Below, one piece after another: positions 1 to 64,000 of a DNA stretch of 64,000 nt. This DNA is from an uncultured Planctomycetia bacterium (lineage in GTDB: Bacteria; Planctomycetota; Phycisphaerae; Phycisphaerales; SM1A02): positions 1-64,000 of the forward strand of contig CALMPF010000019.1 of the NCBI GenBank assembly GCA_937871505.1. The letters run 5' to 3'. The position numbers and the translations under genes are program-made. A model generated the notes under the pieces. It was not told where the DNA came from and made no database searches. It saw only the letters and a list, made by a program, of their open reading frames with translations. The stretch's first letter is position 1. Every line of letters starts with the position of its first letter.

Positions 1-40
1 AATATTTACGACGCGCGGTTCGTTCGCTTCATGCCATTCC

Positions 41-55
41 ATCCTGACACCTTTT
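41..55 (+). repeat. Short direct repeat, copy 1 (ATCCTGACACCTTTT)
   Basis: The 15 bases ATCCTGACACCTTTT occur here and again at 1709-1723 in the same orientation, bracketing the truncated dockerin gene. From memory, TGACACCTTTT-like sequences recur around decayed transposase and REP-type loci in many bacteria. That link is an inference; no transposase is visible here. Confidence 0.5.
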
Positions 56-289
56 GTCGCCCTTCCCGGGGAGGTTCTCGCTTGTCGGCCTCCTCGCCAG
101 CATCTGCGAGAGCGTGCGCGAGGAAGCCAGACGGATCCGGGGCGACCTGTAGCGGTTCATCGCCGCCGGGATCCTCGCTGCCGCGACACGACGCTGCGGT
201 GGAGCGCTCGCGATGGTCGCCGCAGTCGCACGCGACGGCAAGCCAATCTCCGCCTGCCTCGGGAGCACCGCGTCGCACCCGCTCGGTCG

Positions 290-330
290 CCTGAACGCCC
301 GAGGCCGCACGGCGGTCTCGGGCGTTCAGG
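290..330. terminator. Hairpin downstream of the 389-1264 gene
   Basis: A perfect 14-bp inverted repeat, CCTGAACGCCCGAG (290-303) with CTCGGGCGTTCAGG (317-330), encloses a 13-nt loop that can itself pair (GCCG/CGGC). It lies 59 bp past the stop codon of the minus-strand gene. No T-tract follows on either strand, so it may be a 3'-end stabilising or Rho-assisted structure and not a classical intrinsic terminator. Confidence 0.5.
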
Positions 331-388
331 TGGTCCGGAGCCCCCCGCGATCCCGTCAGCACCAGGCAGACATCAGCTCCACGTCAGG

Positions 389-1264
389 TCATCCGCCACA
401 GGGGCCCCACGCCGCGATGAGAAGCGCCATGTCCGCAGGGCCGACGACGCCGTCGCGATCGAGGTCGGCGTCGGGATCGGCGCCACCCCACGCGGCGAGG
501 AGGCGGCCGAGGTCCAGGGCATCGACAGCTCCGTCGAGATTCACGTCCTCCGCGCAGGTCACGGTGACGATGACTTCGGCGCTTCGCACGGTGCCGCACT
601 CATCGGCGAGCTCGATGCGGTAGCGGCCCGCGGCATCGGAGCCTGCGGTCGAGACGGTGAGCGTGCTCGTCAGCTCCTCAGTCGGAGCCCTCTCCTCGAG
701 GATGACACGTTCGTCGCGGAGCCAGGTCACGGCCGGCGGGGTGCCATTGGCGAGGCGGGCCCACTGGGCCTCGACGGCGAATGGTGAGCCCTCGCGAACG
801 ACGCGGTCATCGCTGATCGCAGTGATCCAAGGCGTGTCAGAGGAGAGCAGCAACCCGAGGTTCTTCGAGAAGACCGAGCCGGTTCCGACGGGCTGGACCG
901 GGCCGGCGAGAAAGTTCCTGAACGATCCGGCAAGAACCAGCGAGCCGCCTGGGAGCGATCCGGCATCCCAGAAGGCGCTGCCCGCGCCACCCATACTGAA
1001 GATCCATCCGGTCCACTGCGATCCGTTCCAGACGAACACCTGCTTGGTGGCGCTTCCGCTGATGGAGAGGCTGCCCACAACGACCAGCCGAGGTCCCTCG
1101 GTCGACATCCACTCGGAGGGCCTGGGAGTGGCCAGGCCTGGGAGTGGCCAGGCCTGGGAGTGGCCAGACCATGTTGAATGAACTGTGGACAACTCGAGTC
1201 GCAGCACGCTCCTCTCGCCTTCGGTGAAGGCGCGGCGCAGGGGAGCCAGGCGCGGTCCGGGCAC
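389..1264 (-). CDS. Secreted Ig-like/dockerin-type protein, probably 5'-truncated
   Basis: The frame encodes, in order, a segment resembling planctomycete propeller-type repeats (VVGSLSISGS, FVWNGSQWTGW), an Ig-like beta domain (about residues 150-235, with TWLRDERVI and AGRYRIELADECG), and a C-terminal dockerin-like pair of calcium loops (DVNLDGAVDALDLGRLLAAWG, then DLDRDGVVGPADMALLIAAWG). Such proteins are normally exported, but there is no signal peptide. The first 30 or so residues of the open frame do not look like protein, and a triple 16-bp tandem repeat (1119-1166) sits exactly where homology begins. The first plausible internal ATG is at 1108. I read this as the 3' remnant of a longer exported protein; it may be a pseudogene. 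Family membership of the C-terminus is fairly sure, functionality is not. Confidence 0.55.
   Translation of the reverse strand: MPGPRLAPLRRAFTEGERSVLRLELSTVHSTWSGHSQAWPLPGLATPRPSEWMSTEGPRLVVVGSLSISGSATKQVFVWNGSQWTGWIFSMGGAGSAFWDAGSLPGGSLVLAGSFRNFLAGPVQPVGTGSVFSKNLGLLLSSDTPWITAISDDRVVREGSPFAVEAQWARLANGTPPAVTWLRDERVILEERAPTEELTSTLTVSTAGSDAAGRYRIELADECGTVRSAEVIVTVTCAEDVNLDGAVDALDLGRLLAAWGGADPDADLDRDGVVGPADMALLIAAWGPCGG
1119..1166. repeat. Three tandem 16-bp repeats
   Basis: The unit GGCCTGGGAGTGGCCA is repeated three times exactly, at 1119-1134, 1135-1150 and 1151-1166. The unit contains its own short inverted arms (GGCC/GGCC). Because 16 is not a multiple of three, each copy shifts the frame, so the array is unlikely to be selected as protein. 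It marks the 5' break of the dockerin gene. Confidence 0.85.
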
Positions 1265-2057
1265 TGAAAGTGGCGATCTGGGCTGGCCAGCCCCTGCCTT
1301 CTCGAGACCGAACGGCTCCGCGATTTGGCCCGAGCGTGCTTCGCCGCGGAACGGGCGTCGCGAGCGACGCGCCGACGCACGACGTCAAGCTCGGCGGGCG
1401 TCGGGACTGCACTCGAACTGTCGGCCGAGACGGAGGCCCTTGCGCGCACCGGTGAACCCCGAACCACGCGGTGGCACCTTCCAAGCGCTCCGCGGCCTTC
1501 TCCGCGCGTCCCGATCGACACGCCCGGTGACGTCGTCAGCGCGGAGGCCGACTGACGCATCGAGCGGTCATCCGGAGGTGCTAATGGCCGGGGCCGCGCC
1601 GACGCGCTCGCACTCGAGAGCCACCTCCGTCCGCCTCGCGAGTGCCGCCGCCCGTCCCGGACGCGCGGCGTGCGGAGCGACTGGATGCAACCTGACGAGG
1701 GGGAACGCATCCTGACACCTTTTCAAGCTCGGTCCGGCGATCTGCGTGTACGCAGATGCTCCTGCGGCGAACTGCGGTGAACTCTTGGGGACGACGGTCA
1801 GGTACCATTGCGTCGTGAACTCGGCCGGCACCTGCATATGCACGAATCAGATTGACAATCCTTCCGTGCCCTGCCCGCACGCGATCCCTCCCGGTCCGGC
1901 GTATCGCAGACAATGCCCCTGATCCGACTGATCGTGCAGCTGCGGCCATCGCGCCGTTCACCGTTGACCCGGCGCCCACGCCTGTCTTGAGGCGGGAGTC
2001 GGTGCGACTCTCAGAACGTGTCGGTCATCCGTCCCAGTCACCCACCCGGGAGCTCCC
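1265..2057. other. Gene-free region with small inverted repeat
   Basis: About 0.8 kb without a convincing gene on either strand. It contains the second copy of the short direct repeat (1709-1723) and a perfect 7-bp inverted repeat with a 4-nt loop at 1740-1757 (ATCTGCG-TGTA-CGCAGAT), which could be an operator. A GGGAG just before the ATG at 2058 is a possible ribosome binding site for the next gene. A TTGACA at 1852-1857 has no matching -10 element. Confidence 0.4.
1709..1723 (+). repeat. Short direct repeat, copy 2 (ATCCTGACACCTTTT)
   Basis: Second exact copy of the 15-bp sequence found at 41-55, in the same orientation. Together they delimit a 1.7-kb segment holding the truncated dockerin gene. 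Confidence 0.5.
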
Positions 2058-3206
2058 ATGAGCCATCGATCCGTCCGGCTGCGCCCTTCACTGCTCGCTC
2101 TCTGCGCTGCATCGGGATTCTCCAACTGCGTCTGCGCGATCCCGGAGGGTGCGGGCCATGACCGGGGCACACTGCTCGCTCAGCTTGCGATCTCGCGCGC
2201 TCATCTGAGCGAAGTGAGCGTCGCGGTGACGGTCGAACGCGCTGAAGCCCATCCGATACCTGTCCAGCGCGACCTCTTCAGTTGGGGTCCGCAGGGAGTT
2301 CGATGGGAAGTCGTCGTCGAGGCTGCCCAGCCCGAAGGCTGGGTCGACCGGACGGTCTCCGTCTTCGACGCGGCGACGGCATCCGGCGTGGAGTTCGACG
2401 GAGTGCAGTACGCACGAGTCGGCTCGCCGCCGGAGTTCAACGTGTCAGGCTGGCTTCCGGAGTACCTGTGTCTGCTTGGGTACTTCCCCAGCCGTGATCT
2501 GGCCGGTGTGCCGGTCATGAACGACGCCGCAACGCTGCTCGCCGATCCGAACACGATGATCGTGCCGGGCACCACGACGGTCCGGGGGCACGAGTGCATC
2601 ATCGTCGAGCTCAGGTCACCCGGTGCTGATCCACTGTCGCCACCGCGGATGCGGGGCGCGCACGCGAGCTCGCTGGGCTTGGCACAGGTCGAGCTCCAGT
2701 CGTTCAACCTCGACGCTGACGGAGCGATCGTCAGGACGGTCACGTGGCGGACCGACGAGTTCCTGGCCGTTGCGGACGGGGCGGCGGCGCTGCCGCTGAG
2801 CGGGCGATTCACGATCGTCCTCGGGGACGGAACCGTCGAGGCGGATCATGCCATTGTGGTGGACACAGGTAGCGATGGCGAGCCGGCCGTCGTCCTCGGT
2901 GTCGCGCCCGTCCTGGCGGTCGATCTGCCCGCGGGCACAACCGTGCACGACGTGACGACTGGTGAAACGTGGATCCTCGCCGCTGCGAGCCCTGGACTCG
3001 CCCCCGAACCGCTGCGGCAGGCGGTGCGAAACGCACGCCCCGTCGAAGAGGCCGATCCTTTCGTGCGCGCTGCGCACGGAGACGTACGCTGGATGGTCGG
3101 GGTCGGGCTCCTGGGTGCGCTCGCGCTGGGAGCGTCGCTGGCGGCACTCCGATTCGGACCGCGGCGCCGCAGCGGTTCGCTCCGATCGGTCATCGGGTCC
3201 GCGTGA
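2058..3206 (+). CDS. Exported protein with C-terminal membrane anchor, function unknown
   Basis: A 382-residue protein not assigned to a family. The N-terminus (RLRPSLLALCAASGF) looks like a weak signal peptide. The body is rich in short beta-type segments and contains MIVPGTTTVRGHECIIVEL and TWRTDEFLAVADGAAALPL, reminiscent of periplasmic lipoprotein-sorting-like folds, but the match is not convincing. Near residues 345-368 there is one hydrophobic segment (WMVGVGLLGALALGASLAAL) followed by a basic tail (RFGPRRRSG), the arrangement of a C-terminally anchored or sortable envelope protein. It stands alone, with long gene-free stretches on both sides. The start is the ATG at 2058, preceded by GGGAG. 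The frame is clearly coding; the role is unknown. Confidence 0.65.
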   Translation: MSHRSVRLRPSLLALCAASGFSNCVCAIPEGAGHDRGTLLAQLAISRAHLSEVSVAVTVERAEAHPIPVQRDLFSWGPQGVRWEVVVEAAQPEGWVDRTVSVFDAATASGVEFDGVQYARVGSPPEFNVSGWLPEYLCLLGYFPSRDLAGVPVMNDAATLLADPNTMIVPGTTTVRGHECIIVELRSPGADPLSPPRMRGAHASSLGLAQVELQSFNLDADGAIVRTVTWRTDEFLAVADGAAALPLSGRFTIVLGDGTVEADHAIVVDTGSDGEPAVVLGVAPVLAVDLPAGTTVHDVTTGETWILAAASPGLAPEPLRQAVRNARPVEEADPFVRAAHGDVRWMVGVGLLGALALGASLAALRFGPRRRSGSLRSVIGSA

Positions 3207-3464
3207 CGCGAGCCAAGGGCTCTCCGCCGAACTCGTGAACCGCTGGACTGCGCGCGCAAGGTGGGGGGGCCGACGCGAAGCGCGACCTCCGAGAGGGTCC
3301 GCCGGAGGATCGGTGCCGGCGACTTCGCGATCCGGAGACGTGAGGCACCCCTGCGGGTGGCTTCCTCGTGAATCGGGACCGCCCGCATCCGGGTCCGAAA
3401 GGTGGCGGTCGAGCACGAACTGGCGCACCGATGTGTTCGGCGGGCTCGGTCGACCCCGTGGAGG

Positions 3465-3500
3465 GGTGAACCCGGCGGTCGAACACGGACGGGGGCGCGG
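3465..3500 (+). repeat. 36-bp direct repeat, copy 1
   Basis: Exact 36-bp sequence starting GGTGAACCCGGCGGTCGAAC, repeated at 3540-3575 with 39 bp between copies. Both lie in non-coding DNA. Confidence 0.85.
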
Positions 3501-3539
3501 TCAGCATCGCGACTCTCCGCAAAGCCCGCGCCGGTGAGC

Positions 3540-3575
3540 GGTGAACCCGGCGGTCGAACACGGACGGGGGCGCGG
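3540..3575 (+). repeat. 36-bp direct repeat, copy 2
   Basis: Second exact copy of the repeat at 3465-3500. Its presence creates the apparent GTG start of the long frame running into gspE, one more reason to distrust that start. Confidence 0.85.
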
Positions 3576-4490
3576 GGACCCGCCGGCATCATCAGGATCG
3601 GAGTTGATGGACCGGCACGCGCCAAGCGGCGCGCGTGTCCCGGGAAGATCCACGGTCTCGCTGGACAGCGATCCGCAGCCTGGGTGGAACGTTTTCAGAC
3701 GTTCCAGATTCGCCGCGCGATGCGGTCGGGGCGGCGACGGCTCCGGACCGGACCTTCGCGGTCCGAGCCCCGCAGTGGCATGCGACCCGAGCCTCGACGC
3801 CCGAAGACTCGCCGATGGGCGACCGCCGCCGGGGTCGATTGGCCGGGCTCGTGTCGGAGGGGCTTTGCTCGCGAGAACCCCCGTCGACGCCCGTGCCCGG
3901 CGGAGCGCCCTGCCGGTGGCGGGGGGGGGTGGAGGGCCGGGCGGCGGGGGCGGGCGGCGGCGCCCTCAAGGCGCTCAAGGCCCATGTGCATCTACATCAC
4001 TGTTCCATGAGACGTTTCGTTTCGTTCCGCCAACGTCTCTTGCAGATCGATCGCAACTTGCGATCATTGCCAAACGTACAGATACCCGAAGCGGCGACGC
4101 CGCGCGAGACGCGTTCCCGGTCGCCTCGCACGATCGACGCATCCCACCGGCCCCTCCGCGTCACACCGCTCCGGCGTCGAAGCCGAAGCCCAACCCCGAA
4201 TCCCAACCCCGAAGCCAACCCCGAAGCTTGCCCTTGGAGCTTGACCCGAGAGCTCGATCTCGAAGGGCGCAACCGTCCTCATCCCGCACGCTTCACCGGC
4301 TTGAAGTTCTCGACCTCGCTGGCCACGAGGCAGCGTCCGAGCGCACCCCGTCAGCCCGCTCCCGAGAGTTCGGCACTCTCGCCCGCCGCCTCGCCACGCC
4401 GCACGCTCTGGCTGAACGCTCCCCGCACTCCCAGTTCGAGTCCGCTCCGTCCGACCGAACCCCAGCGTCGTTCATCGCCACCCGCTCCCG

Positions 4491-4539
4491 CCTCCCCGCT
4501 CACCCTCGCCTCCAAGGCACTTTCACCACAGGCTGCTCG
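4491..4539 (+). repeat. Dispersed 49-bp repeat, solo copy
   Basis: This 49-bp stretch matches 23641-23689 at 45 of 49 positions, and all four differences are transitions. The copy at 23641 is the right end of a MITE-like element with terminal inverted repeats. Here only the right end is present and no matching left end was seen upstream, so it may be a remnant. It lies 70 bp before the gspE start. Confidence 0.7.
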
Positions 4540-4593
4540 GGATCAACCCTCCTCCTTCCGCGCCCGATCGCCCCCGAGTTCGGCCTTTGCCGC

Positions 4594-4599
4594 CAGAAT
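4594..4599 (+). promoter_or_regulatory. Possible -10 box of gspE (CAGAAT)
   Basis: CAGAAT matches the TATAAT consensus at four of six positions and ends 9 nt before the ATG at 4609, the spacing seen for TANNNT boxes before many genes in this window. No Shine-Dalgarno sequence is visible between it and the ATG. Weaker than the other examples. Confidence 0.3.
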
Positions 4600-4608
4600 G
4601 CCGCCACC

Positions 4609-6345
4609 ATGCCAGTGCTCGATCCATCTGAACTGAAGGGGCGGCGACTCGGGCGCGTGCTGACCAAGCTGGGGAAGGTCACGCGCGAGCAGGTCCATGA
4701 GGCTCTTGCGCTTCAGCGGACCCGGAAAGAGCCGCTCGGGAAGCTTCTCGTCGGGCTGGGGTACGTCGATGAAATCACGGTCGACGAGGCACTTGCCGGG
4801 CAGGCGGGCATGTCGATGGTGCACGTGGGCGAGATGGAGATCCCCGATGAGGTGATCCAAGCCCTCCCCCCCGAGACGGTGACGACCTACCAGGTCGTTC
4901 CGATCGAGTTCGATCCGCGGACGCGAAACCTCACGATCGCGATGAAGAGCCCGGACAACTTCCGGGCGGTCGACGACCTGAAGCTCCTGATGGGCTTCAA
5001 GGTCTCCGCGGTGGTCTCGCCCGCATCGGAGATCGACGAGGTCATCCGCAAGCGCTACGCCAACCGCGGCTCCTCGATGCAGGCGCTGTACGCCGAGGCC
5101 GGAGACTCGCAGGCGCTCGCGGCGCTGGCGGGACGAGGCGACTCGATCGACCTCGAGAGCCTCAAGGACGCGGCGAGCGACAACAAGGTCGTCCAGCTCC
5201 TGAACCTCGTCCTGCTCCAGGCGATCCGCGACAAGGCCTCGGACATCCACTTCGAGCCATTCGAGACCGAGTTCAAGATGCGCTACCGCATCGACGGCGT
5301 CCTCTACGAGATGGTGCCGCCGCCGAAGCACCTCGCGATGCCGATCGTCAGCCGCATCAAGGTCATGTCGAAGCTCGACATCGCCGAGCGGCGGCTGCCG
5401 CAGGATGGCCGCATCGAGCTGACGGTGGGCGAGTTTCCCATCGACCTCCGCGTCGCCGTCCTTCCGACGATGTTCGGCGAGTCCGTGGTGCTCCGCGTCC
5501 TCGACCGCTCGAACGTCCAGCTCAGCCTCGACCGCATCGGCCTCCGCGACGACGACCTCCTCACCGTCCGCGCGCTGGCGAACAAGCCCAATGGCATCGT
5601 GATCGTGACCGGCCCGACCGGCTCGGGAAAGACCACCACGCTCTACGCCGCGCTGAACGAGCTCAACACGCCGGATACCAAGATCCTCACCGCCGAGGAC
5701 CCCGTCGAGTACGACATCGACGGCCTCGTGCAGTGTCAGGTGAACCTGGATCAGGAGCTCACCTTCGCCCGGCTGCTCCGGTCGTTCCTCCGGCAGGATC
5801 CGGACATCATCCTGGTGGGCGAGATCCGCGATCTCGAGACCGCCCAGATCGCCATCCAGGCCTCGCTCACCGGTCACCTGGTCTTCTCGACGCTGCACAC
5901 CAACGACGCACCGTCGTCGATCCTGCGACTGCTCGACCTGGGCGTCGAGGCATTCCTCCTCACCGCGACGATCGAGGCGATCGTCGCCCAGCGGCTGGTG
6001 CGGCGGATCTGCGTGAAGTGCAAGGAGGAGTACGTGCCGACCGAGGAGCAGCTCATGGAGCTCTCCCTCCGCCCGGCGGAGGTGCAGGGCCGGACCTTCT
6101 TCCGCGGGCGCGGCTGCGACAACTGCAACCGCACCGGATATCGGGGCCGCATGGCCCTTTTCGAGATCATGACGATGGACGACGACATGCGCGAGCTGGT
6201 GATCCAGCAGGCGTCGACGACCGTCCTCCGCGCGGAAGCGCGGCGGCGGGGGATGCGGACGCTCCGAGAGAGCGGGCTGCTCGCCATCTTCGAGGGACAG
6301 ACGACGATTGACGAGGTGGTCCGCGAGACCATCGTCGAGGAGTAG
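4609..6345 (+). CDS. gspE: Type II secretion/type IV pilus assembly ATPase, GspE/PilB family
   Basis: A 578-residue cytoplasmic hexameric ATPase that would drive pseudopilus assembly. Residues 1-150 form the MshEN-type N-domain (GKVTREQVHEALALQ, PLGKLLVGLGYVDE). Walker A is GPTGSGKTTTLY near residue 334, the Asp box LTAEDPVEYDIDGLVQCQVN follows, and Walker B/His box (LVGEIRDLETAQIA, FSTLHTNDAPSS) lies near 400-440. A zinc-binding tetracysteine (CVKC near 467, CDNC near 503) is intact. The ATG at 4609 gives the usual family length; the upstream in-frame extension is low-complexity. First gene of an operon: the next gene (platform protein) begins 7 bp after its stop. PilB versus GspE cannot be told apart by motif, but the following pseudopilin genes favour a type II secretion-like machine. 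Confidence 0.95.
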   Translation: MPVLDPSELKGRRLGRVLTKLGKVTREQVHEALALQRTRKEPLGKLLVGLGYVDEITVDEALAGQAGMSMVHVGEMEIPDEVIQALPPETVTTYQVVPIEFDPRTRNLTIAMKSPDNFRAVDDLKLLMGFKVSAVVSPASEIDEVIRKRYANRGSSMQALYAEAGDSQALAALAGRGDSIDLESLKDAASDNKVVQLLNLVLLQAIRDKASDIHFEPFETEFKMRYRIDGVLYEMVPPPKHLAMPIVSRIKVMSKLDIAERRLPQDGRIELTVGEFPIDLRVAVLPTMFGESVVLRVLDRSNVQLSLDRIGLRDDDLLTVRALANKPNGIVIVTGPTGSGKTTTLYAALNELNTPDTKILTAEDPVEYDIDGLVQCQVNLDQELTFARLLRSFLRQDPDIILVGEIRDLETAQIAIQASLTGHLVFSTLHTNDAPSSILRLLDLGVEAFLLTATIEAIVAQRLVRRICVKCKEEYVPTEEQLMELSLRPAEVQGRTFFRGRGCDNCNRTGYRGRMALFEIMTMDDDMRELVIQQASTTVLRAEARRRGMRTLRESGLLAIFEGQTTIDEVVRETIVEE

Positions 6346-6352
6346 CCCACCC

Positions 6353-7645
6353 ATGCCCACCTACGCATACGAAGCGCTCAACTCGGCCGGGAAGTCCCAG
6401 AAGGGGACGATCGAGGCCACCTCCAGCGAGGAGGCGATCCAGCGGATCAAGTCCCAGGGCTTCTTTCCGACATCGGTCCGCGAGCAGAAGGTCAAGGGAG
6501 ACCTCGACGCGGGGAAGGCCGGCACCGTCCGCACGTCGAAGAAGAAGGGCAAGGGCCTCTCGATCTCGATCGGCCGCGTGGGCCTGAAGAAGCTCACGAC
6601 CTTCACGAGGCAGCTCTCGACGCTCCAGGACGCGGGCCTGCCGCTCCTGCGGTCGCTCCAGATTCTCGAGAGCCAGCAGCGGCCGGGCCAGCTCAAGACG
6701 ATCCTCTCCGGGGTCTGCGAGGACGTCGAGAGCGGATCGACGCTCTCGGACGCCTTCTCGAAGCAGCCCAAGGCATTCGACCGGCTCTACTGCAAGATGG
6801 TCAATGCGGGCGAGATCGGCGGCGTGCTGGACGTGATCCTCCAGCGCCTGGCCGACTTCATGGAGAAGGGCCAGCGGCTGCGGCGCCGGATCAAGGGCGC
6901 TCTCATCTACCCGATCGCCGTCATCCTGATCGCCACCGCGATCGTGACCGGCATCATGTACTACGTCATCCCGAAGTTCCAGGAGATCTTCAACGACTTC
7001 GACGTCGCGCTGCCGAAGCTGACGATCTTCCTGATCGACGCCAGCCGCTGGGTCGCCGGGAACAACCCGGGGCAGAACATCCCCGGCGCGATCTGGATCA
7101 TGTTCTCGCCGGTCCTGGTCTTCATATTCCTGAAGCTGATACGCAAGACCGGGCCGGGACGGGCGGTCACGGACGTGATACGGACGAAGATCCCCGGCCT
7201 GGGGACGCTGGTGCGGAAGACGTCGATCGCGCGCTTCACGCGCACGCTCGGAACGCTGATCTCCGCGGGCGTTCCGATCCTCGAGGCGATCCTCATCACC
7301 CGCGACACCTCCGGCAACTACGTCTACGAGAAGGCGCTGACGAAGGTGCACGACTCGATCCGCGAGGGCGAGACGTTCGCGGCGCCCCTCCGCGAATCGA
7401 AGGTCTGCGACGCCATCGTCGTCAACATGATCGACGTCGGCGAGGAGACCGGCGACCTCGACGTGATGCTCATGAAGATCGCCGACAACTACGACGAAGA
7501 GGTCGACGTCGCGGTCCAGGGGCTGCTGAGCCTCCTGGAGCCGGCGATGGTCGTCGTCCTCGGCAGCATCGTCGGCGGCATCGTGCTGGCGCTCTTCCTT
7601 CCCCTGGTCTCGATGATCGAGTCCGTCTCGCAGGCCAAGGTCTGA
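6353..7645 (+). CDS. gspF: Type II secretion inner-membrane platform protein GspF
   Basis: A 430-residue inner-membrane protein that links the ATPase to the growing pseudopilus. The N-terminus MPTYAYEALNSAGKSQKGTI is the classic GspF/PilC opening. Two T2SSF domains follow (TTFTRQLSTLQDAGLPLLRS, and IARFTRTLGTLISAGVPILE), with membrane segments near residues 183-206, 247-263 and 398-420 (VVVLGSIVGGIVLALFLPLV). Chosen start: ATG at 6353; the longer frame from 6308 overlaps gspE and lacks homology. Its TGA overlaps the next start by one base (TGATG), implying translational coupling. Full length and intact. Confidence 0.95.
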   Translation: MPTYAYEALNSAGKSQKGTIEATSSEEAIQRIKSQGFFPTSVREQKVKGDLDAGKAGTVRTSKKKGKGLSISIGRVGLKKLTTFTRQLSTLQDAGLPLLRSLQILESQQRPGQLKTILSGVCEDVESGSTLSDAFSKQPKAFDRLYCKMVNAGEIGGVLDVILQRLADFMEKGQRLRRRIKGALIYPIAVILIATAIVTGIMYYVIPKFQEIFNDFDVALPKLTIFLIDASRWVAGNNPGQNIPGAIWIMFSPVLVFIFLKLIRKTGPGRAVTDVIRTKIPGLGTLVRKTSIARFTRTLGTLISAGVPILEAILITRDTSGNYVYEKALTKVHDSIREGETFAAPLRESKVCDAIVVNMIDVGEETGDLDVMLMKIADNYDEEVDVAVQGLLSLLEPAMVVVLGSIVGGIVLALFLPLVSMIESVSQAKV

Positions 7646-8784
7646 TGCTCCACCCGTCGCGCCATCCTCGTCGTCCGGTCCCCAGCGGCGTCCGCGGCCG
7701 CCGAGCGGCCGGGTTCACGCTGGTCGAGATGCTCGTCACGGTTGCGGTGATCATCGTGCTGGTGACGATCCTGCTCGGTGCGCTCACCCTCGGGGGGCGC
7801 CGCGCGCAGGCGACGCGGACGGCTTTCCTGATGAGCTCGATCGGGCAGGCGCTGGTGCGCTTCCGCGAGGATCACGGCTATCTGCCGCCGATCCTCGGGC
7901 GCCGCGACTTCGCAGCGGCGGAGACGCCGACGGGGCTGCCGATGATCGCCGGGCGGGAACGCGACGCGATCAACCCGCCCGATCCGAACTCGAACGGATT
8001 CGGGACGGATCTTCAGGCCTGGTACTCCGAGACCTCGCTTGCGGAGTACCTGCTCGGATACGGCGACCGCACGCAGGACGGGTACGGGATCGTCGGCGAC
8101 GTGACGCAGGTCCTGAGCCAGTTCCCCGGCAGCTTCGGCGCCAAGGAGACCCCGCCGCTGGGGATCCGCTCGCCGGGGTTCGACGGAGTCTGGGGCGCGT
8201 GGACCAATCCGCGCAGCGGCTTCGCCGCCGACGGATCGCTCGAGGCCCGCAACCTGACCGGGTTCGTCTCGACGCCGCCGGCGAGCGCCCCGATCGCGGC
8301 GAACAACGATCGCCTCGAGGGCCGGGTCTACGGGCCCTACCTCGAGCTGCGCGACGGCTCGGCGGTCGGGCGCATCGACGTCAACGGCAACGTCGTCTTC
8401 CCCGGGGACGAGACCTACGACGAGCGCCGGCCCGCCGTGATCGCCGATGCGTGGGGCGAGCCGATCCGCTACTACCGGCGGGGGCACGTGCCGCGCGAGC
8501 CCAAGGCGATCGACGCGCGGATCAACCTCGGCGACGTGTTCGCGCTGCGCCCGTGGAGCTTCGGCCCCGGCGAGGAGGCCTTCGGTCTCGCGGACGGCAG
8601 CACCGACATGGTCAGCCAGCTTCCGGGAGGTGGAACCGTCGTCGGCGACAACGCGACCGCGCGGGCGCTCCAGTCCGCGGACTTCGCGCTGCTCTCCTCG
8701 GGACCGGACAAGCAGTGGTCCCGACTCCGCCGCGCCGACCCTGCGGAGCGCAACAAGGACAACATCGTGGAGGTGGGACGATGA
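7645..8784 (+). CDS. GspG-like pseudopilin 1
   Basis: A 379-residue protein with a prepilin cleavage/methylation signal, G23|FTLVEMLVTVAVII, with Glu at position +5 of the mature chain, and a 21-residue basic leader. The C-terminal half carries ADAWGEPIRYYRRG and LLSSGPDKQWSR, matching the DxWGNP and SxGPDG motifs of major pseudopilins (GspG). It is more than twice the usual GspG length (about 140 residues), with an extra domain between the helix and the GspG motifs. It overlaps gspF by one base and the next gene by four (ATGA). Probably the major or a paralogous major pseudopilin; which of this and the next gene is the true GspG is open. Confidence 0.85.
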   Translation: MLHPSRHPRRPVPSGVRGRRAAGFTLVEMLVTVAVIIVLVTILLGALTLGGRRAQATRTAFLMSSIGQALVRFREDHGYLPPILGRRDFAAAETPTGLPMIAGRERDAINPPDPNSNGFGTDLQAWYSETSLAEYLLGYGDRTQDGYGIVGDVTQVLSQFPGSFGAKETPPLGIRSPGFDGVWGAWTNPRSGFAADGSLEARNLTGFVSTPPASAPIAANNDRLEGRVYGPYLELRDGSAVGRIDVNGNVVFPGDETYDERRPAVIADAWGEPIRYYRRGHVPREPKAIDARINLGDVFALRPWSFGPGEEAFGLADGSTDMVSQLPGGGTVVGDNATARALQSADFALLSSGPDKQWSRLRRADPAERNKDNIVEVGR

Positions 8785-9461
8785 CCGTGCTGCGAGCCTC
8801 TCCGCGCCGCGGCCTCCGCCGCGGGTTCAGCCTCCTCGAGCTGATGATCGTCATCGGGATCATCGTGGTGCTCGCCGCGCTCGTCCTCGCCGTCGGCACC
8901 GGCCTGCTCTCGCAGTCCGACGCCCGGGAGACGAGGACGTCGCTGGAACTGCTTCAGGCCGCGATCGACGAGTGGGAGACCTCGACCGGCCGCAGCTTCA
9001 CCTACGGCACCGACGGCCAGCCCGTCGCCTCGGCGCGGTACGACTTCCAGCAGTCGACCGCGGACGGTCTCTTCATCGAGCAGATCCTCGGGGAGAACTT
9101 CCTCGGCGGCGCCGAGGGAAGCCGCACGATCCTCGCGCGGATCGACGGCAACCTGCTCCGCATCCGGCCCGGGTCCAACCCGCCGCGGACGCAGCTCGTC
9201 GATACCTGGGGCAATCCGATCGTGGTGGTCTTCCCCGGAAGGCGCTGGGTCGGGCCCGCCGACAACGCCTTGCCGAAGGACGAGGACGGCACGATTCGCA
9301 CCGCGCAGGAGAACCGCCTCGGCGCCTGCCGGAATCGGCGCATCCTCCTCGTCTCCGCCGGTCCGGACGGACTCCTCGGCGACCTGACCGCGAGCGTCGG
9401 AAGCGCCGCGAGGAAGCAGGCCGAGGACAACCTCTACTCCTACGAGCCGGTGAAGCCGTGA
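8781..9461 (+). CDS. GspG-like pseudopilin 2
   Basis: A 226-residue pseudopilin with leader MTVLRASPRRGLRRG and processing site G15|FSLLELMIVIGIIVVLAAL, Glu at +5. It carries the two GspG hallmarks, VDTWGNPIVVVFPG and ILLVSAGPDGLLGD, and is the closest in this operon to a standard major pseudopilin. ATG at 8781 overlaps the preceding TGA by four bases; the longer open frame upstream is an out-of-frame shadow of that gene. The presence of two GspG-like subunits in one operon is unusual. Confidence 0.88.
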   Translation: MTVLRASPRRGLRRGFSLLELMIVIGIIVVLAALVLAVGTGLLSQSDARETRTSLELLQAAIDEWETSTGRSFTYGTDGQPVASARYDFQQSTADGLFIEQILGENFLGGAEGSRTILARIDGNLLRIRPGSNPPRTQLVDTWGNPIVVVFPGRRWVGPADNALPKDEDGTIRTAQENRLGACRNRRILLVSAGPDGLLGDLTASVGSAARKQAEDNLYSYEPVKP

Positions 9462-10360
9462 AGCGCCGCAGACACCACAGGAACGTCTCGCCGTCGGCTC
9501 CACAGACGATGCGCGCCCCGCTGCGCGCTCGGATGACGGGGTTCTCCCTCGTCGAGCTGCTCGTCGTGATGGGCGTGCTGCTGCTCCTGGCCATCCTCGT
9601 GGTCGTCTCGGCGGGACGGATCGGCCGCGATGTGCGCCTCGCCACCGGCGTCAACGTCGTCACGGTCGCGCTGGGAGACGCGCGCAGCCACGCGATCCGA
9701 ACGAACAACGTCGTCCTCGTGACCTTCCGCGTCGCCCCGACGACGGAGGACCCCGCGCGCGGCCAGCTCGTCGAGGTCGTGGTCGCGGAGTGGACGCGCG
9801 ACACGATCGAGAACGAGCAGCAGCCCGGAACGCAGCTCGACCGCTTCCGCCCGGTGCAGAATCTCCCGCCGCGGCAGCTTCCGCGCGGCATCAAGGTCGC
9901 CGGGCCGTGGACGGACCGGGCGTCGGGCCCGAACCAGAACTTCGACTTCACCTGGCTGACCCAGCCGCAGTTCGCCGCGACGCTGGCGCAGTCGGAGTTC
10001 GACCGCAGCTTCGCGATCCTGTTCGGTCCGGACGGCGCCGTGGTCACGCGCAACCCCTTCGGGGCCTTCGCGGCGCGGCAGGTTCCCTTCGTCGACTATG
10101 ACGGCGATGGCAAGCAGAACGGCACCCTCCACCCCACGGCCGAGGATCCGTGGTGGACCTACTCGCTGAACTTCAGGGAGGTCAACCTGAACCCCGCGAC
10201 GTTCCTCGCCGTCTACGACGATGCCGACGCCCGTCAGCGGTACGACACGGCCAACTGGGCGGCGAACGAGGCTGCGCGGCGCAACGCGCTCTCGGAGTAC
10301 ATCGGCCTCTACGCCGATCGGATCAACTTCAACCTCTTCACGGGAGTCGTGCTGCGATGA
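9458..10360 (+). CDS. GspH-like minor pseudopilin
   Basis: A 300-residue prepilin-like protein. The processing site is TG28|FSLVELLVVMGVLLLLAIL with Glu at +5; after the helix comes LATGVNVVTVALGDARSHAIRTNN, the GspH/FimT pattern of a helix followed by a region rich in short strands. Near residue 213 there is a calcium-type loop (DYDGDGKQNG). Start chosen as GTG 9458, which overlaps the previous stop as GTGA like its neighbours; ATG 9509 is an alternative giving a shorter leader. Roughly double the usual GspH length. The GspH label rests on position and helix pattern, not on a full-length match. Confidence 0.8.
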   Translation: MKRRRHHRNVSPSAPQTMRAPLRARMTGFSLVELLVVMGVLLLLAILVVVSAGRIGRDVRLATGVNVVTVALGDARSHAIRTNNVVLVTFRVAPTTEDPARGQLVEVVVAEWTRDTIENEQQPGTQLDRFRPVQNLPPRQLPRGIKVAGPWTDRASGPNQNFDFTWLTQPQFAATLAQSEFDRSFAILFGPDGAVVTRNPFGAFAARQVPFVDYDGDGKQNGTLHPTAEDPWWTYSLNFREVNLNPATFLAVYDDADARQRYDTANWAANEAARRNALSEYIGLYADRINFNLFTGVVLR

Positions 10361-11541
10361 GACCGTCGTGCAGTGATATCTCCCGGCGTCCGTGCCTGCG
10401 GCGCTCGCGTTCGAGGCCCCGCGGCTTCCGCCGCGGCCTCTCGCTGGTCGAGCTGCTGCTTGCCGTCTTCATCCTCGCCATCGGCGTGATCTCGGTCGCG
10501 GCGATCTTTCCCGCGGCGATCTTCGTGCAGCGGCAGTCGACCGACGACACGCTCGGCCCGATCGTGGCGGACAACGCGATGGCGGTGCTGCGGCAGCGGC
10601 TCCGGCAGGAGGACTTCGGCCCGCTCGCGCCCTTCTATCCGCCGAACTCGGTCCCCGCGCTGCTGCCGTTCCAGGCGGTCGGCGCGCCGACGGCCTCGCT
10701 CGCGGGCGACTGGGGCTGGCGCCGGCCCGCATACGTCATCGCGCAGCCCTCGATGACCATCGACGGGATCGATGTCGCCAACGGCTCGATGGTGATATTC
10801 AGGCCGGCGCAGGGACCGACCAACGAGCTCACCTACTCCGAGCTTCCCTGGAACCCGCTCGCCACCGCGATCGTCACCGACCCGTCGAGCCCGCAGTTCC
10901 TTCAGCCCGCCTGGTACGGGGCGTTCCCGCCCACGATCGTCATCCGCACCGAGGATCGCATCTATCCGCTCGGGGCGGCGGCGCCGCAGTACCGCTGGGA
11001 GGTCCTCTTCCGGCGCTTCCAGGGCCGCGTGCTGGCGGCGATCTTCGTCTATCGCGTCACCCGCGCCGGCGGAGAGGGGGGCGGCTTCCGCGTCGGACCG
11101 GCGTCGGCGCCGCTCAGCACAGCGCTGCCTTCGTTCCCGATCGGCGTCGCGCTGGCCGATCTCGGCCTGCCCGTCTGGACCGCCGGCGGGGCCGACGGCA
11201 ACGTGCAGACGCTCGCGGACAACGCGGTGGTCCCCGGAATCGTCGCAGGCAACCCCTTCGCGATCGACAACCCGCTCCAGGCATGGCAGGCACCGGGACA
11301 GTGGCTGCTCGATCAGAACAACAACGTCCACCGCGTGCTGCGCGGACGCAAACTTCAGTCCGACGGGGCGCCCGTCCTCGCGCGGCCGCTGCCGCTCATT
11401 CCTGCGCTTCCGGCATTTCCGCCGGTGCCCAACGGCGACATCGATGCGCCCCGCGTCGTGCAGGCGATCTGGTATCTGCCGGCGCGCGATGCGGCAGGCA
11501 ACACGATCACTCCGGTCTTCGTCACGGTGAGGGAACTCTGA
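10357..11541 (+). CDS. GspI/PilV-like minor pseudopilin
   Basis: A 394-residue protein with an arginine-rich leader of 27 residues and processing site G27|LSLVELLLAVFILAIGVISV, Glu at +5. The FILAIGVISVAAIFPAAI stretch is typical of GspI/PilV proteins. The large C-terminal part, beta-rich by appearance, has no family I recognise, and the protein is about three times the length of a usual GspI. ATG at 10357 overlaps the previous TGA by four bases and its own TGA overlaps the next ATG by one. Expected to form part of the pseudopilus tip with the next two products. Confidence 0.82.
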   Translation: MRPSCSDISRRPCLRRSRSRPRGFRRGLSLVELLLAVFILAIGVISVAAIFPAAIFVQRQSTDDTLGPIVADNAMAVLRQRLRQEDFGPLAPFYPPNSVPALLPFQAVGAPTASLAGDWGWRRPAYVIAQPSMTIDGIDVANGSMVIFRPAQGPTNELTYSELPWNPLATAIVTDPSSPQFLQPAWYGAFPPTIVIRTEDRIYPLGAAAPQYRWEVLFRRFQGRVLAAIFVYRVTRAGGEGGGFRVGPASAPLSTALPSFPIGVALADLGLPVWTAGGADGNVQTLADNAVVPGIVAGNPFAIDNPLQAWQAPGQWLLDQNNNVHRVLRGRKLQSDGAPVLARPLPLIPALPAFPPVPNGDIDAPRVVQAIWYLPARDAAGNTITPVFVTVREL

Positions 11542-13022
11542 TGCGCCGACGCGGCTTCACGCTCACCGAGCTGCTCATCGCGGTCGTGATCCTCGTGGTC
11601 CTGATCGTGGCGGTGGCGAAGATCTTCTCGACCGTCAGCACCGTCACCTCGATCGGTCAGGCGAACGCGGCGTTCCTTCAGTCCGTCCCGGCGATCGAGC
11701 GGCAGGTCCGCGGCGATCTCGCGCGGCTTTCGGACGAGGGGTTCATGGTGATCCGCAACGTCCGCGTCCGCAACGACGTGAATCAGGCCGCGGACGCCTC
11801 GGCGCCGCTGCTCGACCGGACGCTCGCGCCGGGCGACTGGCTCCGCTGCGACCAGATCCTCTTCTTCAGCAACGGCATCGAGGACACGCGCACGTTCGTC
11901 GGCAGCGGCAACCTGATCGCCTCCGGAGGCGCCGCCTTCGCGCCGATCAGCCGCGTCATCATCAGCCATGGGTTCGAGGTCGAGACGCCGGCGCTGGTCG
12001 ATCCGGCGGGTTTCGCCGACTCGCGGCCGATGGTGCCGTGGGCCCGCGACATCCCCGGCCAGCCGCAGCTCGACCTCGTCACATGGCCGGCCGGGGCCAA
12101 CGCGGGGCGCGTGCCGGGGACGCAGCGCCCGGCGGCGGAGTGGCTTCTCGTCCGTCAGCGCGTCCTGCTCGCGGATGACGGCGGCTCCCCGCTCTACTTC
12201 AATCTCAGCCCTGCGGCGAACGCGCAGGGTCAGAACAGCACCGGCTCGATCTGGCTCGCGGCCTCCGGCGGAGACTGGGCCGCCGACGCGACGGACAACG
12301 CGCTGCGCTCGGGACGCGTCGACATCGCCGCGCTCTCGACGGCACAGATCAACCGGCGCGTGCTCTTCCGCGCCAACGGCACGTCGCGCCCATGGTTCGA
12401 GGCGGATGGACAGCGCGCCGCGATGCGCGACGCCCTCTATTGGCCACGGGCGTCGCGCACGGCACCGAGCATGGATCGCCGCGATCAGATGCTCGTCGCC
12501 TCGACGCTCGGCTGGGGCGTGGCGTCGATGTCCATCGACTGGACGTACGCCGATGGCGTCGGCCGCATGACCGATTCGGCGGGGAACCTGCTCCTGGCGA
12601 ACAGCGGAACGGTCACCCTCGCGGGCATGGTCGTGCGCCCCGGCTTCGAGCAGCCGTGGTTCGGCATCGCCGACAACGCCCGCAATGTGCGGCCGATTTC
12701 GGCGGGCGCCGGCGCCTGGCCGACGATCTGGGGCGACGTCTACCCGCCGATCCGTCCCAACGCGATCGAGCTGGCCTCGGCGACGCTCCAGGGCTATCCC
12801 GCCGACCGCGTCCAGGTCTACGAGGCGTACTTCGGCTTCAACCGGAGAGCTCCGCTGGGCAATGACAACGTCACGCAGGACGAGGATGGCTACACGCCGT
12901 ACCCGACGGCCCTGCGCTTCACCTTCACCGTCGTCGATCCGCGCGAGGACTCCGCGGTCCGTCGCCAGGTCCAGTTCGTCGTCGACCTGCCAGGACGGCG
13001 CGATCGGGCCCACGCCAACTGA
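11541..13022 (+). CDS. GspJ-like minor pseudopilin
   Basis: A 493-residue protein with a very short leader and site G5|FTLTELLIAVVILVVLIVAV, Glu at +5. The following segment VPAIERQVRGDLARLSDEGF matches the GspJ pattern in which a conserved helix ends with an RDL-like motif. The remainder is a large Asn/Ala-rich, strand-rich domain of unknown family; usual GspJ is about 200 residues. It is coupled to the preceding gene (TGATG overlap) and followed after 108 bp by the giant GspK-like gene, which fits the canonical G-H-I-J-K order. Confidence 0.82.
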   Translation: MRRRGFTLTELLIAVVILVVLIVAVAKIFSTVSTVTSIGQANAAFLQSVPAIERQVRGDLARLSDEGFMVIRNVRVRNDVNQAADASAPLLDRTLAPGDWLRCDQILFFSNGIEDTRTFVGSGNLIASGGAAFAPISRVIISHGFEVETPALVDPAGFADSRPMVPWARDIPGQPQLDLVTWPAGANAGRVPGTQRPAAEWLLVRQRVLLADDGGSPLYFNLSPAANAQGQNSTGSIWLAASGGDWAADATDNALRSGRVDIAALSTAQINRRVLFRANGTSRPWFEADGQRAAMRDALYWPRASRTAPSMDRRDQMLVASTLGWGVASMSIDWTYADGVGRMTDSAGNLLLANSGTVTLAGMVVRPGFEQPWFGIADNARNVRPISAGAGAWPTIWGDVYPPIRPNAIELASATLQGYPADRVQVYEAYFGFNRRAPLGNDNVTQDEDGYTPYPTALRFTFTVVDPREDSAVRRQVQFVVDLPGRRDRAHAN

Positions 13023-13130
13023 GTCGCGTCCGGTTGCGTCGAGGCCGGCTCGGGCGGACGCGGTCAGCCCGGCACCGCGCATCGGACGATCATCTCACCA
13101 CACACCACGCGAACGCAGGAACACCCCGCC

Positions 13131-16100
13131 ATGGCACCCCTGACGCACCGAGCGCACGCCTCCTCGCCCGCGCGGCTCCGCCGCACGGTGGGCCCCCGCG
13201 CCACCCGCGCGAGGGTCGGCGCCGAGGGATCGTCGCGCGGCCGGCGCGGAAACGCCCTCGTCCTCGTCGCCGCGATCCTCGTCCTGCTGGTCATCTCCGC
13301 CACCGCGCTGCTCTCCCGCGCCCGCGCCGGGCGCGCCGTCGCCGCGGCGGAGTCGCAGGTCTCCTCGCAGGACGACCGCGTCGCCGTCTTCGCGCATGAG
13401 ATCGCGCAGCAGGTCGCCGACGCGCTCTTCCCGGCGCCGGTCGATCCCTCCGATCCGGCGATCGGCACTCCGGGATTCCCCGATTTCGGCTTCGCCTCAA
13501 GCAACTGGCCGCGCCTCCCGCGCTCGCTCATTCTCGAGGCGTACGGCGACGAGGGCCGCTACACGGTCGATCCCCAGGATGGCGTGCACGCTTCGATCAA
13601 CGGCGGACAGCCCAACGGACTGCCCGACTTTTCCTACAACGTCGCGCCGTGGTCCGTGCGCCCGTGGACGAACTGGCCCGCCCTCCTCGGCCGGTACAAC
13701 CCCGGCATTCCCGGGGCGGTCAACGACGACATCCCCGGCGAGCCCGGGTTCAACGACGCCCGCTGGCTGCGCTGCACCGAGCCGAACCGCTTCGATCCCA
13801 ACGGCGTCGGCTTCGACACGACGTTCAGCCACTGGCAGCACCTGACCTACATCCCGACGGCCAACAACGGCTGGCGCGTGGTGGCGGACATCGCCGACAT
13901 CACGGCGCCGGGGAACCTGATCACCGACCTGCGCGTCCCGATCGAGCAGTGGCCGCTGGAGCTGAACTTCGATCCCGGTTCGCTCAGGGTCAGTCCGGAC
14001 GAGGCGGAGTCCGTCGGATTCTTCCTCAACAACTTCAGCCAGCGTCGCGACGCGTGGTTCTTCAACTACGACGGCGTCTACGACAATCCTGCCGCAGCTC
14101 TCAAGAACTTCTATCGACTGGCCGACCTTGGGGATCCCTCCGACGAGTTTCTTGCGAACACCCCTCGCAACATCGTCTCGAGGACCTTCGCCGACACCGA
14201 CGGCGACGGCTTCACCGACGCCTTCTGGATGCTCGCCCCCGCGAGCGCCGACGGCACGCTGCGGCATCTCGTCGCGGTCTCGGTCGTCGACAACTCGGCG
14301 ATGGTGAACGTCAACACCGCAACCCGCTTCGTGCGCCGCAACAGCGACGACCGGGTGATCGCCGGGGGCGTCATTCCCGCGACCGCGACCCGCGGACGCA
14401 CCGCGGCGGATGTCGCGCTGACGGGATGGTTCACCGCCGTTGCCAACAACGCCGTCGCGGGGAACCCGCCTTTCGGCACCGGCCTCCTCGACAACCCGCT
14501 CAATCACGGCGGAGTGGGCTTCCCCGTCGACCTCTTCGAGCCGGGTCTTTCGGTGGCGTTCAACCCCAACCAGTGGGGCAACTCCGCGGACGGGCGCTCG
14601 GTGATGGACGGCGTCGGCCTCCGCGGCAACGCCGCGCTGGATCCGCAGCAGTACGCGCCGGCGCTGGTCTCCTACCTCGACGACCGGCTCTCGCCGCTCG
14701 AGAGCGCCCCCGGCGCTCCCTTCCAGCCCTACCTGCTGCCGGCACGCGACCGCGAGCTCTACTTCCGAAGCGGCGCGATGCGCCGCCTCGGTCCCGCGTT
14801 CGGCCTCACGCCCTTCGGCGTCCCCGAGGAGATCGAGCTGCGCTCGTTCCACGGGCAGAACATCGCCTCGGCGCTCTCGCGGTTCGAGCGGTCGGTCAGT
14901 CAGTCGCCGGTGCCGGCGATTCCCTCCGCGACGCCCTATCTCCTCCGCTCGATCATCGGAATCCGCGAGGAGACGAGCGAGTATCTCGACCAGCTCACCA
15001 ATCCCCAGCTCGTCTTCGACACCCGGCGCAAGGTGACGATGTTCAACGGCGGCTGGAACGACGTGATGCCGACGTGGCTCTGGCCGAGCGCCCTGCCGCC
15101 GAACATCACCGGCGAGAATCTCGTGGAGCGGACGCAGAACCTCGCGGGACAGCTCACGGCGCGGTGGATGCGCCCGGTCAACAGCGTCACGCCCGCGCAG
15201 GATCCGCTGTCGCTCAATCCCGCCACCGCGGTCACGGTGCATGACTTCGTGCGCTGGTCGCAGCTCATCCGCAAGATCGACCTGCGCGCGATGGTGCCGG
15301 ACCCGCGCTTCTTCCAGGATCTCGGAGCGCCGTTCCAGGAGAACTACGACCTCCAGGCCAACGAGCACCGCGAGCTCTTCCGCGATCACCTGCTCCGCGT
15401 CCTCTACAAGGTCTTCTTCTCCGAGGGCGACAGCGTCGGCTACTTCGGCTCCTCGCAGGATGACCGCAAGCGCACGCGCTCGCTGATCGCCAGCTACGCG
15501 GCCAACGTCGAGGCGTGGATGGATGGTCCGAGGCGGATCATCTCGCCGGGCCCCGGCGCCCCGATCGCGGTCGATCGGCCGCTGCGCTACGTCGACGCGC
15601 GGCAGTACCAGGATCCGTCGAACCCGGGTCGGCGCTTCATCGGCCAGGAGCGGCAGCCCTTCATCATGGAGGCGTTCGTCGCCCACGTCTACGCGAAGGC
15701 GAGCGTTCCGGCCACCTACCCGGGGCCGCTCTTCCCGAACGACGACCGTCGCGTGCGCATTCCGCTCGGCCAGCCCGATGAGGGCGAGCACTTCATCGAC
15801 CAGTCGAGCAAGGCATACACCGTCGCGGTGGTGCAGCTCGGGAACCCCTACAACACTCCGATCGTGATCGCGCAGCGGCGCGTCGGCGACGCCGGCAACG
15901 GCACGTCGGACTTCCGGGTGCGGCTCTTCAATCAGGGCTACACGTTCGGCTTCAGCTCGCTCGAGAACCCCCTCGACAACAACCTCAGGACGCTCAAGGT
16001 CGACACCGACGGCGACGGCGTGGCGGACTGGGAGCAGCTGCTTCTCCTGCCGACGACCGAGGACGAGCCGCGGTCGGTCATCGTCTACGCGATGCCCGAG

Positions 16101-18485
16101 ACGGTCGAGGAGCCGTCGGGAAGCGCGACTCCGGACATCGACGCCGCCTTCGGCGCCCGCTTCCGGGACTTCCTCGACATCGGTCTCGACACCGAGCCCG
16201 CGACCGTGGCGGGCGTCGCGGTGCCGCCCGCGTTCCTCGGGCGCGAGCTCTTCGAGGATCCGCGCACGCCGATGTGGGACACGCTCCGCTTCCGCGCCAA
16301 CGGGCCCTGGAAGACCGAGTACTCGGGCCCCAACGACTCCGTGCCCTACGGCAACGCGGGCGACTCCTCCGTCGAGCTCCTGCGCAACGTCGGCGGTGCG
16401 TGGGTCGTCGTCGATCGACTCGACTTCGTCGACGGAGCATGCGACGGCGGAGTTCCGGCGTGGGACTTCCGCGACAAGGTGAACCGGCTTCGAGGTCCGG
16501 CCTCCGACCCGAAGTACCAGCCGCCGCCCCAGGCCTACGCGTGGTCGCCGAACCAGCCGCAGATCAACTACTACAACGGCATCCGGATCGGCTCGCGGGA
16601 CTACTTCGTCACGTGGGCGCAGTCCGCTCGGGGCTGGGGACGCGACGTCGACGGAGACGGCGTGATCTCCAACGTCGAGAAGGCGCCGCGCTACGCGGTC
16701 GCCAAGCGCCCGCCTGCGGACATCGTCAAGACGCAGCAGTTCGACCGGTTCATCGGCCAGAGCTCGGAGCAGGTCATCGGCGCCGCGTTCAGGAAGGACC
16801 AGGATCCCGATCTGGATCCGTGGTTCCTCAGCGACGGAGGAGCGCGGCGCAAGCCCGCGTACTTCATCACGCGGACGGTCTCGGGTCCCGGCGGGGTCGT
16901 CTATCCGACGCAGGGGTTCCCCGTCAGGGCTCAGGACTTCACAGGCCTCTCCCCGGGTCAGTTCGTCCAGGGGACCAACTGGATCGTGCAGGACGGCGTC
17001 GAGATCGCCAGCAAGACCGACGGGTTCACGGCGCCGCTGGATTTCCAGTACCAGATGCTCCATCCCGATCTGGGCTTCACGCAGGTCGGCGAGCTGGCCC
17101 TCGTGCCGCTCTGGGGCACGGTGATCGATGGCAGCGGCAACACCGTCTGGACGCTGCCGGAGATCCTCGCGGGCTGCGCATCCGAGTACCCGGTCGAGGA
17201 GGGGATCTACTTCAACCGGCTGCGCCTCTACGACGACATCGATCCGAACGATCTCCGTCTCGCCCCGATCGTCGGCCGCGACGTCGCGGCGGAGCCGACG
17301 GGGACGCCGCAGCCGCAGCTTCTCGCGGCGATCCGCAACAACCCCGCGCAGCACCGCCCATTCCTTCCTGCGGGCGCCGGGCTCTTCGACGCCTTCGTCT
17401 GCGACGGTCCGGGTTCGAGGCCGCTGCGCGGCTACGTGTGGAACCCCGGGCTCGGTCAGTTCATGCTCACGATCGTCGACGGCGGCACGAACTTCGACGC
17501 CAACGTCACCGCCCTCAGCCCGCGCGCCGCAGGCGGCGAGCAGGGCCTCCCGGAGATCCTGGGCGTCAACGCCACGGTGCGCGGACCGAACGGTTCGGCG
17601 CCGTGGGGCGAGCTTCCCTTTGATCCCTCGATCGTCCGCTCGCCGGTCGCCGTCCCGGGCTTGATCAACGTGAACACGGCGCCGGTCGAGGTTCTCCGTG
17701 CGATGCCGCACATGAGCTGGATGGTCCACAGCGAGAGGCGTCCGCAGAACGCCCTCGACCTCGCGCGGACGCGGGTGCGCATCCCCGAGGCGATCGTCCA
17801 GTACCGCGACCGCAATCTCGAGCCGCCCACCGGCGCCAAGCCGCGCTATGCCGACCGCGGAACGACCAACGGATTCATCCCCGGTCTGCGCGGCGCCCGC
17901 GGTTTCGAGTCGCTCGGCGAGCTGCTCCTGCTCCGGCGCTCGTCTCCCAGCGCCCCGCTCTCGCAGCCGGCGGCGCCGGGCCTCGACGCCGGCCAGCAGG
18001 CTCGCGTCGCGGCGGCGCATCGGATCGACTTCGCGCGGCTCAACCCCTGGGAGTTCCCGCTGCGCGACTGGCCCGATGTCGCGCCCGACGGCGCGATGAA
18101 GCTCGGGGCGGACGCCCGCATCTCGGTCGACGCGCTGCCGATGCAGACGGGTCCGAACATCGATCCCATCGGCGGTCTCTACGACGGCTCGATTGCAGCC
18201 GGCGTGCTCGGGCGCCCCGGCAGCGACGGAGTCTCCGGCGATGCGAAGGAGGCGAACCTGCTCTTCTCCGGCATCTCCAACATCGCCACCACGCGGAGCG
18301 ATGTCTTCACGGTGACGATGCGGGTGCGCACCGTCCGCCAGGATCCCGTCACCGGCCGCTGGAACGGCACCGACCGAGAGTCGATCGTCGACGAGGCGCG
18401 CTACGTGATGCTCGTCGATCGCACATCGGTGCGCCGGCCCGACCAGCCGCCGAGAGTGCTCTACCTCGAGAAGCTCCCGCCCTGA
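13131..18485 (+). CDS. Giant GspK-like pseudopilus tip protein
   Basis: A 1784-residue protein, about five times a normal GspK. After a 40-residue basic leader comes G40|NALVLVAAILVLLVISATAL, which lacks Glu at +5 exactly as GspK does, then SQDDRVAVFAHEIAQQVADA. Near residue 1510 the motif GLINVNTAPVEVLRAMP is the GspK hallmark (helix-hairpin-type INVNTAP..VL). Three calcium-type loops are visible: DTDGDGFTDAF (about 356), DTDGDGVADWEQ (about 957) and DVDGDGVISNVE (about 1171). The regions between are Pro/Asn/Gly-rich and unassigned. It is last in the operon and followed by a strong intrinsic terminator. Likely role: cap of the pseudopilus, with added domains that may contact substrate or the cell surface. 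Confidence 0.85.
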   Translation: MAPLTHRAHASSPARLRRTVGPRATRARVGAEGSSRGRRGNALVLVAAILVLLVISATALLSRARAGRAVAAAESQVSSQDDRVAVFAHEIAQQVADALFPAPVDPSDPAIGTPGFPDFGFASSNWPRLPRSLILEAYGDEGRYTVDPQDGVHASINGGQPNGLPDFSYNVAPWSVRPWTNWPALLGRYNPGIPGAVNDDIPGEPGFNDARWLRCTEPNRFDPNGVGFDTTFSHWQHLTYIPTANNGWRVVADIADITAPGNLITDLRVPIEQWPLELNFDPGSLRVSPDEAESVGFFLNNFSQRRDAWFFNYDGVYDNPAAALKNFYRLADLGDPSDEFLANTPRNIVSRTFADTDGDGFTDAFWMLAPASADGTLRHLVAVSVVDNSAMVNVNTATRFVRRNSDDRVIAGGVIPATATRGRTAADVALTGWFTAVANNAVAGNPPFGTGLLDNPLNHGGVGFPVDLFEPGLSVAFNPNQWGNSADGRSVMDGVGLRGNAALDPQQYAPALVSYLDDRLSPLESAPGAPFQPYLLPARDRELYFRSGAMRRLGPAFGLTPFGVPEEIELRSFHGQNIASALSRFERSVSQSPVPAIPSATPYLLRSIIGIREETSEYLDQLTNPQLVFDTRRKVTMFNGGWNDVMPTWLWPSALPPNITGENLVERTQNLAGQLTARWMRPVNSVTPAQDPLSLNPATAVTVHDFVRWSQLIRKIDLRAMVPDPRFFQDLGAPFQENYDLQANEHRELFRDHLLRVLYKVFFSEGDSVGYFGSSQDDRKRTRSLIASYAANVEAWMDGPRRIISPGPGAPIAVDRPLRYVDARQYQDPSNPGRRFIGQERQPFIMEAFVAHVYAKASVPATYPGPLFPNDDRRVRIPLGQPDEGEHFIDQSSKAYTVAVVQLGNPYNTPIVIAQRRVGDAGNGTSDFRVRLFNQGYTFGFSSLENPLDNNLRTLKVDTDGDGVADWEQLLLLPTTEDEPRSVIVYAMPETVEEPSGSATPDIDAAFGARFRDFLDIGLDTEPATVAGVAVPPAFLGRELFEDPRTPMWDTLRFRANGPWKTEYSGPNDSVPYGNAGDSSVELLRNVGGAWVVVDRLDFVDGACDGGVPAWDFRDKVNRLRGPASDPKYQPPPQAYAWSPNQPQINYYNGIRIGSRDYFVTWAQSARGWGRDVDGDGVISNVEKAPRYAVAKRPPADIVKTQQFDRFIGQSSEQVIGAAFRKDQDPDLDPWFLSDGGARRKPAYFITRTVSGPGGVVYPTQGFPVRAQDFTGLSPGQFVQGTNWIVQDGVEIASKTDGFTAPLDFQYQMLHPDLGFTQVGELALVPLWGTVIDGSGNTVWTLPEILAGCASEYPVEEGIYFNRLRLYDDIDPNDLRLAPIVGRDVAAEPTGTPQPQLLAAIRNNPAQHRPFLPAGAGLFDAFVCDGPGSRPLRGYVWNPGLGQFMLTIVDGGTNFDANVTALSPRAAGGEQGLPEILGVNATVRGPNGSAPWGELPFDPSIVRSPVAVPGLINVNTAPVEVLRAMPHMSWMVHSERRPQNALDLARTRVRIPEAIVQYRDRNLEPPTGAKPRYADRGTTNGFIPGLRGARGFESLGELLLLRRSSPSAPLSQPAAPGLDAGQQARVAAAHRIDFARLNPWEFPLRDWPDVAPDGAMKLGADARISVDALPMQTGPNIDPIGGLYDGSIAAGVLGRPGSDGVSGDAKEANLLFSGISNIATTRSDVFTVTMRVRTVRQDPVTGRWNGTDRESIVDEARYVMLVDRTSVRRPDQPPRVLYLEKLPP

Positions 18486-18549
18486 CCGCGCCGGCGCGGC
18501 GCCTCGGCAGGGCGACGCGCTCGACGCCGTCGGGCGCATCGGCACATCC

Positions 18550-18602
18550 GCCCACGTCCCCGTCACGCTCATCCGCGCATCCGACGGGGCGTGGGCATTT
18601 TT
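18550..18602 (+). terminator. Intrinsic terminator of the secretion operon
   Basis: Arms GCCCACGTCCCCGTC (18550-18564) and GACGGGGCGTGGGC (18583-18596) pair with a single bulge around an 18-nt loop and are followed directly by ATTTTT (18597-18602). It lies 65 bp after the stop codon of the GspK-like gene. This is one of the clearest intrinsic terminators in the window. Confidence 0.85.
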
Positions 18603-18884
18603 GGAGGTCGTCGCTCCGCGTGCGGCGCGCACGACGGCCGCATGCGCCCCGTGCGCGCCCCCCGCGCGCCCAATTCGCGACGCCGCGCGCCGCGACGCGG
18701 AAGTTCAGGCCGGCATCGATCGATGAACGCGCTTGGATCGGCGGTCGCTTCAAGTAGAATCGGAGTTCGTCACGCCCCGTCCCTCGCGTGCCTCCCGGCG
18801 AGCGGCGTTCGCTGGACCGGCAGAGGTCCATCGAGCGCGAGCAGCAGCCGTCGGCGGCGCCGCAGCAGGTCCCCCAGGTCCCAC
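18603..18884. other. Leader region of the cysteine-rich repeat gene
   Basis: About 280 bp between the operon terminator and the next start codon. It contains a promoter-like pair at 18733-18760. An in-frame extension upstream of 18885 exists but is arginine/serine-rich and would bury the signal peptide, so it is treated as untranslated. Confidence 0.5.
18733..18760 (+). promoter_or_regulatory. Promoter-like pair TTGGAT-N16-TAGAAT
   Basis: TTGGAT (18733-18738) and TAGAAT (18755-18760) are separated by 16 bp; the -10 box differs from consensus at one base, the -35 at three. It sits downstream of the terminator and would give a leader of about 120 nt before the ATG at 18885. Confidence 0.5.
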
Positions 18885-21800
18885 ATGATGCAGCCGACTG
18901 TCTTCGTGCGCCGCCTTCAGATCGCCGCGATCGTCCTCGCCGCGGTCATGCTTCCCGTCGGGCGCTCATCGGCGTTCCCCGCAGGCTTCGCGCGAAGCGG
19001 CGATGCGGTCCCCGACGCTGCGCCTGCCGCCGCGTCCTCCGACCTCGTCGATCCCGTGATCGCGGGGGCCGCGACGGCCGCGCTCGATGCTCCTGCCGTC
19101 GTCGCCGAGGCTCCCGCCGTCGGCGCACCCGCGGGCGCGGCGCAGAAGGTCGCGCAGTCGACGAAGGCAGCCCCCGCCGCCGGCGCCGGACAGCCCGCCC
19201 AGGGCGGCACCGACCTGCCGAAGTCGGCCGCGGCGGCCGACACGCCCTCCGAGCGCGACTCCGCCGGCCGCGCCGCGGATTCAGCCTCGGCGCGCCGCGG
19301 CGCCCGTGGAGGGCGCCCGCCGCTGCGGCTTCCGGAGCGTCCGGAGTCGCGTCCCGAGGTCCGGCTCGACCCGGGGCTCGCGCGGCTCGTCGACGAGATT
19401 GCCGGTGGCGCGGAGCCCTCCGGCGTGCCGGGCGCGCCCGCTCAGCCGGACGGCGATCTCGACGACGGCGCTCCCTTCGCAGGCGTGCGCTTGAGCGAGA
19501 TTCGCGTCGGGGGAATCGCCGCCGGGTGCGGCTTCTCGCAGTCGGTCTACCTGGAGGTCGAGGGGCCGCCCGGGACGATCCTCGACGGGCTGACCTACGT
19601 GATCATCGCGCGATCCGGCCCCGGTCTCGATGGGACGATCGAGTCCGCCATCGGACTTCGCGGCGCCATCACCGCCGATGCCGCGCGCGCGGGGCACTTT
19701 CTTCTCGTCGACTCAGTCTTCTGCCCGAACATCGGCTTCCAGCCCGATCAGGTCTCGCAGGCGACCTTCGGCCGGGCGCCGACGAAGTACACCACGCACC
19801 TGCTCGTGAGCGGCTTCAGCGGATTCCAGGGGCAGGACCTCGACTTCACCAACGACTGCACGCTCGAGGTGACCCCGTGGGCGGCGGTGATCGACGCGCT
19901 CTCGATCCAGGCCGGAGTTCCCGGCTGCGTCTATGCGGCCGCGGGACTTGGCCCGAGCTTCGGAACTCCGGATCCGATTCCGTATCACGCCTTCCGATGC
20001 CGTCCCTTCGGAATCTGGCGGGCCGGGCTGGTGAACTTCGGGCTCCCGTTCGGGGGCGGTCTCGACACGCCAGGCTTCCCGAACGTGACATGCGCCGATG
20101 CGAGCTGCCCCGGCGACGGCGACTGCTGCATCGCGCACGGCGGCTCGGGCTGCGACGACGAGGCGTGCTGCGAGACCGTCTGTTCGCTGCTGCCGTATTG
20201 CTGCCTGGTCGGATGGGACGCCCAGTGCGTTTCGGTCGCCGACGGCTTCTGCTTCGACTGCGGCGGGTCCGGGTTCCAGCCGCTCTGTCCCGACGATCCC
20301 ACGCTCGGGCCGTGCTACGCGCCGCACGACGGACCGCTCTGCGAGGACCTCTTCTGCGCCGCCCTCGTCTGCGTGGAGCTCCCGGGATGCTGCGAGACGC
20401 AGTGGGACGAAGGGTGCGTCGATGCCGCCTTCACGCGGTGCATCTGCGGCAACCCCTTCAGCTTCCCCTGCGAGGTGATCAGCGGATCGCCCGGGTGCAG
20501 CGACTGCGACTGCTGCCGCACGGTCTGCCTGATCTCGGCCAACTGCTGCTCCGTCGGCTGGGACGCCTTCTGCGTCGCCCTCGCCAGCAACCTCTGCACC
20601 AAGTGCGGCGATGCGGGAGCGGGGGAGTGCTGCCTCTTCGACGCGACTCCGGCCTGCTCGGACGCCGCCTGCTGCGAAGCGGTCTGCGCGGTCGACCCGG
20701 CGTGCTGCCTCGTCACCTGGGACTTCGGCTGCGCCGTGCAGGCGGCATCGCTCTGCGCGCGCTGCTCGGCGTTCGGCAATCCGGCGTGCGGCTCCTGCTA
20801 CAACACCTTCGGCGGACCCGGCTGCGAGCCCAAGAAGGGCTGCGGCGACGTGCAGTGCTCGATCCGGACCTGCGCCATCGACGCCTACTGCTGCTTCGTC
20901 GAGTGGGATGACTTCTGCGTCGAGGTCGCCCTGATCGTCTGCGTGGCCAATCAGACCTGCGACGACATCGACCCGGGAGTCTCCTGCGCGGTGCCGCATC
21001 CCGAGCCGGGGTGCAGCCAGCTTGGCTGCTGCTCGGTGGTCTGCGCCGTCGAGCCACTCTGCTGCACGACGGCGTGGGACGAGATGTGCGTCGAGTTCGC
21101 CTTCATCTTCTGCTTCGCGGTCGATCCCGGGATCTGCCAGACCGGCTGCGGCAATCCCTGCGCGCAGGGGTGCTATTCCACGAGCGCTCAGCCCGGCTGC
21201 GACTTCGGACCCTGCTGCTTCACGGTCTGCGCCGTGGCGCCGAGCTGCTGCATCGCCGGGTGGGACGCGTCGTGCACCCAGATCGCCCTGCTCTCCTGCT
21301 GCGGCCTCCCGGCGGCGGGAAGCTGCTTCGCCGTCAGGGGCTCCCCCTTCTGCGACGACCCATCCTGCTGCTCGAGCGTCTGCCTCCTCGACGCGTTCTG
21401 CTGCGATGAGTCCTGGGATGAGTTCTGCGTCGAGCTCGCCTTCGAGCAGTGCCCTGAGTACTGCTTCGCCCCCGGCGACGGGCGCGGCTGCTTCGTGCCC
21501 TCCGACGCTCCGGGCTGCGGCAAGCGGCCCCCGGCGCTCGGGAGCGCGCCGATCTGCACCAGCGTCTGCACCGTCGACCCGCTCTGCTGCCGCGATTCGT
21601 GGGACGCCGCGTGCGTCCAGACGGCGCTGGCGCTCTACGGAACGCTGGCCGCGACCGGGTGCAGCGAGATGCCCTGTTCGACCCCGCACGACGAGGGCGG
21701 CTGCGCGATCCTCTCCTGCTGCACGGCGGTCTGCTCGGTCGTCCCGACCTGCTGCTCCGTCTCCTGGGACATCGGATGCGTCGGGCTCGCGTCGATCCTC

Positions 21801-23525
21801 TGCGTCGATTCCGTTCTCTTCGCGGTCCCGCCGGTCTGCCCCTCGGACGGCGACTGCTTCACGGCGCACGCCAACGCAGGGTGTCAGGATCCGACCTGCT
21901 GCACCGCGGTCTGCTTCGTCGATCCCTCCTGCTGCGACGGATCGTGGGACTCCGCCTGCGTCTCGCTCGCCGGGGAAGTCTGCGGCGACTTCCTGCCGCC
22001 CTTCTGCATCCCCAACGACCGCTCCTGCTTTGCGCCGCATGGCGAGCCCTACTGCCGGGACGCGCTCTGCTCCGATCTGGTCTGCGTCTTCGACCCCTTC
22101 TGCTGCGAGGAGGCATGGGACTTCGCCTGCGTCCAGGAGGCGCTGCTCTTCTGCACGCGCGGCTGCGGCTCGGAATTCTCCGGCCCCTGCGTCTTCCCCG
22201 GGACCGGACCGGGCTGCGCGGATTTCGGCTGCTGCGAGCGGGTCTGCGCCTTCGATGACTTCTGCTGCTCGGCGATCTGGGACGCGCTCTGCGTGCAGCT
22301 CGCCATCGGGCTCTGCTCGACAGGTCCCTGCTTCGACGCCCACGTCGGCAAGGGATGCGATCTCGCCGAGGTCGCGCTTCAGGTCTGCCTGCTCGATCCG
22401 GAGTGCTGCGAGCTCAACTGGGACTCCACCTGCGCCAACAGCGCCCAGAAGCTCTTCCCCTTCCCCTCGCAGGGACAGCCCGGCGGCTGCGGCGATCCCG
22501 CCCTGGGGAGCTGCTTCGTCCCCCATCCGACCCGCGGCTGCGACAATGCCACCTGCTGCCAGACGGTCTGCGCCGCGGACAGCTTCTGCTGCGAGTCGTT
22601 CTGGGATGCGACGTGCGTGACCCGCGCCAAGGACCTCTGCGCCGAGCTCTGGGAGGAGACCTATTTCGACTGCGACGAGTTCTGCGCCGGACCGTGCTTC
22701 AGGCCGAAGCTCACCCCCAACTGCGCCGATGAGGAGTGCTGCGATCTGGTCTGCGCCGACGACACCTTCTGCTGCACCGTCGAGTGGGACGTCCTCTGCG
22801 CCGAGTCCGCGCAGTTCCTCTGCCTGGAGTGCGGGGATCCCGAGACGGGAAGCTGCTGCTTCCCGCACCTGGGGCCGTACTGCAACGACGCGACCTGCTG
22901 CGATGCCGTCTGCGCGATCGACTCGTTCTGCTGCTCGCTCGGGGGGGTCTGGGACGGCTTCTGCGTCGCCATCGCGGCGCAGCAGTGCCCGACGCTCTGC
23001 GCCGACCTTCTCGCCTGCGGCGCTCCCTTCTCGGGCGACTGCTGCTCGCCGGGCGGCGCGCCGTACTGCAACGACGCCGCCTGCTGCCTGGCCGTCTGCA
23101 ACATCGACTCCTTCTGCTGCGAGCAGTCGTGGGACGACGCCTGCGCGAACCAGGCCCAGATCACCTGCGCGGCCCTCTGCGCGCTGCCCTCCTGCGGCGA
23201 TCCGTTCGCCGGGAGCTGCTTCGTCGTCCACCCCGGACCGACGTGCGACGACGTCGAGTGCTGCGAGTTCGTCTGCACGTTCTTCGATTCGACGTGCTGC
23301 ACCGAGTCATGGGACGTCCAGTGCGTGAAGTACGCCGTCAGCTTCTGCATCCCCGGCGTCTGCGGCTTCCCGACCTCGGGCGACTGCTTCGTCGCCAACG
23401 GAACCCCGGGCTGCGACGATCTCGACTGCTGCAACTTCATCTGCACCGTCTACGACTTCTTCTGCTGCCAGGTCGCTTGGGACCAGGCCTGCGCCGACGA
23501 GGCGTCGATCTTCTGCGCTCCGTAG
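18885..23525 (+). CDS. Large secreted protein with about 20 tandem cysteine-rich CC-VC-CC-WD modules
   Basis: A 1546-residue exported protein. Residues 1-25 form a signal peptide (RRLQIAAIVLAAVMLPVGRSSA). An Ala/Pro-rich stretch follows to about 180, then (about 195-400) a beta-rich domain (VRLSEIRVGG, VYLEVEGPPGTILDGLTYVI) resembling the lamin-tail-like domains common in planctomycete exported proteins. From about 406 to the end there are 20 modules of about 57 residues with the pattern [SP]CF.PH...GC.D..CC..VC..D.FCC...WD..C...A...C; examples are CCETVCSLLPYCC and CCQTVCAADSFCC. Each module has about nine to eleven cysteines, so disulphide bonding or metal binding is likely. No dockerin or transmembrane end is seen. 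Start: first ATG of the pair at 18885, immediately before the signal peptide. Function unknown; probably a cell-surface or matrix structural protein. Confidence 0.85.
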   Translation: MMQPTVFVRRLQIAAIVLAAVMLPVGRSSAFPAGFARSGDAVPDAAPAAASSDLVDPVIAGAATAALDAPAVVAEAPAVGAPAGAAQKVAQSTKAAPAAGAGQPAQGGTDLPKSAAAADTPSERDSAGRAADSASARRGARGGRPPLRLPERPESRPEVRLDPGLARLVDEIAGGAEPSGVPGAPAQPDGDLDDGAPFAGVRLSEIRVGGIAAGCGFSQSVYLEVEGPPGTILDGLTYVIIARSGPGLDGTIESAIGLRGAITADAARAGHFLLVDSVFCPNIGFQPDQVSQATFGRAPTKYTTHLLVSGFSGFQGQDLDFTNDCTLEVTPWAAVIDALSIQAGVPGCVYAAAGLGPSFGTPDPIPYHAFRCRPFGIWRAGLVNFGLPFGGGLDTPGFPNVTCADASCPGDGDCCIAHGGSGCDDEACCETVCSLLPYCCLVGWDAQCVSVADGFCFDCGGSGFQPLCPDDPTLGPCYAPHDGPLCEDLFCAALVCVELPGCCETQWDEGCVDAAFTRCICGNPFSFPCEVISGSPGCSDCDCCRTVCLISANCCSVGWDAFCVALASNLCTKCGDAGAGECCLFDATPACSDAACCEAVCAVDPACCLVTWDFGCAVQAASLCARCSAFGNPACGSCYNTFGGPGCEPKKGCGDVQCSIRTCAIDAYCCFVEWDDFCVEVALIVCVANQTCDDIDPGVSCAVPHPEPGCSQLGCCSVVCAVEPLCCTTAWDEMCVEFAFIFCFAVDPGICQTGCGNPCAQGCYSTSAQPGCDFGPCCFTVCAVAPSCCIAGWDASCTQIALLSCCGLPAAGSCFAVRGSPFCDDPSCCSSVCLLDAFCCDESWDEFCVELAFEQCPEYCFAPGDGRGCFVPSDAPGCGKRPPALGSAPICTSVCTVDPLCCRDSWDAACVQTALALYGTLAATGCSEMPCSTPHDEGGCAILSCCTAVCSVVPTCCSVSWDIGCVGLASILCVDSVLFAVPPVCPSDGDCFTAHANAGCQDPTCCTAVCFVDPSCCDGSWDSACVSLAGEVCGDFLPPFCIPNDRSCFAPHGEPYCRDALCSDLVCVFDPFCCEEAWDFACVQEALLFCTRGCGSEFSGPCVFPGTGPGCADFGCCERVCAFDDFCCSAIWDALCVQLAIGLCSTGPCFDAHVGKGCDLAEVALQVCLLDPECCELNWDSTCANSAQKLFPFPSQGQPGGCGDPALGSCFVPHPTRGCDNATCCQTVCAADSFCCESFWDATCVTRAKDLCAELWEETYFDCDEFCAGPCFRPKLTPNCADEECCDLVCADDTFCCTVEWDVLCAESAQFLCLECGDPETGSCCFPHLGPYCNDATCCDAVCAIDSFCCSLGGVWDGFCVAIAAQQCPTLCADLLACGAPFSGDCCSPGGAPYCNDAACCLAVCNIDSFCCEQSWDDACANQAQITCAALCALPSCGDPFAGSCFVVHPGPTCDDVECCEFVCTFFDSTCCTESWDVQCVKYAVSFCIPGVCGFPTSGDCFVANGTPGCDDLDCCNFICTVYDFFCCQVAWDQACADEASIFCAP

Positions 23526-23687
23526 CAGCCTGTGGCGAAGGTCATTCGGGCTGCGGACGAGCGGACAGGCGAATCTCATCGTCGCCGCAACTCGCCTGTA
23601 TCACTGCGGATACTGCTTCGTCGCGGCTCCTCGATCTTCGCCTCCCCGCTCGCCCTCGCCTCCGAAGCACTTTCGCCACAGGCTGCT
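23524..23687. mobile_element. MITE-like element with 16-bp terminal inverted repeats
   Basis: A 164-bp non-coding unit begins with AGCAGCCTGTGGCGAA (23524-23539) and ends with its exact reverse complement TTCGCCACAGGCTGCT (23672-23687). Inside is a second inverted pair, ACAGGCGA (23565-23572) and TCGCCTGT (23592-23599). The left end overlaps the last two bases of the preceding stop codon. The right 49 bp recur at 4491-4539. No transposase is encoded. It could be a MITE, a REP-type element or a structured RNA; flanking target-site duplication was not evident. Confidence 0.6.
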
Positions 23688-24137
23688 CGCCGATCTCCGA
23701 GAGCCCCCGCGCAGGCTCGTCCGCGCGCCATTCTCGCCCTTCGCGCGCTCGCGTCCCGCTCTTCCGGAGCGGCTCACGCGAAGGCGGTGGCGTCGAGGCG
23801 AATGCGGCGTGGCTCGCGCTGAACATCGGGCGTTTTCAGCTGCGAGCGGAGCGGGCGTCCGCAGCGGGGTGAAGCGCCGCGGAGCGATGAGGATGCCGGG
23901 CTCACGCCGCGGCGTGCACCTCTTCGGCGTGCCGCACAGTTCGAGCGGAAGGCAGGCCCAGCAGGACCAAGCACCGTGGGCGCGGACGCCCCCGGGCGCC
24001 GTCGGACGCCTTCGGTTGCCTTCGGACACCCCACGCAGAGCCGTCCGGCTGGAGAGGCGCATGCCGGACGGCTAATCTGACGTCGGGCGGCTCGGTGGCT
24101 CAGAGTCCGATCGGTCGTACTCGGCGCCGCGAAGCTG
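23526..24137. other. Intergenic region between the two convergent cysteine-rich genes
   Basis: About 610 bp with no convincing gene. It holds the MITE-like element at its left end and a hairpin at 24039-24073 near its right end. The middle (23690-24035) has only low-complexity Arg/Ser-rich open frames. Confidence 0.5.
24039..24073. terminator. Hairpin downstream of the P-domain/dockerin gene
   Basis: Perfect 11-bp arms AGCCGTCCGGC (24039-24049) and GCCGGACGGCT (24063-24073) around a 13-nt loop, 65 bp past the stop codon of the minus-strand gene. No T-tract follows on the minus strand, so it is a 3'-end hairpin and not a textbook intrinsic terminator. Confidence 0.5.
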
Positions 24138-25535
24138 TCACCGCAGACAGGGGCCCCAGCTTCCGAGGAGGAAGCCGAGGTCGCTTCCGTTGACGATCCC
24201 GTTGCAGTCGAAGTCCGCGGCGGGCGCAGGGAAGCCGATGAACCCGAGCAGGATGCCGAAGTCGGCGCCATCCACGACGCCGTCGCCGTTGAGGTCGCCG
24301 GGGCAGCAGATGGTGCGGGCGAGGGCGGCGCAGGCGGCGTCCCACGCCGAGGCGCAGCAGAAGGGATCGATCGCGCAAACCGCGCCGCAGCAGGACTCGT
24401 CGTCGCATCCGGGGCCGGCGTGGGCCGCGGTGCAGCAGCCGTCGCCGGGACAGGGCTCCGGATCGGGCTCGCAGCCGCAGGGCTCCGGCAGCGCCTGGGC
24501 GAACTGGACGCAGGAGCCGTCCCAGCTCATGGTGCAGCAGAAGAGGTCGATCGCGCAGACCGCTTGACAGCAGGCGGCGTCGCTGCACCCGGGCGTGCCG
24601 GAAGCCTGACAGCAGGGGCCCGTTCCTTCGGTGCCGCAGGGCAGGCACGTGGCGCGGGCCTGCGTGACGCACGCTTCGTCCCAGGCGATCTCGCAGCAGG
24701 ATGCGTCGATGGCGCAGACCGCCTCGCAGCAGGAGAGCTCGTCGCAGCCGGGCAGGCCGTGCGGCTCGAAGCAGGAGCCGCTCTCGGCACAGGGAGGGGG
24801 TTCGCTGCCGACGATCGCGAGCGACCAGCTCGCGAAGCTGCCGGCGTCACCTGCCGCCCAGTCGCCGATGATGAGCCGCCAGGTCCCGAGGGCGTTGATG
24901 CCGGCGAACTCGGGGACCGCGAGGATCTGGGCCCCCGTCCCCGCCGCGCTCGGGAAATAGGTGTCCCCGGGGATCACGAAGTTGGTTCCGCCCTGCGCCG
25001 CCGTGGCCCAGAGATCGGCGGCGGCGCCGTCATTCCAGGCGTAGGTTCCGTCCAGGTTGCTGCTGTCGCCGAAGGTGTTCGGCGGCGGGTTCGGCGGCAG
25101 TCCCACCCGGAAGACGAGCATCGCGCTGCGCCCGCTCGGAACATGGAGGAGCTCGACGGAGAGATCGCCGACCCAGGTGTGCTCGAGGCCGACGATGGTG
25201 AGCGTGAAGTCCTCGACCGTCAGCGCATCGGTCACGGTCAGCTCGCTCGCCACGAAGGCGGGCGTCCCTTCGAGCTCCGGAGCGTCAGGGATCACCGCCC
25301 CGGGTCCGAAGTAGGTTCCGGCACCCAGCGGAAGGGCGATGAAGAGCGCTGCGGCGGCGGGAAGGCGCGCGAGGCCGAGGGCGCGCCCGGCATTGACGCG
25401 ACGCGATCGCGCGGGCGGCGCGATGCACCGTGGCGCCCCGACGGCGGTCGTGGGGCCGTGGGCGCTCGGCGCGAGGGCGCTTCGTTCGGTTGCCAGATCG
25501 GAAACGCGGGCAGGGGGGATCTTCGCGGAGAACAT
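24138..25535 (-). CDS. Secreted protein: P-domain, three cysteine-rich modules, dockerin-like C-terminus
   Basis: A 465-residue exported protein with a long basic N-region and a hydrophobic signal (LARLPAAAALFIALPLGAG, residues 55-73). Residues about 90-255 form a proprotein-convertase P-domain (LTIVGLEHTWVGDLSVELLH, and WRLIIGDWAAGDAGSFASWS). Three modules follow of the same kind as in the neighbouring 1546-residue protein (CCEAVCAIDASCC, CCQAVCAIDLFCC, CCGAVCAIDPFCC, each ending WD..C). The last 52 residues are a dockerin-like pair of calcium loops (GDLNGDGVVDGADFGILLG, DFDCNGIVNGSDLGFLLGSW). Start: ATG 25535, preceded four bases upstream by GAGGAA; the longer frame upstream lacks support. 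It faces the large repeat gene tail to tail. Likely surface-located; binding partner unknown. Confidence 0.85.
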   Translation of the reverse strand: MFSAKIPPARVSDLATERSALAPSAHGPTTAVGAPRCIAPPARSRRVNAGRALGLARLPAAAALFIALPLGAGTYFGPGAVIPDAPELEGTPAFVASELTVTDALTVEDFTLTIVGLEHTWVGDLSVELLHVPSGRSAMLVFRVGLPPNPPPNTFGDSSNLDGTYAWNDGAAADLWATAAQGGTNFVIPGDTYFPSAAGTGAQILAVPEFAGINALGTWRLIIGDWAAGDAGSFASWSLAIVGSEPPPCAESGSCFEPHGLPGCDELSCCEAVCAIDASCCEIAWDEACVTQARATCLPCGTEGTGPCCQASGTPGCSDAACCQAVCAIDLFCCTMSWDGSCVQFAQALPEPCGCEPDPEPCPGDGCCTAAHAGPGCDDESCCGAVCAIDPFCCASAWDAACAALARTICCPGDLNGDGVVDGADFGILLGFIGFPAPAADFDCNGIVNGSDLGFLLGSWGPCLR

Positions 25536-25695
25536 CGGGTTCCTCAGGGCGGGCTTCGCGGCGCGGCTGTCGCTCCGAAGGGCGCTCCCCGCGCCGCACT
25601 CGGTCTGCTCGCCACCGCAAGGGACGTGGACCGGATGCGCTTCGGCATGGGCCACGAATTGTCGAGCCGGAACTCAGGATGGGGCCGGACGCGCC

Positions 25696-26454
25696 TCAGG
25701 CCGGATTGAGACCGCCGAAGCGTCGGCTGCGCGCCGCGAAGCTCCGCAGCGCCGCGTGGTAGTCGTCCACGCCGAAGTCCGGCCAGAGTACGTCGGTCAC
25801 GTGCAGCTCCGCGTAGCTGATCTGCCAGAGCAGATAGTTCGAGAGCCGCATCTCGCCCGCCGTGCGGATGAGCAGGTCGGGATCCGGCAGTCCTGCGGTA
25901 TCGAGGTGGGCGTCGATCATCGCCTCGTCGATCGCCTCCGGACCGATCTCGCCCGATGCGACGCGACGGGCGATCCGCCGCATCGCGTCGACGATCTCCG
26001 CTCTTCCGCCGTAGTTGAGCGCCAGGACCAGCGTGGTTCCTGCGCAGGCTCGAGTCGCCTCGGCCGTTCGACGCAGCTCGCCCTGAACCGCGGGGGGGAG
26101 GCCCTCCAGCCTGCCGATGGTCCGGAAGCGGATGCCGTTGGCGATCAGCTCGTCGCGCTCGGCCACGAGGTGCTCCTGGCAGAGTGCCATCAGCCCGTCG
26201 ATCTCGTCGGCGGGCCGCTTCCAGTTCTCCGACGAAAAGCTGTACAGGGTCAGGGCCTCGATGCCGAGCTTCGCGGACTCGGTCACGACGTCGCGGACTG
26301 TCCGCGCCCCGGCGCGGTGTCCGAGGAGCCGCGGAAGGCCGCGCCGCGCCGCCCAGCGCCCGTTGCCGTCCATGATGATCGCCACGTGCCTCGGGAGGCG
26401 CTCCCGCTCCAGGCCCGAGGGCGCCTCGACAGGCTTGGCGATCGTCTCTGGCAT
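25696..26454 (-). CDS. uppS: Undecaprenyl diphosphate synthase
   Basis: A 252-residue cis-prenyltransferase that condenses isopentenyl diphosphate units onto farnesyl diphosphate to make the C55 lipid carrier for cell-wall and polysaccharide precursors. The conserved pyrophosphate-binding motif HVAIIMDGNGRWA (about residues 23-35), SFSSENWKRP, and the C-terminal LLIRTAGEMRLSNYLLWQ with ELHVTDVLWPDF are all intact. Normal length. A TAGACT box ends 9 nt before its ATG, with no Shine-Dalgarno sequence, suggesting its own leaderless promoter. The presence of uppS fits the accepted existence of peptidoglycan in planctomycetes. Confidence 0.97.
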   Translation of the reverse strand: MPETIAKPVEAPSGLERERLPRHVAIIMDGNGRWAARRGLPRLLGHRAGARTVRDVVTESAKLGIEALTLYSFSSENWKRPADEIDGLMALCQEHLVAERDELIANGIRFRTIGRLEGLPPAVQGELRRTAEATRACAGTTLVLALNYGGRAEIVDAMRRIARRVASGEIGPEAIDEAMIDAHLDTAGLPDPDLLIRTAGEMRLSNYLLWQISYAELHVTDVLWPDFGVDDYHAALRSFAARSRRFGGLNPA

Positions 26455-26463
26455 GCGGGAGAG

Positions 26464-26469
26464 AGTCTA
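26464..26469 (-). promoter_or_regulatory. -10-like box TAGACT before uppS
   Basis: Read on the minus strand, TAGACT ends 9 nt before the uppS ATG. A transcript started from it would begin at or within a few bases of the start codon. No good -35 match was found. Confidence 0.5.
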
Positions 26470-26630
26470 CCCGCCGACCCGCGCGGAGGTTCGTCGGATG
26501 GCTTCGCGCAGCGTGAACTCCGCGCGCGGCGCGGCGCGTCCCGCTCATCCGGGTTCCCTGCTCCGTCGGGTCGGCCTCTCCCGAGTCTGACGTCGCCCCC
26601 GGGCGCGCGACCGAGGCCGCCTGCCGCAGC

Positions 26631-27992
<1,362 letters not shown>

Positions 27993-27993
27993 C

Positions 27994-27999
27994 TATTCT
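27994..27999 (+). promoter_or_regulatory. -10-like box TATTCT before hemW
   Basis: TATTCT ends 9 nt before the GTG at 28009. On the other strand the same bases read AAGAAT, a weaker -10-like box 11 nt before the purA ATG, so the divergent genes may share one AT-rich control point in a 25-bp gap. Confidence 0.45.
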
Positions 28000-28008
28000 T
28001 ACCGCTCC

Positions 28009-29250
28009 GTGACCACGTCGGCGCTGCCTCTCTTCGAACCGTCCGCGGCGCCCGGCCCCCGGGGAGCCCTTCCTGCCGACCGGGCGCTTCCGGCGGACGT
28101 GATCGCAGCCGACGGCGTCGACGGAGCGTACATCCACGTTCCGTTCTGCCGTCACAAGTGCCACTACTGCGACTTCTACTCCTTCGTCGATCGCGACGAC
28201 CGGCAGGACGCCTTCGCCTCCCGGCTGATCGCGGAGATCGAGTCGGTCGCCCCGCGGTGGCGCCGCCCGCTGGAGACGATCTTCGTCGGCGGCGGCACTC
28301 CGACCCTGCTCCCCCCGCGCATCTGGCAGTCGCTGCTGCCGGTGCTCGCGCGGCGGCTCCCGCTGGCTCCGGGCGGCGAGTTCACCGTGGAGGCCAATCC
28401 CGAGACGGTCTCGGCCGAGCTCGCGGAGGTCCTGGCGGACGGGGGCGTGACGCGGGTGAGCCTGGGGGCGCAGTCGTTCGACCGCCGCCATCTCGCCACG
28501 CTCGAGCGACGGCACGATCCGGCATCGGTCGAGCGCAGCGTCGACGTGCTGCGCCGCGCCGGGATTCGCGAAGTCAACCTCGACCTGATCTTCGGAATCC
28601 CGGGCCAGAGGGTGGAGGAGTGGCTTCGCGACCTCGACCTGGCCCTCGCGCTCCGGCCTGACCATGTCAGCGCCTACGGCCTGACCTACGAGCCTGGGAC
28701 GGCGATGACGATGCGCCTGAAGCTCGGCGAGTTCACGCCCGCCGACGATGAGATCGAGGCCGCGATGTTCGAGGCGACCGCCGACCGCCTTGCCGAGGCG
28801 GGATTCGAGCGCTACGAGATCAGCAACTTCGCCCGGCGCGACGCGCTCGGCGCGCGGCGCTGCCGCCACAACATGCTCTACTGGACCAATCGCGACTGGT
28901 GGGCCTTCGGTCCCTCCGCGAGCGGGCACGTCCGCGGCGTCCGGTGGAAGAACGTTCCGCGGCTCGGGGACTGGCTCGCGTGTTCGCCGTGGTCGCCCGT
29001 GATCGACGTGGAGCGGCTCGACGCACGCGGCGTCAGCGGCGAGCGGATCATGCTCGGCCTGCGGCTCTCGGAGGGGATCGAGGCGATCGAGCTCGAAGGT
29101 CTTCTTGCGGTCGGCAAAGACGCGCCGGAGCGGCGTGCCGCCTTCGCGCGCCAGGTCGCGGCCGGCCTCTTCGAACGCCGGGGAACCCGCTGGGCGCTCT
29201 CGCGCCGCGGCCTGCTGCTCGCCAACGAGGTGCTCGCCGAACTGATCTGA
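28009..29250 (+). CDS. hemW: Radical SAM heme chaperone HemW-like protein
   Basis: A 413-residue radical SAM protein of the HemW (formerly HemN-like coproporphyrinogen oxidase) family. IHVPFCRHKCHYCDF holds the CxxxCxxC cluster ligands (about residues 46-54); GGGTPTLLPP, FTVEANPETV, RVSLGAQSFD and IFGIPGQ follow. The C-terminal HNMLYWTNRDWWAFGPSASGH is characteristic of HemW. True coproporphyrinogen dehydrogenase (HemN) has a longer N-terminus with a further cysteine, absent here, so heme delivery to respiratory proteins is the better guess, in keeping with the cytochrome operon in this window. GTG 28009 is chosen; GTG 28099 is an alternative closer to the domain start. The last codons run into a pentanucleotide repeat. 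Confidence 0.92.
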   Translation: MTTSALPLFEPSAAPGPRGALPADRALPADVIAADGVDGAYIHVPFCRHKCHYCDFYSFVDRDDRQDAFASRLIAEIESVAPRWRRPLETIFVGGGTPTLLPPRIWQSLLPVLARRLPLAPGGEFTVEANPETVSAELAEVLADGGVTRVSLGAQSFDRRHLATLERRHDPASVERSVDVLRRAGIREVNLDLIFGIPGQRVEEWLRDLDLALALRPDHVSAYGLTYEPGTAMTMRLKLGEFTPADDEIEAAMFEATADRLAEAGFERYEISNFARRDALGARRCRHNMLYWTNRDWWAFGPSASGHVRGVRWKNVPRLGDWLACSPWSPVIDVERLDARGVSGERIMLGLRLSEGIEAIELEGLLAVGKDAPERRAAFARQVAAGLFERRGTRWALSRRGLLLANEVLAELI

Positions 29251-29307
29251 TCTGGCCTGGCCTGGTCTGGTCTGGCCCGATCTGATCTGATCTGATTCGA
29301 TCTGACC
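29242..29307 (+). repeat. Degenerate pentanucleotide repeat (CTGAT/CTGGC)
   Basis: About 13 units of five bases alternate between TCTGA, TCTGG and CCTGG type sequences. The array begins in the last codons of hemW, and the hemW stop codon TGA (29248-29250) is part of it. Confidence 0.8.
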
Positions 29308-29566
29308 CGCTTCGATGAGGCCGGTCCCGCACTGCACGCGTCGCCCCGGCCGCTGCGCCGGGTGCTGCGGCCGGGTGCTGCGGCCGTCTGCTGCGGCCGT
29401 CTGCTGCCGCCCCCGGGGGGGATCAAATCTCGCAGCGCGATCGACCGACGGGGATCGAGAGCCCGCAGCGGCGCCGTCGGCGCCTCGAGCGCGCCGCGTC
29501 TCCGCGCGGGACGCGCGCTTCGGTCATCCGCGCGACGATCCCCGCCGGCGTCGGAAGGCCGATGCC
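29251..29566. other. Repeat-filled convergent intergenic region
   Basis: About 315 bp between the ends of hemW and sdhB. It contains the rest of the pentanucleotide array, a 13-bp tandem repeat (29361-29410) and a CCCCCGGGGGG run. No gene or T-tailed terminator was seen. Confidence 0.6.
29361..29410 (+). repeat. 13-bp tandem repeat, nearly four copies
   Basis: Units GGTGCTGCGGCCG (29361-29373, 29374-29386), TCTGCTGCGGCCG (29387-29399) and a partial TCTGCTGCCGC (29400-29410) follow head to tail in non-coding DNA between two convergent genes. Confidence 0.85.
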
Positions 29567-30394
29567 TCAGCGCCCCGAGAAGAAGCGCTTCACCGCGTGC
29601 ACGGTCACCTGGCGACCGATGGCCGCGATCGACTCGGTGAGGGGGATCTCCTTCGGGCAGACCTTGACGCAGTTCTGGGCGTTGCCGCAGTCGTTCACGC
29701 CGCCCTGACCCATGAGCACGTCGAGACGCTCGGGGCGCAGCACGCGGCCGGTGCGGTGGGCGTTGAAGAGCCGCGCCTGGCTGATGGCGTGGGCTCCGAC
29801 GAACGCGCGGTCCCACTGCTTCGGATCGTGCTCGATCGTGAACTGCGGGCACGCTTCGAGGCAGCATCCGCAGGACATGCACATCGACAGCCTGTACCGG
29901 ACATCCTGCTCGCTCGGACTCTCCCGCGGACCCGGCCCGAGGTCGTAGGTCCCGTCGATGGGGACCCAGGCGCGAACCCGCTTGAGGGCGTTGAAGAGGC
30001 GCGACCGATCGACGGCGAGGTCGCGCACGACGGGGAACTTGCTCATCGGCTCGATGACGAGCAGGTCGCCCTCGTTCGGAGCGACTTCGGAGACGAGCGC
30101 GGAGCAGGCCTGCCGGACGCGCCCGTTGATCACCATCGTGCACGCCCCGCAGATCTCCTCGAGGCATCCGGCGTCGTAGGCGACCGGCGTCGTCGGGCGC
30201 CCGTCGGCCGTCCGCGCGGTGGCGGCGATGGTCTGGAGGAGGGAGATCACATTGCCGCCGTGGGCGGCGGGGATCGCGAACTCCTCCCAGCGCGGCGCGC
30301 TGCTCGGGCCATCCTGGCGCCGGATGCGGACGCGCACCGTGTGCGAGGCGCGAGCGGAGAGGACCGGGGTCGAGGCGACGGCGGAGGCGACCAT
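29567..30394 (-). CDS. sdhB: Succinate dehydrogenase/fumarate reductase iron-sulfur subunit
   Basis: A 275-residue iron-sulfur subunit of complex II, which passes electrons from the flavoprotein to quinone. All three clusters are represented: [2Fe-2S] in DAGCLEEICGACTMVINGRV with a fourth Cys in RQACSALV, [4Fe-4S] in CMSCGCCLEACP, and the [3Fe-4S]/second ligand set in CGNAQNCVKVCPKEIPLTES. The start is ATG 30394, which gives family length; the much longer frame upstream is noise. No sdhA or sdhC lies beside it, so the other subunits must be encoded elsewhere. The minus-strand TATCAT at 30529-30534 is a possible distant -10 element. Confidence 0.93.
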   Translation of the reverse strand: MVASAVASTPVLSARASHTVRVRIRRQDGPSSAPRWEEFAIPAAHGGNVISLLQTIAATARTADGRPTTPVAYDAGCLEEICGACTMVINGRVRQACSALVSEVAPNEGDLLVIEPMSKFPVVRDLAVDRSRLFNALKRVRAWVPIDGTYDLGPGPRESPSEQDVRYRLSMCMSCGCCLEACPQFTIEHDPKQWDRAFVGAHAISQARLFNAHRTGRVLRPERLDVLMGQGGVNDCGNAQNCVKVCPKEIPLTESIAAIGRQVTVHAVKRFFSGR

Positions 30395-30637
30395 GGTGGG
30401 AGCGGGAATCGGGAGAGGAAGCGGGGGATGGAGGCGGCAGGGGCCTCGAAGAGCGGGAGCCGGCTGCGCCTCTCGGACGCCGAAGCGCAGCGGATCCCGA
30501 CGCGGCGCATCCTTCGGGACCGGCGAACATGATAGAACATCCCACTCGGCGCACCGGAGGCGTGAACCGGAGCGCGGCGGCGCGTGCGCCCCGAGGCGAT
30601 GAGGGCGTCGAGTGCGATTCGCTTCGGGCGCGACACG

Positions 30638-31540
30638 ATGACGGATTCCGTCCCCACCACCGCCAACCCGATCACCGCCGCGAGCGCCGCGGAGGGACTG
30701 CTTCCCGAGCGGGCGCTCGCCAGGTCCGCGCTCGAACGCAGCGCCGCAGCGGTCGGCAGGACCGTGGTCGTCGTTCCCTGCTACAACGAGCAGCTCAGGC
30801 TCGACGGGGACGCGTTCGTCGACTTCGTCTCCGGCGAGGCGGGCCGGGGGATCGACTTCCGCTTCGTCGACGACGGCAGCACCGACGGGACGGCCGCGAC
30901 GCTCGCTGCGCTCTGCGCCCGGGTCCCCGGGCGCCTCTCGTGGCAGCGACTCGAGCGCAACGGCGGCAAGGCCGAGGCGGTGCGGCAGGGGTTCCTCGCG
31001 GCGATGGCCCTGCGGCCGGCGCCGTGGGCGATCGGGTTCTTCGACGCCGACCTCGCCACGCCGCTGGAGGCGCTGCCGACCTTCGTCGAGATCCTCGCGA
31101 CGCGTCCTGACATCGAGATGGTCTTCGGCTCGCGGGTGAACCTCCTCGGGCGGCACGTCCGCAGGAAGCTCATCAGGCACTGGATCGGGCGGATCTTCGC
31201 GACGTTCGCCTCGCAGATGCTCGGCGTGCCGATCTACGACACCCAGTGCGGGGCCAAGCTCTTCCGCAACGGCGAGAGCCTTGCGGCTCTCTTCGCCGAG
31301 GCGTTCGTCACGCGCTGGATCTTCGACGTGGAGATCATCGCCCGTCTCGTCCGCGATCGCCGCGGCACCGCGGAGCCGCAGCCCGAGGAGGTGATCGTCG
31401 AGCTGCCGCTCCTGCGCTGGGAGGACAAGAAGGGATCGAAGCTGCGCCCGCGCGACTTCATCACGGTGAACTTCGACCTGCTCCGGATCCGCCGCCGCTG
31501 GTTGCGCGGGGTTCCCCGCCGCCCGGAGCGCCTCCCGTGA
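30638..31540 (+). CDS. Family 2 glycosyltransferase (dolichyl-phosphate-sugar synthase type)
   Basis: A 300-residue GT-A glycosyltransferase. VVVVPCYNEQ (about residue 42) begins the nucleotide-sugar binding fold; FRFVDDGSTDGTA and GFFDADLATPLEALP give the catalytic Asp and the metal-binding DAD motif. The later VPIYDTQCGAKLF and TRWIFDVEIIAR match the dolichyl-phosphate glucose/mannose synthase branch, which would load a polyprenyl phosphate carrier. Start: ATG 30638, the one nearest the domain; 30584 and 30599 are alternatives. Its stop overlaps the next start (GTGA), so it heads a three-gene coupled cassette that ends with a polyprenol-sugar-using membrane transferase. Confidence 0.88.
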   Translation: MTDSVPTTANPITAASAAEGLLPERALARSALERSAAAVGRTVVVVPCYNEQLRLDGDAFVDFVSGEAGRGIDFRFVDDGSTDGTAATLAALCARVPGRLSWQRLERNGGKAEAVRQGFLAAMALRPAPWAIGFFDADLATPLEALPTFVEILATRPDIEMVFGSRVNLLGRHVRRKLIRHWIGRIFATFASQMLGVPIYDTQCGAKLFRNGESLAALFAEAFVTRWIFDVEIIARLVRDRRGTAEPQPEEVIVELPLLRWEDKKGSKLRPRDFITVNFDLLRIRRRWLRGVPRRPERLP

Positions 31541-32589
31541 TCGACGCGGCGCTGCGCGGCGTCGCCGTCGGCCTGCGCCCGCTGATCCGCGCCTGCCGCA
31601 CCGAGCGGAGCGAGCCGCCGCCGGGAGCGCTGCGGCGGCTCTTCGTCCTTCTCGGGTTCGTCCCGGGCTTTGCCGCCTGGATGCTCCTGCGCGGAGCGCT
31701 GCTGGCGCTGCGACGATCGATCGACGTGGAGGCGAGCGTCGACCTCGGCGCGCCAAAGGCGCCGCCTCGCCGGATGACGTGCACCCTTCCGGACATGATC
31801 CAGACGTACCTCTTTCTCTTCGGAGTCTGGGAGCCCGACCTGACGGCGCTGATCCGCAGCCGGCTCCGCCCGGGGGATGGCTACATCGATGTCGGCGCCA
31901 ACGTCGGCGCCTTCGTGCTTGCGGCGGCGGAGCGCGTCGGGGCCGGCGGGAGGATCCTCGCGATCGAGGCCGCTCCCGCGATCGCCGAGCGGCTGCGCGC
32001 CAACCTCGCCCGCAACGGGATCGTTCCGGCGGCGGAGGCCGATCCGCGCCGATCGGCGGATGCGCCGAGCACGCGGATCGCGGTCGTCGCCGCCAGCGAT
32101 CGGGAAGGGGTGCTGCGGCTCTTCGCAGGCCCGCCGAAGAACCTCGGCCGCACCACGACGGTGGCCTCGGTCGGGGCGGCGCAAGGCAGCGCCGAGCCGA
32201 CCGCCGTCGTGCCAGCGCGACCGCTGGGGGCGATCGCCACGGCGGAGGAACTCGCCGGCGCGAGGATCATCAAGATCGATGTCGAAGGGGCGGAGCCCGC
32301 GGTGCTCCGCGGGCTCGCGGAGATCCTCGATCGGCTGCGGCGCGACTGCGAGATCGTCGTCGAGCTCTCGCCGCACTGGTGGCCCGCGGGCGAAATGCCG
32401 CTCGCGGCGGTTCTCGAGCCCTTCTTCGCGGCGGGGTTCGTCGCCTACGAGCTGCCGAACGTCTACTGGCCATGGCGCTACGCGTGGCCGCGCTGCGTGG
32501 CGTCGCCGCGGCGCCTCCGCGACGAGCTTCGCTCGATCAATCGGCGCGTGGACCTCGTCCTCTCGCGCACGGAGGCTGAGACCCTGTGA
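31537..32589 (+). CDS. FkbM-family SAM-dependent methyltransferase
   Basis: A 350-residue protein with an FkbM methyltransferase domain. YIDVGANVGAFVLAAAERVG (about residues 112-131) is the SAM-binding motif I, ILAIEAAPAIAERLRANL is motif II, and IIKIDVEGAEPAVLRGL is the diagnostic FkbM motif. The N-terminal 80 residues include a hydrophobic stretch (LFVLLGFVPGFAAWMLL) that could associate with the membrane. GTG 31537 overlaps the preceding stop; its own TGA overlaps the next GTG. By position it probably O-methylates a sugar or lipid-linked glycan made by the cassette; the substrate cannot be read from sequence. Confidence 0.88.
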   Translation: MIDAALRGVAVGLRPLIRACRTERSEPPPGALRRLFVLLGFVPGFAAWMLLRGALLALRRSIDVEASVDLGAPKAPPRRMTCTLPDMIQTYLFLFGVWEPDLTALIRSRLRPGDGYIDVGANVGAFVLAAAERVGAGGRILAIEAAPAIAERLRANLARNGIVPAAEADPRRSADAPSTRIAVVAASDREGVLRLFAGPPKNLGRTTTVASVGAAQGSAEPTAVVPARPLGAIATAEELAGARIIKIDVEGAEPAVLRGLAEILDRLRRDCEIVVELSPHWWPAGEMPLAAVLEPFFAAGFVAYELPNVYWPWRYAWPRCVASPRRLRDELRSINRRVDLVLSRTEAETL

Positions 32590-34172
32590 CCAGCGGGAGT
32601 CCATCGGGACCGTCGCGGGGGAGCGCAGCCGCGGCGGGCGACCGCCGCGACCCGGCAGCCCTCCGCGACCGCGCGGCGGGCCGCGATCGGGAGGACTCGG
32701 TCGATCGCGCCGCTGCGCCCGCACCGGCGCTCGGTTCCGGCCCGGTCCGCGGGCGCCTCTGGCTCGTCGCCGCGTTCACGCTGGTGGTCGTCGTCACCGT
32801 CGCGCTGCGCCTTGCCCTCGGCGCGGGCTCGCTCGGCATGCGCTACGACGAGCAGTGGATCCTCCCGCCGATCGTCGCGTTGATCGAGGAGGGCTGGTCG
32901 GTGCGGACCGCGATCGACTTCGAGGAGACCAAGGGGCCCGGCTTCATCTGGCCCTACGCGCTCCTTGGCGGAGCGTTCGGCGCCGCTGGCGATGTGGCGC
33001 TCGGGCGCCTGCGGCTGGTCTCGGCGCTCTGGTTCATCGTCGGGGCGGTTCCGCTCTTCTGGATCGCGCGAAGGAGCGGGATCGCGGGGCCCGCGCTCCT
33101 CGGCGTCGCGGCGTTCTACGTGCTCCTGCCGCAGTCGGCGATTCTGGGGCAGCTCGTGATGAGCGAGCCGCTCTTCGTCACCGGCGCGCTGGCGCTGATG
33201 GCGCTCTTCCTGTGGAGCTTCGCGGAAGACGCGGACGGTGCGGCGCCCGTCCGGCGATCGACGTTCCGCCGCACGATCGGTCCGATCCTCTGCTGCCTGG
33301 TGCTCGCGGGCCTGCTCCACGCGCGGATCCACGCGGTCGCGTTCGCCGCCGCGATCTGCGCCGTGGCGTGGCTCCGTGACGGTCCGAGGAGCTGGCCGTG
33401 GCTGCTCGCAGCGCTCCTCGCGGGGCTCTCGCGGATTCCCCTTGCGCTGCGCTGGGGAGGACTGGTCAGTCCCATGTACCGGGAGATGCACCAGATCGCG
33501 GAAGCGTCTCCGCTCGCGGGGCTCGCGAACGCCGCGTATCTGCTCGCGGCGCTGGTCCCGTGGACCGGCCTCTTCCTGCTGCGGCGCTGGAGCGCCGCCG
33601 GGCTCCGTGATCGGCGCTGGCTCCCGCTCGCGGGCGCCGGGCTCGGCGCGCTGGCGGCGGTCATCGCCTCGCCGGCCTTTGCGTCGAAGCTCCCGGCGCC
33701 GCCGCTCTGGGCGGAGCGGGCGCCGGAGGGGATCGTCCGGTACCTCGGCGCCGCCGCCTCGGTGGTCCGGAGCATCTCCTCCGCGCCGACGCTTCAGGCG
33801 GTCCTCTATGTCCTCCTCGCTGCGATCGGCGGTGCGTCGCTTGCGGCGCTCCTCGCCTTGGCGACGGCGCGGCGCCGCCCGGCGCTCGGCCGTGTCGCGC
33901 GGGGCGGAGCGTACGGCTCCGCGGTATCGCCGACCCGCGCGAGCCTCATCGATGACCGAACGATCGGCCAGCTTGCCGGCTTCACGCTCTGCTTCGGCGT
34001 GGCGCTCTACATCGCGACGCAGTCCTTCGTCCTCGATCGCTACCTGCTGCCGTGGTCCTGCCTGCTGCCGATCCTCTGGTGGCGCTGGCTGCCTCCCGGA
34101 GTGCGGGCGCTTCAGTTCGCGCTGATGCTCGCCGCATTCGCATGGAGCGTGCGGGCGTGGCTGAGCCCGTGA
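32586..34172 (+). CDS. Multi-pass membrane glycosyltransferase-like protein (PMT/ArnT type)
   Basis: A 528-residue integral membrane protein with about ten hydrophobic segments. After a 50-residue Arg/Ala-rich cytoplasmic tail and the first membrane helix comes LGMRYDEQWILPP, an acidic pair in the first periplasmic loop as in PMT/ArnT (GT39/GT83) enzymes. Later helices include GRLRLVSALWFIVGAVPLFW and FYVLLPQSAILGQLVMSEPL, the latter typical of the family. Such enzymes transfer a sugar from polyprenyl phosphate to protein or lipid on the outside of the membrane, which suits the upstream GT2 enzyme. GTG 32586 overlaps the preceding stop. Assignment is by topology and motif pattern. Confidence 0.75.
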   Translation: MTSGSPSGPSRGSAAAAGDRRDPAALRDRAAGRDREDSVDRAAAPAPALGSGPVRGRLWLVAAFTLVVVVTVALRLALGAGSLGMRYDEQWILPPIVALIEEGWSVRTAIDFEETKGPGFIWPYALLGGAFGAAGDVALGRLRLVSALWFIVGAVPLFWIARRSGIAGPALLGVAAFYVLLPQSAILGQLVMSEPLFVTGALALMALFLWSFAEDADGAAPVRRSTFRRTIGPILCCLVLAGLLHARIHAVAFAAAICAVAWLRDGPRSWPWLLAALLAGLSRIPLALRWGGLVSPMYREMHQIAEASPLAGLANAAYLLAALVPWTGLFLLRRWSAAGLRDRRWLPLAGAGLGALAAVIASPAFASKLPAPPLWAERAPEGIVRYLGAAASVVRSISSAPTLQAVLYVLLAAIGGASLAALLALATARRRPALGRVARGGAYGSAVSPTRASLIDDRTIGQLAGFTLCFGVALYIATQSFVLDRYLLPWSCLLPILWWRWLPPGVRALQFALMLAAFAWSVRAWLSP

Positions 34173-34386
34173 GCTGGCCGCGGTCGGCCGAGCGCAGGGC
34201 CTCTCGTCCATCTGACCACGTCCACGTTCCGCAAAGCAGGGCGACGACGAGGGCGTTCCCGGTCTGCCGACGCGATGCCGCTGGAACCGGACTGCCGCCG
34301 GACTGGCCCCGGGACTGGCGCCGTGGCTGGCCCCCGGGGACGGCCGACGCTCCTCTTCCGCGCGCGCACCGAACCGCCTGCCGAGT

Positions 34387-34392
34387 TAGCAT
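34387..34392 (+). promoter_or_regulatory. -10-like box TAGCAT before coxB
   Basis: TAGCAT ends 10 nt before the coxB ATG at 34403 with no Shine-Dalgarno sequence between. It would start the respiratory operon as a leaderless or near-leaderless message. The 214 bp upstream (34173-34386) hold only GC-rich low-complexity sequence. Confidence 0.45.
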
Positions 34393-34402
34393 CCGCGAGT
34401 CC

Positions 34403-35500
34403 ATGTCCGGCATTGCCGCCATCGCCGCCGGTCCGATCTTCCCGGTGCTGGCCCCGGAGTCGCCGCAGGCGGAGGCGATCTACGACCTCGGGGTCCGCGT
34501 GGTCCTCGTCGCCGCGGTCATCTTCTCCGTCATGGCGATCCTGATCGGCGTCGCGGCGGTCCGCTTCCGGGAGCGGAGCGGTCGCGATGCGACGATCGAC
34601 TTCGGCAGCCACCGCGCCGAGGTCTGGTGGATGCTCGGTCCGCTGCTCGTCGTCTTCTGGCTCGCCGCGATCAGCGCCAAGCTCGTCCTGACCATCAATG
34701 CCGTTCCCGCGGCCCACCCCGAAGGCGATCCGGCCGAGGGCGGCGACCGCTGCGACATTCTCGTCACCGGCCATCAGTGGTGGTGGGAGGTCAGCTATCC
34801 GCGGACCGACCCCAAAGGAGGTCCCGCAGGCGACTCCGGCGCCGCGATCACGACGGCGAACGAGATCCACATACCCGTCGGTCGGCGGCTTCGGGTGCGC
34901 GTCGAGTCCGCCGACGTGATCCACTCGTTCTGGGTGCCGCAGCTCGCCCGCAAGATCGACGCGATCCCCGGCCGGACCAACCACATCTGGCTGGAAGCCA
35001 ACCGGCCCGGCGAGTATCAGGGCTTCTGCGCCGAGTTCTGCGGCACGCAGCACGCGTGGATGCGCTTCCGCGTGATCGCCCACGGGGAGTCCGAGTATCG
35101 AGGGTGGCTCGCAGCGATGCGGCGACCGCCGGAGCCGGGAGACGGCGCCCAGGCCGCGCTCGGCGCCCGGCTCTTCCGCTCGCTCGCGTGCATCGAGTGC
35201 CATGCCCTCGAAGGCACCGGCTCGACGGCGGCCAACGGTCCGGATCTGACGCACCTCGACCGCCGCCGCATCCTCGCGGGCGGCGCCGTGGTCAACTCTC
35301 CCGCCAATCTCGCCGCGTGGCTGAGGAACCCCGGCCAGTTCAAGCCGGGATCGAAGATGCCGGACTTCAAGCTCGACGACGAGCGGATCGCGGCGCTGAT
35401 CGCCTTCATCGCGCCGGGGTTCGCCGAGGCTGACGCCGCGGCACCGCCGGTCGGTGCGGCCGATGGCGGGAACTCCTCCGCGGGAGAAAGCCCGCGATGA
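34403..35500 (+). CDS. coxB: Cytochrome c oxidase subunit II fused to cytochrome c (caa3 type)
   Basis: A 365-residue subunit II. Two N-terminal membrane helices (VVLVAAVIFSVMAILIGVAA, and LLVVFWLAAISAKLVL) lead to the periplasmic cupredoxin domain, with QWWWEVSYP (about residues 121-129) and complete CuA ligands: the His of HSFWVPQ and CAEFCGTQHAWM. The C-terminal third is a class I cytochrome c with the heme site CIECH and a distal methionine in GSKMPDF. It takes electrons from cytochrome c and passes them to CuA and heme a. Start ATG 34403 gives an N-terminus just before the first helix. Overlaps coxA by four bases. Confidence 0.95.
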   Translation: MSGIAAIAAGPIFPVLAPESPQAEAIYDLGVRVVLVAAVIFSVMAILIGVAAVRFRERSGRDATIDFGSHRAEVWWMLGPLLVVFWLAAISAKLVLTINAVPAAHPEGDPAEGGDRCDILVTGHQWWWEVSYPRTDPKGGPAGDSGAAITTANEIHIPVGRRLRVRVESADVIHSFWVPQLARKIDAIPGRTNHIWLEANRPGEYQGFCAEFCGTQHAWMRFRVIAHGESEYRGWLAAMRRPPEPGDGAQAALGARLFRSLACIECHALEGTGSTAANGPDLTHLDRRRILAGGAVVNSPANLAAWLRNPGQFKPGSKMPDFKLDDERIAALIAFIAPGFAEADAAAPPVGAADGGNSSAGESPR

Positions 35501-37776
35501 GCTCCGGTGCCGGCTCGATGCACTCTCGATCGCGCGGCGCCGGCGCCGAGCCGCACGCGCGGATCGAGCCGCACGGGCTCGCGCTGGAGGATCGGCGCGG
35601 CGTCCTCTCGTGGTTCTCCACGGTCGATCACAAGCGCATCGGGCTCCTCTACATCCTGACGGCGGGGATCTTCCTCCTCGTCGGCGGCGCCGAAGCCCTG
35701 GTGATCCGCCTTCAGCTCGCCCGCCCCGGAGCCGCGATCGTCTCGCCGGAGGTGTACAACCAGCTCTTCACGATGCACGGCACGACGATGGTCTTCCTCG
35801 TCGGAATGCCGATTCTCGTCGGCTTCGCGAACTACCTCGTGCCGCTGATGATCGGGGCCTCGGATGTCGCCTTCCCCCGGCTCAACGCCCTCGCGTGGTG
35901 GATGCTGCCCGCAGGCGGCATCCTGCTGCACATGAGCATCCTGCTCGGCTCGGCGCCGGATGCGGGGTGGTTCGCCTACGCGCCGCTCTCCACGAAGCCC
36001 TACAGCTCGCTCCCCGGCGTCGACTGCTGGATCGCGGGGCTGCTGGTCCTCGGAATCGGGTCGGTCGCGGCGGCGATCAACATCGTCGCGACGGTGCTCT
36101 GCCGCCGCGCGCCGGGGATGTCGATGCAGCGCATCCCGCTCTTCGTCTGGATGGTCTTCATCACGGCGATCCTCACGATCCTCGCCATCCCGGCGCTCAA
36201 CGCCGCGCTGGCGATGCTCTTCGTCGATCGCACCCTCGGGGCCGCGTTCTTCGAGCCCGCGCGCGGCGGCTCGGCGGTGCTCTGGCAGCACTTCTTCTGG
36301 ATCTTCGGGCATCCCGAGGTCTACATCCTCGCGCTGCCCGCCTTCGGGATGATCTCGGAGATCATCCCGGTCCATTCGCGCAAGCCGATCTACGGCTACG
36401 AGTTCGTCGCCGGTTCCACCGTCGCGATCGGCCTGCTGAGCTTCGGCGTCTGGGCGCATCACATGTTCGCCGTAGGACTGGGCAGCGGCGTCGACATCTT
36501 CTTCGCCATCGGCAGCCTGCTGATCGCGATCCCCACCGGCATCAAGATCTTCAACTGGACGGCGACGATGTGGGGCGGGTCGATCCGCTTCACCACCGCG
36601 ATGTGCTTCGCGGTCGCCTTCCTCGTCCAGTTCGTCCTCGGGGGACTCAGCGGCGTCGCCTTCGCGGCCGTTCCCCTCGACTGGCAGCTCACCGACACCT
36701 ACTTCGTCGTCGCGCACTTCCACTACGTCCTCTTCGGAGGGACGCTCTTTGCCCTCTTCGCCGCGATCTACCACTGGTTTCCGAAGATGACCGGCCGCAT
36801 GCTCGACGAGCGGCTGGGGCAGTGGCACTTCTGGCTGACGCTCGTCGGCTTCAACCTGACGTTCTTCGTGCAGCACCTGCTCGGGCTGATGGGAATGCCG
36901 CGGAGGGTCTACACCTATGACGATCAGCCGGGCTGGGCGCTGCTCAACGGCATCTCGAGCGCGGGGTCGTTCCTCCTCGGCTTCGCGACGCTGATCCTCG
37001 TCTGGAACGTGCTCCGGAGCCTCCGTCGCGGGGCCATCGCGGGACCGAACCCGTGGGGCGCGTTCACCCTGGAGTGGGCGACCAGCTCGCCTCCGCCGCC
37101 GGAGAACTTCACGGCGCTGCCGCCGATCCGCTCGCGCCGCCCGGCATGGGACCTCGAGCATCCCGAGCGGGCCGACTTCCTCACGCAGCGAACCGCCGAG
37201 GACCGCGGGACGCGCCCCGAAGCCGCGCCGGTGGCGGCGTGGAGCTTCATCGCCTCGGAGATCATGTTCTTCGTGCTGCTGCTGGCGGCGTTCGTCGTCT
37301 TCACGAGCGGCGACGGCGGCGCAGCGGCCGGGCGCGACTCCCTCGACGTGCCGAGGACGGTGCTCTTCACGGGAGTCCTCGTCGCCAGCAGCGTGACCTT
37401 CGGCTTCGCGCTGCGCGCCCTGTGCCGCGGCGCCGGAGCGAGGGCGCGGCGCTGGCTGCTGGCGACGCTCCTGCTCGGAGCGATCTTCCTCGGCAACCAA
37501 GCGCTCGAGTGGACGGGCCTGCTCCGCGCCGGGGTGCTCCCAGAACGCGACCTCTTCGCGGCGTGCTTCTTCACGGTCACGGGCTTTCACGGGCTCCACG
37601 TCCTCGGCGGGCTGATCGCCATCGGGATCCTCCTCTGGCTGGCGCGCGGCAACGACCTTCCGCCTCGCCGCGCCGCGGTGCCCCACGCCGTCGGGCTCTA
37701 CTGGCACTTCGTCGACGTCGTCTGGATCGTCGTCTTCGCCGTGATCTATCTCGGTCTCCCGCGAGGGCTCGGATGA
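35497..37776 (+). CDS. coxAC: Fused cytochrome c oxidase subunits I and III
   Basis: A 759-residue fusion. Residues about 35-520 are subunit I: FTMHGTTMVF (heme a ligand), WIFGHPEVYILALPAFGMIS (CuB His and cross-linked Tyr), HSRKPIYGY (K-channel region), SFGVWAHHMFAVG (CuB His pair), and VVAHFHYVLFGG (heme ligands). Residues about 570-759 form a compact five-helix subunit III (WSFIASEIMFFVLLLAAFVV, FFTVTGFHGLHVLGGL, YWHFVDVVWIVVFAVIYLG). The catalytic subunit reduces oxygen and pumps protons. Subunit I/III fusions are known in some aa3/caa3 oxidases. Frame and length are continuous, so this is a genuine fusion and not an assembly error within the visible sequence. Overlaps its neighbours by four bases at both ends. 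Confidence 0.95.
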   Translation: MSSGAGSMHSRSRGAGAEPHARIEPHGLALEDRRGVLSWFSTVDHKRIGLLYILTAGIFLLVGGAEALVIRLQLARPGAAIVSPEVYNQLFTMHGTTMVFLVGMPILVGFANYLVPLMIGASDVAFPRLNALAWWMLPAGGILLHMSILLGSAPDAGWFAYAPLSTKPYSSLPGVDCWIAGLLVLGIGSVAAAINIVATVLCRRAPGMSMQRIPLFVWMVFITAILTILAIPALNAALAMLFVDRTLGAAFFEPARGGSAVLWQHFFWIFGHPEVYILALPAFGMISEIIPVHSRKPIYGYEFVAGSTVAIGLLSFGVWAHHMFAVGLGSGVDIFFAIGSLLIAIPTGIKIFNWTATMWGGSIRFTTAMCFAVAFLVQFVLGGLSGVAFAAVPLDWQLTDTYFVVAHFHYVLFGGTLFALFAAIYHWFPKMTGRMLDERLGQWHFWLTLVGFNLTFFVQHLLGLMGMPRRVYTYDDQPGWALLNGISSAGSFLLGFATLILVWNVLRSLRRGAIAGPNPWGAFTLEWATSSPPPPENFTALPPIRSRRPAWDLEHPERADFLTQRTAEDRGTRPEAAPVAAWSFIASEIMFFVLLLAAFVVFTSGDGGAAAGRDSLDVPRTVLFTGVLVASSVTFGFALRALCRGAGARARRWLLATLLLGAIFLGNQALEWTGLLRAGVLPERDLFAACFFTVTGFHGLHVLGGLIAIGILLWLARGNDLPPRRAAVPHAVGLYWHFVDVVWIVVFAVIYLGLPRGLG

Positions 37777-38951
37777 TGAACCAACCGTTCGACGCCCTCC
37801 AGTCGCTCCTCGCGGCCCCTGAGCTCTGGCGGCCGGGAGCGCTTGCGTGGATCGCCGCGGGCTGGGTGACGGCGCTTGCGGCGATCGCGGTTCACCGACG
37901 GTGGGGGAGCCGCGCGCCCTCGATCGGCCGCGAAGGCTGGACGGCGGCCGCGTCGTCCCCGAACGCATCGAAGACGGGCGCGGGAACGAGGGAGGACGGC
38001 GCCGCAGGACCGTCCGGTCCAGCCTCGTCGCCTGCGCGCAGCCGGTTGCGGTGCTGCCGCGCGGTCGTCGCGGCGACCGCGGTCGCGGGGCTTCTCGCCC
38101 TCGGCTTCGTCTCGCCGGTCGGCCCGCTCGCCGAGGGCGTCCTCTTCAGCGCCCACATGCTCCAGCACCTGATCCTGCTGCTGGCGATCCCGCTGGTCCT
38201 CTGGACGCTCATCGGCGCCGTCGTGCACGCTCACGACCCGGGGTCCCCCCGAGGCGGAATCGGATCCACGGCCGGGCGAACGACCCGATTCGAAGCCGGA
38301 TCGGGAACCGGATGCGCACCCGGATGCGCGACCGCGAGGAGGGACGACGCGCGCGCGGGGCCGGCGCGGCCCGGCGCCCTGCGCCGAACGCTGGCGCTGC
38401 CGCTGGTCGGCGGCGTGCTCGGCGTCGGGGCGATGTGGTTCTGGCACGATCCGGCCGCCTGCAACGCCGCCCTTCGCCATGGAGCGGTGGCGGCGCTCCG
38501 CGACCTCTCGCTGGTGCTCGCAGGGCTCGCCTTCTGGTATCCGGTGCTCGTGCGCGACGCGCGGCTCCGGCTCGCGCCTCCGATGGCGGTGGCCTACCTG
38601 ATGGTGGCCTGCGCCGGATGCACCGCCCTGGGCATCGCGATCACGTTCGCCTCCGGCGCCGTCTGCCCGGCCTTCGGGATCGCGCCGACGCCCGCAGCGC
38701 TCGAGCCGCTGCGGGCGGCGGGCTTCAGCAGATCGGTCGATCAGCAGCTCGGGGGACTGCTCATGTGGGTTCCGCCGTGCCTGCTCTACGCGAGCGTCTC
38801 GCTGCTGCTCCTGCGGCGCTGGTATGCGGCTCACGGCGATGCCCGACCGGCAGCCGCCGACGGAGCCGCGCAGACGGCGGGCGCATTCGGCCGCTCCTCC
38901 GGCGCTGCGGCATCGGCGTTCGGCATCGCCTCCTCGGAGATCATCCGATGA
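37773..38951 (+). CDS. ctaG: Cytochrome c oxidase assembly protein, CtaG (caa3-type) family
   Basis: A 392-residue membrane protein of the caa3_CtaG family, thought to help insert copper into the oxidase. Helices carry the expected polar signature: FSAHMLQHLILLLAIPLVL (about residues 125-145) with two conserved histidines, GAMWFWHDPAACNA, and DQQLGGLLMWVP near the C-terminal helix. Two low-complexity insertions (about 45-90 and 155-195, rich in Gly, Ser, Arg and Ala) make it longer than usual. Starts with tandem ATG codons overlapping the coxAC stop; overlaps the next small gene by four bases. Confidence 0.85.
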   Translation: MMNQPFDALQSLLAAPELWRPGALAWIAAGWVTALAAIAVHRRWGSRAPSIGREGWTAAASSPNASKTGAGTREDGAAGPSGPASSPARSRLRCCRAVVAATAVAGLLALGFVSPVGPLAEGVLFSAHMLQHLILLLAIPLVLWTLIGAVVHAHDPGSPRGGIGSTAGRTTRFEAGSGTGCAPGCATARRDDARAGPARPGALRRTLALPLVGGVLGVGAMWFWHDPAACNAALRHGAVAALRDLSLVLAGLAFWYPVLVRDARLRLAPPMAVAYLMVACAGCTALGIAITFASGAVCPAFGIAPTPAALEPLRAAGFSRSVDQQLGGLLMWVPPCLLYASVSLLLLRRWYAAHGDARPAAADGAAQTAGAFGRSSGAAASAFGIASSEIIR

Positions 38952-39175
38952 CCGACCGCCGCGTCCCGTCGGCGGATGATGCGCCGGGAGCGCTTCCCGC
39001 GGAAGCGCTCCCGCGGCCGACGATCGCTCCTGCGATCGTGGGGCTCGGGGTCGCGATGAGCTTCGCGGGACTCGTGCTTCAGTGGGTCGTCGCAGCGACC
39101 GGGCTTCTGCTCCTCGGATGGGGCATCGCACTCTGGATGAAGGAGGTGCGTCGAGGATGGCGCCTGAGCAAGTGA
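38948..39175 (+). CDS. Small two-helix membrane protein of the oxidase operon
   Basis: A 75-residue protein with two adjacent hydrophobic segments (IAPAIVGLGVAMSFAGLVL, VAATGLLLLGWGIALWM) and a basic end (KEVRRGWRLSK). Size and position suggest a subunit IV-like accessory of the oxidase, but there is no diagnostic motif. ATG 38948 overlaps the ctaG stop; its 3' end overlaps the Rieske gene start by 19 bp. Confidence 0.7.
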   Translation: MTDRRVPSADDAPGALPAEALPRPTIAPAIVGLGVAMSFAGLVLQWVVAATGLLLLGWGIALWMKEVRRGWRLSK

Positions 39176-39747
39176 ACGGGGACCGACCGGACCTGCGCCC
39201 TCGCGTCGACGAGGGGACCGCCGCGGGCGCGAGCGAGCTGCCTCTCCGGGTGATCCCGGGGGCCGAGATCCGCCGCCGCGAGATGCTCGCGCGGCTCGCG
39301 CTCGCCCTCGCCGGGATCACCACCGCGATGGTCGCGGCTCCCGTCGTCGGCTTCGTCGTGGCGCCGATGTTCAAGCCGGTCCCGCGACTCTGGCGCCCGG
39401 TCGGCCGCGTCGAGGAGTTCAAGCTCGGCGAGACCGTGCTGGTGCACTTCGAGGATCCCTCTCCGGTGCCCTGGGCGGGGGTGACGGCGCGCACCGGCGC
39501 GTGGCTGCGGCGCACCGGCGACGCGTCGTTCGAGTGCTTCGCGATCAACTGCCGCCACCTCGGCTGCCCGGTGCGCTGGGTGCCGGAGGCGGAGCTCTTC
39601 ATGTGTCCCTGCCATGGCGGCGTCTACTACAAGGACGGCACCGTCGCGGCGGGCCCGCCCCCCGAGCCGCTGCACCGTTACAGGGTGCGCGTCAGCGACG
39701 GCACGGTGGAGATCGAGACGGCGCCGCTCCCCCTGACCATCCAATGA
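39157..39747 (+). CDS. Rieske iron-sulfur protein of a bc-type complex
   Basis: A 196-residue Rieske subunit. A membrane anchor (LARLALALAGITTAMVAAPV, residues about 45-64) precedes the [2Fe-2S] domain, whose two ligand boxes are CRHLGC (about 126) and CPCHGG (about 148). In a bc complex it accepts the first electron from quinol. ATG 39157 is chosen because AAGGAGGT lies about 9 nt before it, the best ribosome binding site in the window, and it avoids an N-terminal extension overlapping the previous gene. The stop overlaps the cytochrome b start (ATGA). Confidence 0.93.
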   Translation: MAPEQVNGDRPDLRPRVDEGTAAGASELPLRVIPGAEIRRREMLARLALALAGITTAMVAAPVVGFVVAPMFKPVPRLWRPVGRVEEFKLGETVLVHFEDPSPVPWAGVTARTGAWLRRTGDASFECFAINCRHLGCPVRWVPEAELFMCPCHGGVYYKDGTVAAGPPPEPLHRYRVRVSDGTVEIETAPLPLTIQ

Positions 39748-41141
39748 AGATCCTGCGACGAGCGTGGGGCTGGCTCGACGACCGCGCCGGCATCTCGGAG
39801 ACGCTTGGCCCGATGGCCACGCATCTGGTGCCGCGCAGCGCGAAGTGGTGGTACGTCTTCGGCAGCGCGACGCTTTGCGCGTTCATCGTCCAGGTGACGA
39901 CCGGCATCGGCCTCGCGTTCGCGTACGTTCCCTCCGGAGGCGAGGCGTATGCGAGCCTTCAGGCGATCACCGACGGCTCGCGGATCGGCCATGTGCTGCG
40001 CGGCATGCACTACTTCGGCGCCTCCGCGATGGTCGTGATGGTGGTGCTCCATCTGGCGCAGGTCTTCCTGCACGGCTCGTACAAGTACCCGCGCGAGCTC
40101 AACTGGCTGACGGGCGTCGTCCTCTTCTTCATGGTCCTGGGGATGGCCTTCACCGGACAGCTCCTCCGCTGGGATGCCAACGCGGTCTGGTCCGTCGTCG
40201 TCGCGGCGGAGCAGGCCGATCGCCTGCCGTGGCTGGGCCCCGCCCTCGGGCGTTTCATCATCGGCGGCGAGACCATCGGCGGGGCGACGCTCTCGCGCTT
40301 CTTCGTGCTGCATGTCTTCCTGATCCCCGCGGGGATCTTCGCCTTCATCGGACTGCATCTCTGGCTCGTGCTCCGCCACGGCGTCTCCGAGATGCCGCGG
40401 CCGGGGCACCCGGTCGATCCGGCGACGTACGTCCAGCGCTACGAGCGCCGGATCCGGCGCACCGGCGTGCCCTTCTGGCCGGTCGCCGCATGGCGCGACA
40501 TGGTCGTGGCGACGCTCATGGTGGGGACGATCCTCGTCCTCGCAGTGACGCTCGGTCCGCCCGCGCTCGACCAGCCGCCGGACCCGAGCGCGGTGAACGC
40601 CAACCCCGCTCCGGACTGGTACCTCCTCTTCTACTTCGCGGTCCTCGCCCTGCTCCCGCCGTGGCTGGAGTCGTGGGTGATCATCGGAGCGCCGCTCCTG
40701 CTCATCGTCGCGCTGATCGCGGTGCCCTTCGTGTCGAATCGAGGCGAGCGGGCGCCGTCGCGGCGGCCGTGGGCGATCGCGATCGTGGTCGTGGCGGCGG
40801 TGGGGTTCGTCTCGCTGACGATCCTCGGAGTGAAGGAGCCGTGGTCGCCGGACTTCGGCGTGCAGCCGCTCCCGGCGGAGGTCCTCGTCGGCCTCGACCC
40901 CCGCGCGACCGAGGGCGCCGCGCTGGTTCACGCCAAGGGCTGCCTCTACTGCCATCACATCGACGGCCACGGCGGGTTCCGCGGCCCCGAGCTGAGCACG
41001 ATCGGAACGCTGCTCACCCGCGACCAGATGATCATCCGGATCATGAACGGCGGCACCAACATGCCTTCCTTCGCCGGGACGCTCGACGATGACCAGCTCG
41101 CCCGGATCGTCGACTTCCTGCTGACGAGGAGGGTGCGGTGA
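39744..41141 (+). CDS. Cytochrome b fused to a C-terminal cytochrome c
   Basis: A 465-residue protein combining the quinol-oxidising cytochrome b with a tethered cytochrome c. Heme b ligands lie in helices VLRGMHYFGASAMVVMVVLH and FFVLHVFLIPAGIFAFIGLH, each followed by a second His; PDWYLLFYFAVLALLPPW corresponds to the PEWY region of the subunit IV-like half, with Glu replaced by Asp. The last 90 or so residues are a class I cytochrome c with CLYCHH and MPSFAG as the likely methionine ligand. This replaces a separate cytochrome c1. It ends the operon, and together with the Rieske protein forms a complex III coded beside complex IV. Confidence 0.93.
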   Translation: MKILRRAWGWLDDRAGISETLGPMATHLVPRSAKWWYVFGSATLCAFIVQVTTGIGLAFAYVPSGGEAYASLQAITDGSRIGHVLRGMHYFGASAMVVMVVLHLAQVFLHGSYKYPRELNWLTGVVLFFMVLGMAFTGQLLRWDANAVWSVVVAAEQADRLPWLGPALGRFIIGGETIGGATLSRFFVLHVFLIPAGIFAFIGLHLWLVLRHGVSEMPRPGHPVDPATYVQRYERRIRRTGVPFWPVAAWRDMVVATLMVGTILVLAVTLGPPALDQPPDPSAVNANPAPDWYLLFYFAVLALLPPWLESWVIIGAPLLLIVALIAVPFVSNRGERAPSRRPWAIAIVVVAAVGFVSLTILGVKEPWSPDFGVQPLPAEVLVGLDPRATEGAALVHAKGCLYCHHIDGHGGFRGPELSTIGTLLTRDQMIIRIMNGGTNMPSFAGTLDDDQLARIVDFLLTRRVR

Positions 41142-41234
41142 CCTCGGTCGTCGAGACGCCCGCGGCGCACCTGCCTGAGCGTCCGCCCGACCCTCTGCGG
41201 AGATCACGCCTGCGGCGCCGCGGCTTCCCCGCGC

Positions 41235-42923
<1,689 letters not shown>

Positions 42924-42931
42924 GAGCCGGG

Positions 42932-42937
42932 AGTCTA
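42932..42937 (-). promoter_or_regulatory. -10-like box TAGACT before ettA
   Basis: Minus-strand TAGACT ends 8 nt before the ettA ATG and overlaps the 3' end of the broken toxin gene. The same hexamer occurs before uppS at nearly the same spacing. Confidence 0.5.
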
Positions 42938-43325
42938 TGGAGCTTCTCCGCGCCTGCCGATCGGGAGCACTCGCACGCGGCCGGCGATCTCGTCGACCGT
43001 GAGGATCGCCCCGGACTCGAGGATTCCCCCGTGCTCCTGGATCAGCGAGACGACGGGGGGACCGATCTGTTCGGGCAGCACGGACTGGGCTCGAATCTGG
43101 ATGACGCTTGGACCGGACGCGGCCGTCAAGGCCACGATCGTTCCCAGGTCAAGATCGTGTGTGAACACGACATGGCCCTCCGACGCGCCCGGTCGATCAC
43201 ATCGGCGTAGGGGGCCGACGGAGCGCCGACCTTTGACCAGTGAACCGCCTCGATGCGTCTCGCCACAGGCTGCCAGGGAACTCGACCGAGTCCGGCGGCA
43301 GGTTCATGTCGAGCACGACTCTCAT
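42935..43325 (-). pseudogene. Frameshifted DUF5615 (PIN-like) toxin gene
   Basis: The start MRVVLDMNLPPDSVEF (from ATG 43325) is the DUF5615 opening. The middle IEAVHWSKVGAPSAPYADVI lies in another frame, and the end EGHVVFTHDLDLGTIV through VRVLPIG in a third. At least two frameshifts therefore break the gene; only the last 77 codons (42935-43168) remain as an open frame. DUF5615 proteins are PIN-like toxins normally paired with DUF433 antitoxins, and this start overlaps the DUF433 stop by four bases, as expected for an intact ancestral pair. Unlikely to make an active toxin unless the sequence contains errors. Confidence 0.8.
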
Positions 43326-43558
43326 GACGCCTTCAGCGGCAGGTCATGCTCCGCCGCACGCCACGCTGCATATGCAAGCGCGGCGAGCACGTCGTCGCGC
43401 TCCAGGGAGGGACATGCGCGGAGCATCTCCTCGACGGAGCGGCTTGCGGCGAGCAGACCGACGACGGTGCCGACGGTGACGCGAAGACCCCGGATGCACG
43501 GTCGTCCTCCCATGACCTGCGGGTCGTGCGTGATGCGTCGGAGGAGCTGCTCGGTCAT
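43322..43558 (-). CDS. DUF433 antitoxin
   Basis: A 78-residue protein of the DUF433 family, with RITHDPQVMGGRPCIRGLRV and VGTVVGLLAASRSVEEMLRA as the helix-turn-helix-like core, followed by YPxLexxDVxAAL-type sequence (CPSLERDDVLAALAYAAW). ATG 43558 is the start that gives family length; the frame extends further upstream without homology. It would bind its own promoter and neutralise the PIN-like partner encoded next. That partner is broken here, so this may be an orphan antitoxin. Confidence 0.85.
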   Translation of the reverse strand: MTEQLLRRITHDPQVMGGRPCIRGLRVTVGTVVGLLAASRSVEEMLRACPSLERDDVLAALAYAAWRAAEHDLPLKAS

Positions 43559-43807
43559 GACGCCGAGAATGTGCAGAGCTGGCCGCGCGTGAGCACCCCG
43601 CTGCTCCCGCGGCTTTGGTCGGAGCGAGCGGCTGGGACGCAGCTCCTGCCGCGAGGCGGTGCCACCCATGTTCGCCCGTTCGCGCTGAGAGTCCGGTCAT
43701 GTGGTTCGCCGGCGCGTCTCGGTCGCTCCCCGGCGGGCTTGCATCGGACGATCGGTGCGGGTGATCGGGCGACTCTGCGCGCCGGTCGCCAACCTGCGAC
43801 AAGCCCC

Positions 43808-43846
43808 GCTTCGGGGTCTCGCGTCGGGGTCTCGCTTCGGGGTCCC
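43808..43846 (+). repeat. Three 13-bp tandem repeats before hrpB
   Basis: GCTTCGGGGTCTC (43808-43820), GCGTCGGGGTCTC (43821-43833) and GCTTCGGGGTCCC (43834-43846) lie head to tail, ending 2 bp before the -10-like box of hrpB. Confidence 0.8.
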
Positions 43847-43848
43847 GC

Positions 43849-43854
43849 TACCCT
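43849..43854 (+). promoter_or_regulatory. -10-like box TACCCT before hrpB
   Basis: TACCCT ends 8 nt before the GTG at 43863 and directly follows the 13-bp tandem repeat, which occupies the place of a -35 region. Confidence 0.4.
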
Positions 43855-43862
43855 CCGCGAGC

Positions 43863-46532
43863 GTGGCTTCAGCGGAGCGACTTCCCATCCTCGCGCACGC
43901 AGAGGCGATCGTCGCATCGCTCGCGGCGAGCAACCGGCTGGTGCTCTCGGCGCCGACGGGAAGCGGCAAGACGACGCAGGTGCCGCAGCTTCTCTTCAGG
44001 GCCGGGGCGGCAGCGGGGCTGGACGTCAGCGGCGGCGCGGGAGGGTCCCCAGGCCGCATCGTCGTCCTTCAGCCGCGGCGGCTCGCGACGCGCATGGTCG
44101 CGCGCCGCGTGGCGGATGAGCTCGGTGTCGAGCTCGGCGGCCTCGTCGGCTATCGAACGCGGCACGAGTCCATGATGAGCGACGCGACGCGGATCGCGTT
44201 CCTCACCGAGGGTCTCTTCCTGCGGCTGCTGCTGGATCGGCGCGCCGCGGCGCGCGGAGCCGAGCTCGGCGACCTCGCCTGCGTCGTGCTCGATGAGTTC
44301 CACGAGCGCAGCGTCGATGCCGACTGCGTGCTCGGCCTCGTCAAGCGGCTTCAGGAGTCGACGCGCCCCGAGCTGCGGCTGGTGGTGATGTCCGCGACGC
44401 TCGATGTCGATCGCCTGCGCGGGTACCTGGAGGCCCCGGCGATCGCGGTCGAAGGCCGCCTGCACCCCGTCGAGATCGCCCACGTGAGGGTCCGCTCGCC
44501 GCGGCCGATCTGGGAGCAGGCTGCCGAGGCGACGGCGGCGCTGCTCGAGCGGCGCGAAGGCGGGCCCGGTGCGAGCGGTGCCGACGGGAAGTCGCCGAGC
44601 GGCCGCGCCGCCGGCGCCGGGGAAGACGTCCTCGTCTTCATGCCGGGCGCCTTCGAGATCAACCGGACGATCCAGTCGCTGCGCCGCGTGGTCCCCGGCG
44701 ACGTCGAGCTGCGCGCCCTTCACGGCGCGCTCCCGCCCCGCGAGCAGGATGCGGCCGTGGGGCGCGCGGCGAGCGGAGGCCGTCGGCGGCGCGTGATCGT
44801 CGCCACCAACGTGGCGGAGACTTCGCTGACCATCGAGGGAATCGGCGCCGTCGTCGACTCGGGACTCGCGCGCATCCACCGCCACGATCCCGCGCGCGGG
44901 ATCAACGTCCTCTCCGTCGCGCCGGTCAGCCGAGCCAGCGCCGACCAGCGCGCCGGGCGCGCGGGGCGGCTCGGTCCGGGGCGCTGCATCCGCCTCTGGC
45001 CGGTCGGCGAGCACGCCCAGCGCGCCGCGACCACGACGCCGGAGATCCAGCGCCTCGAGCTCTCGGGGCCGCTGCTGCAACTGGCGGCGATGGACCTGGA
45101 TGCGCGCGAGTTCCCCTGGCTCGATCCGCCCTCGGAGGCCGCCGTCGCCGGCGGAGTGAACCTCCTGCGCCGTCTCGGCGCCATCGACGCGGACGGCCGC
45201 ATCACCGATGCCGGACGGCGCATGGTGCTCTTCCCGGTGCATCCGCGGCTGGCGCGGTTCCTCGTCGATGCGGCGCAGCGCGGGTGCTTCGGACGTGCGG
45301 CGATCTGGGCGGCGCTCGCGGCGGAGCGCGACTTCTTCGCCGTCGCGCCGCCGGCTCGCGCGCTGCTCGAGTGGCTCCCCGAGGGCGAACCGGCGAGCGA
45401 TCTCGTCGTCCGCGAGCGGCTCCTCCTCGCGGCGGTCGACGCGCGGTTCGACCCGGAGTTTCTCCGGCGTCATGGCCTCTCCGACGCGGGGCTCCGCGCC
45501 GTCTGGCGCACGGTCGAGCAGATCCGCTCGATCGCGCGGCGCGCGCGGCTGCCGCCGTCCCTCGAAGACGGGGGTGGCGACGGGCTGGTCAGGAGCCTGC
45601 TCGGCGCCTTCGCCGACCACATCGCGGTGAAGCTCGATCCCGCCCGACCCCATGCCGCGATGGCGGGTCGCCGTCGCGTCGTCCTCGACGAGGAGAGCGT
45701 CCTGCGCCGCGCCGGCCCGCTGGTGGCGCTCGAGCTGCGCGAGATCGGCCGCGGCGACACCGCCGACGTCGCGCTCGGCATCGCCTGCGCCGTCGAGGAG
45801 GAGTGGCTTCAGGAGCGCTTCCCCGATCGCTTCGAGGTCGTCGTGGAGGACCGCTGGAACGCGAAGCACTCTGCGTCGGAGAAGGTCGAGCGCCGCCTGC
45901 TCAGGCTCGACGAGGGCGAGCTCGAACTGGGGCGCAGGATCTTCACGGGCAGCGCCGCGCACGACACCGCGTCGGCCTCGGCGCAGCTTGCCGAGCAGAT
46001 CGCCTCCGGAGAGCTGCGGCTGCGGCGCTGGGATGATTCGGTGGAAGCGTGGCTGCGCCGCGTCAGGCTGGTCGCGCGGCTCTTTCCCGAGCGCGGGATC
46101 ATCCGCTTCGATCCTGACGACCTCCGCGTGGTGATCGCGGAGATCGTCGGCGACGCGACTCGGCTCTCGGCGATCGAGGACCGACCGGTGCTCGATGCCT
46201 TCCGCGGCGCCCTCTCGTGGAGCGATGCGCGCTTCGTCGACGAGATGGCGCCGGAGTGGCTTCCGCTCCCGTCGGGGCGCCGCCTGCGCATCGAGTACCC
46301 AGAGGCGTCGGAGGGATCGCCTCCGATCGGGCGGGCGCGGATTCAGGAGCTGTACGGCCTCGACAGCACGCCGACGATCGCAGCGGGCCGACAGCCCATC
46401 GTGATCGAGATCCTCGCCCCCAACCATCGTCCGGTCCAGCGAACGGCGGATCTCGCGAACTTCTGGAAGACGCTCTATCCGGAGCTGCGCAAGGAGCTCC
46501 GCAGGCGGTACCCGCGCCATGAGTGGCGGTAG
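43863..46532 (+). CDS. hrpB: ATP-dependent RNA helicase HrpB
   Basis: An 889-residue DEAH-box helicase. LVLSAPTGSGKTTQVPQLL (about residues 23-41) is Walker A; VVLDEFHERSVDADC carries the DEFH form of motif II; VVMSATLD is motif III; VIVATNVAETSLTIEGI and SRASADQRAGRAGRLGPG are motifs V and VI. The C-terminal HrpB-specific domain (LFPERGIIRFDPDDLR, FWKTLYPELRKELRRRYP) runs to the natural end. A low-complexity Gly/Ser/Ala insertion (about 240-270) splits the two RecA domains. GTG 43863 is chosen because it is just before the helicase core and has a -10-like box 8 nt upstream. Confidence 0.93.
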   Translation: MASAERLPILAHAEAIVASLAASNRLVLSAPTGSGKTTQVPQLLFRAGAAAGLDVSGGAGGSPGRIVVLQPRRLATRMVARRVADELGVELGGLVGYRTRHESMMSDATRIAFLTEGLFLRLLLDRRAAARGAELGDLACVVLDEFHERSVDADCVLGLVKRLQESTRPELRLVVMSATLDVDRLRGYLEAPAIAVEGRLHPVEIAHVRVRSPRPIWEQAAEATAALLERREGGPGASGADGKSPSGRAAGAGEDVLVFMPGAFEINRTIQSLRRVVPGDVELRALHGALPPREQDAAVGRAASGGRRRRVIVATNVAETSLTIEGIGAVVDSGLARIHRHDPARGINVLSVAPVSRASADQRAGRAGRLGPGRCIRLWPVGEHAQRAATTTPEIQRLELSGPLLQLAAMDLDAREFPWLDPPSEAAVAGGVNLLRRLGAIDADGRITDAGRRMVLFPVHPRLARFLVDAAQRGCFGRAAIWAALAAERDFFAVAPPARALLEWLPEGEPASDLVVRERLLLAAVDARFDPEFLRRHGLSDAGLRAVWRTVEQIRSIARRARLPPSLEDGGGDGLVRSLLGAFADHIAVKLDPARPHAAMAGRRRVVLDEESVLRRAGPLVALELREIGRGDTADVALGIACAVEEEWLQERFPDRFEVVVEDRWNAKHSASEKVERRLLRLDEGELELGRRIFTGSAAHDTASASAQLAEQIASGELRLRRWDDSVEAWLRRVRLVARLFPERGIIRFDPDDLRVVIAEIVGDATRLSAIEDRPVLDAFRGALSWSDARFVDEMAPEWLPLPSGRRLRIEYPEASEGSPPIGRARIQELYGLDSTPTIAAGRQPIVIEILAPNHRPVQRTADLANFWKTLYPELRKELRRRYPRHEWR

Positions 46533-46596
46533 CAGGCCGTCTCGCGCCCGGCCACCGAGGGAGCGCCCTGAACCCCCTGGACCCCCCGGAGTTCGC

Positions 46597-46652
46597 CCTG
46601 AACCCCTGAACCCCTGAACCCCTGAACCCCCGAACCCCTGAACCCCCTAACC
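46597..46652 (+). repeat. AACCCCTG tandem repeat
   Basis: About six units of the octamer AACCCCTG, with slight variation (AACCCCCG, AACCCCCT), downstream of hrpB. A related AACCCCCTGGACC lies just before at 46571. Non-coding. Confidence 0.8.
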
Positions 46653-46743
46653 GGCGGACTCCGCGGCCCCGGGAACGCGCGATCGCGCCGGGGGTCTGCC
46701 CGCAGCGTCCGATTCGCGTCGTCGTCTCCGCGCCGGAGCGCCA

Positions 46744-46776
46744 CTGCCGGAGGCGTCGTGGCGACGCCTCCGGCAG
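46744..46776. terminator. Perfect 15-bp hairpin between convergent genes
   Basis: Arms CTGCCGGAGGCGTCG (46744-46758) and CGACGCCTCCGGCAG (46762-46776) with a 3-nt loop (TGG). It lies 33 bp past the stop of the minus-strand PEP-CTERM gene and 211 bp past hrpB, and could end transcription from both sides. No T-tract follows on either strand. Confidence 0.6.
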
Positions 46777-46809
46777 CGCGAGGTGTGTGCGAGAGCCGAT
46801 GCGCGGCGC

Positions 46810-47493
46810 TCAGCGCCGACGCCGCCGCGCGGGGACGGCGCCGAGGGCTCCGAACAGCGCGAGCGCACCGGGCGCGGGAACGACCGAGCCGAGCAGCTCG
46901 AAGGCGGGCACATCGAGGTCGTCGAACGCCGCCCAGCCGAGGCCGTCGAAGAAGTTCGCCGAGAAGCCGCTGCCGACGGAAGTCGACCAGGAGAAGGCAT
47001 CGCCGTCGGGATCGAGCAGGATGGCGCCGACGTTGAGGTGATAGGTCCCCGCAGCGAGGAACCCGGCGAGGTCGCCGCCGATGCGATACTCGATGCCGCC
47101 GTTGGAGTTGGCGTTGCCGGTCGCGGCGATCGAGAGATCGCCTCCCGCGATGACCGCTCCGAGGACCTGGAGGGAGAAGTCGCTGTTCCAGATCACGACC
47201 TCGACGCCGGCGACGTTGTTGAGGCCGGGGAAGAGGAAGTTCTCCGAGCTTCCCCAGACCGTGAAGCCATCGATCGTCGAGTCGAAGGCGAGCGTGAACT
47301 GTGCCGCGATCGTCTGTCCGTAGAAGTACGAGCCGCCGCTTGCCCACGCATCGGTGAAGGCGCCGTCGGGCGAAGCCGGAAGCGCCGAGGCGAGAACGGA
47401 GGCACCGGCCGCGGAACCGATCGCGGCCGCGAGGGCCATCGCGGATGCGACAGCGATTCGCCGGCGCCGGGAGATTCGAAAGCGAGATGTCAA
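46810..47493 (-). CDS. PEP-CTERM-like sorted exported protein
   Basis: A 227-residue exported protein with a signal peptide (RRRRIAVASAMALAAAIGSAAG, about residues 9-30) and a C-terminal sorting signal VVPAPGALALFGALGAVPARRRRR: the PEP-like motif in its PAPG form, a hydrophobic helix and a basic tail. The body is rich in Gly/Ser/Asn and beta strands (FTVWGSSENFLFPGLNN, GGIEYRIGGDLAGFLAAGTY). Such proteins are substrates of exosortase, which anchors or releases them with exopolysaccharide; no exosortase lies in this window. A short hairpin follows the gene. The function of the body is unknown. Confidence 0.85.
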   Translation of the reverse strand: MTSRFRISRRRRIAVASAMALAAAIGSAAGASVLASALPASPDGAFTDAWASGGSYFYGQTIAAQFTLAFDSTIDGFTVWGSSENFLFPGLNNVAGVEVVIWNSDFSLQVLGAVIAGGDLSIAATGNANSNGGIEYRIGGDLAGFLAAGTYHLNVGAILLDPDGDAFSWSTSVGSGFSANFFDGLGWAAFDDLDVPAFELLGSVVPAPGALALFGALGAVPARRRRR

Positions 47494-47620
47494 GGTTGAG
47501 ACTCCAAGCTGGGGGTGAGACCGAGATTGCTCCCCGCGGACCGCGCCGCGCGGAGGAACCTCCCGCCGACGCTACCGCAGCAGAGGACGCGGCGGATTCA
47601 GGGAAGTGTGCCGAAGAGGC

Positions 47621-47662
47621 CGAAGAAAAGGCCGCCGCGAGCCCCTCCCGCTCGCGGCGGCC
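47621..47662 (-). terminator. Orphan intrinsic terminator on the minus strand
   Basis: Perfect 13-bp arms GGCCGCCGCGAGC (47630-47642) and GCTCGCGGCGGCC (47650-47662) with a 7-nt loop. Read on the minus strand the stem is followed at once by TTTTCTTCGG. It lies upstream of the PEP-CTERM start, so any transcript it ends must begin between 47663 and queA, or be antisense to queA. Confidence 0.65.
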
Positions 47663-48018
47663 GACTCAGGAGATGGAGATGGATGGAGTCGCGAGGACGC
47701 CGGCAGCAACGGGACGTTCCTTGCCCACGGCGCCGATCGCTCGCTCGTGCGGAAGGAATGCCCGCTCCGGCCGACACCGGAGGGGAGGGAGAACGGAGAA
47801 CAGGAACGGACGCGCCGAATGGGCGGTCCTGCCGCTCCGGCAGATCCGCTGTCGGAGCCGAGCCGTGCCCGCCGGTCGCTCTCTCTGGGCGGAGACGGCA
47901 CGCCCAAGGGTTCGCCGAGGACGGCGCCCGGGTTCCGACTCTTCCGCCAATCCTCGCGCCGTGACGAGGATGCGTCGCGGGGCGCTCCGCATGAAGCCGG
48001 CGACGTGCGCGCGATCGG

Positions 48019-48024
48019 TACGAT
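48019..48024 (+). promoter_or_regulatory. -10-like box TACGAT before queA
   Basis: TACGAT ends 6 nt before the GTG at 48031, with no room for a Shine-Dalgarno sequence. Confidence 0.45.
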
Positions 48025-48030
48025 CCCCGC

Positions 48031-49206
48031 GTGCTGAGCGCTGCGCTGCACTACGACCTCCCGCCGGAGGCGATCGCGACCTTCCCGGCAGAGCCGCGGG
48101 ACTCGGCGCGCTTGATGCATGTGCGCGGGCAGGAAGGCGCGGCGAAGCACCGCAGGGTGCGCGATCTGCCCGAGCTGCTTCGGGCGGGCGATGCGCTGGT
48201 CTTCAATGCCTCGGCGGTGCTTCCCGCACGCATCATCGCTCATCGCGCAGGCGGCGGCCGCATCGAGGGCCTCGCGCTCGAACCGGCGCCGGAGGGCGGC
48301 GGGGCGTGGCGCTTCCTGCTCAAGGGGAGCGCGCGCCTGCGCGAGGGTGAAGAGCTCGCCATTGCCGGCGCCCCGGACGATGGTCCGGCGCCGGCGGGCG
48401 ATGGCGGGGCGGCAGCGGGAGCGGCGATCGCGCTTCTTCGCCGCGACGGGGATGCGTGGATCGTCGCGGCGGCGGCGCGGAGTGGAAGCGATCCGGCGGG
48501 TGACCAGAACGACTCGGCGCGCCGCTCGCCGCTCTCGATCGAGAGGCTCCTCGATCGCTTCGGCCATGTTCCCCTTCCGCCGTACATCCGGCGGGCCCGG
48601 AGCGAGCGCGGCATGGACGCGGAGGATCGGCGCGACCGAGCGTGGTACCAGACGGTCTACGCGGATCCGGCTGCGCAGGGTTCCGTGGCCGCTCCGACCG
48701 CCGGGCTGCACTTCACGCCCGAGCTTCTCGCCGCGCTCGATCGGCGCGGCGTGCGGCGGATCGAGGTCGTGCTGCACGTGGGAGCCGGGACCTTCAAGCC
48801 GGTGGAGACCGAGCGCGTCGACTCCCATCCGATCCATCGCGAGCGATACCGGATCACGGCGGAGGCGCTGGCGGCGCTGCGTCGTCAGCGCGCCGAAGGC
48901 GGACGAATCGTCGCGGTGGGGACGACGACCGCCCGGGTGCTCGAGTCGCTCCCGCCGCTGGCCGACTCCGCGAGCGCGACCCTGCCTCCGGGGGGGATCT
49001 CGGGGTCCACCGACCTGATGATCGTCCCCGGACACCGCTGGCGGAACGTCGATGCGCTGATCACCAACTTCCACCTGCCCCGGTCGACGCTGCTCGCGCT
49101 CGTGGCGGCGCTGGTCGGGCTCGATCGGCTGAAGGCGCTCTACGCCGAGGCCATTCGCGAGGGATACCGCTTCTACTCCTACGGCGACGCGATGCTCATC
49201 GAGTAG
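48031..49206 (+). CDS. queA: S-adenosylmethionine:tRNA ribosyltransferase-isomerase
   Basis: A 391-residue enzyme of queuosine synthesis that transfers the ribosyl part of SAM to 7-aminomethyl-7-deazaguanine in tRNA, giving epoxyqueuosine. The N-terminal YDLPPEAIATFPAEPRDSAR, central SVAAPTAGLHFTPELLAALD and VGAGTFKPVETERVDSHPIH, and C-terminal PRSTLLALVAALVG are family signatures. An insertion of about 40 residues (rich in Ala/Gly/Asp, near 120-165) makes it longer than the usual 345-360. GTG 48031 places the family N-terminus immediately after the start. No other queuosine gene is adjacent. Confidence 0.96.
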   Translation: MLSAALHYDLPPEAIATFPAEPRDSARLMHVRGQEGAAKHRRVRDLPELLRAGDALVFNASAVLPARIIAHRAGGGRIEGLALEPAPEGGGAWRFLLKGSARLREGEELAIAGAPDDGPAPAGDGGAAAGAAIALLRRDGDAWIVAAAARSGSDPAGDQNDSARRSPLSIERLLDRFGHVPLPPYIRRARSERGMDAEDRRDRAWYQTVYADPAAQGSVAAPTAGLHFTPELLAALDRRGVRRIEVVLHVGAGTFKPVETERVDSHPIHRERYRITAEALAALRRQRAEGGRIVAVGTTTARVLESLPPLADSASATLPPGGISGSTDLMIVPGHRWRNVDALITNFHLPRSTLLALVAALVGLDRLKALYAEAIREGYRFYSYGDAMLIE

Positions 49207-49249
49207 CGTCGCCGCACAGGCCCGCTTCGCCGATCGGCGCTCCCCGAAC

Positions 49250-49255
49250 TACCCT
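49250..49255 (+). promoter_or_regulatory. -10-like box TACCCT before the aminotransferase
   Basis: TACCCT ends 5 nt before ATG 49261 (2 nt before the alternative GTG 49258); a start about 6-7 nt past the box would make the message begin at the ATG. Confidence 0.4.
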
Positions 49256-49260
49256 CGGTG

Positions 49261-50493
49261 ATGGATTCAGTCGCACAAGGCGTGCAGCCGCCGCGCAACA
49301 GCGTCGGCGAGCCGGGCGGAACCCACGGTCCGGCCGCCCGGCTCCGGCCCTTCGGCACCTCGATCTTCGCGACGATCTCGGCGCTCGCCGCGAAGCATGG
49401 CGCCGTCAACCTCGGACAGGGGTTTCCCGACTTCGACGGTCCGGAGTTCGCGAAGGAGGCGGCGATCGCCGCGATCCGCGCGGGGAAGGGCCAGTATGAG
49501 CGGATGTCGGGCGTCCCAGCGCTCAATCGGGCCATCGCGGATCGATGGCGCATCGACAGCGGGATCGAGGTCGATCCCGATCTCGAGATCACCGTCACCA
49601 GCGGGTGCACCGAGGCCATCGCGGCGACGCTGCTGGGGCTGCTCGATCCCGGCGACGAGGTGCTCCTGGTCGAGCCCTACTACGACAGCTATCGCGCGTG
49701 CGTGGCGATGGCAGGCGCGGTGCCGCGCTACGTGCGCATGCGTCCGCCCCGCTTCCGGCTTCCGATCGAGGAGCTGGAGGCGGCGATCACCGCGCGGACG
49801 CGGGGGATCCTCGTCAACACGCCGCACAATCCGACCGGGCGCGTCTACGACGACGCGGAGCTGGCGGCGATCGCCGAACTCGCACGGCGGCACGATCTGA
49901 CGGTCATCAGCGACGAGGTGTACGAGAAGCTCGCCTTCGCGCGGCCGCACCGTTCCATCGCGACGCTCCCCGGGATGCGCGAACGGACGATCGTGCTCTC
50001 GTCGCTCGGCAAGACCTTCTCCCTCACCGGATGGAAGATCGGCTGGGCAATCGCGCCGCCCGGCCTGACCGCAGCGGTCCGGGCGGCGCATCAGTTCCTG
50101 ACGTTCTCCTCGGCGACGCCGCTTCAGCACGCCGCCGCCGCGGCGCTGCGCTGCGAGGAGACGTACTACGCCGAACTTCTCGACGGCTACCTTCGGCGTC
50201 GCGGGCGGCTGCTCGATGCGCTCGACGGCGCAGGCTTCAGGACGTTCGTGCCCGAGGGGTCCTACTTCGTCATCGCCGACTGCGCCCCGCTGGGCTTCGA
50301 TGACGATGCGGCGTTCTGCACGCATCTCATCGAGAGCGCCGGCGTCGCCGCGATCCCGGTGGGGGCCTTCCTGCACGATCGCGGGCCGGTCGAGGAAGGC
50401 TGCCGGACGCTGGTCCGATTCGCCTTCTGCAAGCGCGACGAGACGCTCGATGAGGCGGCGCGGCGCCTGAAGGCGCGGTTCCGGGCGCGATGA
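49261..50493 (+). CDS. PLP-dependent class I/II aminotransferase (kynurenine/methionine aminotransferase type)
   Basis: A 410-residue fold-type I aminotransferase. GAVNLGQGFPDFDGPEF (about residues 42-58) is the substrate-side motif of the YbdL/kynurenine aminotransferase branch; TSGCTEAIAATLLGLLDPGD, NTPHNPTGRVYDDAEL and ISDEVYEKLAF bind PLP; SSLGKTFSLTGWKIGW contains the Schiff-base lysine; VRFAFCK carries the conserved carboxylate-binding Arg. The branch favours methionine, glutamine or kynurenine with 2-oxo acids; the exact substrate cannot be read off. ATG 49261 is preferred over GTG 49258. Confidence 0.9.
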   Translation: MDSVAQGVQPPRNSVGEPGGTHGPAARLRPFGTSIFATISALAAKHGAVNLGQGFPDFDGPEFAKEAAIAAIRAGKGQYERMSGVPALNRAIADRWRIDSGIEVDPDLEITVTSGCTEAIAATLLGLLDPGDEVLLVEPYYDSYRACVAMAGAVPRYVRMRPPRFRLPIEELEAAITARTRGILVNTPHNPTGRVYDDAELAAIAELARRHDLTVISDEVYEKLAFARPHRSIATLPGMRERTIVLSSLGKTFSLTGWKIGWAIAPPGLTAAVRAAHQFLTFSSATPLQHAAAAALRCEETYYAELLDGYLRRRGRLLDALDGAGFRTFVPEGSYFVIADCAPLGFDDDAAFCTHLIESAGVAAIPVGAFLHDRGPVEEGCRTLVRFAFCKRDETLDEAARRLKARFRAR

Positions 50494-50506
50494 GCGCTGG
50501 ACCGCG

Positions 50507-50869
50507 CTACTCGGCTCCGGCGGCCCGGTGGTACCACTCGGAGAGGATCACCGTTCCCGCGACGATCCGCGGATCGCTGATCCCGTTGAGCACGACCCAG
50601 GTCGCGAAGGGGATCTTGTCGCCGGCGTCGAGCGCGACGTAGCTCTCAAGAAGCTGGAAGAAGCGGGGGAGGAGGGAGAGATAGGGCGATGGTGGGGGGA
50701 GAAGCGGAGAACTCGTGGCGACGGGATGAGCCACCGCGTGCCGGCGCCAGTCGAGCCAACCCGAGGCGCCGAGCGCGGGGGCGGGCATCGGTCCGCAGTG
50801 CAACAGGAAGGCCGCACCGACGATGGTCGGGGCCAGCCGTCGAAACGCGAGCGAGCACACTTTGGTCAT
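50507..50869 (-). CDS. Small exported protein of unknown function
   Basis: A 120-residue frame with an apparent signal peptide (RRLAPTIVGAAFLLHCGPMPAPALG) followed by a tryptophan-containing, mixed-composition chain (SGWLDWRRHAVAHPV, SYVALDAGDKIPFATWVVLN, IVAGTVILSEWYHRAAG). Balanced amino-acid use in the last 60 residues argues that it is real; no family recognised. ATG 50869 is chosen over 50917 because it lies just before the signal sequence. It ends 13 bp from the end of the aminotransferase gene, tail to tail. Confidence 0.5.
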   Translation of the reverse strand: MTKVCSLAFRRLAPTIVGAAFLLHCGPMPAPALGASGWLDWRRHAVAHPVATSSPLLPPPSPYLSLLPRFFQLLESYVALDAGDKIPFATWVVLNGISDPRIVAGTVILSEWYHRAAGAE

Positions 50870-51695
50870 CACCGCGGCTCCTTCCTCTCCGCCTGCACCG
50901 TACTCAGGATCTGCCACCCGCCCTCACGGAACTGCGGGAATCGTCCCATCGTGCGGAGTTCCGCCGGGCGAACCTCCCGAACCCGTCGAGGGCTGGCGCA
51001 GGGCGGATCGAAACAGGGGCGAGGTAACCTCGGGGCGGAGCAACCGTCAAGCAGAATCGGCAGCGAAGATGGCGCCTGATCACGCCGGGCCGTTTCGTCG
51101 ATCACTCCGGAGCAGCAGGCGAGACCCTCCGCGAAACCCCCTCCGGGGGAACCGTCTGCAAAGACCGCCGCGGAACACCCGAAGCGTCGTCCGCGAAGGC
51201 CATCGGGACGCCCTCCGTCGAGCCCTGCGGAGGCCCTTGCGAAGCCTCCGGGCGGGTGCCGTCCACGGACGGCGGCGAAGTGGCCCAGCGTCCCCAGCCC
51301 TCTGCGGGGTGCTCCGTCGTCCCCGGCGACGTGGGAGGGCGAGGGCTCTCCGGCCCTGAGGGGCCCTGAGTCGCATCAGGTTGAAAACGACCGGGCGGGC
51401 GGTACACTCTCCGATTCGCGCCGTGCCGCCCGGCGGAGCGCGAGGCGCGGTCGGATCGGAGGTCCATGCAGGCTGCGGCCAGCCCGCCGGTTCCGCCGGC
51501 CGCGCTTGAGCCGCTCCAGCGTCGAGCGGCTCCCGTCCTGATCCGGTGCTTCGGGCCCGTGCGAGGCGATGCGGCGCGGGCACCGCGCAGCGCCTGCCTG
51601 CTTCTCCGACCCTCCGTTCGGCGCGCATGCGCCGCAGTGCATTCGCCAGCCCCCGAGCTCGCCCCCAGCGAGCCTCTCAGCCTCCCGAGCCTCCC
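50870..51695. other. Intergenic region upstream of rplU
   Basis: About 830 bp with no convincing gene; the minus-strand frame 51080-51628 is Arg/Pro-rich noise. It contains a good sigma-70-type promoter (51381-51408) that would give rplU a leader of about 280 nt. No intrinsic terminator was seen in the leader. Confidence 0.5.
51381..51408 (+). promoter_or_regulatory. Promoter TTGAAA-N16-TACACT for rplU
   Basis: TTGAAA (51381-51386) and TACACT (51403-51408), spaced 16 bp, form the best -35/-10 pair in the window. Transcription would begin near 51415, about 280 nt before the rplU ATG. Confidence 0.6.
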
Positions 51696-52016
51696 ATGTA
51701 CGCGATCATCGAAGACAGCGGCACCCAGATCAAGGTCGTCTCCGGAGACGTCTTGGCCATCGACTTCCGGCCGGCTCAGCCTGGCGACGCGCTCACCTTC
51801 GATCGCGTGCTCCTCATCGGCGTCGATGGCGGAGGCGGCGCCGCGAAGATCGGCACGCCGTACCTCGCGGGTGCCTCGGTGAAGGCCGAGGTGATCGAGC
51901 CCTTCCTCGACGACAAGGTGGTCTCGGTCAAGTACGCCCGCCGCAAGGGGTCACGGGTGAAGAAGGGCCATCGCCAGCCCTATCTGAAGGTCAGGATCGG
52001 CGAGATCGTCGGCTGA
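51696..52016 (+). CDS. rplU: Ribosomal protein bL21
   Basis: A 106-residue large-subunit ribosomal protein that binds 23S rRNA. MYAIIEDSGTQIKVVSGDVL is the standard opening (usually MYAIIETGGKQYKV) and the C-terminal YARRKGSRVKKGHRQPYLKV is the conserved rRNA-binding tail. ATG 51696 gives normal length. The usual partner rpmA (bL27) does not follow; instead a minus-strand lipoprotein gene converges and overlaps its last 66 bp. A long leader with its own promoter lies upstream. Confidence 0.96.
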   Translation: MYAIIEDSGTQIKVVSGDVLAIDFRPAQPGDALTFDRVLLIGVDGGGGAAKIGTPYLAGASVKAEVIEPFLDDKVVSVKYARRKGSRVKKGHRQPYLKVRIGEIVG

Positions 52017-52637
52017 GCCGCGAACGATCCGCGTCTCGCCGAACGCATTGGTGACGAGCTGGCTGACCACCCGACGGACGCGGAGCGTGCGCTCCTCGCT
52101 CGCGATGGCGACCACGCGCCCGTCGAGCATCGCGGGCGTGAGCACGTCGACGAATCCCGGGGTCGACTCGAGCAGGGCCATGGACGCGTCGTAGATCCGC
52201 AGTGAAAGCTGCGACGTGCCCGGTGTCCCCCGGACGCTGACGAAGCCGGCTCCGCCGTAGACGCCGACCTCGCCCGCGGCGAAGACGACATGGCGGATGG
52301 AGGCGTTCGTCGCCGTCGACTCCACCGGCGTGCGCCCCGCGATCGGCTTCCAGAGCAGTTCGACGTGGACGATCTGCCCGGTGATCGGCTCGTCGCCGAC
52401 GAGCGTGTCGATCGGAAGGTCGGTCATGTAGACCGACGTCTGGATCGGACCGACGGCGTAGGCGGCGAGCTGGAAGCTCCCCTTCAGGACCGCGGGATCG
52501 CGCCCCTGTCCGGTCAATGCGACGGAGCCCTTGCCCGCCGGGGCGCTGCACGCACCGAGGGCGACCGCCGCCGCTGCGCCGATCCCCCTGAGGAGCCTCC
52601 CGATGGCGGTCGCGGATGTGGGCCGCGGCTCCGCCAC
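51951..52637 (-). CDS. Putative lipoprotein of unknown function
   Basis: A 228-residue protein whose N-terminus has a lipoprotein signal: basic IGRLLRG, hydrophobic IGAAAAVALGA, then the lipobox LGAC near residue 28. The mature part is beta-rich (SFQLAAYAVGPIQTSVYMTD, IVHVELLWKPIAGRTPVEST, QLSLRIYDASMALLESTPGF) with no family I recognise. GTG 52637 starts one base after the stop codon of the preceding amidohydrolase-like gene, so the two form an operon. The 3' end overlaps the rplU coding region by 66 bp in antisense; the last 20 or so residues may be an accidental extension. Confidence 0.7.
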   Translation of the reverse strand: MAEPRPTSATAIGRLLRGIGAAAAVALGACSAPAGKGSVALTGQGRDPAVLKGSFQLAAYAVGPIQTSVYMTDLPIDTLVGDEPITGQIVHVELLWKPIAGRTPVESTATNASIRHVVFAAGEVGVYGGAGFVSVRGTPGTSQLSLRIYDASMALLESTPGFVDVLTPAMLDGRVVAIASEERTLRVRRVVSQLVTNAFGETRIVRGSADDLADPDLQIGLAMALLHP

Positions 52638-52638
52638 C

Positions 52639-53598
52639 TCAGCGATCTCCTCCCGCGCGCGGCGCGCGCGAGCGGGTGCGCATGCCGCTCGGCACTTCGT
52701 CGTCCGGTTCCTCCTCGATCGGCCTGCCGAGCGGTCCGAGCACGTCGACGTCCAGCCGCAGCGCTCGCAGCGCGTCGCGCTCGACGATGGCGCGGATCGC
52801 TGAGCGCGGCACCGACGGAAGCTGCGTTCCGTGGCCGAAGGCGTTGAGCGAATAGAGGTTCTCGATCGCCCGAGCCGGATCCTCATGGGGGAAGCCGGAT
52901 CCGAAGAGGAGCTTGTCCATCACGCCGAGGGAGACTGCGGTGAGCAGCGCGTTGTAGAGCTGCCATGGCCGCGACACCACGCCGGAGATCTCGGTCCAGA
53001 CATTCGCGTGCTTGCCCGAGAGGACGAGCGCCTCGTCGATCCACGGATAGCCAAGCTCGCCGATCACCAGGCCGAGCGAGGGGAAGTTCCGCGCGACCTC
53101 GTCCCACGCGGAGGGACGCCCGAACTCGAGAATCGCCCCCGTGGTCAGCGGCACGCCGCGGACGGCGAAGATCGGCAGCCCGAGCGCCGCGCAGCGCTCA
53201 TAGACGCGCATGGCCGCCGAGTGGGTGGGATGGAACCCCTGGCACATCGGGCTGACCGCGATGGCGACGAGCCCGAGATCCGCGGCGGACTGGACCTGAC
53301 CGAGCGGATCCCGTCCCATCGGATCGATCCCCCCGACGCCGAGGCGCCGCCGCGGCTCGGCACGGACGAACTCCGCGACCAGCTCGTGCGGCACGTAGGC
53401 GCCCATCGCATCGGCCCTGAATCCGTGGACGAGCGCGACGTCGGTGCAGCTCGAGCTGCGCTCGAGCGCGGCCGACGAGGCATCGAGCCGCACCCAGCGG
53501 TCCGCCTCGCGGAGCCGCAGCAGGCGGGAGATCTCCTGGCCGAACTGCTCGGGCGAGTTCCAGACGCGGGCGTGGACGTCGATGATCCGGTTGATCAT
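52639..53598 (-). CDS. Amidohydrolase-2-like protein lacking metal ligands
   Basis: A 319-residue TIM-barrel protein of the amidohydrolase_2 family by pattern (IIDVHARVW at the N-terminus, GVGGIDPMGRDPLGQV, LGLVAIAVSPMCQGFHPT, VIGELGYPWIDEALVL, LFGSGFPHEDPARAIENLY). Three positions that bind metal in active members are changed: the second His of HxH is Arg (DVHARVW), the His of the usual GHLGYPW is Glu, and the Asp of GSDFPH is Gly. Catalysis by the normal metal mechanism is therefore unlikely, and a binding or regulatory role is more probable. The C-terminal 30 residues are acidic then basic and disordered-looking. It is followed by a coupled lipoprotein gene. Confidence 0.8.
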   Translation of the reverse strand: MINRIIDVHARVWNSPEQFGQEISRLLRLREADRWVRLDASSAALERSSSCTDVALVHGFRADAMGAYVPHELVAEFVRAEPRRRLGVGGIDPMGRDPLGQVQSAADLGLVAIAVSPMCQGFHPTHSAAMRVYERCAALGLPIFAVRGVPLTTGAILEFGRPSAWDEVARNFPSLGLVIGELGYPWIDEALVLSGKHANVWTEISGVVSRPWQLYNALLTAVSLGVMDKLLFGSGFPHEDPARAIENLYSLNAFGHGTQLPSVPRSAIRAIVERDALRALRLDVDVLGPLGRPIEEEPDDEVPSGMRTRSRAPRAGGDR

Positions 53599-53766
53599 GC
53601 TGGAGAGACTGGCTTCGCGGCGGGCTGACCTCCGGGCCCGTCGCTGGCGGGTCGGGGAGGCGAGGAGCGATCCTCCGCGCGGGAGCGCGGAGCATGCCGC
53701 TCATCGTACCTTTGCGCCGACTTCGCCGCACATGGAGCTGCGGGGTCGGCGCTGCCGCGACCACCA

Positions 53767-54759
53767 TCAGTGGTGTTCGTGCGATCCTCCGCACCAACAG
53801 GTCGCTCCCGGCGGCAGAAGCGCGACGGTCCGGCCCGGGAGGTAGGGGAGAGCCCGCTGCTTCCACCGATCGCTTCCGACGATCGCGGCGCCGCTCGCCT
53901 CGGCGCTGGCGTACGCGGGCGTCTCGTCGATCAGTCGCCGGATCTCGCGAAGGCGCGTCTCCGGATAGGGGTGCGTCGCGAGCAGCTCCCACCCCTTGTC
54001 GCCCTGGCTGGCGGCATTGAGGATGCCCAGAAGGTCGAGCATTCCCCGCGGGTTGTAGCCCGCTGCGACCATGTAGCGCACTCCGAGCGAGTCCGCCTCC
54101 GACTCCTCGCCGCGGCTGTACTTGAGGAGGAAGAGCCCCGTGCCCTGCTGGACGATCACCTGCGACGCCTGGATCACCGCGGCCGTGCCCCCGCCACCGA
54201 CGGCCCCTCCGGCGATCCCCAGCCCGGTCAGGAAGACGTTGGCCCCGAGCTGGCGGCCGATCCGCTGCTCGGCATGCTCCGCCGTGACGTGGCCGATCTC
54301 GTGACCCAGGACGGCGGCGAGTTCCGCCTCGGACTCCATCTGCTGGAGGAGGCCGCGGCTGACGAAGATCTTGCCCCCCGGAAGCGCGAAGGCGTTGATG
54401 ATCTCCGAGTCGAGGACGACAAACTCCCAGGGAAGCGACTGCTTCTCGGGATCCTCCACAAGCGCGGCCATCCTGAGGCCGACCTCGGCGACGTACCCAT
54501 CGAGCTGCGGCGATGGGTAGCGCCCCCCGTACTCCGGGATCAACTCGCGCATCGCCTCGGTGCCCACGGCGATCTCCTGCTCGCGCGACCAGTGGTCGTA
54601 CTGCGAGCGGCCGGTCGCCTGGTTGGTCTTGCAGCCGGCGAGCCCCGCGAGGTGAACCCCGCAGAGGCAGAGCACGAAGAGGGCGCCGAGCCGCCGCCGC
54701 AGTCGGAGCAGCGCGGTCCCCGGGCGGTGGCCGACTGCGCGATCTCCCGAGCGGAGCAT
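53767..54759 (-). CDS. M48-family zinc metalloprotease, lipoprotein
   Basis: A 330-residue protease. The lipoprotein signal ends LAGLAGC near residue 47. The catalytic site is HEIGHVTAEHAEQRIGRQLG (zinc ligands His-Glu-x-x-His), with the third ligand Glu in SRGEESEADSLGVRYM. The ordering, including SREQEIAVGTEAMRELI before the active site and THPYPETRLREIR after it, matches the BepA/YfgC-like branch that acts in periplasmic protein quality control, though without its TPR repeats. The C-terminus CWCGGSHEHH is a possible extra metal site. ATG 54759 is chosen because it is nearest the signal peptide; earlier ATGs would overlap ubiE. Confidence 0.88.
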   Translation of the reverse strand: MLRSGDRAVGHRPGTALLRLRRRLGALFVLCLCGVHLAGLAGCKTNQATGRSQYDHWSREQEIAVGTEAMRELIPEYGGRYPSPQLDGYVAEVGLRMAALVEDPEKQSLPWEFVVLDSEIINAFALPGGKIFVSRGLLQQMESEAELAAVLGHEIGHVTAEHAEQRIGRQLGANVFLTGLGIAGGAVGGGGTAAVIQASQVIVQQGTGLFLLKYSRGEESEADSLGVRYMVAAGYNPRGMLDLLGILNAASQGDKGWELLATHPYPETRLREIRRLIDETPAYASAEASGAAIVGSDRWKQRALPYLPGRTVALLPPGATCWCGGSHEHH

Positions 54760-54847
54760 CCGATCGCGGCACCGCTGACGAAGGTCGGTACGATCGCAGC
54801 CGCTGACCCCCGCCTCTGTCGAAGCTCGGGAACCGGCGCGTGACAGC

Positions 54848-55693
54848 ATGAACCGTGGCAGCATGACCCGCGATTCTTCCTCGGTCCCCGCGTGGACTCC
54901 ATCTTCACTGTGCGGAAATCCGCACACCGCGGCCGACAAGCCCGACAGGGTCCGGCGGATGTTCGCCGCGATCGCCCCGCGGTACGACCTGAACAACCGG
55001 CTCCACTCGGGGTTTCAGGACCGGCGGTGGCGGCGCGTCGCCGTGGAGCTCGCCGCGATCCGCCCCGGCGATCGCGTGCTCGACGTCGCCTGCGGCACCG
55101 GCGACCTCGCCGAGGCGTTCGTGGAGGGCGGTGCCGCTGCGGTGCTCGGCGTCGATTTCACGGCGGAGATGCTCGAGCGCGCCCGGCGCAAGGCGCTCCG
55201 CTTCGACTCGGCGCGGCGCCCCGAGTACCGACTTGGCGACGCCCTGCACCTCGAGTTTCCCGGTGCCTCGTTCGACGTCGTCTCGATTGCCTTCGGCATT
55301 CGCAACGTCAGCGATCCGCGCCGGGCGCTCGAGGAGTTCCATCGCGTGCTGCGCCCCGGCGGGCGTCTGGTGGTTCTCGAGTTCTCCCAGCCTCGAAGCA
55401 GGGTCCTGCGCGCCCTCAACCGGGTCTATACCGAGCACCTGATGCCGGTGACCGCGGGCCTCCTCGCCCGCGACCGGGTCGGCGCGTATCGCTATCTGCC
55501 GCGCTCGGTCGCGACCTTCGCCGACCATCGCGCGCTGGCGGGCATGATCGAGGCGGTGGGCTTCGAGGGAATCGCGCAGCGAAGCCTCGCCTTCGGCGTC
55601 TGCGTCGCCACGGTGGCGCGGCGGGCTGCCGAGCGCACCCCGCCGGAGGGCCGCGGCGGAGCGGACCGCGACCCGGCCGCGGGCGGAGCGTGA
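54848..55693 (+). CDS. ubiE: Ubiquinone/menaquinone methyltransferase UbiE/MenG
   Basis: A 281-residue SAM-dependent C-methyltransferase that methylates demethylmenaquinone or the ubiquinone precursor, supplying quinone to the respiratory chain. MFAAIAPRYDLNNRLHSGFQ is the family opening; DVACGTGDLAEAF is SAM motif I; VSIAFGIRNVSDPRRALEEF and LVVLEFSQPRSRVLRALNRV are diagnostic. A divergent M48 protease gene lies upstream. ATG 54863 is an equally possible start. The next gene begins two bases after its stop. Confidence 0.93.
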   Translation: MNRGSMTRDSSSVPAWTPSSLCGNPHTAADKPDRVRRMFAAIAPRYDLNNRLHSGFQDRRWRRVAVELAAIRPGDRVLDVACGTGDLAEAFVEGGAAAVLGVDFTAEMLERARRKALRFDSARRPEYRLGDALHLEFPGASFDVVSIAFGIRNVSDPRRALEEFHRVLRPGGRLVVLEFSQPRSRVLRALNRVYTEHLMPVTAGLLARDRVGAYRYLPRSVATFADHRALAGMIEAVGFEGIAQRSLAFGVCVATVARRAAERTPPEGRGGADRDPAAGGA

Positions 55694-55694
55694 C

Positions 55695-56498
55695 GTGGCG
55701 CGCGGAGTCTCCGGCGCGGGCGCGGCGAAGCCGCATGGACGACCCGACGCAGAGAGCTCGCCACCGGCCGAGTCGGAGCGCCGGCGGATCGTCGCGTTCG
55801 CCTCCGACGCCCGCGCGCTCGCGCGCGGGCTTCTGGGCATGACGCTCGTGCGCGTCGTCGGGGGTGAACGCATGGCGGGGACGATCGTCGAGGTCGAGGC
55901 CTACCTGGGGCCCTCCGACCGCGCGTGCCACACCGCGGGCGGACGCCGGACGCGCCGCAACGCCTCGATGTGGCTCGCCGCGGGACACGCGTACGTGTAC
56001 TTCATCTACGGGATGCACCACTGCGTCAACGTCGTCTCGGGAGGGGGCGCGGCGGTGCTCATCCGCGCGCTCCGGCCGACGGAGGGAGTCGCCGCGATGG
56101 CCCTGCGCCGCGGCGTGGGGATCCCCGCGAGCGTCGGGGAGCGCCCGCAGAGGCCCCGGCGAGCGCCCTCCGTGGCGGCGCCCGCGCCCCGTTCCGGCCC
56201 TCGTCTCGCGCTGCTCTGCGGTGGTCCGGCGCGGCTCGCCGAGGCCATGGCGATCGATCTGGAGCTCGACGGGGAGGACCTCCGCCGAAGCGACCGCCTC
56301 TGGGTCGAGCGCGGGCCTGCGCGGGCGGCGGCGGAGCGCCGCGTCGTGGCAACTCCGCGGATCGGAGTCGACTCCGCGGGCGCCTGGGCGCGGAGGCGGC
56401 TGCGCTTCGTGCTCGCCGCCGAGGCGGCGTGGGCGAGCCGCGGAGGAGGGCAGGGCGGTTCGCGCCGGTCCGCCCCCCGGGTGTCGAATCCCGGGTGA
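55695..56498 (+). CDS. DNA-3-methyladenine glycosylase (AAG/MPG family)
   Basis: A 267-residue base-excision repair enzyme of the AAG/MPG fold. ARGLLGMTLVRVVGGERMAG and GTIVEVEAYLGPSDRACHTA hold the catalytic Glu; MWLAAGHAYVYFIYGMHHC and NVVSGGGAAVLIRALRPTEG are the DNA-intercalating and base-pocket regions; CGGPARLAEAMAID completes the domain. A Pro/Arg/Ala-rich insertion lies at about 145-165 and a disordered tail at the C-terminus. GTG 55695 lies two bases after the ubiE stop, implying co-transcription. Confidence 0.92.
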   Translation: MARGVSGAGAAKPHGRPDAESSPPAESERRRIVAFASDARALARGLLGMTLVRVVGGERMAGTIVEVEAYLGPSDRACHTAGGRRTRRNASMWLAAGHAYVYFIYGMHHCVNVVSGGGAAVLIRALRPTEGVAAMALRRGVGIPASVGERPQRPRRAPSVAAPAPRSGPRLALLCGGPARLAEAMAIDLELDGEDLRRSDRLWVERGPARAAAERRVVATPRIGVDSAGAWARRRLRFVLAAEAAWASRGGGQGGSRRSAPRVSNPG

Positions 56499-56537
56499 CG
56501 CGGCCGAAGAGTGTTCGCCGGATCGCCTTCGGACCGA

Positions 56538-56543
56538 TACAGT
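56538..56543 (+). promoter_or_regulatory. -10-like box TACAGT before the Minf_1886-family gene
   Basis: TACAGT ends 10 nt before ATG 56554, in the only gap (55 bp) of the ubiE-to-AI-2E gene run, and may be an internal leaderless promoter. Confidence 0.35.
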
Positions 56544-56553
56544 CTCCTCGGCC

Positions 56554-57126
56554 ATGTCCTCCCCGCAGGCGCGTTCCGATTCGACCTCCACGATCGACTG
56601 GGTGGCCATCCGCGCCAAGGCGGGGCCGTATCCCCAGCCTGCGTACGAGTTCGTCTGCGCCGGCCTGGAGTACACCGTCACCCGGATCCGCTGCGCATCG
56701 GCCGCGGCCGCGAACCCCGAGGGCGCCGATTCGACGGCGCGGGCGCCCGCTCGGCCGGCGCCGGATCCAGTCCGCTCCGGGGCCCGGGCACCGGATGAGC
56801 ATCACGTGACCGGTCAGGAGCTCTGCATCGGGCTCCGCGACTTCGCGATCAGGCAGTACGGCCTCCTGGCGCCGAGCGTCCTCGCGGGGTGGCACATCCG
56901 CCGCACCGACGACTTCGGCCGCATGGTCTTCGCCATGATCGACGGCAAGGCGATGCGCAAGACCGCGCAGGATTCCATCGAGGACTTCCGCGCCGTCTAC
57001 GACTTCGACGAGGCCTTCAGCGTCGATCAGTTCGATCACCTCAGCAGCCTCGAAGGCGCCGCCCCCGGCGCTCGGACGGGCCGTCCCGCCCGCGGCGCCG
57101 CCCCGAAGGGGACGCCGGGCGGATGA
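56554..57126 (+). CDS. Minf_1886-family conserved protein (Planctomycetes/Verrucomicrobia-restricted)
   Basis: A 190-residue protein of the family restricted to Planctomycetes and Verrucomicrobia. Conserved blocks: AYEFVCAGLEYTVTRI, HHVTGQELCIGLRDFAIRQY, GLLAPSVLAGWHIRRTDDFG, MVFAMIDGKAMRKTAQDSIE and FRAVYDFDEAFS. An Ala/Pro/Arg-rich insertion of about 30 residues separates the first two. No enzymatic motif or membrane segment is visible; the function is unknown in the family as far as I know. It overlaps the AI-2E family gene by four bases. Its presence is the best single taxonomic marker in the window. Confidence 0.88.
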   Translation: MSSPQARSDSTSTIDWVAIRAKAGPYPQPAYEFVCAGLEYTVTRIRCASAAAANPEGADSTARAPARPAPDPVRSGARAPDEHHVTGQELCIGLRDFAIRQYGLLAPSVLAGWHIRRTDDFGRMVFAMIDGKAMRKTAQDSIEDFRAVYDFDEAFSVDQFDHLSSLEGAAPGARTGRPARGAAPKGTPGG

Positions 57127-58625
57127 CGGCGCCGCGGCGCGACGATCCGCCGCCCTCAGCCGGTGGCCGGGGAGGCAGCGCCGGCGAGGACGCGCTGGGC
57201 GGGTCCCGCGGGCCGAGCGCGGCGGGGTCGAGCGCATGGCGGTCGCTCCACGTCTGGGAGATCCAGGCGGTGCGCGACCTGCTCGTGATCGGCGCGATCG
57301 TCGGAATCCTCTATCTCGGCTACGCGATGCGGGCGGTCACCACGCCGCTCCTGATCGCACTCGGTCTGGCGTACCTCTTCGAGCCGCTCGTTTCCTGGGC
57401 GACGCGCCGCTTCGGGCTCTCGCGTCCCGTCGTGGTCGGCGGGGTCCTCGCGGTGATCCTCGGCACGTTCGTCCTGGTGCTGACGCTCTCGGCGCCGATC
57501 GTCGTGCGGCAGGTTTCAAGCCTCGTCGACGACATCCGCACGCAGCAGATGTCGCGCCGCTTCGATCAGGCGGTCCGCAGGATCGACGAGGCGCTTCCCG
57601 AGCCGCTGCGCGAGCCGTGGCGCGGGCTGCTCCTCTCGATGGGCTTCGACGAGGCGAAGACCATGGGCGACGCTCCGGCCGCCGATGCCGACGCGAAGCC
57701 CGACGGGACGGAGACCGCAACGGCGGCGGACGGCGGCAGCGCGGAAGCCGGAACGGCCCGCTCGACGCCGCCGACGCCGCCGACCACGGCGCGCGACGAT
57801 GCCGATGAGCCCGACGAAGCGCTCTTCGCCGAGAGCGAAGACGAGCGCGTCCGCCGGATCGTGATCCAGGAGCTCGAGCGACAGTCGATCGGAGCCTCTC
57901 CGGCCTCGGGAGGCGTCGGGCGGTACCTCATCCTTCTCCAGCGCGGCGCGGCGACGGTCTCGACCATCCTCGGATTGGTGATCTCCGCGGGGCTGCTCGC
58001 GTTCCTCATCCCGTTCTACTTCTACTTCTTCAGCGTGGCGTGGCCTGCCGTGCTCTCGTTCGCGGCGGGACTGCTTCCGGAGCGGCACCGCGACACCTCG
58101 CTCGACCTCTTCCGGAAGATGGACGCGGCGATCGCAGGCTTCGTCCGCGGCCGGCTGGTCATCAGCGCCATCGTCGGCTTCATGCTCGCCGTGGGCTGGT
58201 ACTTCTGCGGGGTGCCCTATTCGATCGTCCTCGGCCTGGTGATCGGCGTCTTCAACCTCGTGCCGTACCTTGCGGGCATCGGGCTGCCGGTCGCGGTGGG
58301 GCTGCTTGCCTTCGATCAGTTCGGCCTCGACGGGGCGCAGCGCATGAGCGGTCTCTGGATCGTCCTCGGGCCGACGATCGTCTTCGTCGTCGCGCAGTTC
58401 ATCGACGGCTACGTGCTGACGCCGATGATCGCGGGCAAGGCGACCGACCTCGATCCGGTGACGATCGTGGTCGCCGTCCTCGCGGGAGCCTCGATCGCCG
58501 GCATCTACGGCATGCTCATCGCCATCCCGGTGGCGGCCTGCGTCAAGATCGCGATCCGCGAGATCCTGCTCCCGCGCGTCCGCGCGTGGACGCAGGGCAG
58601 GGCGAGCGACCCGCTGCCGATGTGA
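57123..58625 (+). CDS. AI-2E family transporter (UPF0118/PerM type)
   Basis: A 500-residue membrane protein with the AI-2E/PerM arrangement: three N-terminal helices (LLVIGAIVGILYLGYAMRAV, PLLIALGLAYLFEPLVSW, VVVGGVLAVILGTFVLVLTL), a long extramembrane stretch, then VISAIVGFMLAVGWYFCGVP, YSIVLGLVIGVFNLVPYLAG, and IDGYVLTPMIAGKATDLDPV, a family signature. The middle holds a 65-residue acidic Thr/Pro/Asp-rich insertion (about 185-250). Family members export autoinducer-2 or other small solutes or act as sodium/proton antiporters; the substrate here is unknown. ATG 57123 overlaps the preceding stop. Confidence 0.88.
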   Translation: MTAPRRDDPPPSAGGRGGSAGEDALGGSRGPSAAGSSAWRSLHVWEIQAVRDLLVIGAIVGILYLGYAMRAVTTPLLIALGLAYLFEPLVSWATRRFGLSRPVVVGGVLAVILGTFVLVLTLSAPIVVRQVSSLVDDIRTQQMSRRFDQAVRRIDEALPEPLREPWRGLLLSMGFDEAKTMGDAPAADADAKPDGTETATAADGGSAEAGTARSTPPTPPTTARDDADEPDEALFAESEDERVRRIVIQELERQSIGASPASGGVGRYLILLQRGAATVSTILGLVISAGLLAFLIPFYFYFFSVAWPAVLSFAAGLLPERHRDTSLDLFRKMDAAIAGFVRGRLVISAIVGFMLAVGWYFCGVPYSIVLGLVIGVFNLVPYLAGIGLPVAVGLLAFDQFGLDGAQRMSGLWIVLGPTIVFVVAQFIDGYVLTPMIAGKATDLDPVTIVVAVLAGASIAGIYGMLIAIPVAACVKIAIREILLPRVRAWTQGRASDPLPM

Positions 58626-58689
58626 GCCCGCTTCGGGGATCGGCTGCGCCGCCCCCGCGAGGGCCGTCGTCTCTGGGCGATGCGCCGCG

Positions 58690-60183
58690 TCAGCGCTTCC
58701 GCTTCTTGAAGCGCGACTTGATCGACTCCGTCGCGGTCGAGCGGCGCGAGCCGAGCCCCGGCACTCCCTCGAGGCCGGGCATCATCGCCGGGTCCATCGA
58801 CTGGAGCTCCTTCATCGCCTTCATCCGTCCCATGGGGCCGAGTCCCGAGAGCTGCTTCGTGACGCGGTTCATCGCCTCGAACTGCTGCGTGAGCTTGGTC
58901 ACCTCCGCGACCTCGACTCCGCTTCCGGAGGCGATCCGCCGCGCACGGCTGCGGTTGATCAGCGCCGCATCGTCGCGCTCGGCGCGCGTCATCCCGTTGA
59001 CCATGCCCTCGAGGCGATCGAGCTGGCGCTCGTCGATCTCCACGCCCTTGAGCATGGCGCCGACCCCGGGGAGCAGGCCCAGAAGCTGCTTGATCGGTCC
59101 CATCTTGCGGATCGAGCGGAGCTGGCCGATGAAGTCCTCCATCGTCAGGCGGCCCTTGGCCATCTTCTCGGCGATGCGCTCCGCCTCGGCCTCCGAGACC
59201 TCGGCCTGCGCCCTTTCGACGAGCGAGACGACATCGCCCATCCCGAGCACGCGCCCCGCCACGCGCTCGGCGTGGAACTCCTCCAGCGCGTCGAACTTCT
59301 CTCCCGTGCCGATGAACTTGATGGGGGCGCCGGTGACCTGGCGCACCGAGAGCGCCGCGCCGCCGCGCGTGTCGGAGTCGAACTTGGTGAGGATCACGCC
59401 GTCGACGGCGAGGCGAGCGTGGAAGGCGCGCGCCGAGGCGACGGCATCCTGTCCCGTCATCGCGTCGACCACGAGCAGGATCTGATGCGGCTGGAGGGCG
59501 CGGTCCACCGCCTGGAGCTCGGTCATCAGCGCGTCGTCGATGTGCAGTCGTCCCGCGGTGTCGAGGATGAGCACCTGCCAGCCGCCCGAGCGAGCTTCGC
59601 GCAGCGCCCGCTGGCAGACGCCGACGGCGACGCCGACCGCCTTGCCGTACTCGGCGCAGCGCTCCGGCTCCGCGTAGAAGCCGACGCGACCGGGACCCGG
59701 CGCCTCGGCGCCGACGCCCTCGATCACCTGACGAAGCTGCTCGACCGCCGCAGGCCGCTGGAGGTCCGCCGCGCAGACCAGGGCGCCGACGCCGCGCTTC
59801 TTCAAGTACGCCGCGAGCTTCCCGCACGTCGTGGTCTTTCCCGAACCCTGGAGCCCGCAGAGCATGATGACCGTCGGCGGCGGATCGACGAGCAGGATGC
59901 CGCCGGTCGCCCCTTCCGGCGGAGCCATCAGCTCCACGAGGCGGCGATGCACGATCCCGATCATCTCCTCGCCCGGCCGGAGGGACTTCGTCACCTCGTG
60001 GCCGAGGGCGTCCTGGAGAACCTCGTCGCAGAAGCGCTTCACGACCTCCTGATTGACGTCGGCCTCGAGCAGCGCGGTCCGCACCTGGGCCATCGCATCG
60101 CGGACGTTGCCTTCGGAGATGCTCCCCTTGCCGGAGAGCGAGCGGAAGAGATCGTTGAACTTCTCGGTGAGCGTCTCGAACAC
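58690..60183 (-). CDS. ffh: Signal recognition particle protein Ffh (SRP54)
   Basis: A 497-residue GTPase that with 4.5S RNA targets nascent membrane proteins to FtsY. N-domain FETLTEKFNDLFRSLSGKG; G-domain GLQGSGKTTTCGKLAAYLKK, DTAGRLHIDDALM, LTKFDSDTRGGAALSV; M-domain LLGLLPGVGAMLKGVEIDER and RSRARRIASGSGVEVAEVTK, which binds SRP RNA. Somewhat longer than usual because of internal insertions (for example EGVGAEAPGPGRVGFYAEPE). GTG 60183 places the N-domain at the start; the in-frame extension to 60387 is low-complexity. A TACACT box ends 7 nt before the GTG. Divergent from polX. Confidence 0.96.
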   Translation of the reverse strand: MFETLTEKFNDLFRSLSGKGSISEGNVRDAMAQVRTALLEADVNQEVVKRFCDEVLQDALGHEVTKSLRPGEEMIGIVHRRLVELMAPPEGATGGILLVDPPPTVIMLCGLQGSGKTTTCGKLAAYLKKRGVGALVCAADLQRPAAVEQLRQVIEGVGAEAPGPGRVGFYAEPERCAEYGKAVGVAVGVCQRALREARSGGWQVLILDTAGRLHIDDALMTELQAVDRALQPHQILLVVDAMTGQDAVASARAFHARLAVDGVILTKFDSDTRGGAALSVRQVTGAPIKFIGTGEKFDALEEFHAERVAGRVLGMGDVVSLVERAQAEVSEAEAERIAEKMAKGRLTMEDFIGQLRSIRKMGPIKQLLGLLPGVGAMLKGVEIDERQLDRLEGMVNGMTRAERDDAALINRSRARRIASGSGVEVAEVTKLTQQFEAMNRVTKQLSGLGPMGRMKAMKELQSMDPAMMPGLEGVPGLGSRRSTATESIKSRFKKRKR

Positions 60184-60190
60184 GGGCGGG

Positions 60191-60196
60191 AGTGTA
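60191..60196 (-). promoter_or_regulatory. -10-like box TACACT before ffh
   Basis: Minus-strand TACACT ends 7 nt before the ffh GTG; no -35 match or Shine-Dalgarno sequence. The same hexamer serves in the rplU promoter. Confidence 0.5.
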
Positions 60197-60353
60197 ACAC
60201 TGCGGCGCCGCCCCTCCCCGGCGTCGGCGCGACGGAACGCCGCGGAATCCGGCGGCCGATGCAGGGGAGCGCCCGCGCGGCGCGCTGCGCCGGATCGCGA
60301 CCGCTCTGCGGCGCCGTCGGCGGCCGGCGCGCTGCGGCATCCGCGCCGTTTGC

Positions 60354-60359
60354 TACGCT
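60354..60359 (+). promoter_or_regulatory. -10-like box TACGCT before polX
   Basis: TACGCT ends 6 nt before the polX GTG at 60366, again leaving no room for a ribosome binding site. Confidence 0.45.
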
Positions 60360-60365
60360 GAGATC

Positions 60366-62348
60366 GTGTCGGCCGCACGCACGCCATCGACGCCGAGAGG
60401 CCGCGGCGATGATCCGCCCGCAGATCCCGCGCGCTCTCCCGCGTCCCCGCCCGCGACGCGGCCCGCGACCGCTCCGGGGACGGGCTCCGCGGGCGGCGCC
60501 GCCTCCGGTGCGGAGCTCTCGGCCACGCTCGCGCGGCTCTTCGCGGAGATCGCCGTGGGCCTGGAGCTGACCGGCGCCAACGCCTTCCGCGTGAGGGCCC
60601 ATGAACGGGCGGCGCGGGCGATCGAAGAGCACGCGGGAGAACTCGCGGCGCTCTCGAAGCAGGCGCTGATGGCCATCGACGGCATCGGCGAGGGAACCGC
60701 CTCGAAGGCGCTGGAGCTCATCGAGACCGGGCGCATCGCCGAGCACGACGAGCTCTGGTCGCGGATCCCGCGCGGGCTGCTCGAGGTGATGCGCGTCCCC
60801 GGACTCGGGCCCAAGTCGGTGAAGATCCTCTGGGAGCAGGGGGGCGTCACCGACCTCACCTCCCTCAAGGCGAAGCTCGCGGAGGGCGCGCTCGCGGCGC
60901 TTCCCCGGATGGGAGAGAAGACCCTGCGCAACATCGCCGAGGCGGTCGCGTTCATGGAGCGGGCCGGAGGTCGCCGCCGGATCGGGGAGGCGATGCCGAT
61001 CGCCGAGGCGATCATCGCCGTGCTGCGGCGCGTCCCCGGCGCCGGGGCGATCGAGTTCGCCGGGTCGCTGCGCCGCGGCCGCGAGACCATCGGGGACATC
61101 GACATCGTCGCCTCGGGAGACGACGCCGCGGCGCTGGCGCGGCGCTTCGTCTCGATGCCTTCGGTCGAGCGCGTCCTCGCGGAAGGCGCGACCAAGTGCG
61201 CGGTCCGGCTCGATGCGGGCATCCAGGCCGACCTGCGGCTGGTCCATGCTTCGGTGCACGGGGCCGCGCTGCTCTACTTCACGGGAAGCAAGGAGCACAA
61301 CATCGCGCTGCGCGAGCGGGCGATCTCGATGGGCATGCGCCTCAACGAGTACGGGCTCTTTCCCGACGACGGCGACCCGCGCCCGCCGCAGGAGCGCGGG
61401 ATCGCGCCGGTCGCCGCCGCGACCGAGGCGTCGATCTACCGGGCCCTGGATCTGGAGTGGATCCCGCCGGAGCTGCGCGAGGATCGCGGCGAGCTCGAGG
61501 GGCCGATTCCGCGGCTCGTCGAGCTCGAGGACATTCGCTGCGAGCTCCACGCCCACACGCGGGCGAGCGACGGCGCCCTCTCGATCGACGAGCTGATCGA
61601 GGCCGCGAAGTCGCGCGGCTTCCACGCCATCGCGATCACGGACCACTCGCGCTCCAGCGTCCAGGCCGGCGGCCTCTCGCCGGATCGCCTGCTCGAGCAC
61701 ATCGAGGCGGTGCGCGCGGCGGGGCTTCGGCACCCGCAGATCCGGGTGCTTGCCGGGAGCGAGGTCGACATCCACGCCGATGGCACCCTCGACTACGAGG
61801 ACGCCCTGCTCGCCCGGCTCGACATCGTCGTCGCGAGTCCCCATGCCGCCCTTCGGCAGGATCCCGAGAGGGCGACGCAGCGGCTGATCCGCGCCGTCTC
61901 GCATCCGCTGGTGCACATCCTCGGACATCCGACGGGGAGGCTCATCAACGAACGCGAGGGTCTCGCGCCGGACATCGCCGCGGTCGCCGCCGCCGCGGCG
62001 CAGCATCGCACCGCGCTGGAGGTCAACGCCAACGACTGGCGGCTCGATCTCCGCGATCTGCACGTCCGGATCGCCGTCGACGCGGGGTGCAGCATCGCGA
62101 TCAACTGCGACGTCCACGGCCGGAGCAACTTCGACATGCTGCGCTACGGCGTGCTGACGGCCCGTCGCGGCTGGCTTCCGAAGGACCGCTGCATCAACGC
62201 CCTCGACGCCGCCGGTCTCGATGCGTGGCTCCGCGGCAAGCGCGCGGGCGCGGCGGTCGCTTCAGGCGCGCCGACGATCGACGCACCCGCAGCAGCCGGG
62301 GCGGAGCCGGCGCCGTCGCACGGCAGGCGACGCGGCCGGTCGGCGTGA
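60366..62348 (+). CDS. polX: Family X DNA polymerase with PHP domain (PolX)
   Basis: A 660-residue repair polymerase. After a 50-residue Ala/Pro-rich tail come the helix-hairpin-helix region (DGIGEGTASKALELIETG, VPGLGPKSVKILWEQGG, RMGEKTLRNIAEAV), the palm with catalytic GDIDIV and DLRLVH, and FTGSKEHNIALRERAISMGM. The C-terminal PHP domain begins CELHAHTRASDGALS, with AIAITDHSRSS, GSEVDIHADG, VASPHAALRQDP and HILGHPTGRL supplying metal ligands for the 3'-5' exonuclease/phosphoesterase activity. All expected ligands seem present. GTG 60366 is the only start before the tail. Probably acts in gap-filling base-excision repair, as does the glycosylase encoded nearby. Confidence 0.95.
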   Translation: MSAARTPSTPRGRGDDPPADPARSPASPPATRPATAPGTGSAGGAASGAELSATLARLFAEIAVGLELTGANAFRVRAHERAARAIEEHAGELAALSKQALMAIDGIGEGTASKALELIETGRIAEHDELWSRIPRGLLEVMRVPGLGPKSVKILWEQGGVTDLTSLKAKLAEGALAALPRMGEKTLRNIAEAVAFMERAGGRRRIGEAMPIAEAIIAVLRRVPGAGAIEFAGSLRRGRETIGDIDIVASGDDAAALARRFVSMPSVERVLAEGATKCAVRLDAGIQADLRLVHASVHGAALLYFTGSKEHNIALRERAISMGMRLNEYGLFPDDGDPRPPQERGIAPVAAATEASIYRALDLEWIPPELREDRGELEGPIPRLVELEDIRCELHAHTRASDGALSIDELIEAAKSRGFHAIAITDHSRSSVQAGGLSPDRLLEHIEAVRAAGLRHPQIRVLAGSEVDIHADGTLDYEDALLARLDIVVASPHAALRQDPERATQRLIRAVSHPLVHILGHPTGRLINEREGLAPDIAAVAAAAAQHRTALEVNANDWRLDLRDLHVRIAVDAGCSIAINCDVHGRSNFDMLRYGVLTARRGWLPKDRCINALDAAGLDAWLRGKRAGAAVASGAPTIDAPAAAGAEPAPSHGRRRGRSA

Positions 62349-62648
62349 TCTCGCGCGGCGTTCGGCTGACGAGCCGCCCCGGCGGGAACCGGCTTTGTCA
62401 GTCGCTTCCGCCCGGGCGCGGCGGGCCGGCGCCCTGCACGGACCGATCGAAGCGCCGCCGGTGCGCCGCTTGGGAGGCGGGCGCATCACGGCGGCGCCGG
62501 GGGCCTTGATCCTCGCGGCGAGCGGCCGGCGAACGGGAGGGCCGTCGGCAGGCGTCCCGAGCACGAGCGACGTTGCTGTCTGCGTCGCTCCGACGGCGGC
62601 CGACGGCGCCTCATGCGCCTGCGGCCGGGGCGGCGCCTGTCGAGGGCC
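62349..62648. other. Intergenic region between polX and the HAF-repeat gene
   Basis: 300 bp between convergent gene ends. GC-rich, no convincing coding frame, and no T-tailed hairpin; I see nothing assignable in it. Confidence 0.4.
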
Positions 62649-63989
62649 TCATCGGACGGAGACGCTTCCGGGCGTCGCCGCCGGCCGAGTCAGCGAGCGG
62701 TCGAAGCCGCGCGGCCGCGCTGGCTCCGGGGTTCCGCCTCCGGGCTTCGCTCCTTCCTCCTCCGGCTCCTCATCGATCGGGTCGCGTTCGATCGGATCGG
62801 GCACGAAGAGATACGCGCGGCGGCCGGGCACGCCTTCGAGGCGTCCGGAGCCGACGATGAACCCGGCGTCGTTGATCGACTCCGCGGTCTCGAGCGTCCA
62901 GCCGCTCTCCGGGTCGACGAGGGTGTTGAGGTTCGCGAGCCCGGCGCTGGGCGAGAAGATGATCGCCCGGAACTGCTCGAGGACCGGCAGCACGTCGAAG
63001 CGCGCTTCGCCGACCGCCACACCGGCCCCGTTCACCGCACTCAGCGAGGTCTTGATCGACGTTCCGAGCTGACCGATGGTCGTCAGCATCGGCTGCTCGC
63101 CGAGGTGCCAGTAGGCGCCGACCCCGGAGAGGAACGCGTTCTGCGCGCCGGGAAGGGAGACGTATCCGACGGCGACGGCGGACTCCGAGATCGCATCGCC
63201 GCGGTTGTACGTTCCTCCGAGATCGGGCAGCGCGACCACGGCGCCCTCGGTGAACCAGAGCGCCCGCGAGTCGGTGTAGGGCACCGACCACCCCACGACC
63301 TCGCCAAGCGTGTTCACGCCGCGGCCGACGGTCGACTTGTCCCCGAAGAGGCCCAGGGGCGTCCGGACGACGCTGCCATCCTCGCCGACGATGCCGATGA
63401 AGGCCTCGACCGTGCTGGAGAAGGTCGGCGTGGTGATCGTGATGCCTCCGGTGAACAGGCCGTTCTCGGCGATGTCGAGAACCTGCGAGGAGCCGTAGAA
63501 GAAGAACGTCAGGTTGTTGCACCACTCCGGATCCGCCACGCAGAGGAACGTCCCGTCCACGGCCACCCAGCCGTTGGCGTTGCCCTCGCGCGTTCCCACG
63601 AGCGTGCCGTCGGCGGAGATGCCGGTGGCGAAGCGCCCGGCGCCGGAGCCGTCACTGACGATCTCGACGCCATCCGGGCCCCAGATCACCGGCGTGTGTC
63701 CGCCGAAGAGCCCGAGCTGCGCGGCGCCGGCGATCAGGCCTTCCTGGGTGATCGCCGTGGCGATCGAGGATGACGCTCCCGCCGGAAGCAGGGCGCCGAG
63801 ATCGACGATTGACCCTGTCCGGTGCGAGTCGCCGAGATCGCCCGCGTTGGCCGCGATCGCGACGCCCGCCGCTGCGGCGCCCGCGAGCAGCGTGACCAAA
63901 GCGGCCCGCGCCCGTTCTCGCGGCTTCCGCGCGGTCGCACTGCGCGATGCCGGACCGGGAGCAGGGAAATCTCGAACCAGCGCCGTCAT
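62649..63989 (-). CDS. Exported HAF-repeat-like protein
   Basis: A 446-residue exported protein. A long basic N-region leads to the signal helix RAALVTLLAGAAAAGVAIAA (about residues 28-47). The body consists of repeats of the HAF type, such as IVDLGALLPAGASSSIATAI, VVALPDLGGTYNRGDAISES followed by AVAVGYV, and LETAESINDAGFIVGSGRLE: the xDLGG...AxxINxxGxxVG pattern, expected to form a beta-propeller-like fold. The C-terminal 40 residues are acidic then Pro/Arg-rich and probably disordered; there is no PEP-CTERM or dockerin. ATG 63989 is preferred to GTG 63998. Function unknown; likely surface or secreted. Confidence 0.8.
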   Translation of the reverse strand: MTALVRDFPAPGPASRSATARKPRERARAALVTLLAGAAAAGVAIAANAGDLGDSHRTGSIVDLGALLPAGASSSIATAITQEGLIAGAAQLGLFGGHTPVIWGPDGVEIVSDGSGAGRFATGISADGTLVGTREGNANGWVAVDGTFLCVADPEWCNNLTFFFYGSSQVLDIAENGLFTGGITITTPTFSSTVEAFIGIVGEDGSVVRTPLGLFGDKSTVGRGVNTLGEVVGWSVPYTDSRALWFTEGAVVALPDLGGTYNRGDAISESAVAVGYVSLPGAQNAFLSGVGAYWHLGEQPMLTTIGQLGTSIKTSLSAVNGAGVAVGEARFDVLPVLEQFRAIIFSPSAGLANLNTLVDPESGWTLETAESINDAGFIVGSGRLEGVPGRRAYLFVPDPIERDPIDEEPEEEGAKPGGGTPEPARPRGFDRSLTRPAATPGSVSVR

Positions 63990-64000
63990 GTTGACCACCA

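Follow-up and report, generated by a model that had tools for sequence, protein, structure and literature searches.

The window analysed here (a stretch of 64,000 nucleotides) carries on its forward strand an ORF at positions 18885-23525, with an ATG at 18885 and the stop at 23525, encoding a protein of 1546 aa with 210 Cys. In this array protein, a signal peptide and an Ala/Pro-rich segment precede a single globular domain (about 200 residues), which is followed by 20 modules of about 52 residues each. The features of the locus are:

3541..18485, forward strand: type II secretion/type IV pilus-like operon (Pfam)
3541-6345, forward strand: T2SSE (Pfam)
6308-7645, forward strand: T2SSF (Pfam)
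7645-13022, forward strand: pseudopilin-like ORFs
13131-18485, forward strand: large ORF, 1784 aa, N-terminus pseudopilin-like by eye, no Pfam match
18885..18974, forward strand: signal peptide of the array protein, predicted by eye
18975..19478, forward strand: Ala/Pro/Gly-rich low-complexity stretch after the signal peptide (sequence)
19479..20100, forward strand: N-terminal globular domain of the array protein, lamin-tail-like by eye only
20106..23519, forward strand: array of 20 Cys-rich modules (profile search, alignment, shuffles)
20106-20255, 20295-20444, 20445-20600, 20604-20759, 20775-20945, forward strand: array modules 1-5
20982-21116, 21147-21299, 21300-21452, 21483-21632, 21666-21806, forward strand: array modules 6-10
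21837-21983, 22008-22157, 22164-22316, 22317-22451, 22488-22643, forward strand: array modules 11-15
22671-22826, 22830-22988, 23016-23171, 23193-23351, 23361-23519, forward strand: array modules 16-20
24138..25535, reverse strand: secreted neighbour protein with P-domain, three modules and C-terminal dockerin-like repeats (translation, Pfam)
24642-24788, 24492-24638, 24303-24452, reverse strand: modules of the neighbour protein
25696..26454, reverse strand: uppS, undecaprenyl diphosphate synthase (Pfam PF01255, E 3e-80), conserved array-gene neighbour
26631..27983, reverse strand: purA-like, adenylosuccinate synthetase (named from sequence), conserved array-gene neighbour
27649..29250, forward strand: hemW/hemN-like ORF with an internal true start (named from sequence), conserved array-gene neighbour

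The large antisense and overlapping ORFs at the array locus are GC-rich mechanical frames. The secretion operon that the first-pass annotation had placed beside the array gene is real, since Pfam detects T2SSE, T2SSF and N-methyl pseudopilins upstream of it. The same annotation had described an exported protein, in agreement with the N-terminus, which by eye has the features of a signal peptide (MMQPTVFVRRLQIAAIVLAAVMLPVGRSSA), namely a basic start, a hydrophobic core and an end of AxA type. It had also named a lamin-tail-like domain; this assignment (PF00932) found no backing, as Pfam gives no hit to the N-terminal globular domain at E<=5 and no PDB profile matches it; a remote relation of fold is possible. 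Copies of this domain (INEIR...DTPG) that are 34-42% identical to that of the array protein are found in another module protein of the same genome (L111, three copies aligned) and in a second array protein (L080).

The array protein contains exactly 20 WDxxC anchors spaced by 47-63 residues, and the array part (1141 aa) includes 204 Cys. The twenty tandem modules and roughly 200 Cys announced from the first reading are thus confirmed. The core module pattern is matched 18 times in the array and never in 2000 composition-preserving shuffles. The nucleotide identity among array modules is 57-71% (13 compared), and the modules are therefore diverged copies and no recent tandem-repeat artefact. 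The shuffles and this divergence together rule out chance or a tandem-repeat artefact as the source of the array.

The consensus sequence of the module is CGxPxxGxCxxPHxxPGCxDxxCCxxVCAxDxFCCxxxWDxxCVxxAxxxC. From the alignment of 813 unique modules, we observe that ten Cys columns, W39, D40 and A47 are near-invariant and that variable loops are located between the invariant Cys. Exactly ten Cys are present in 357 of the 552 full-length modules, and an eleventh Cys occurs in about a quarter. The first-pass annotation recognised no named domain in the module and proposed a profile search as well as AlphaFold predictions of one to three modules. In the searches, the array protein has no match in Pfam or NCBIfam at E<=1 and none in PHROGs at E<=0.1, 103 single modules gave only scattered chance-level matches in Pfam (best E 0.13), and the PDB contains no sequence match to the module above chance; the module is thus placed in no characterised family. 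No description of it was found in the open-licence papers searched.

AlphaFold2, run on an alignment of 103 modules, models the single module with a pLDDT of 96.4 and helices at 21-30, 33-36 and 41-51, and three tandem modules with a pLDDT of 93.3 and a pTM of 0.61, a value that leaves a rod shape conjectural. The module is therefore confidently predicted as an all-helical fold of three helices. Foldseek detected no match in the PDB at E<=10 for the one- or the three-module model, a search that is weak for 52-residue chains and whose weakness the three-module model only partly offsets. Fold matches in BFVD to proteins of Virus NIOZ-UU157 (E 2.2 and 3.4) are insignificant and were dismissed as evidence.

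The consistent pairing of the Cys comes from a separate analysis of Cys loss in 832 modules, which took C28 and W39 as anchors and was repeated after removal of modules more than 60% alike. The conserved Cys form an even set and are lost in fixed pairs, four of the five pairs being significant after redundancy removal: C1/C24 (p=4e-21), C23/C51 (p=9e-9), C28/C35 (p=5e-7) and C9/C18 (p=7e-5). The double losses C1/C24, C9/C18, C23/C51 and C28/C35 occur in 17, 8, 7 and 3 dissimilar module clusters, respectively. C34 and C43 are kept in nearly all modules; they are assigned as the fifth pair by elimination only. The paired loss is imperfect, C9 being often lost while C18 is kept, and C23 and C24 co-vary because they are adjacent.

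These sequence data support five disulphides rather than a metal cluster. The first reading had proposed either a disulphide-rich structure or a high-capacity metal binder; the former gains from the paired losses and the confident fold, whereas the latter is not supported, because the Cys are lost pairwise. Binding or storage of zinc, copper or iron by Cys ligands would suit 210 Cys per protein and a strong net negative charge. However, specific pairwise loss is not what is expected of a shared cluster, the module also occurs singly beside proteases and lectins, and Cys of this kind are usually oxidised in exported proteins. We regard a metal-storage function as very improbable. A point against the disulphide reading is that, in this 93%-complete genome, Pfam gave no match to DsbB or VKOR; that about 1100 module Cys are encoded and yet neither protein was found raises the separate question of how the disulphides are made.

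Close pairs of array proteins differ at 0-2 of 156-183 Cys columns versus 8-36% of the other residues. Their dN/dS ratio lies between 0.02 and 0.31 in 13 of the 14 close pairs (those where it was computable). The array proteins are under purifying selection.

The module is not confined to the array protein. Three more copies lie in the next gene, and about 110 are found genome-wide, spread over 41 ORFs of which some are fragments at contig ends; the array protein has the highest number (20). The first-pass annotation had missed both that the module recurs as a mobile, lineage-specific unit in dozens of secreted proteins and that the array gene occupies a conserved place in the genome. Concerning the planctomycetes, the module is present in 93 of 101 genomes of this family. 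Among the 294 genomes of a phylum sample it occurs only in the two that belong to the family, and an order sample of 251 genomes adds two genomes of the sister family. A GTDB-wide contig scan gave matches almost only in planctomycete records, many of them from lake or sea according to the isolate name. Records labelled Bacteroidia, Kuenenia and Singulisphaera contain 29-34 modules and an array each, so these labels may be wrong. For the Bacteroidia record (L106, genome G394), with 29 module matches including an array frame of 1181 aa, the label is probably wrong. By record labels, the host group of the module is Phycisphaerales-type. No module was detected in the phage and plasmid collections; one IMG/VR contig (L144) contains a relative with 41% identity. 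In two loci (L128 and L115, contigs C24 and C28), several modules have identical search scores, which reflects either recent duplication or assembly redundancy.

Outside the planctomycetes, a contig of Wenzhouxiangella (L058:2036-2416) encodes a protein of 127 aa in which a signal peptide is followed by one ten-Cys module and then by an IPTL-CTERM sorting domain scoring above its cut-off: a natural minimal protein made of one module and a surface-sorting signal. Its gene sits between proteobacterial-looking genes; these neighbours and the IPTL-CTERM domain make contamination less likely. It is the sole module match in its own genome and among the 299 genomes of its phylum sample, and a single transfer is therefore assumed. 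This gammaproteobacterium has probably acquired the module horizontally.

In this genome, the module is combined with subtilase, LamG, C-type lectin, FG-GAP, P-domain and galactose-binding-like domains, all of extracellular types. These partners bear on a second explanation, in which the module would bind a ligand (glycans, peptidoglycan or organic aggregates) and the array would act as a multivalent particle adhesin and not as a passive stalk. LamG, C-type lectin and FG-GAP domains among the partners, the variable loops between invariant Cys and the sufficiency of a single module in the Wenzhouxiangella protein are all consistent with it, and the group includes colonisers of lake particles (PMC6461901). 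On the other hand, the most conserved residues besides the Cys (W39, D40 and A47) lie in or next to helix 3 and look structural, and the module matches no carbohydrate-binding family. We consider ligand binding somewhat unlikely.

Dockerin-like repeats were recognised by motif in 33 of the 41 module ORFs of this genome. The array protein has none, and array proteins (12-20 modules) form a separate class devoid of C-terminal dockerin repeats. In the neighbour protein at 24138-25535, P_proprotein scores 29.6 bits (over its cut-off) and Dockerin_1 15.3 bits (under its cut-off). Many module proteins resemble the GC-type dockerin-anchored proteins (NF041540) in ending in such repeats, and NF041540 scores over its cut-off in L072 and below it in L118 and L123; however, this model covers the dockerin part and not the Cys module, and the array protein lacks it. 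In two loci at contig ends (L113 and L138), which may represent one split gene, long Cys-containing repeats of the DSDGDGVPDCIDGCPDDPKK type lie beside modules.

A cohesin-dockerin protease complex, the 'planctosome', has been proposed for Nemodlikiaceae (Andrei et al. 2019, PMC6461901), in a paper whose main text does not contain the word 'cysteine'. The module could be a scaffold or docking element of this complex. The domain sets overlap (P-domain, thrombospondin-3, dockerin, proteases), module proteins are found in ZH-13MAY13-plancto70 (L072, L093), a Nemodlikiaceae genome treated in that paper, and the present genome has 121 dockerin-like matches. However, Pfam cohesin (PF00963) is absent from this genome, where a diverged cohesin may exist, and was found in only 14 of the 101 family genomes, compared with 93 for the module; the array protein, moreover, has no dockerin-like repeat. 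Membership in a planctosome is thus improbable. The dockerins of this genome may bind something other than cohesin.

The position of the array gene was compared in 30 other array loci, defined as loci with 12 or more modules, and in 50 module loci without array. In 26 of the 30 the gene adjoins uppS, purA or hemW, and in the remaining four a contig end truncates the locus; the 50 loci without array include no case beside any of these genes. Relatives of the large ORF at 13131-18485 are encoded near the array gene in four loci (L046, L049, L080 and L100). FG-GAP-like proteins are encoded between uppS and the array gene in L033, L040, L043, L044 (2126-4192) and L046 (2126-4153), those of L044 and L046 having one module each. 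Compared with four references, 28 other arrays keep the module order (z 4-17), whereas the array of the window follows it only weakly (z -0.9 to 2.8) and hence may have been rebuilt or replaced. The window protein is therefore the positional counterpart of the other array proteins, with a strongly diverged or rebuilt array.

The neighbourhood of uppS, a wall-lipid gene, raises the possibility that the array protein works in the cell wall, as a functional equivalent of the Cys-rich YTV-domain proteins, which are reported from cell-wall preparations and from Planctomycetales only (PMC8567305). The YTV proteins (Rhodopirellula, Gemmataceae) are likewise Cys-rich, exported, planctomycete and limited to one lineage, with a proposed surface structure, and among Cys-rich secreted modules the present one is the abundant type in a group that does not belong to Planctomycetales. 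They differ from it by lineage, the module belonging to a Phycisphaerales-type family and not to Planctomycetales, and by description, the module being a compact helical unit with ten Cys that recurs in many shuffled architectures. However, the proximity of uppS may be incidental, and most module proteins resemble enzymes or adhesins and not wall layers. A wall-protein role of this kind is unlikely.

We consider it probable that the module is a secreted, self-folding, five-disulphide unit serving this family as a standard structural or display element of its extracellular proteins, and that the array forms a surface stalk or matrix fibre. The module would fold autonomously after secretion into an all-helical unit of about 52 residues, held by C1-C24, C9-C18, C23-C51 and C28-C35 (from paired loss) and by C34-C43 (from elimination), and would have been shuffled and amplified within one Phycisphaerales-type planctomycete family. 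The window protein would be the array-type member at the conserved uppS/purA/hemW site. It would be exported by Sec, possibly crossing the outer membrane through the neighbouring type II system, and fold oxidatively into an elongated, rod-like fibre at the cell surface, resistant to chemicals and proteases. In proteins with one to eight modules, the module may space or attach proteases, lectins and adhesins.

Animal extracellular modules such as EGF, TSP1 and LNR are small, disulphide-stapled, shuffled and arranged in tandem. By analogy, the bacterial module may be compared with them in all these traits and in its presumed extracellular location, but it has no sequence or PDB-fold match to them and is bacterial, lineage-specific and predicted as all-helical. 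The wider reading, that of a new domain family with its own five-disulphide helical fold, an origin and spread inside one planctomycete family that led to about 110 copies in this genome, EGF-like shuffling throughout that family, one gammaproteobacterial transfer and an array acting as surface fibre at a conserved locus, is put forward tentatively, at slightly less than even expectation.

If true, these proposals would provide a name, a predicted fold and a testable disulphide map for a unit that is highly repeated, yet unannotated, in secreted proteins of a widespread group of uncultured planctomycetes. They would represent, in bacteria, the shuffling of a disulphide module on a scale usually linked to animals. 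The array would also be a candidate surface material for a group whose envelope composition remains debated.
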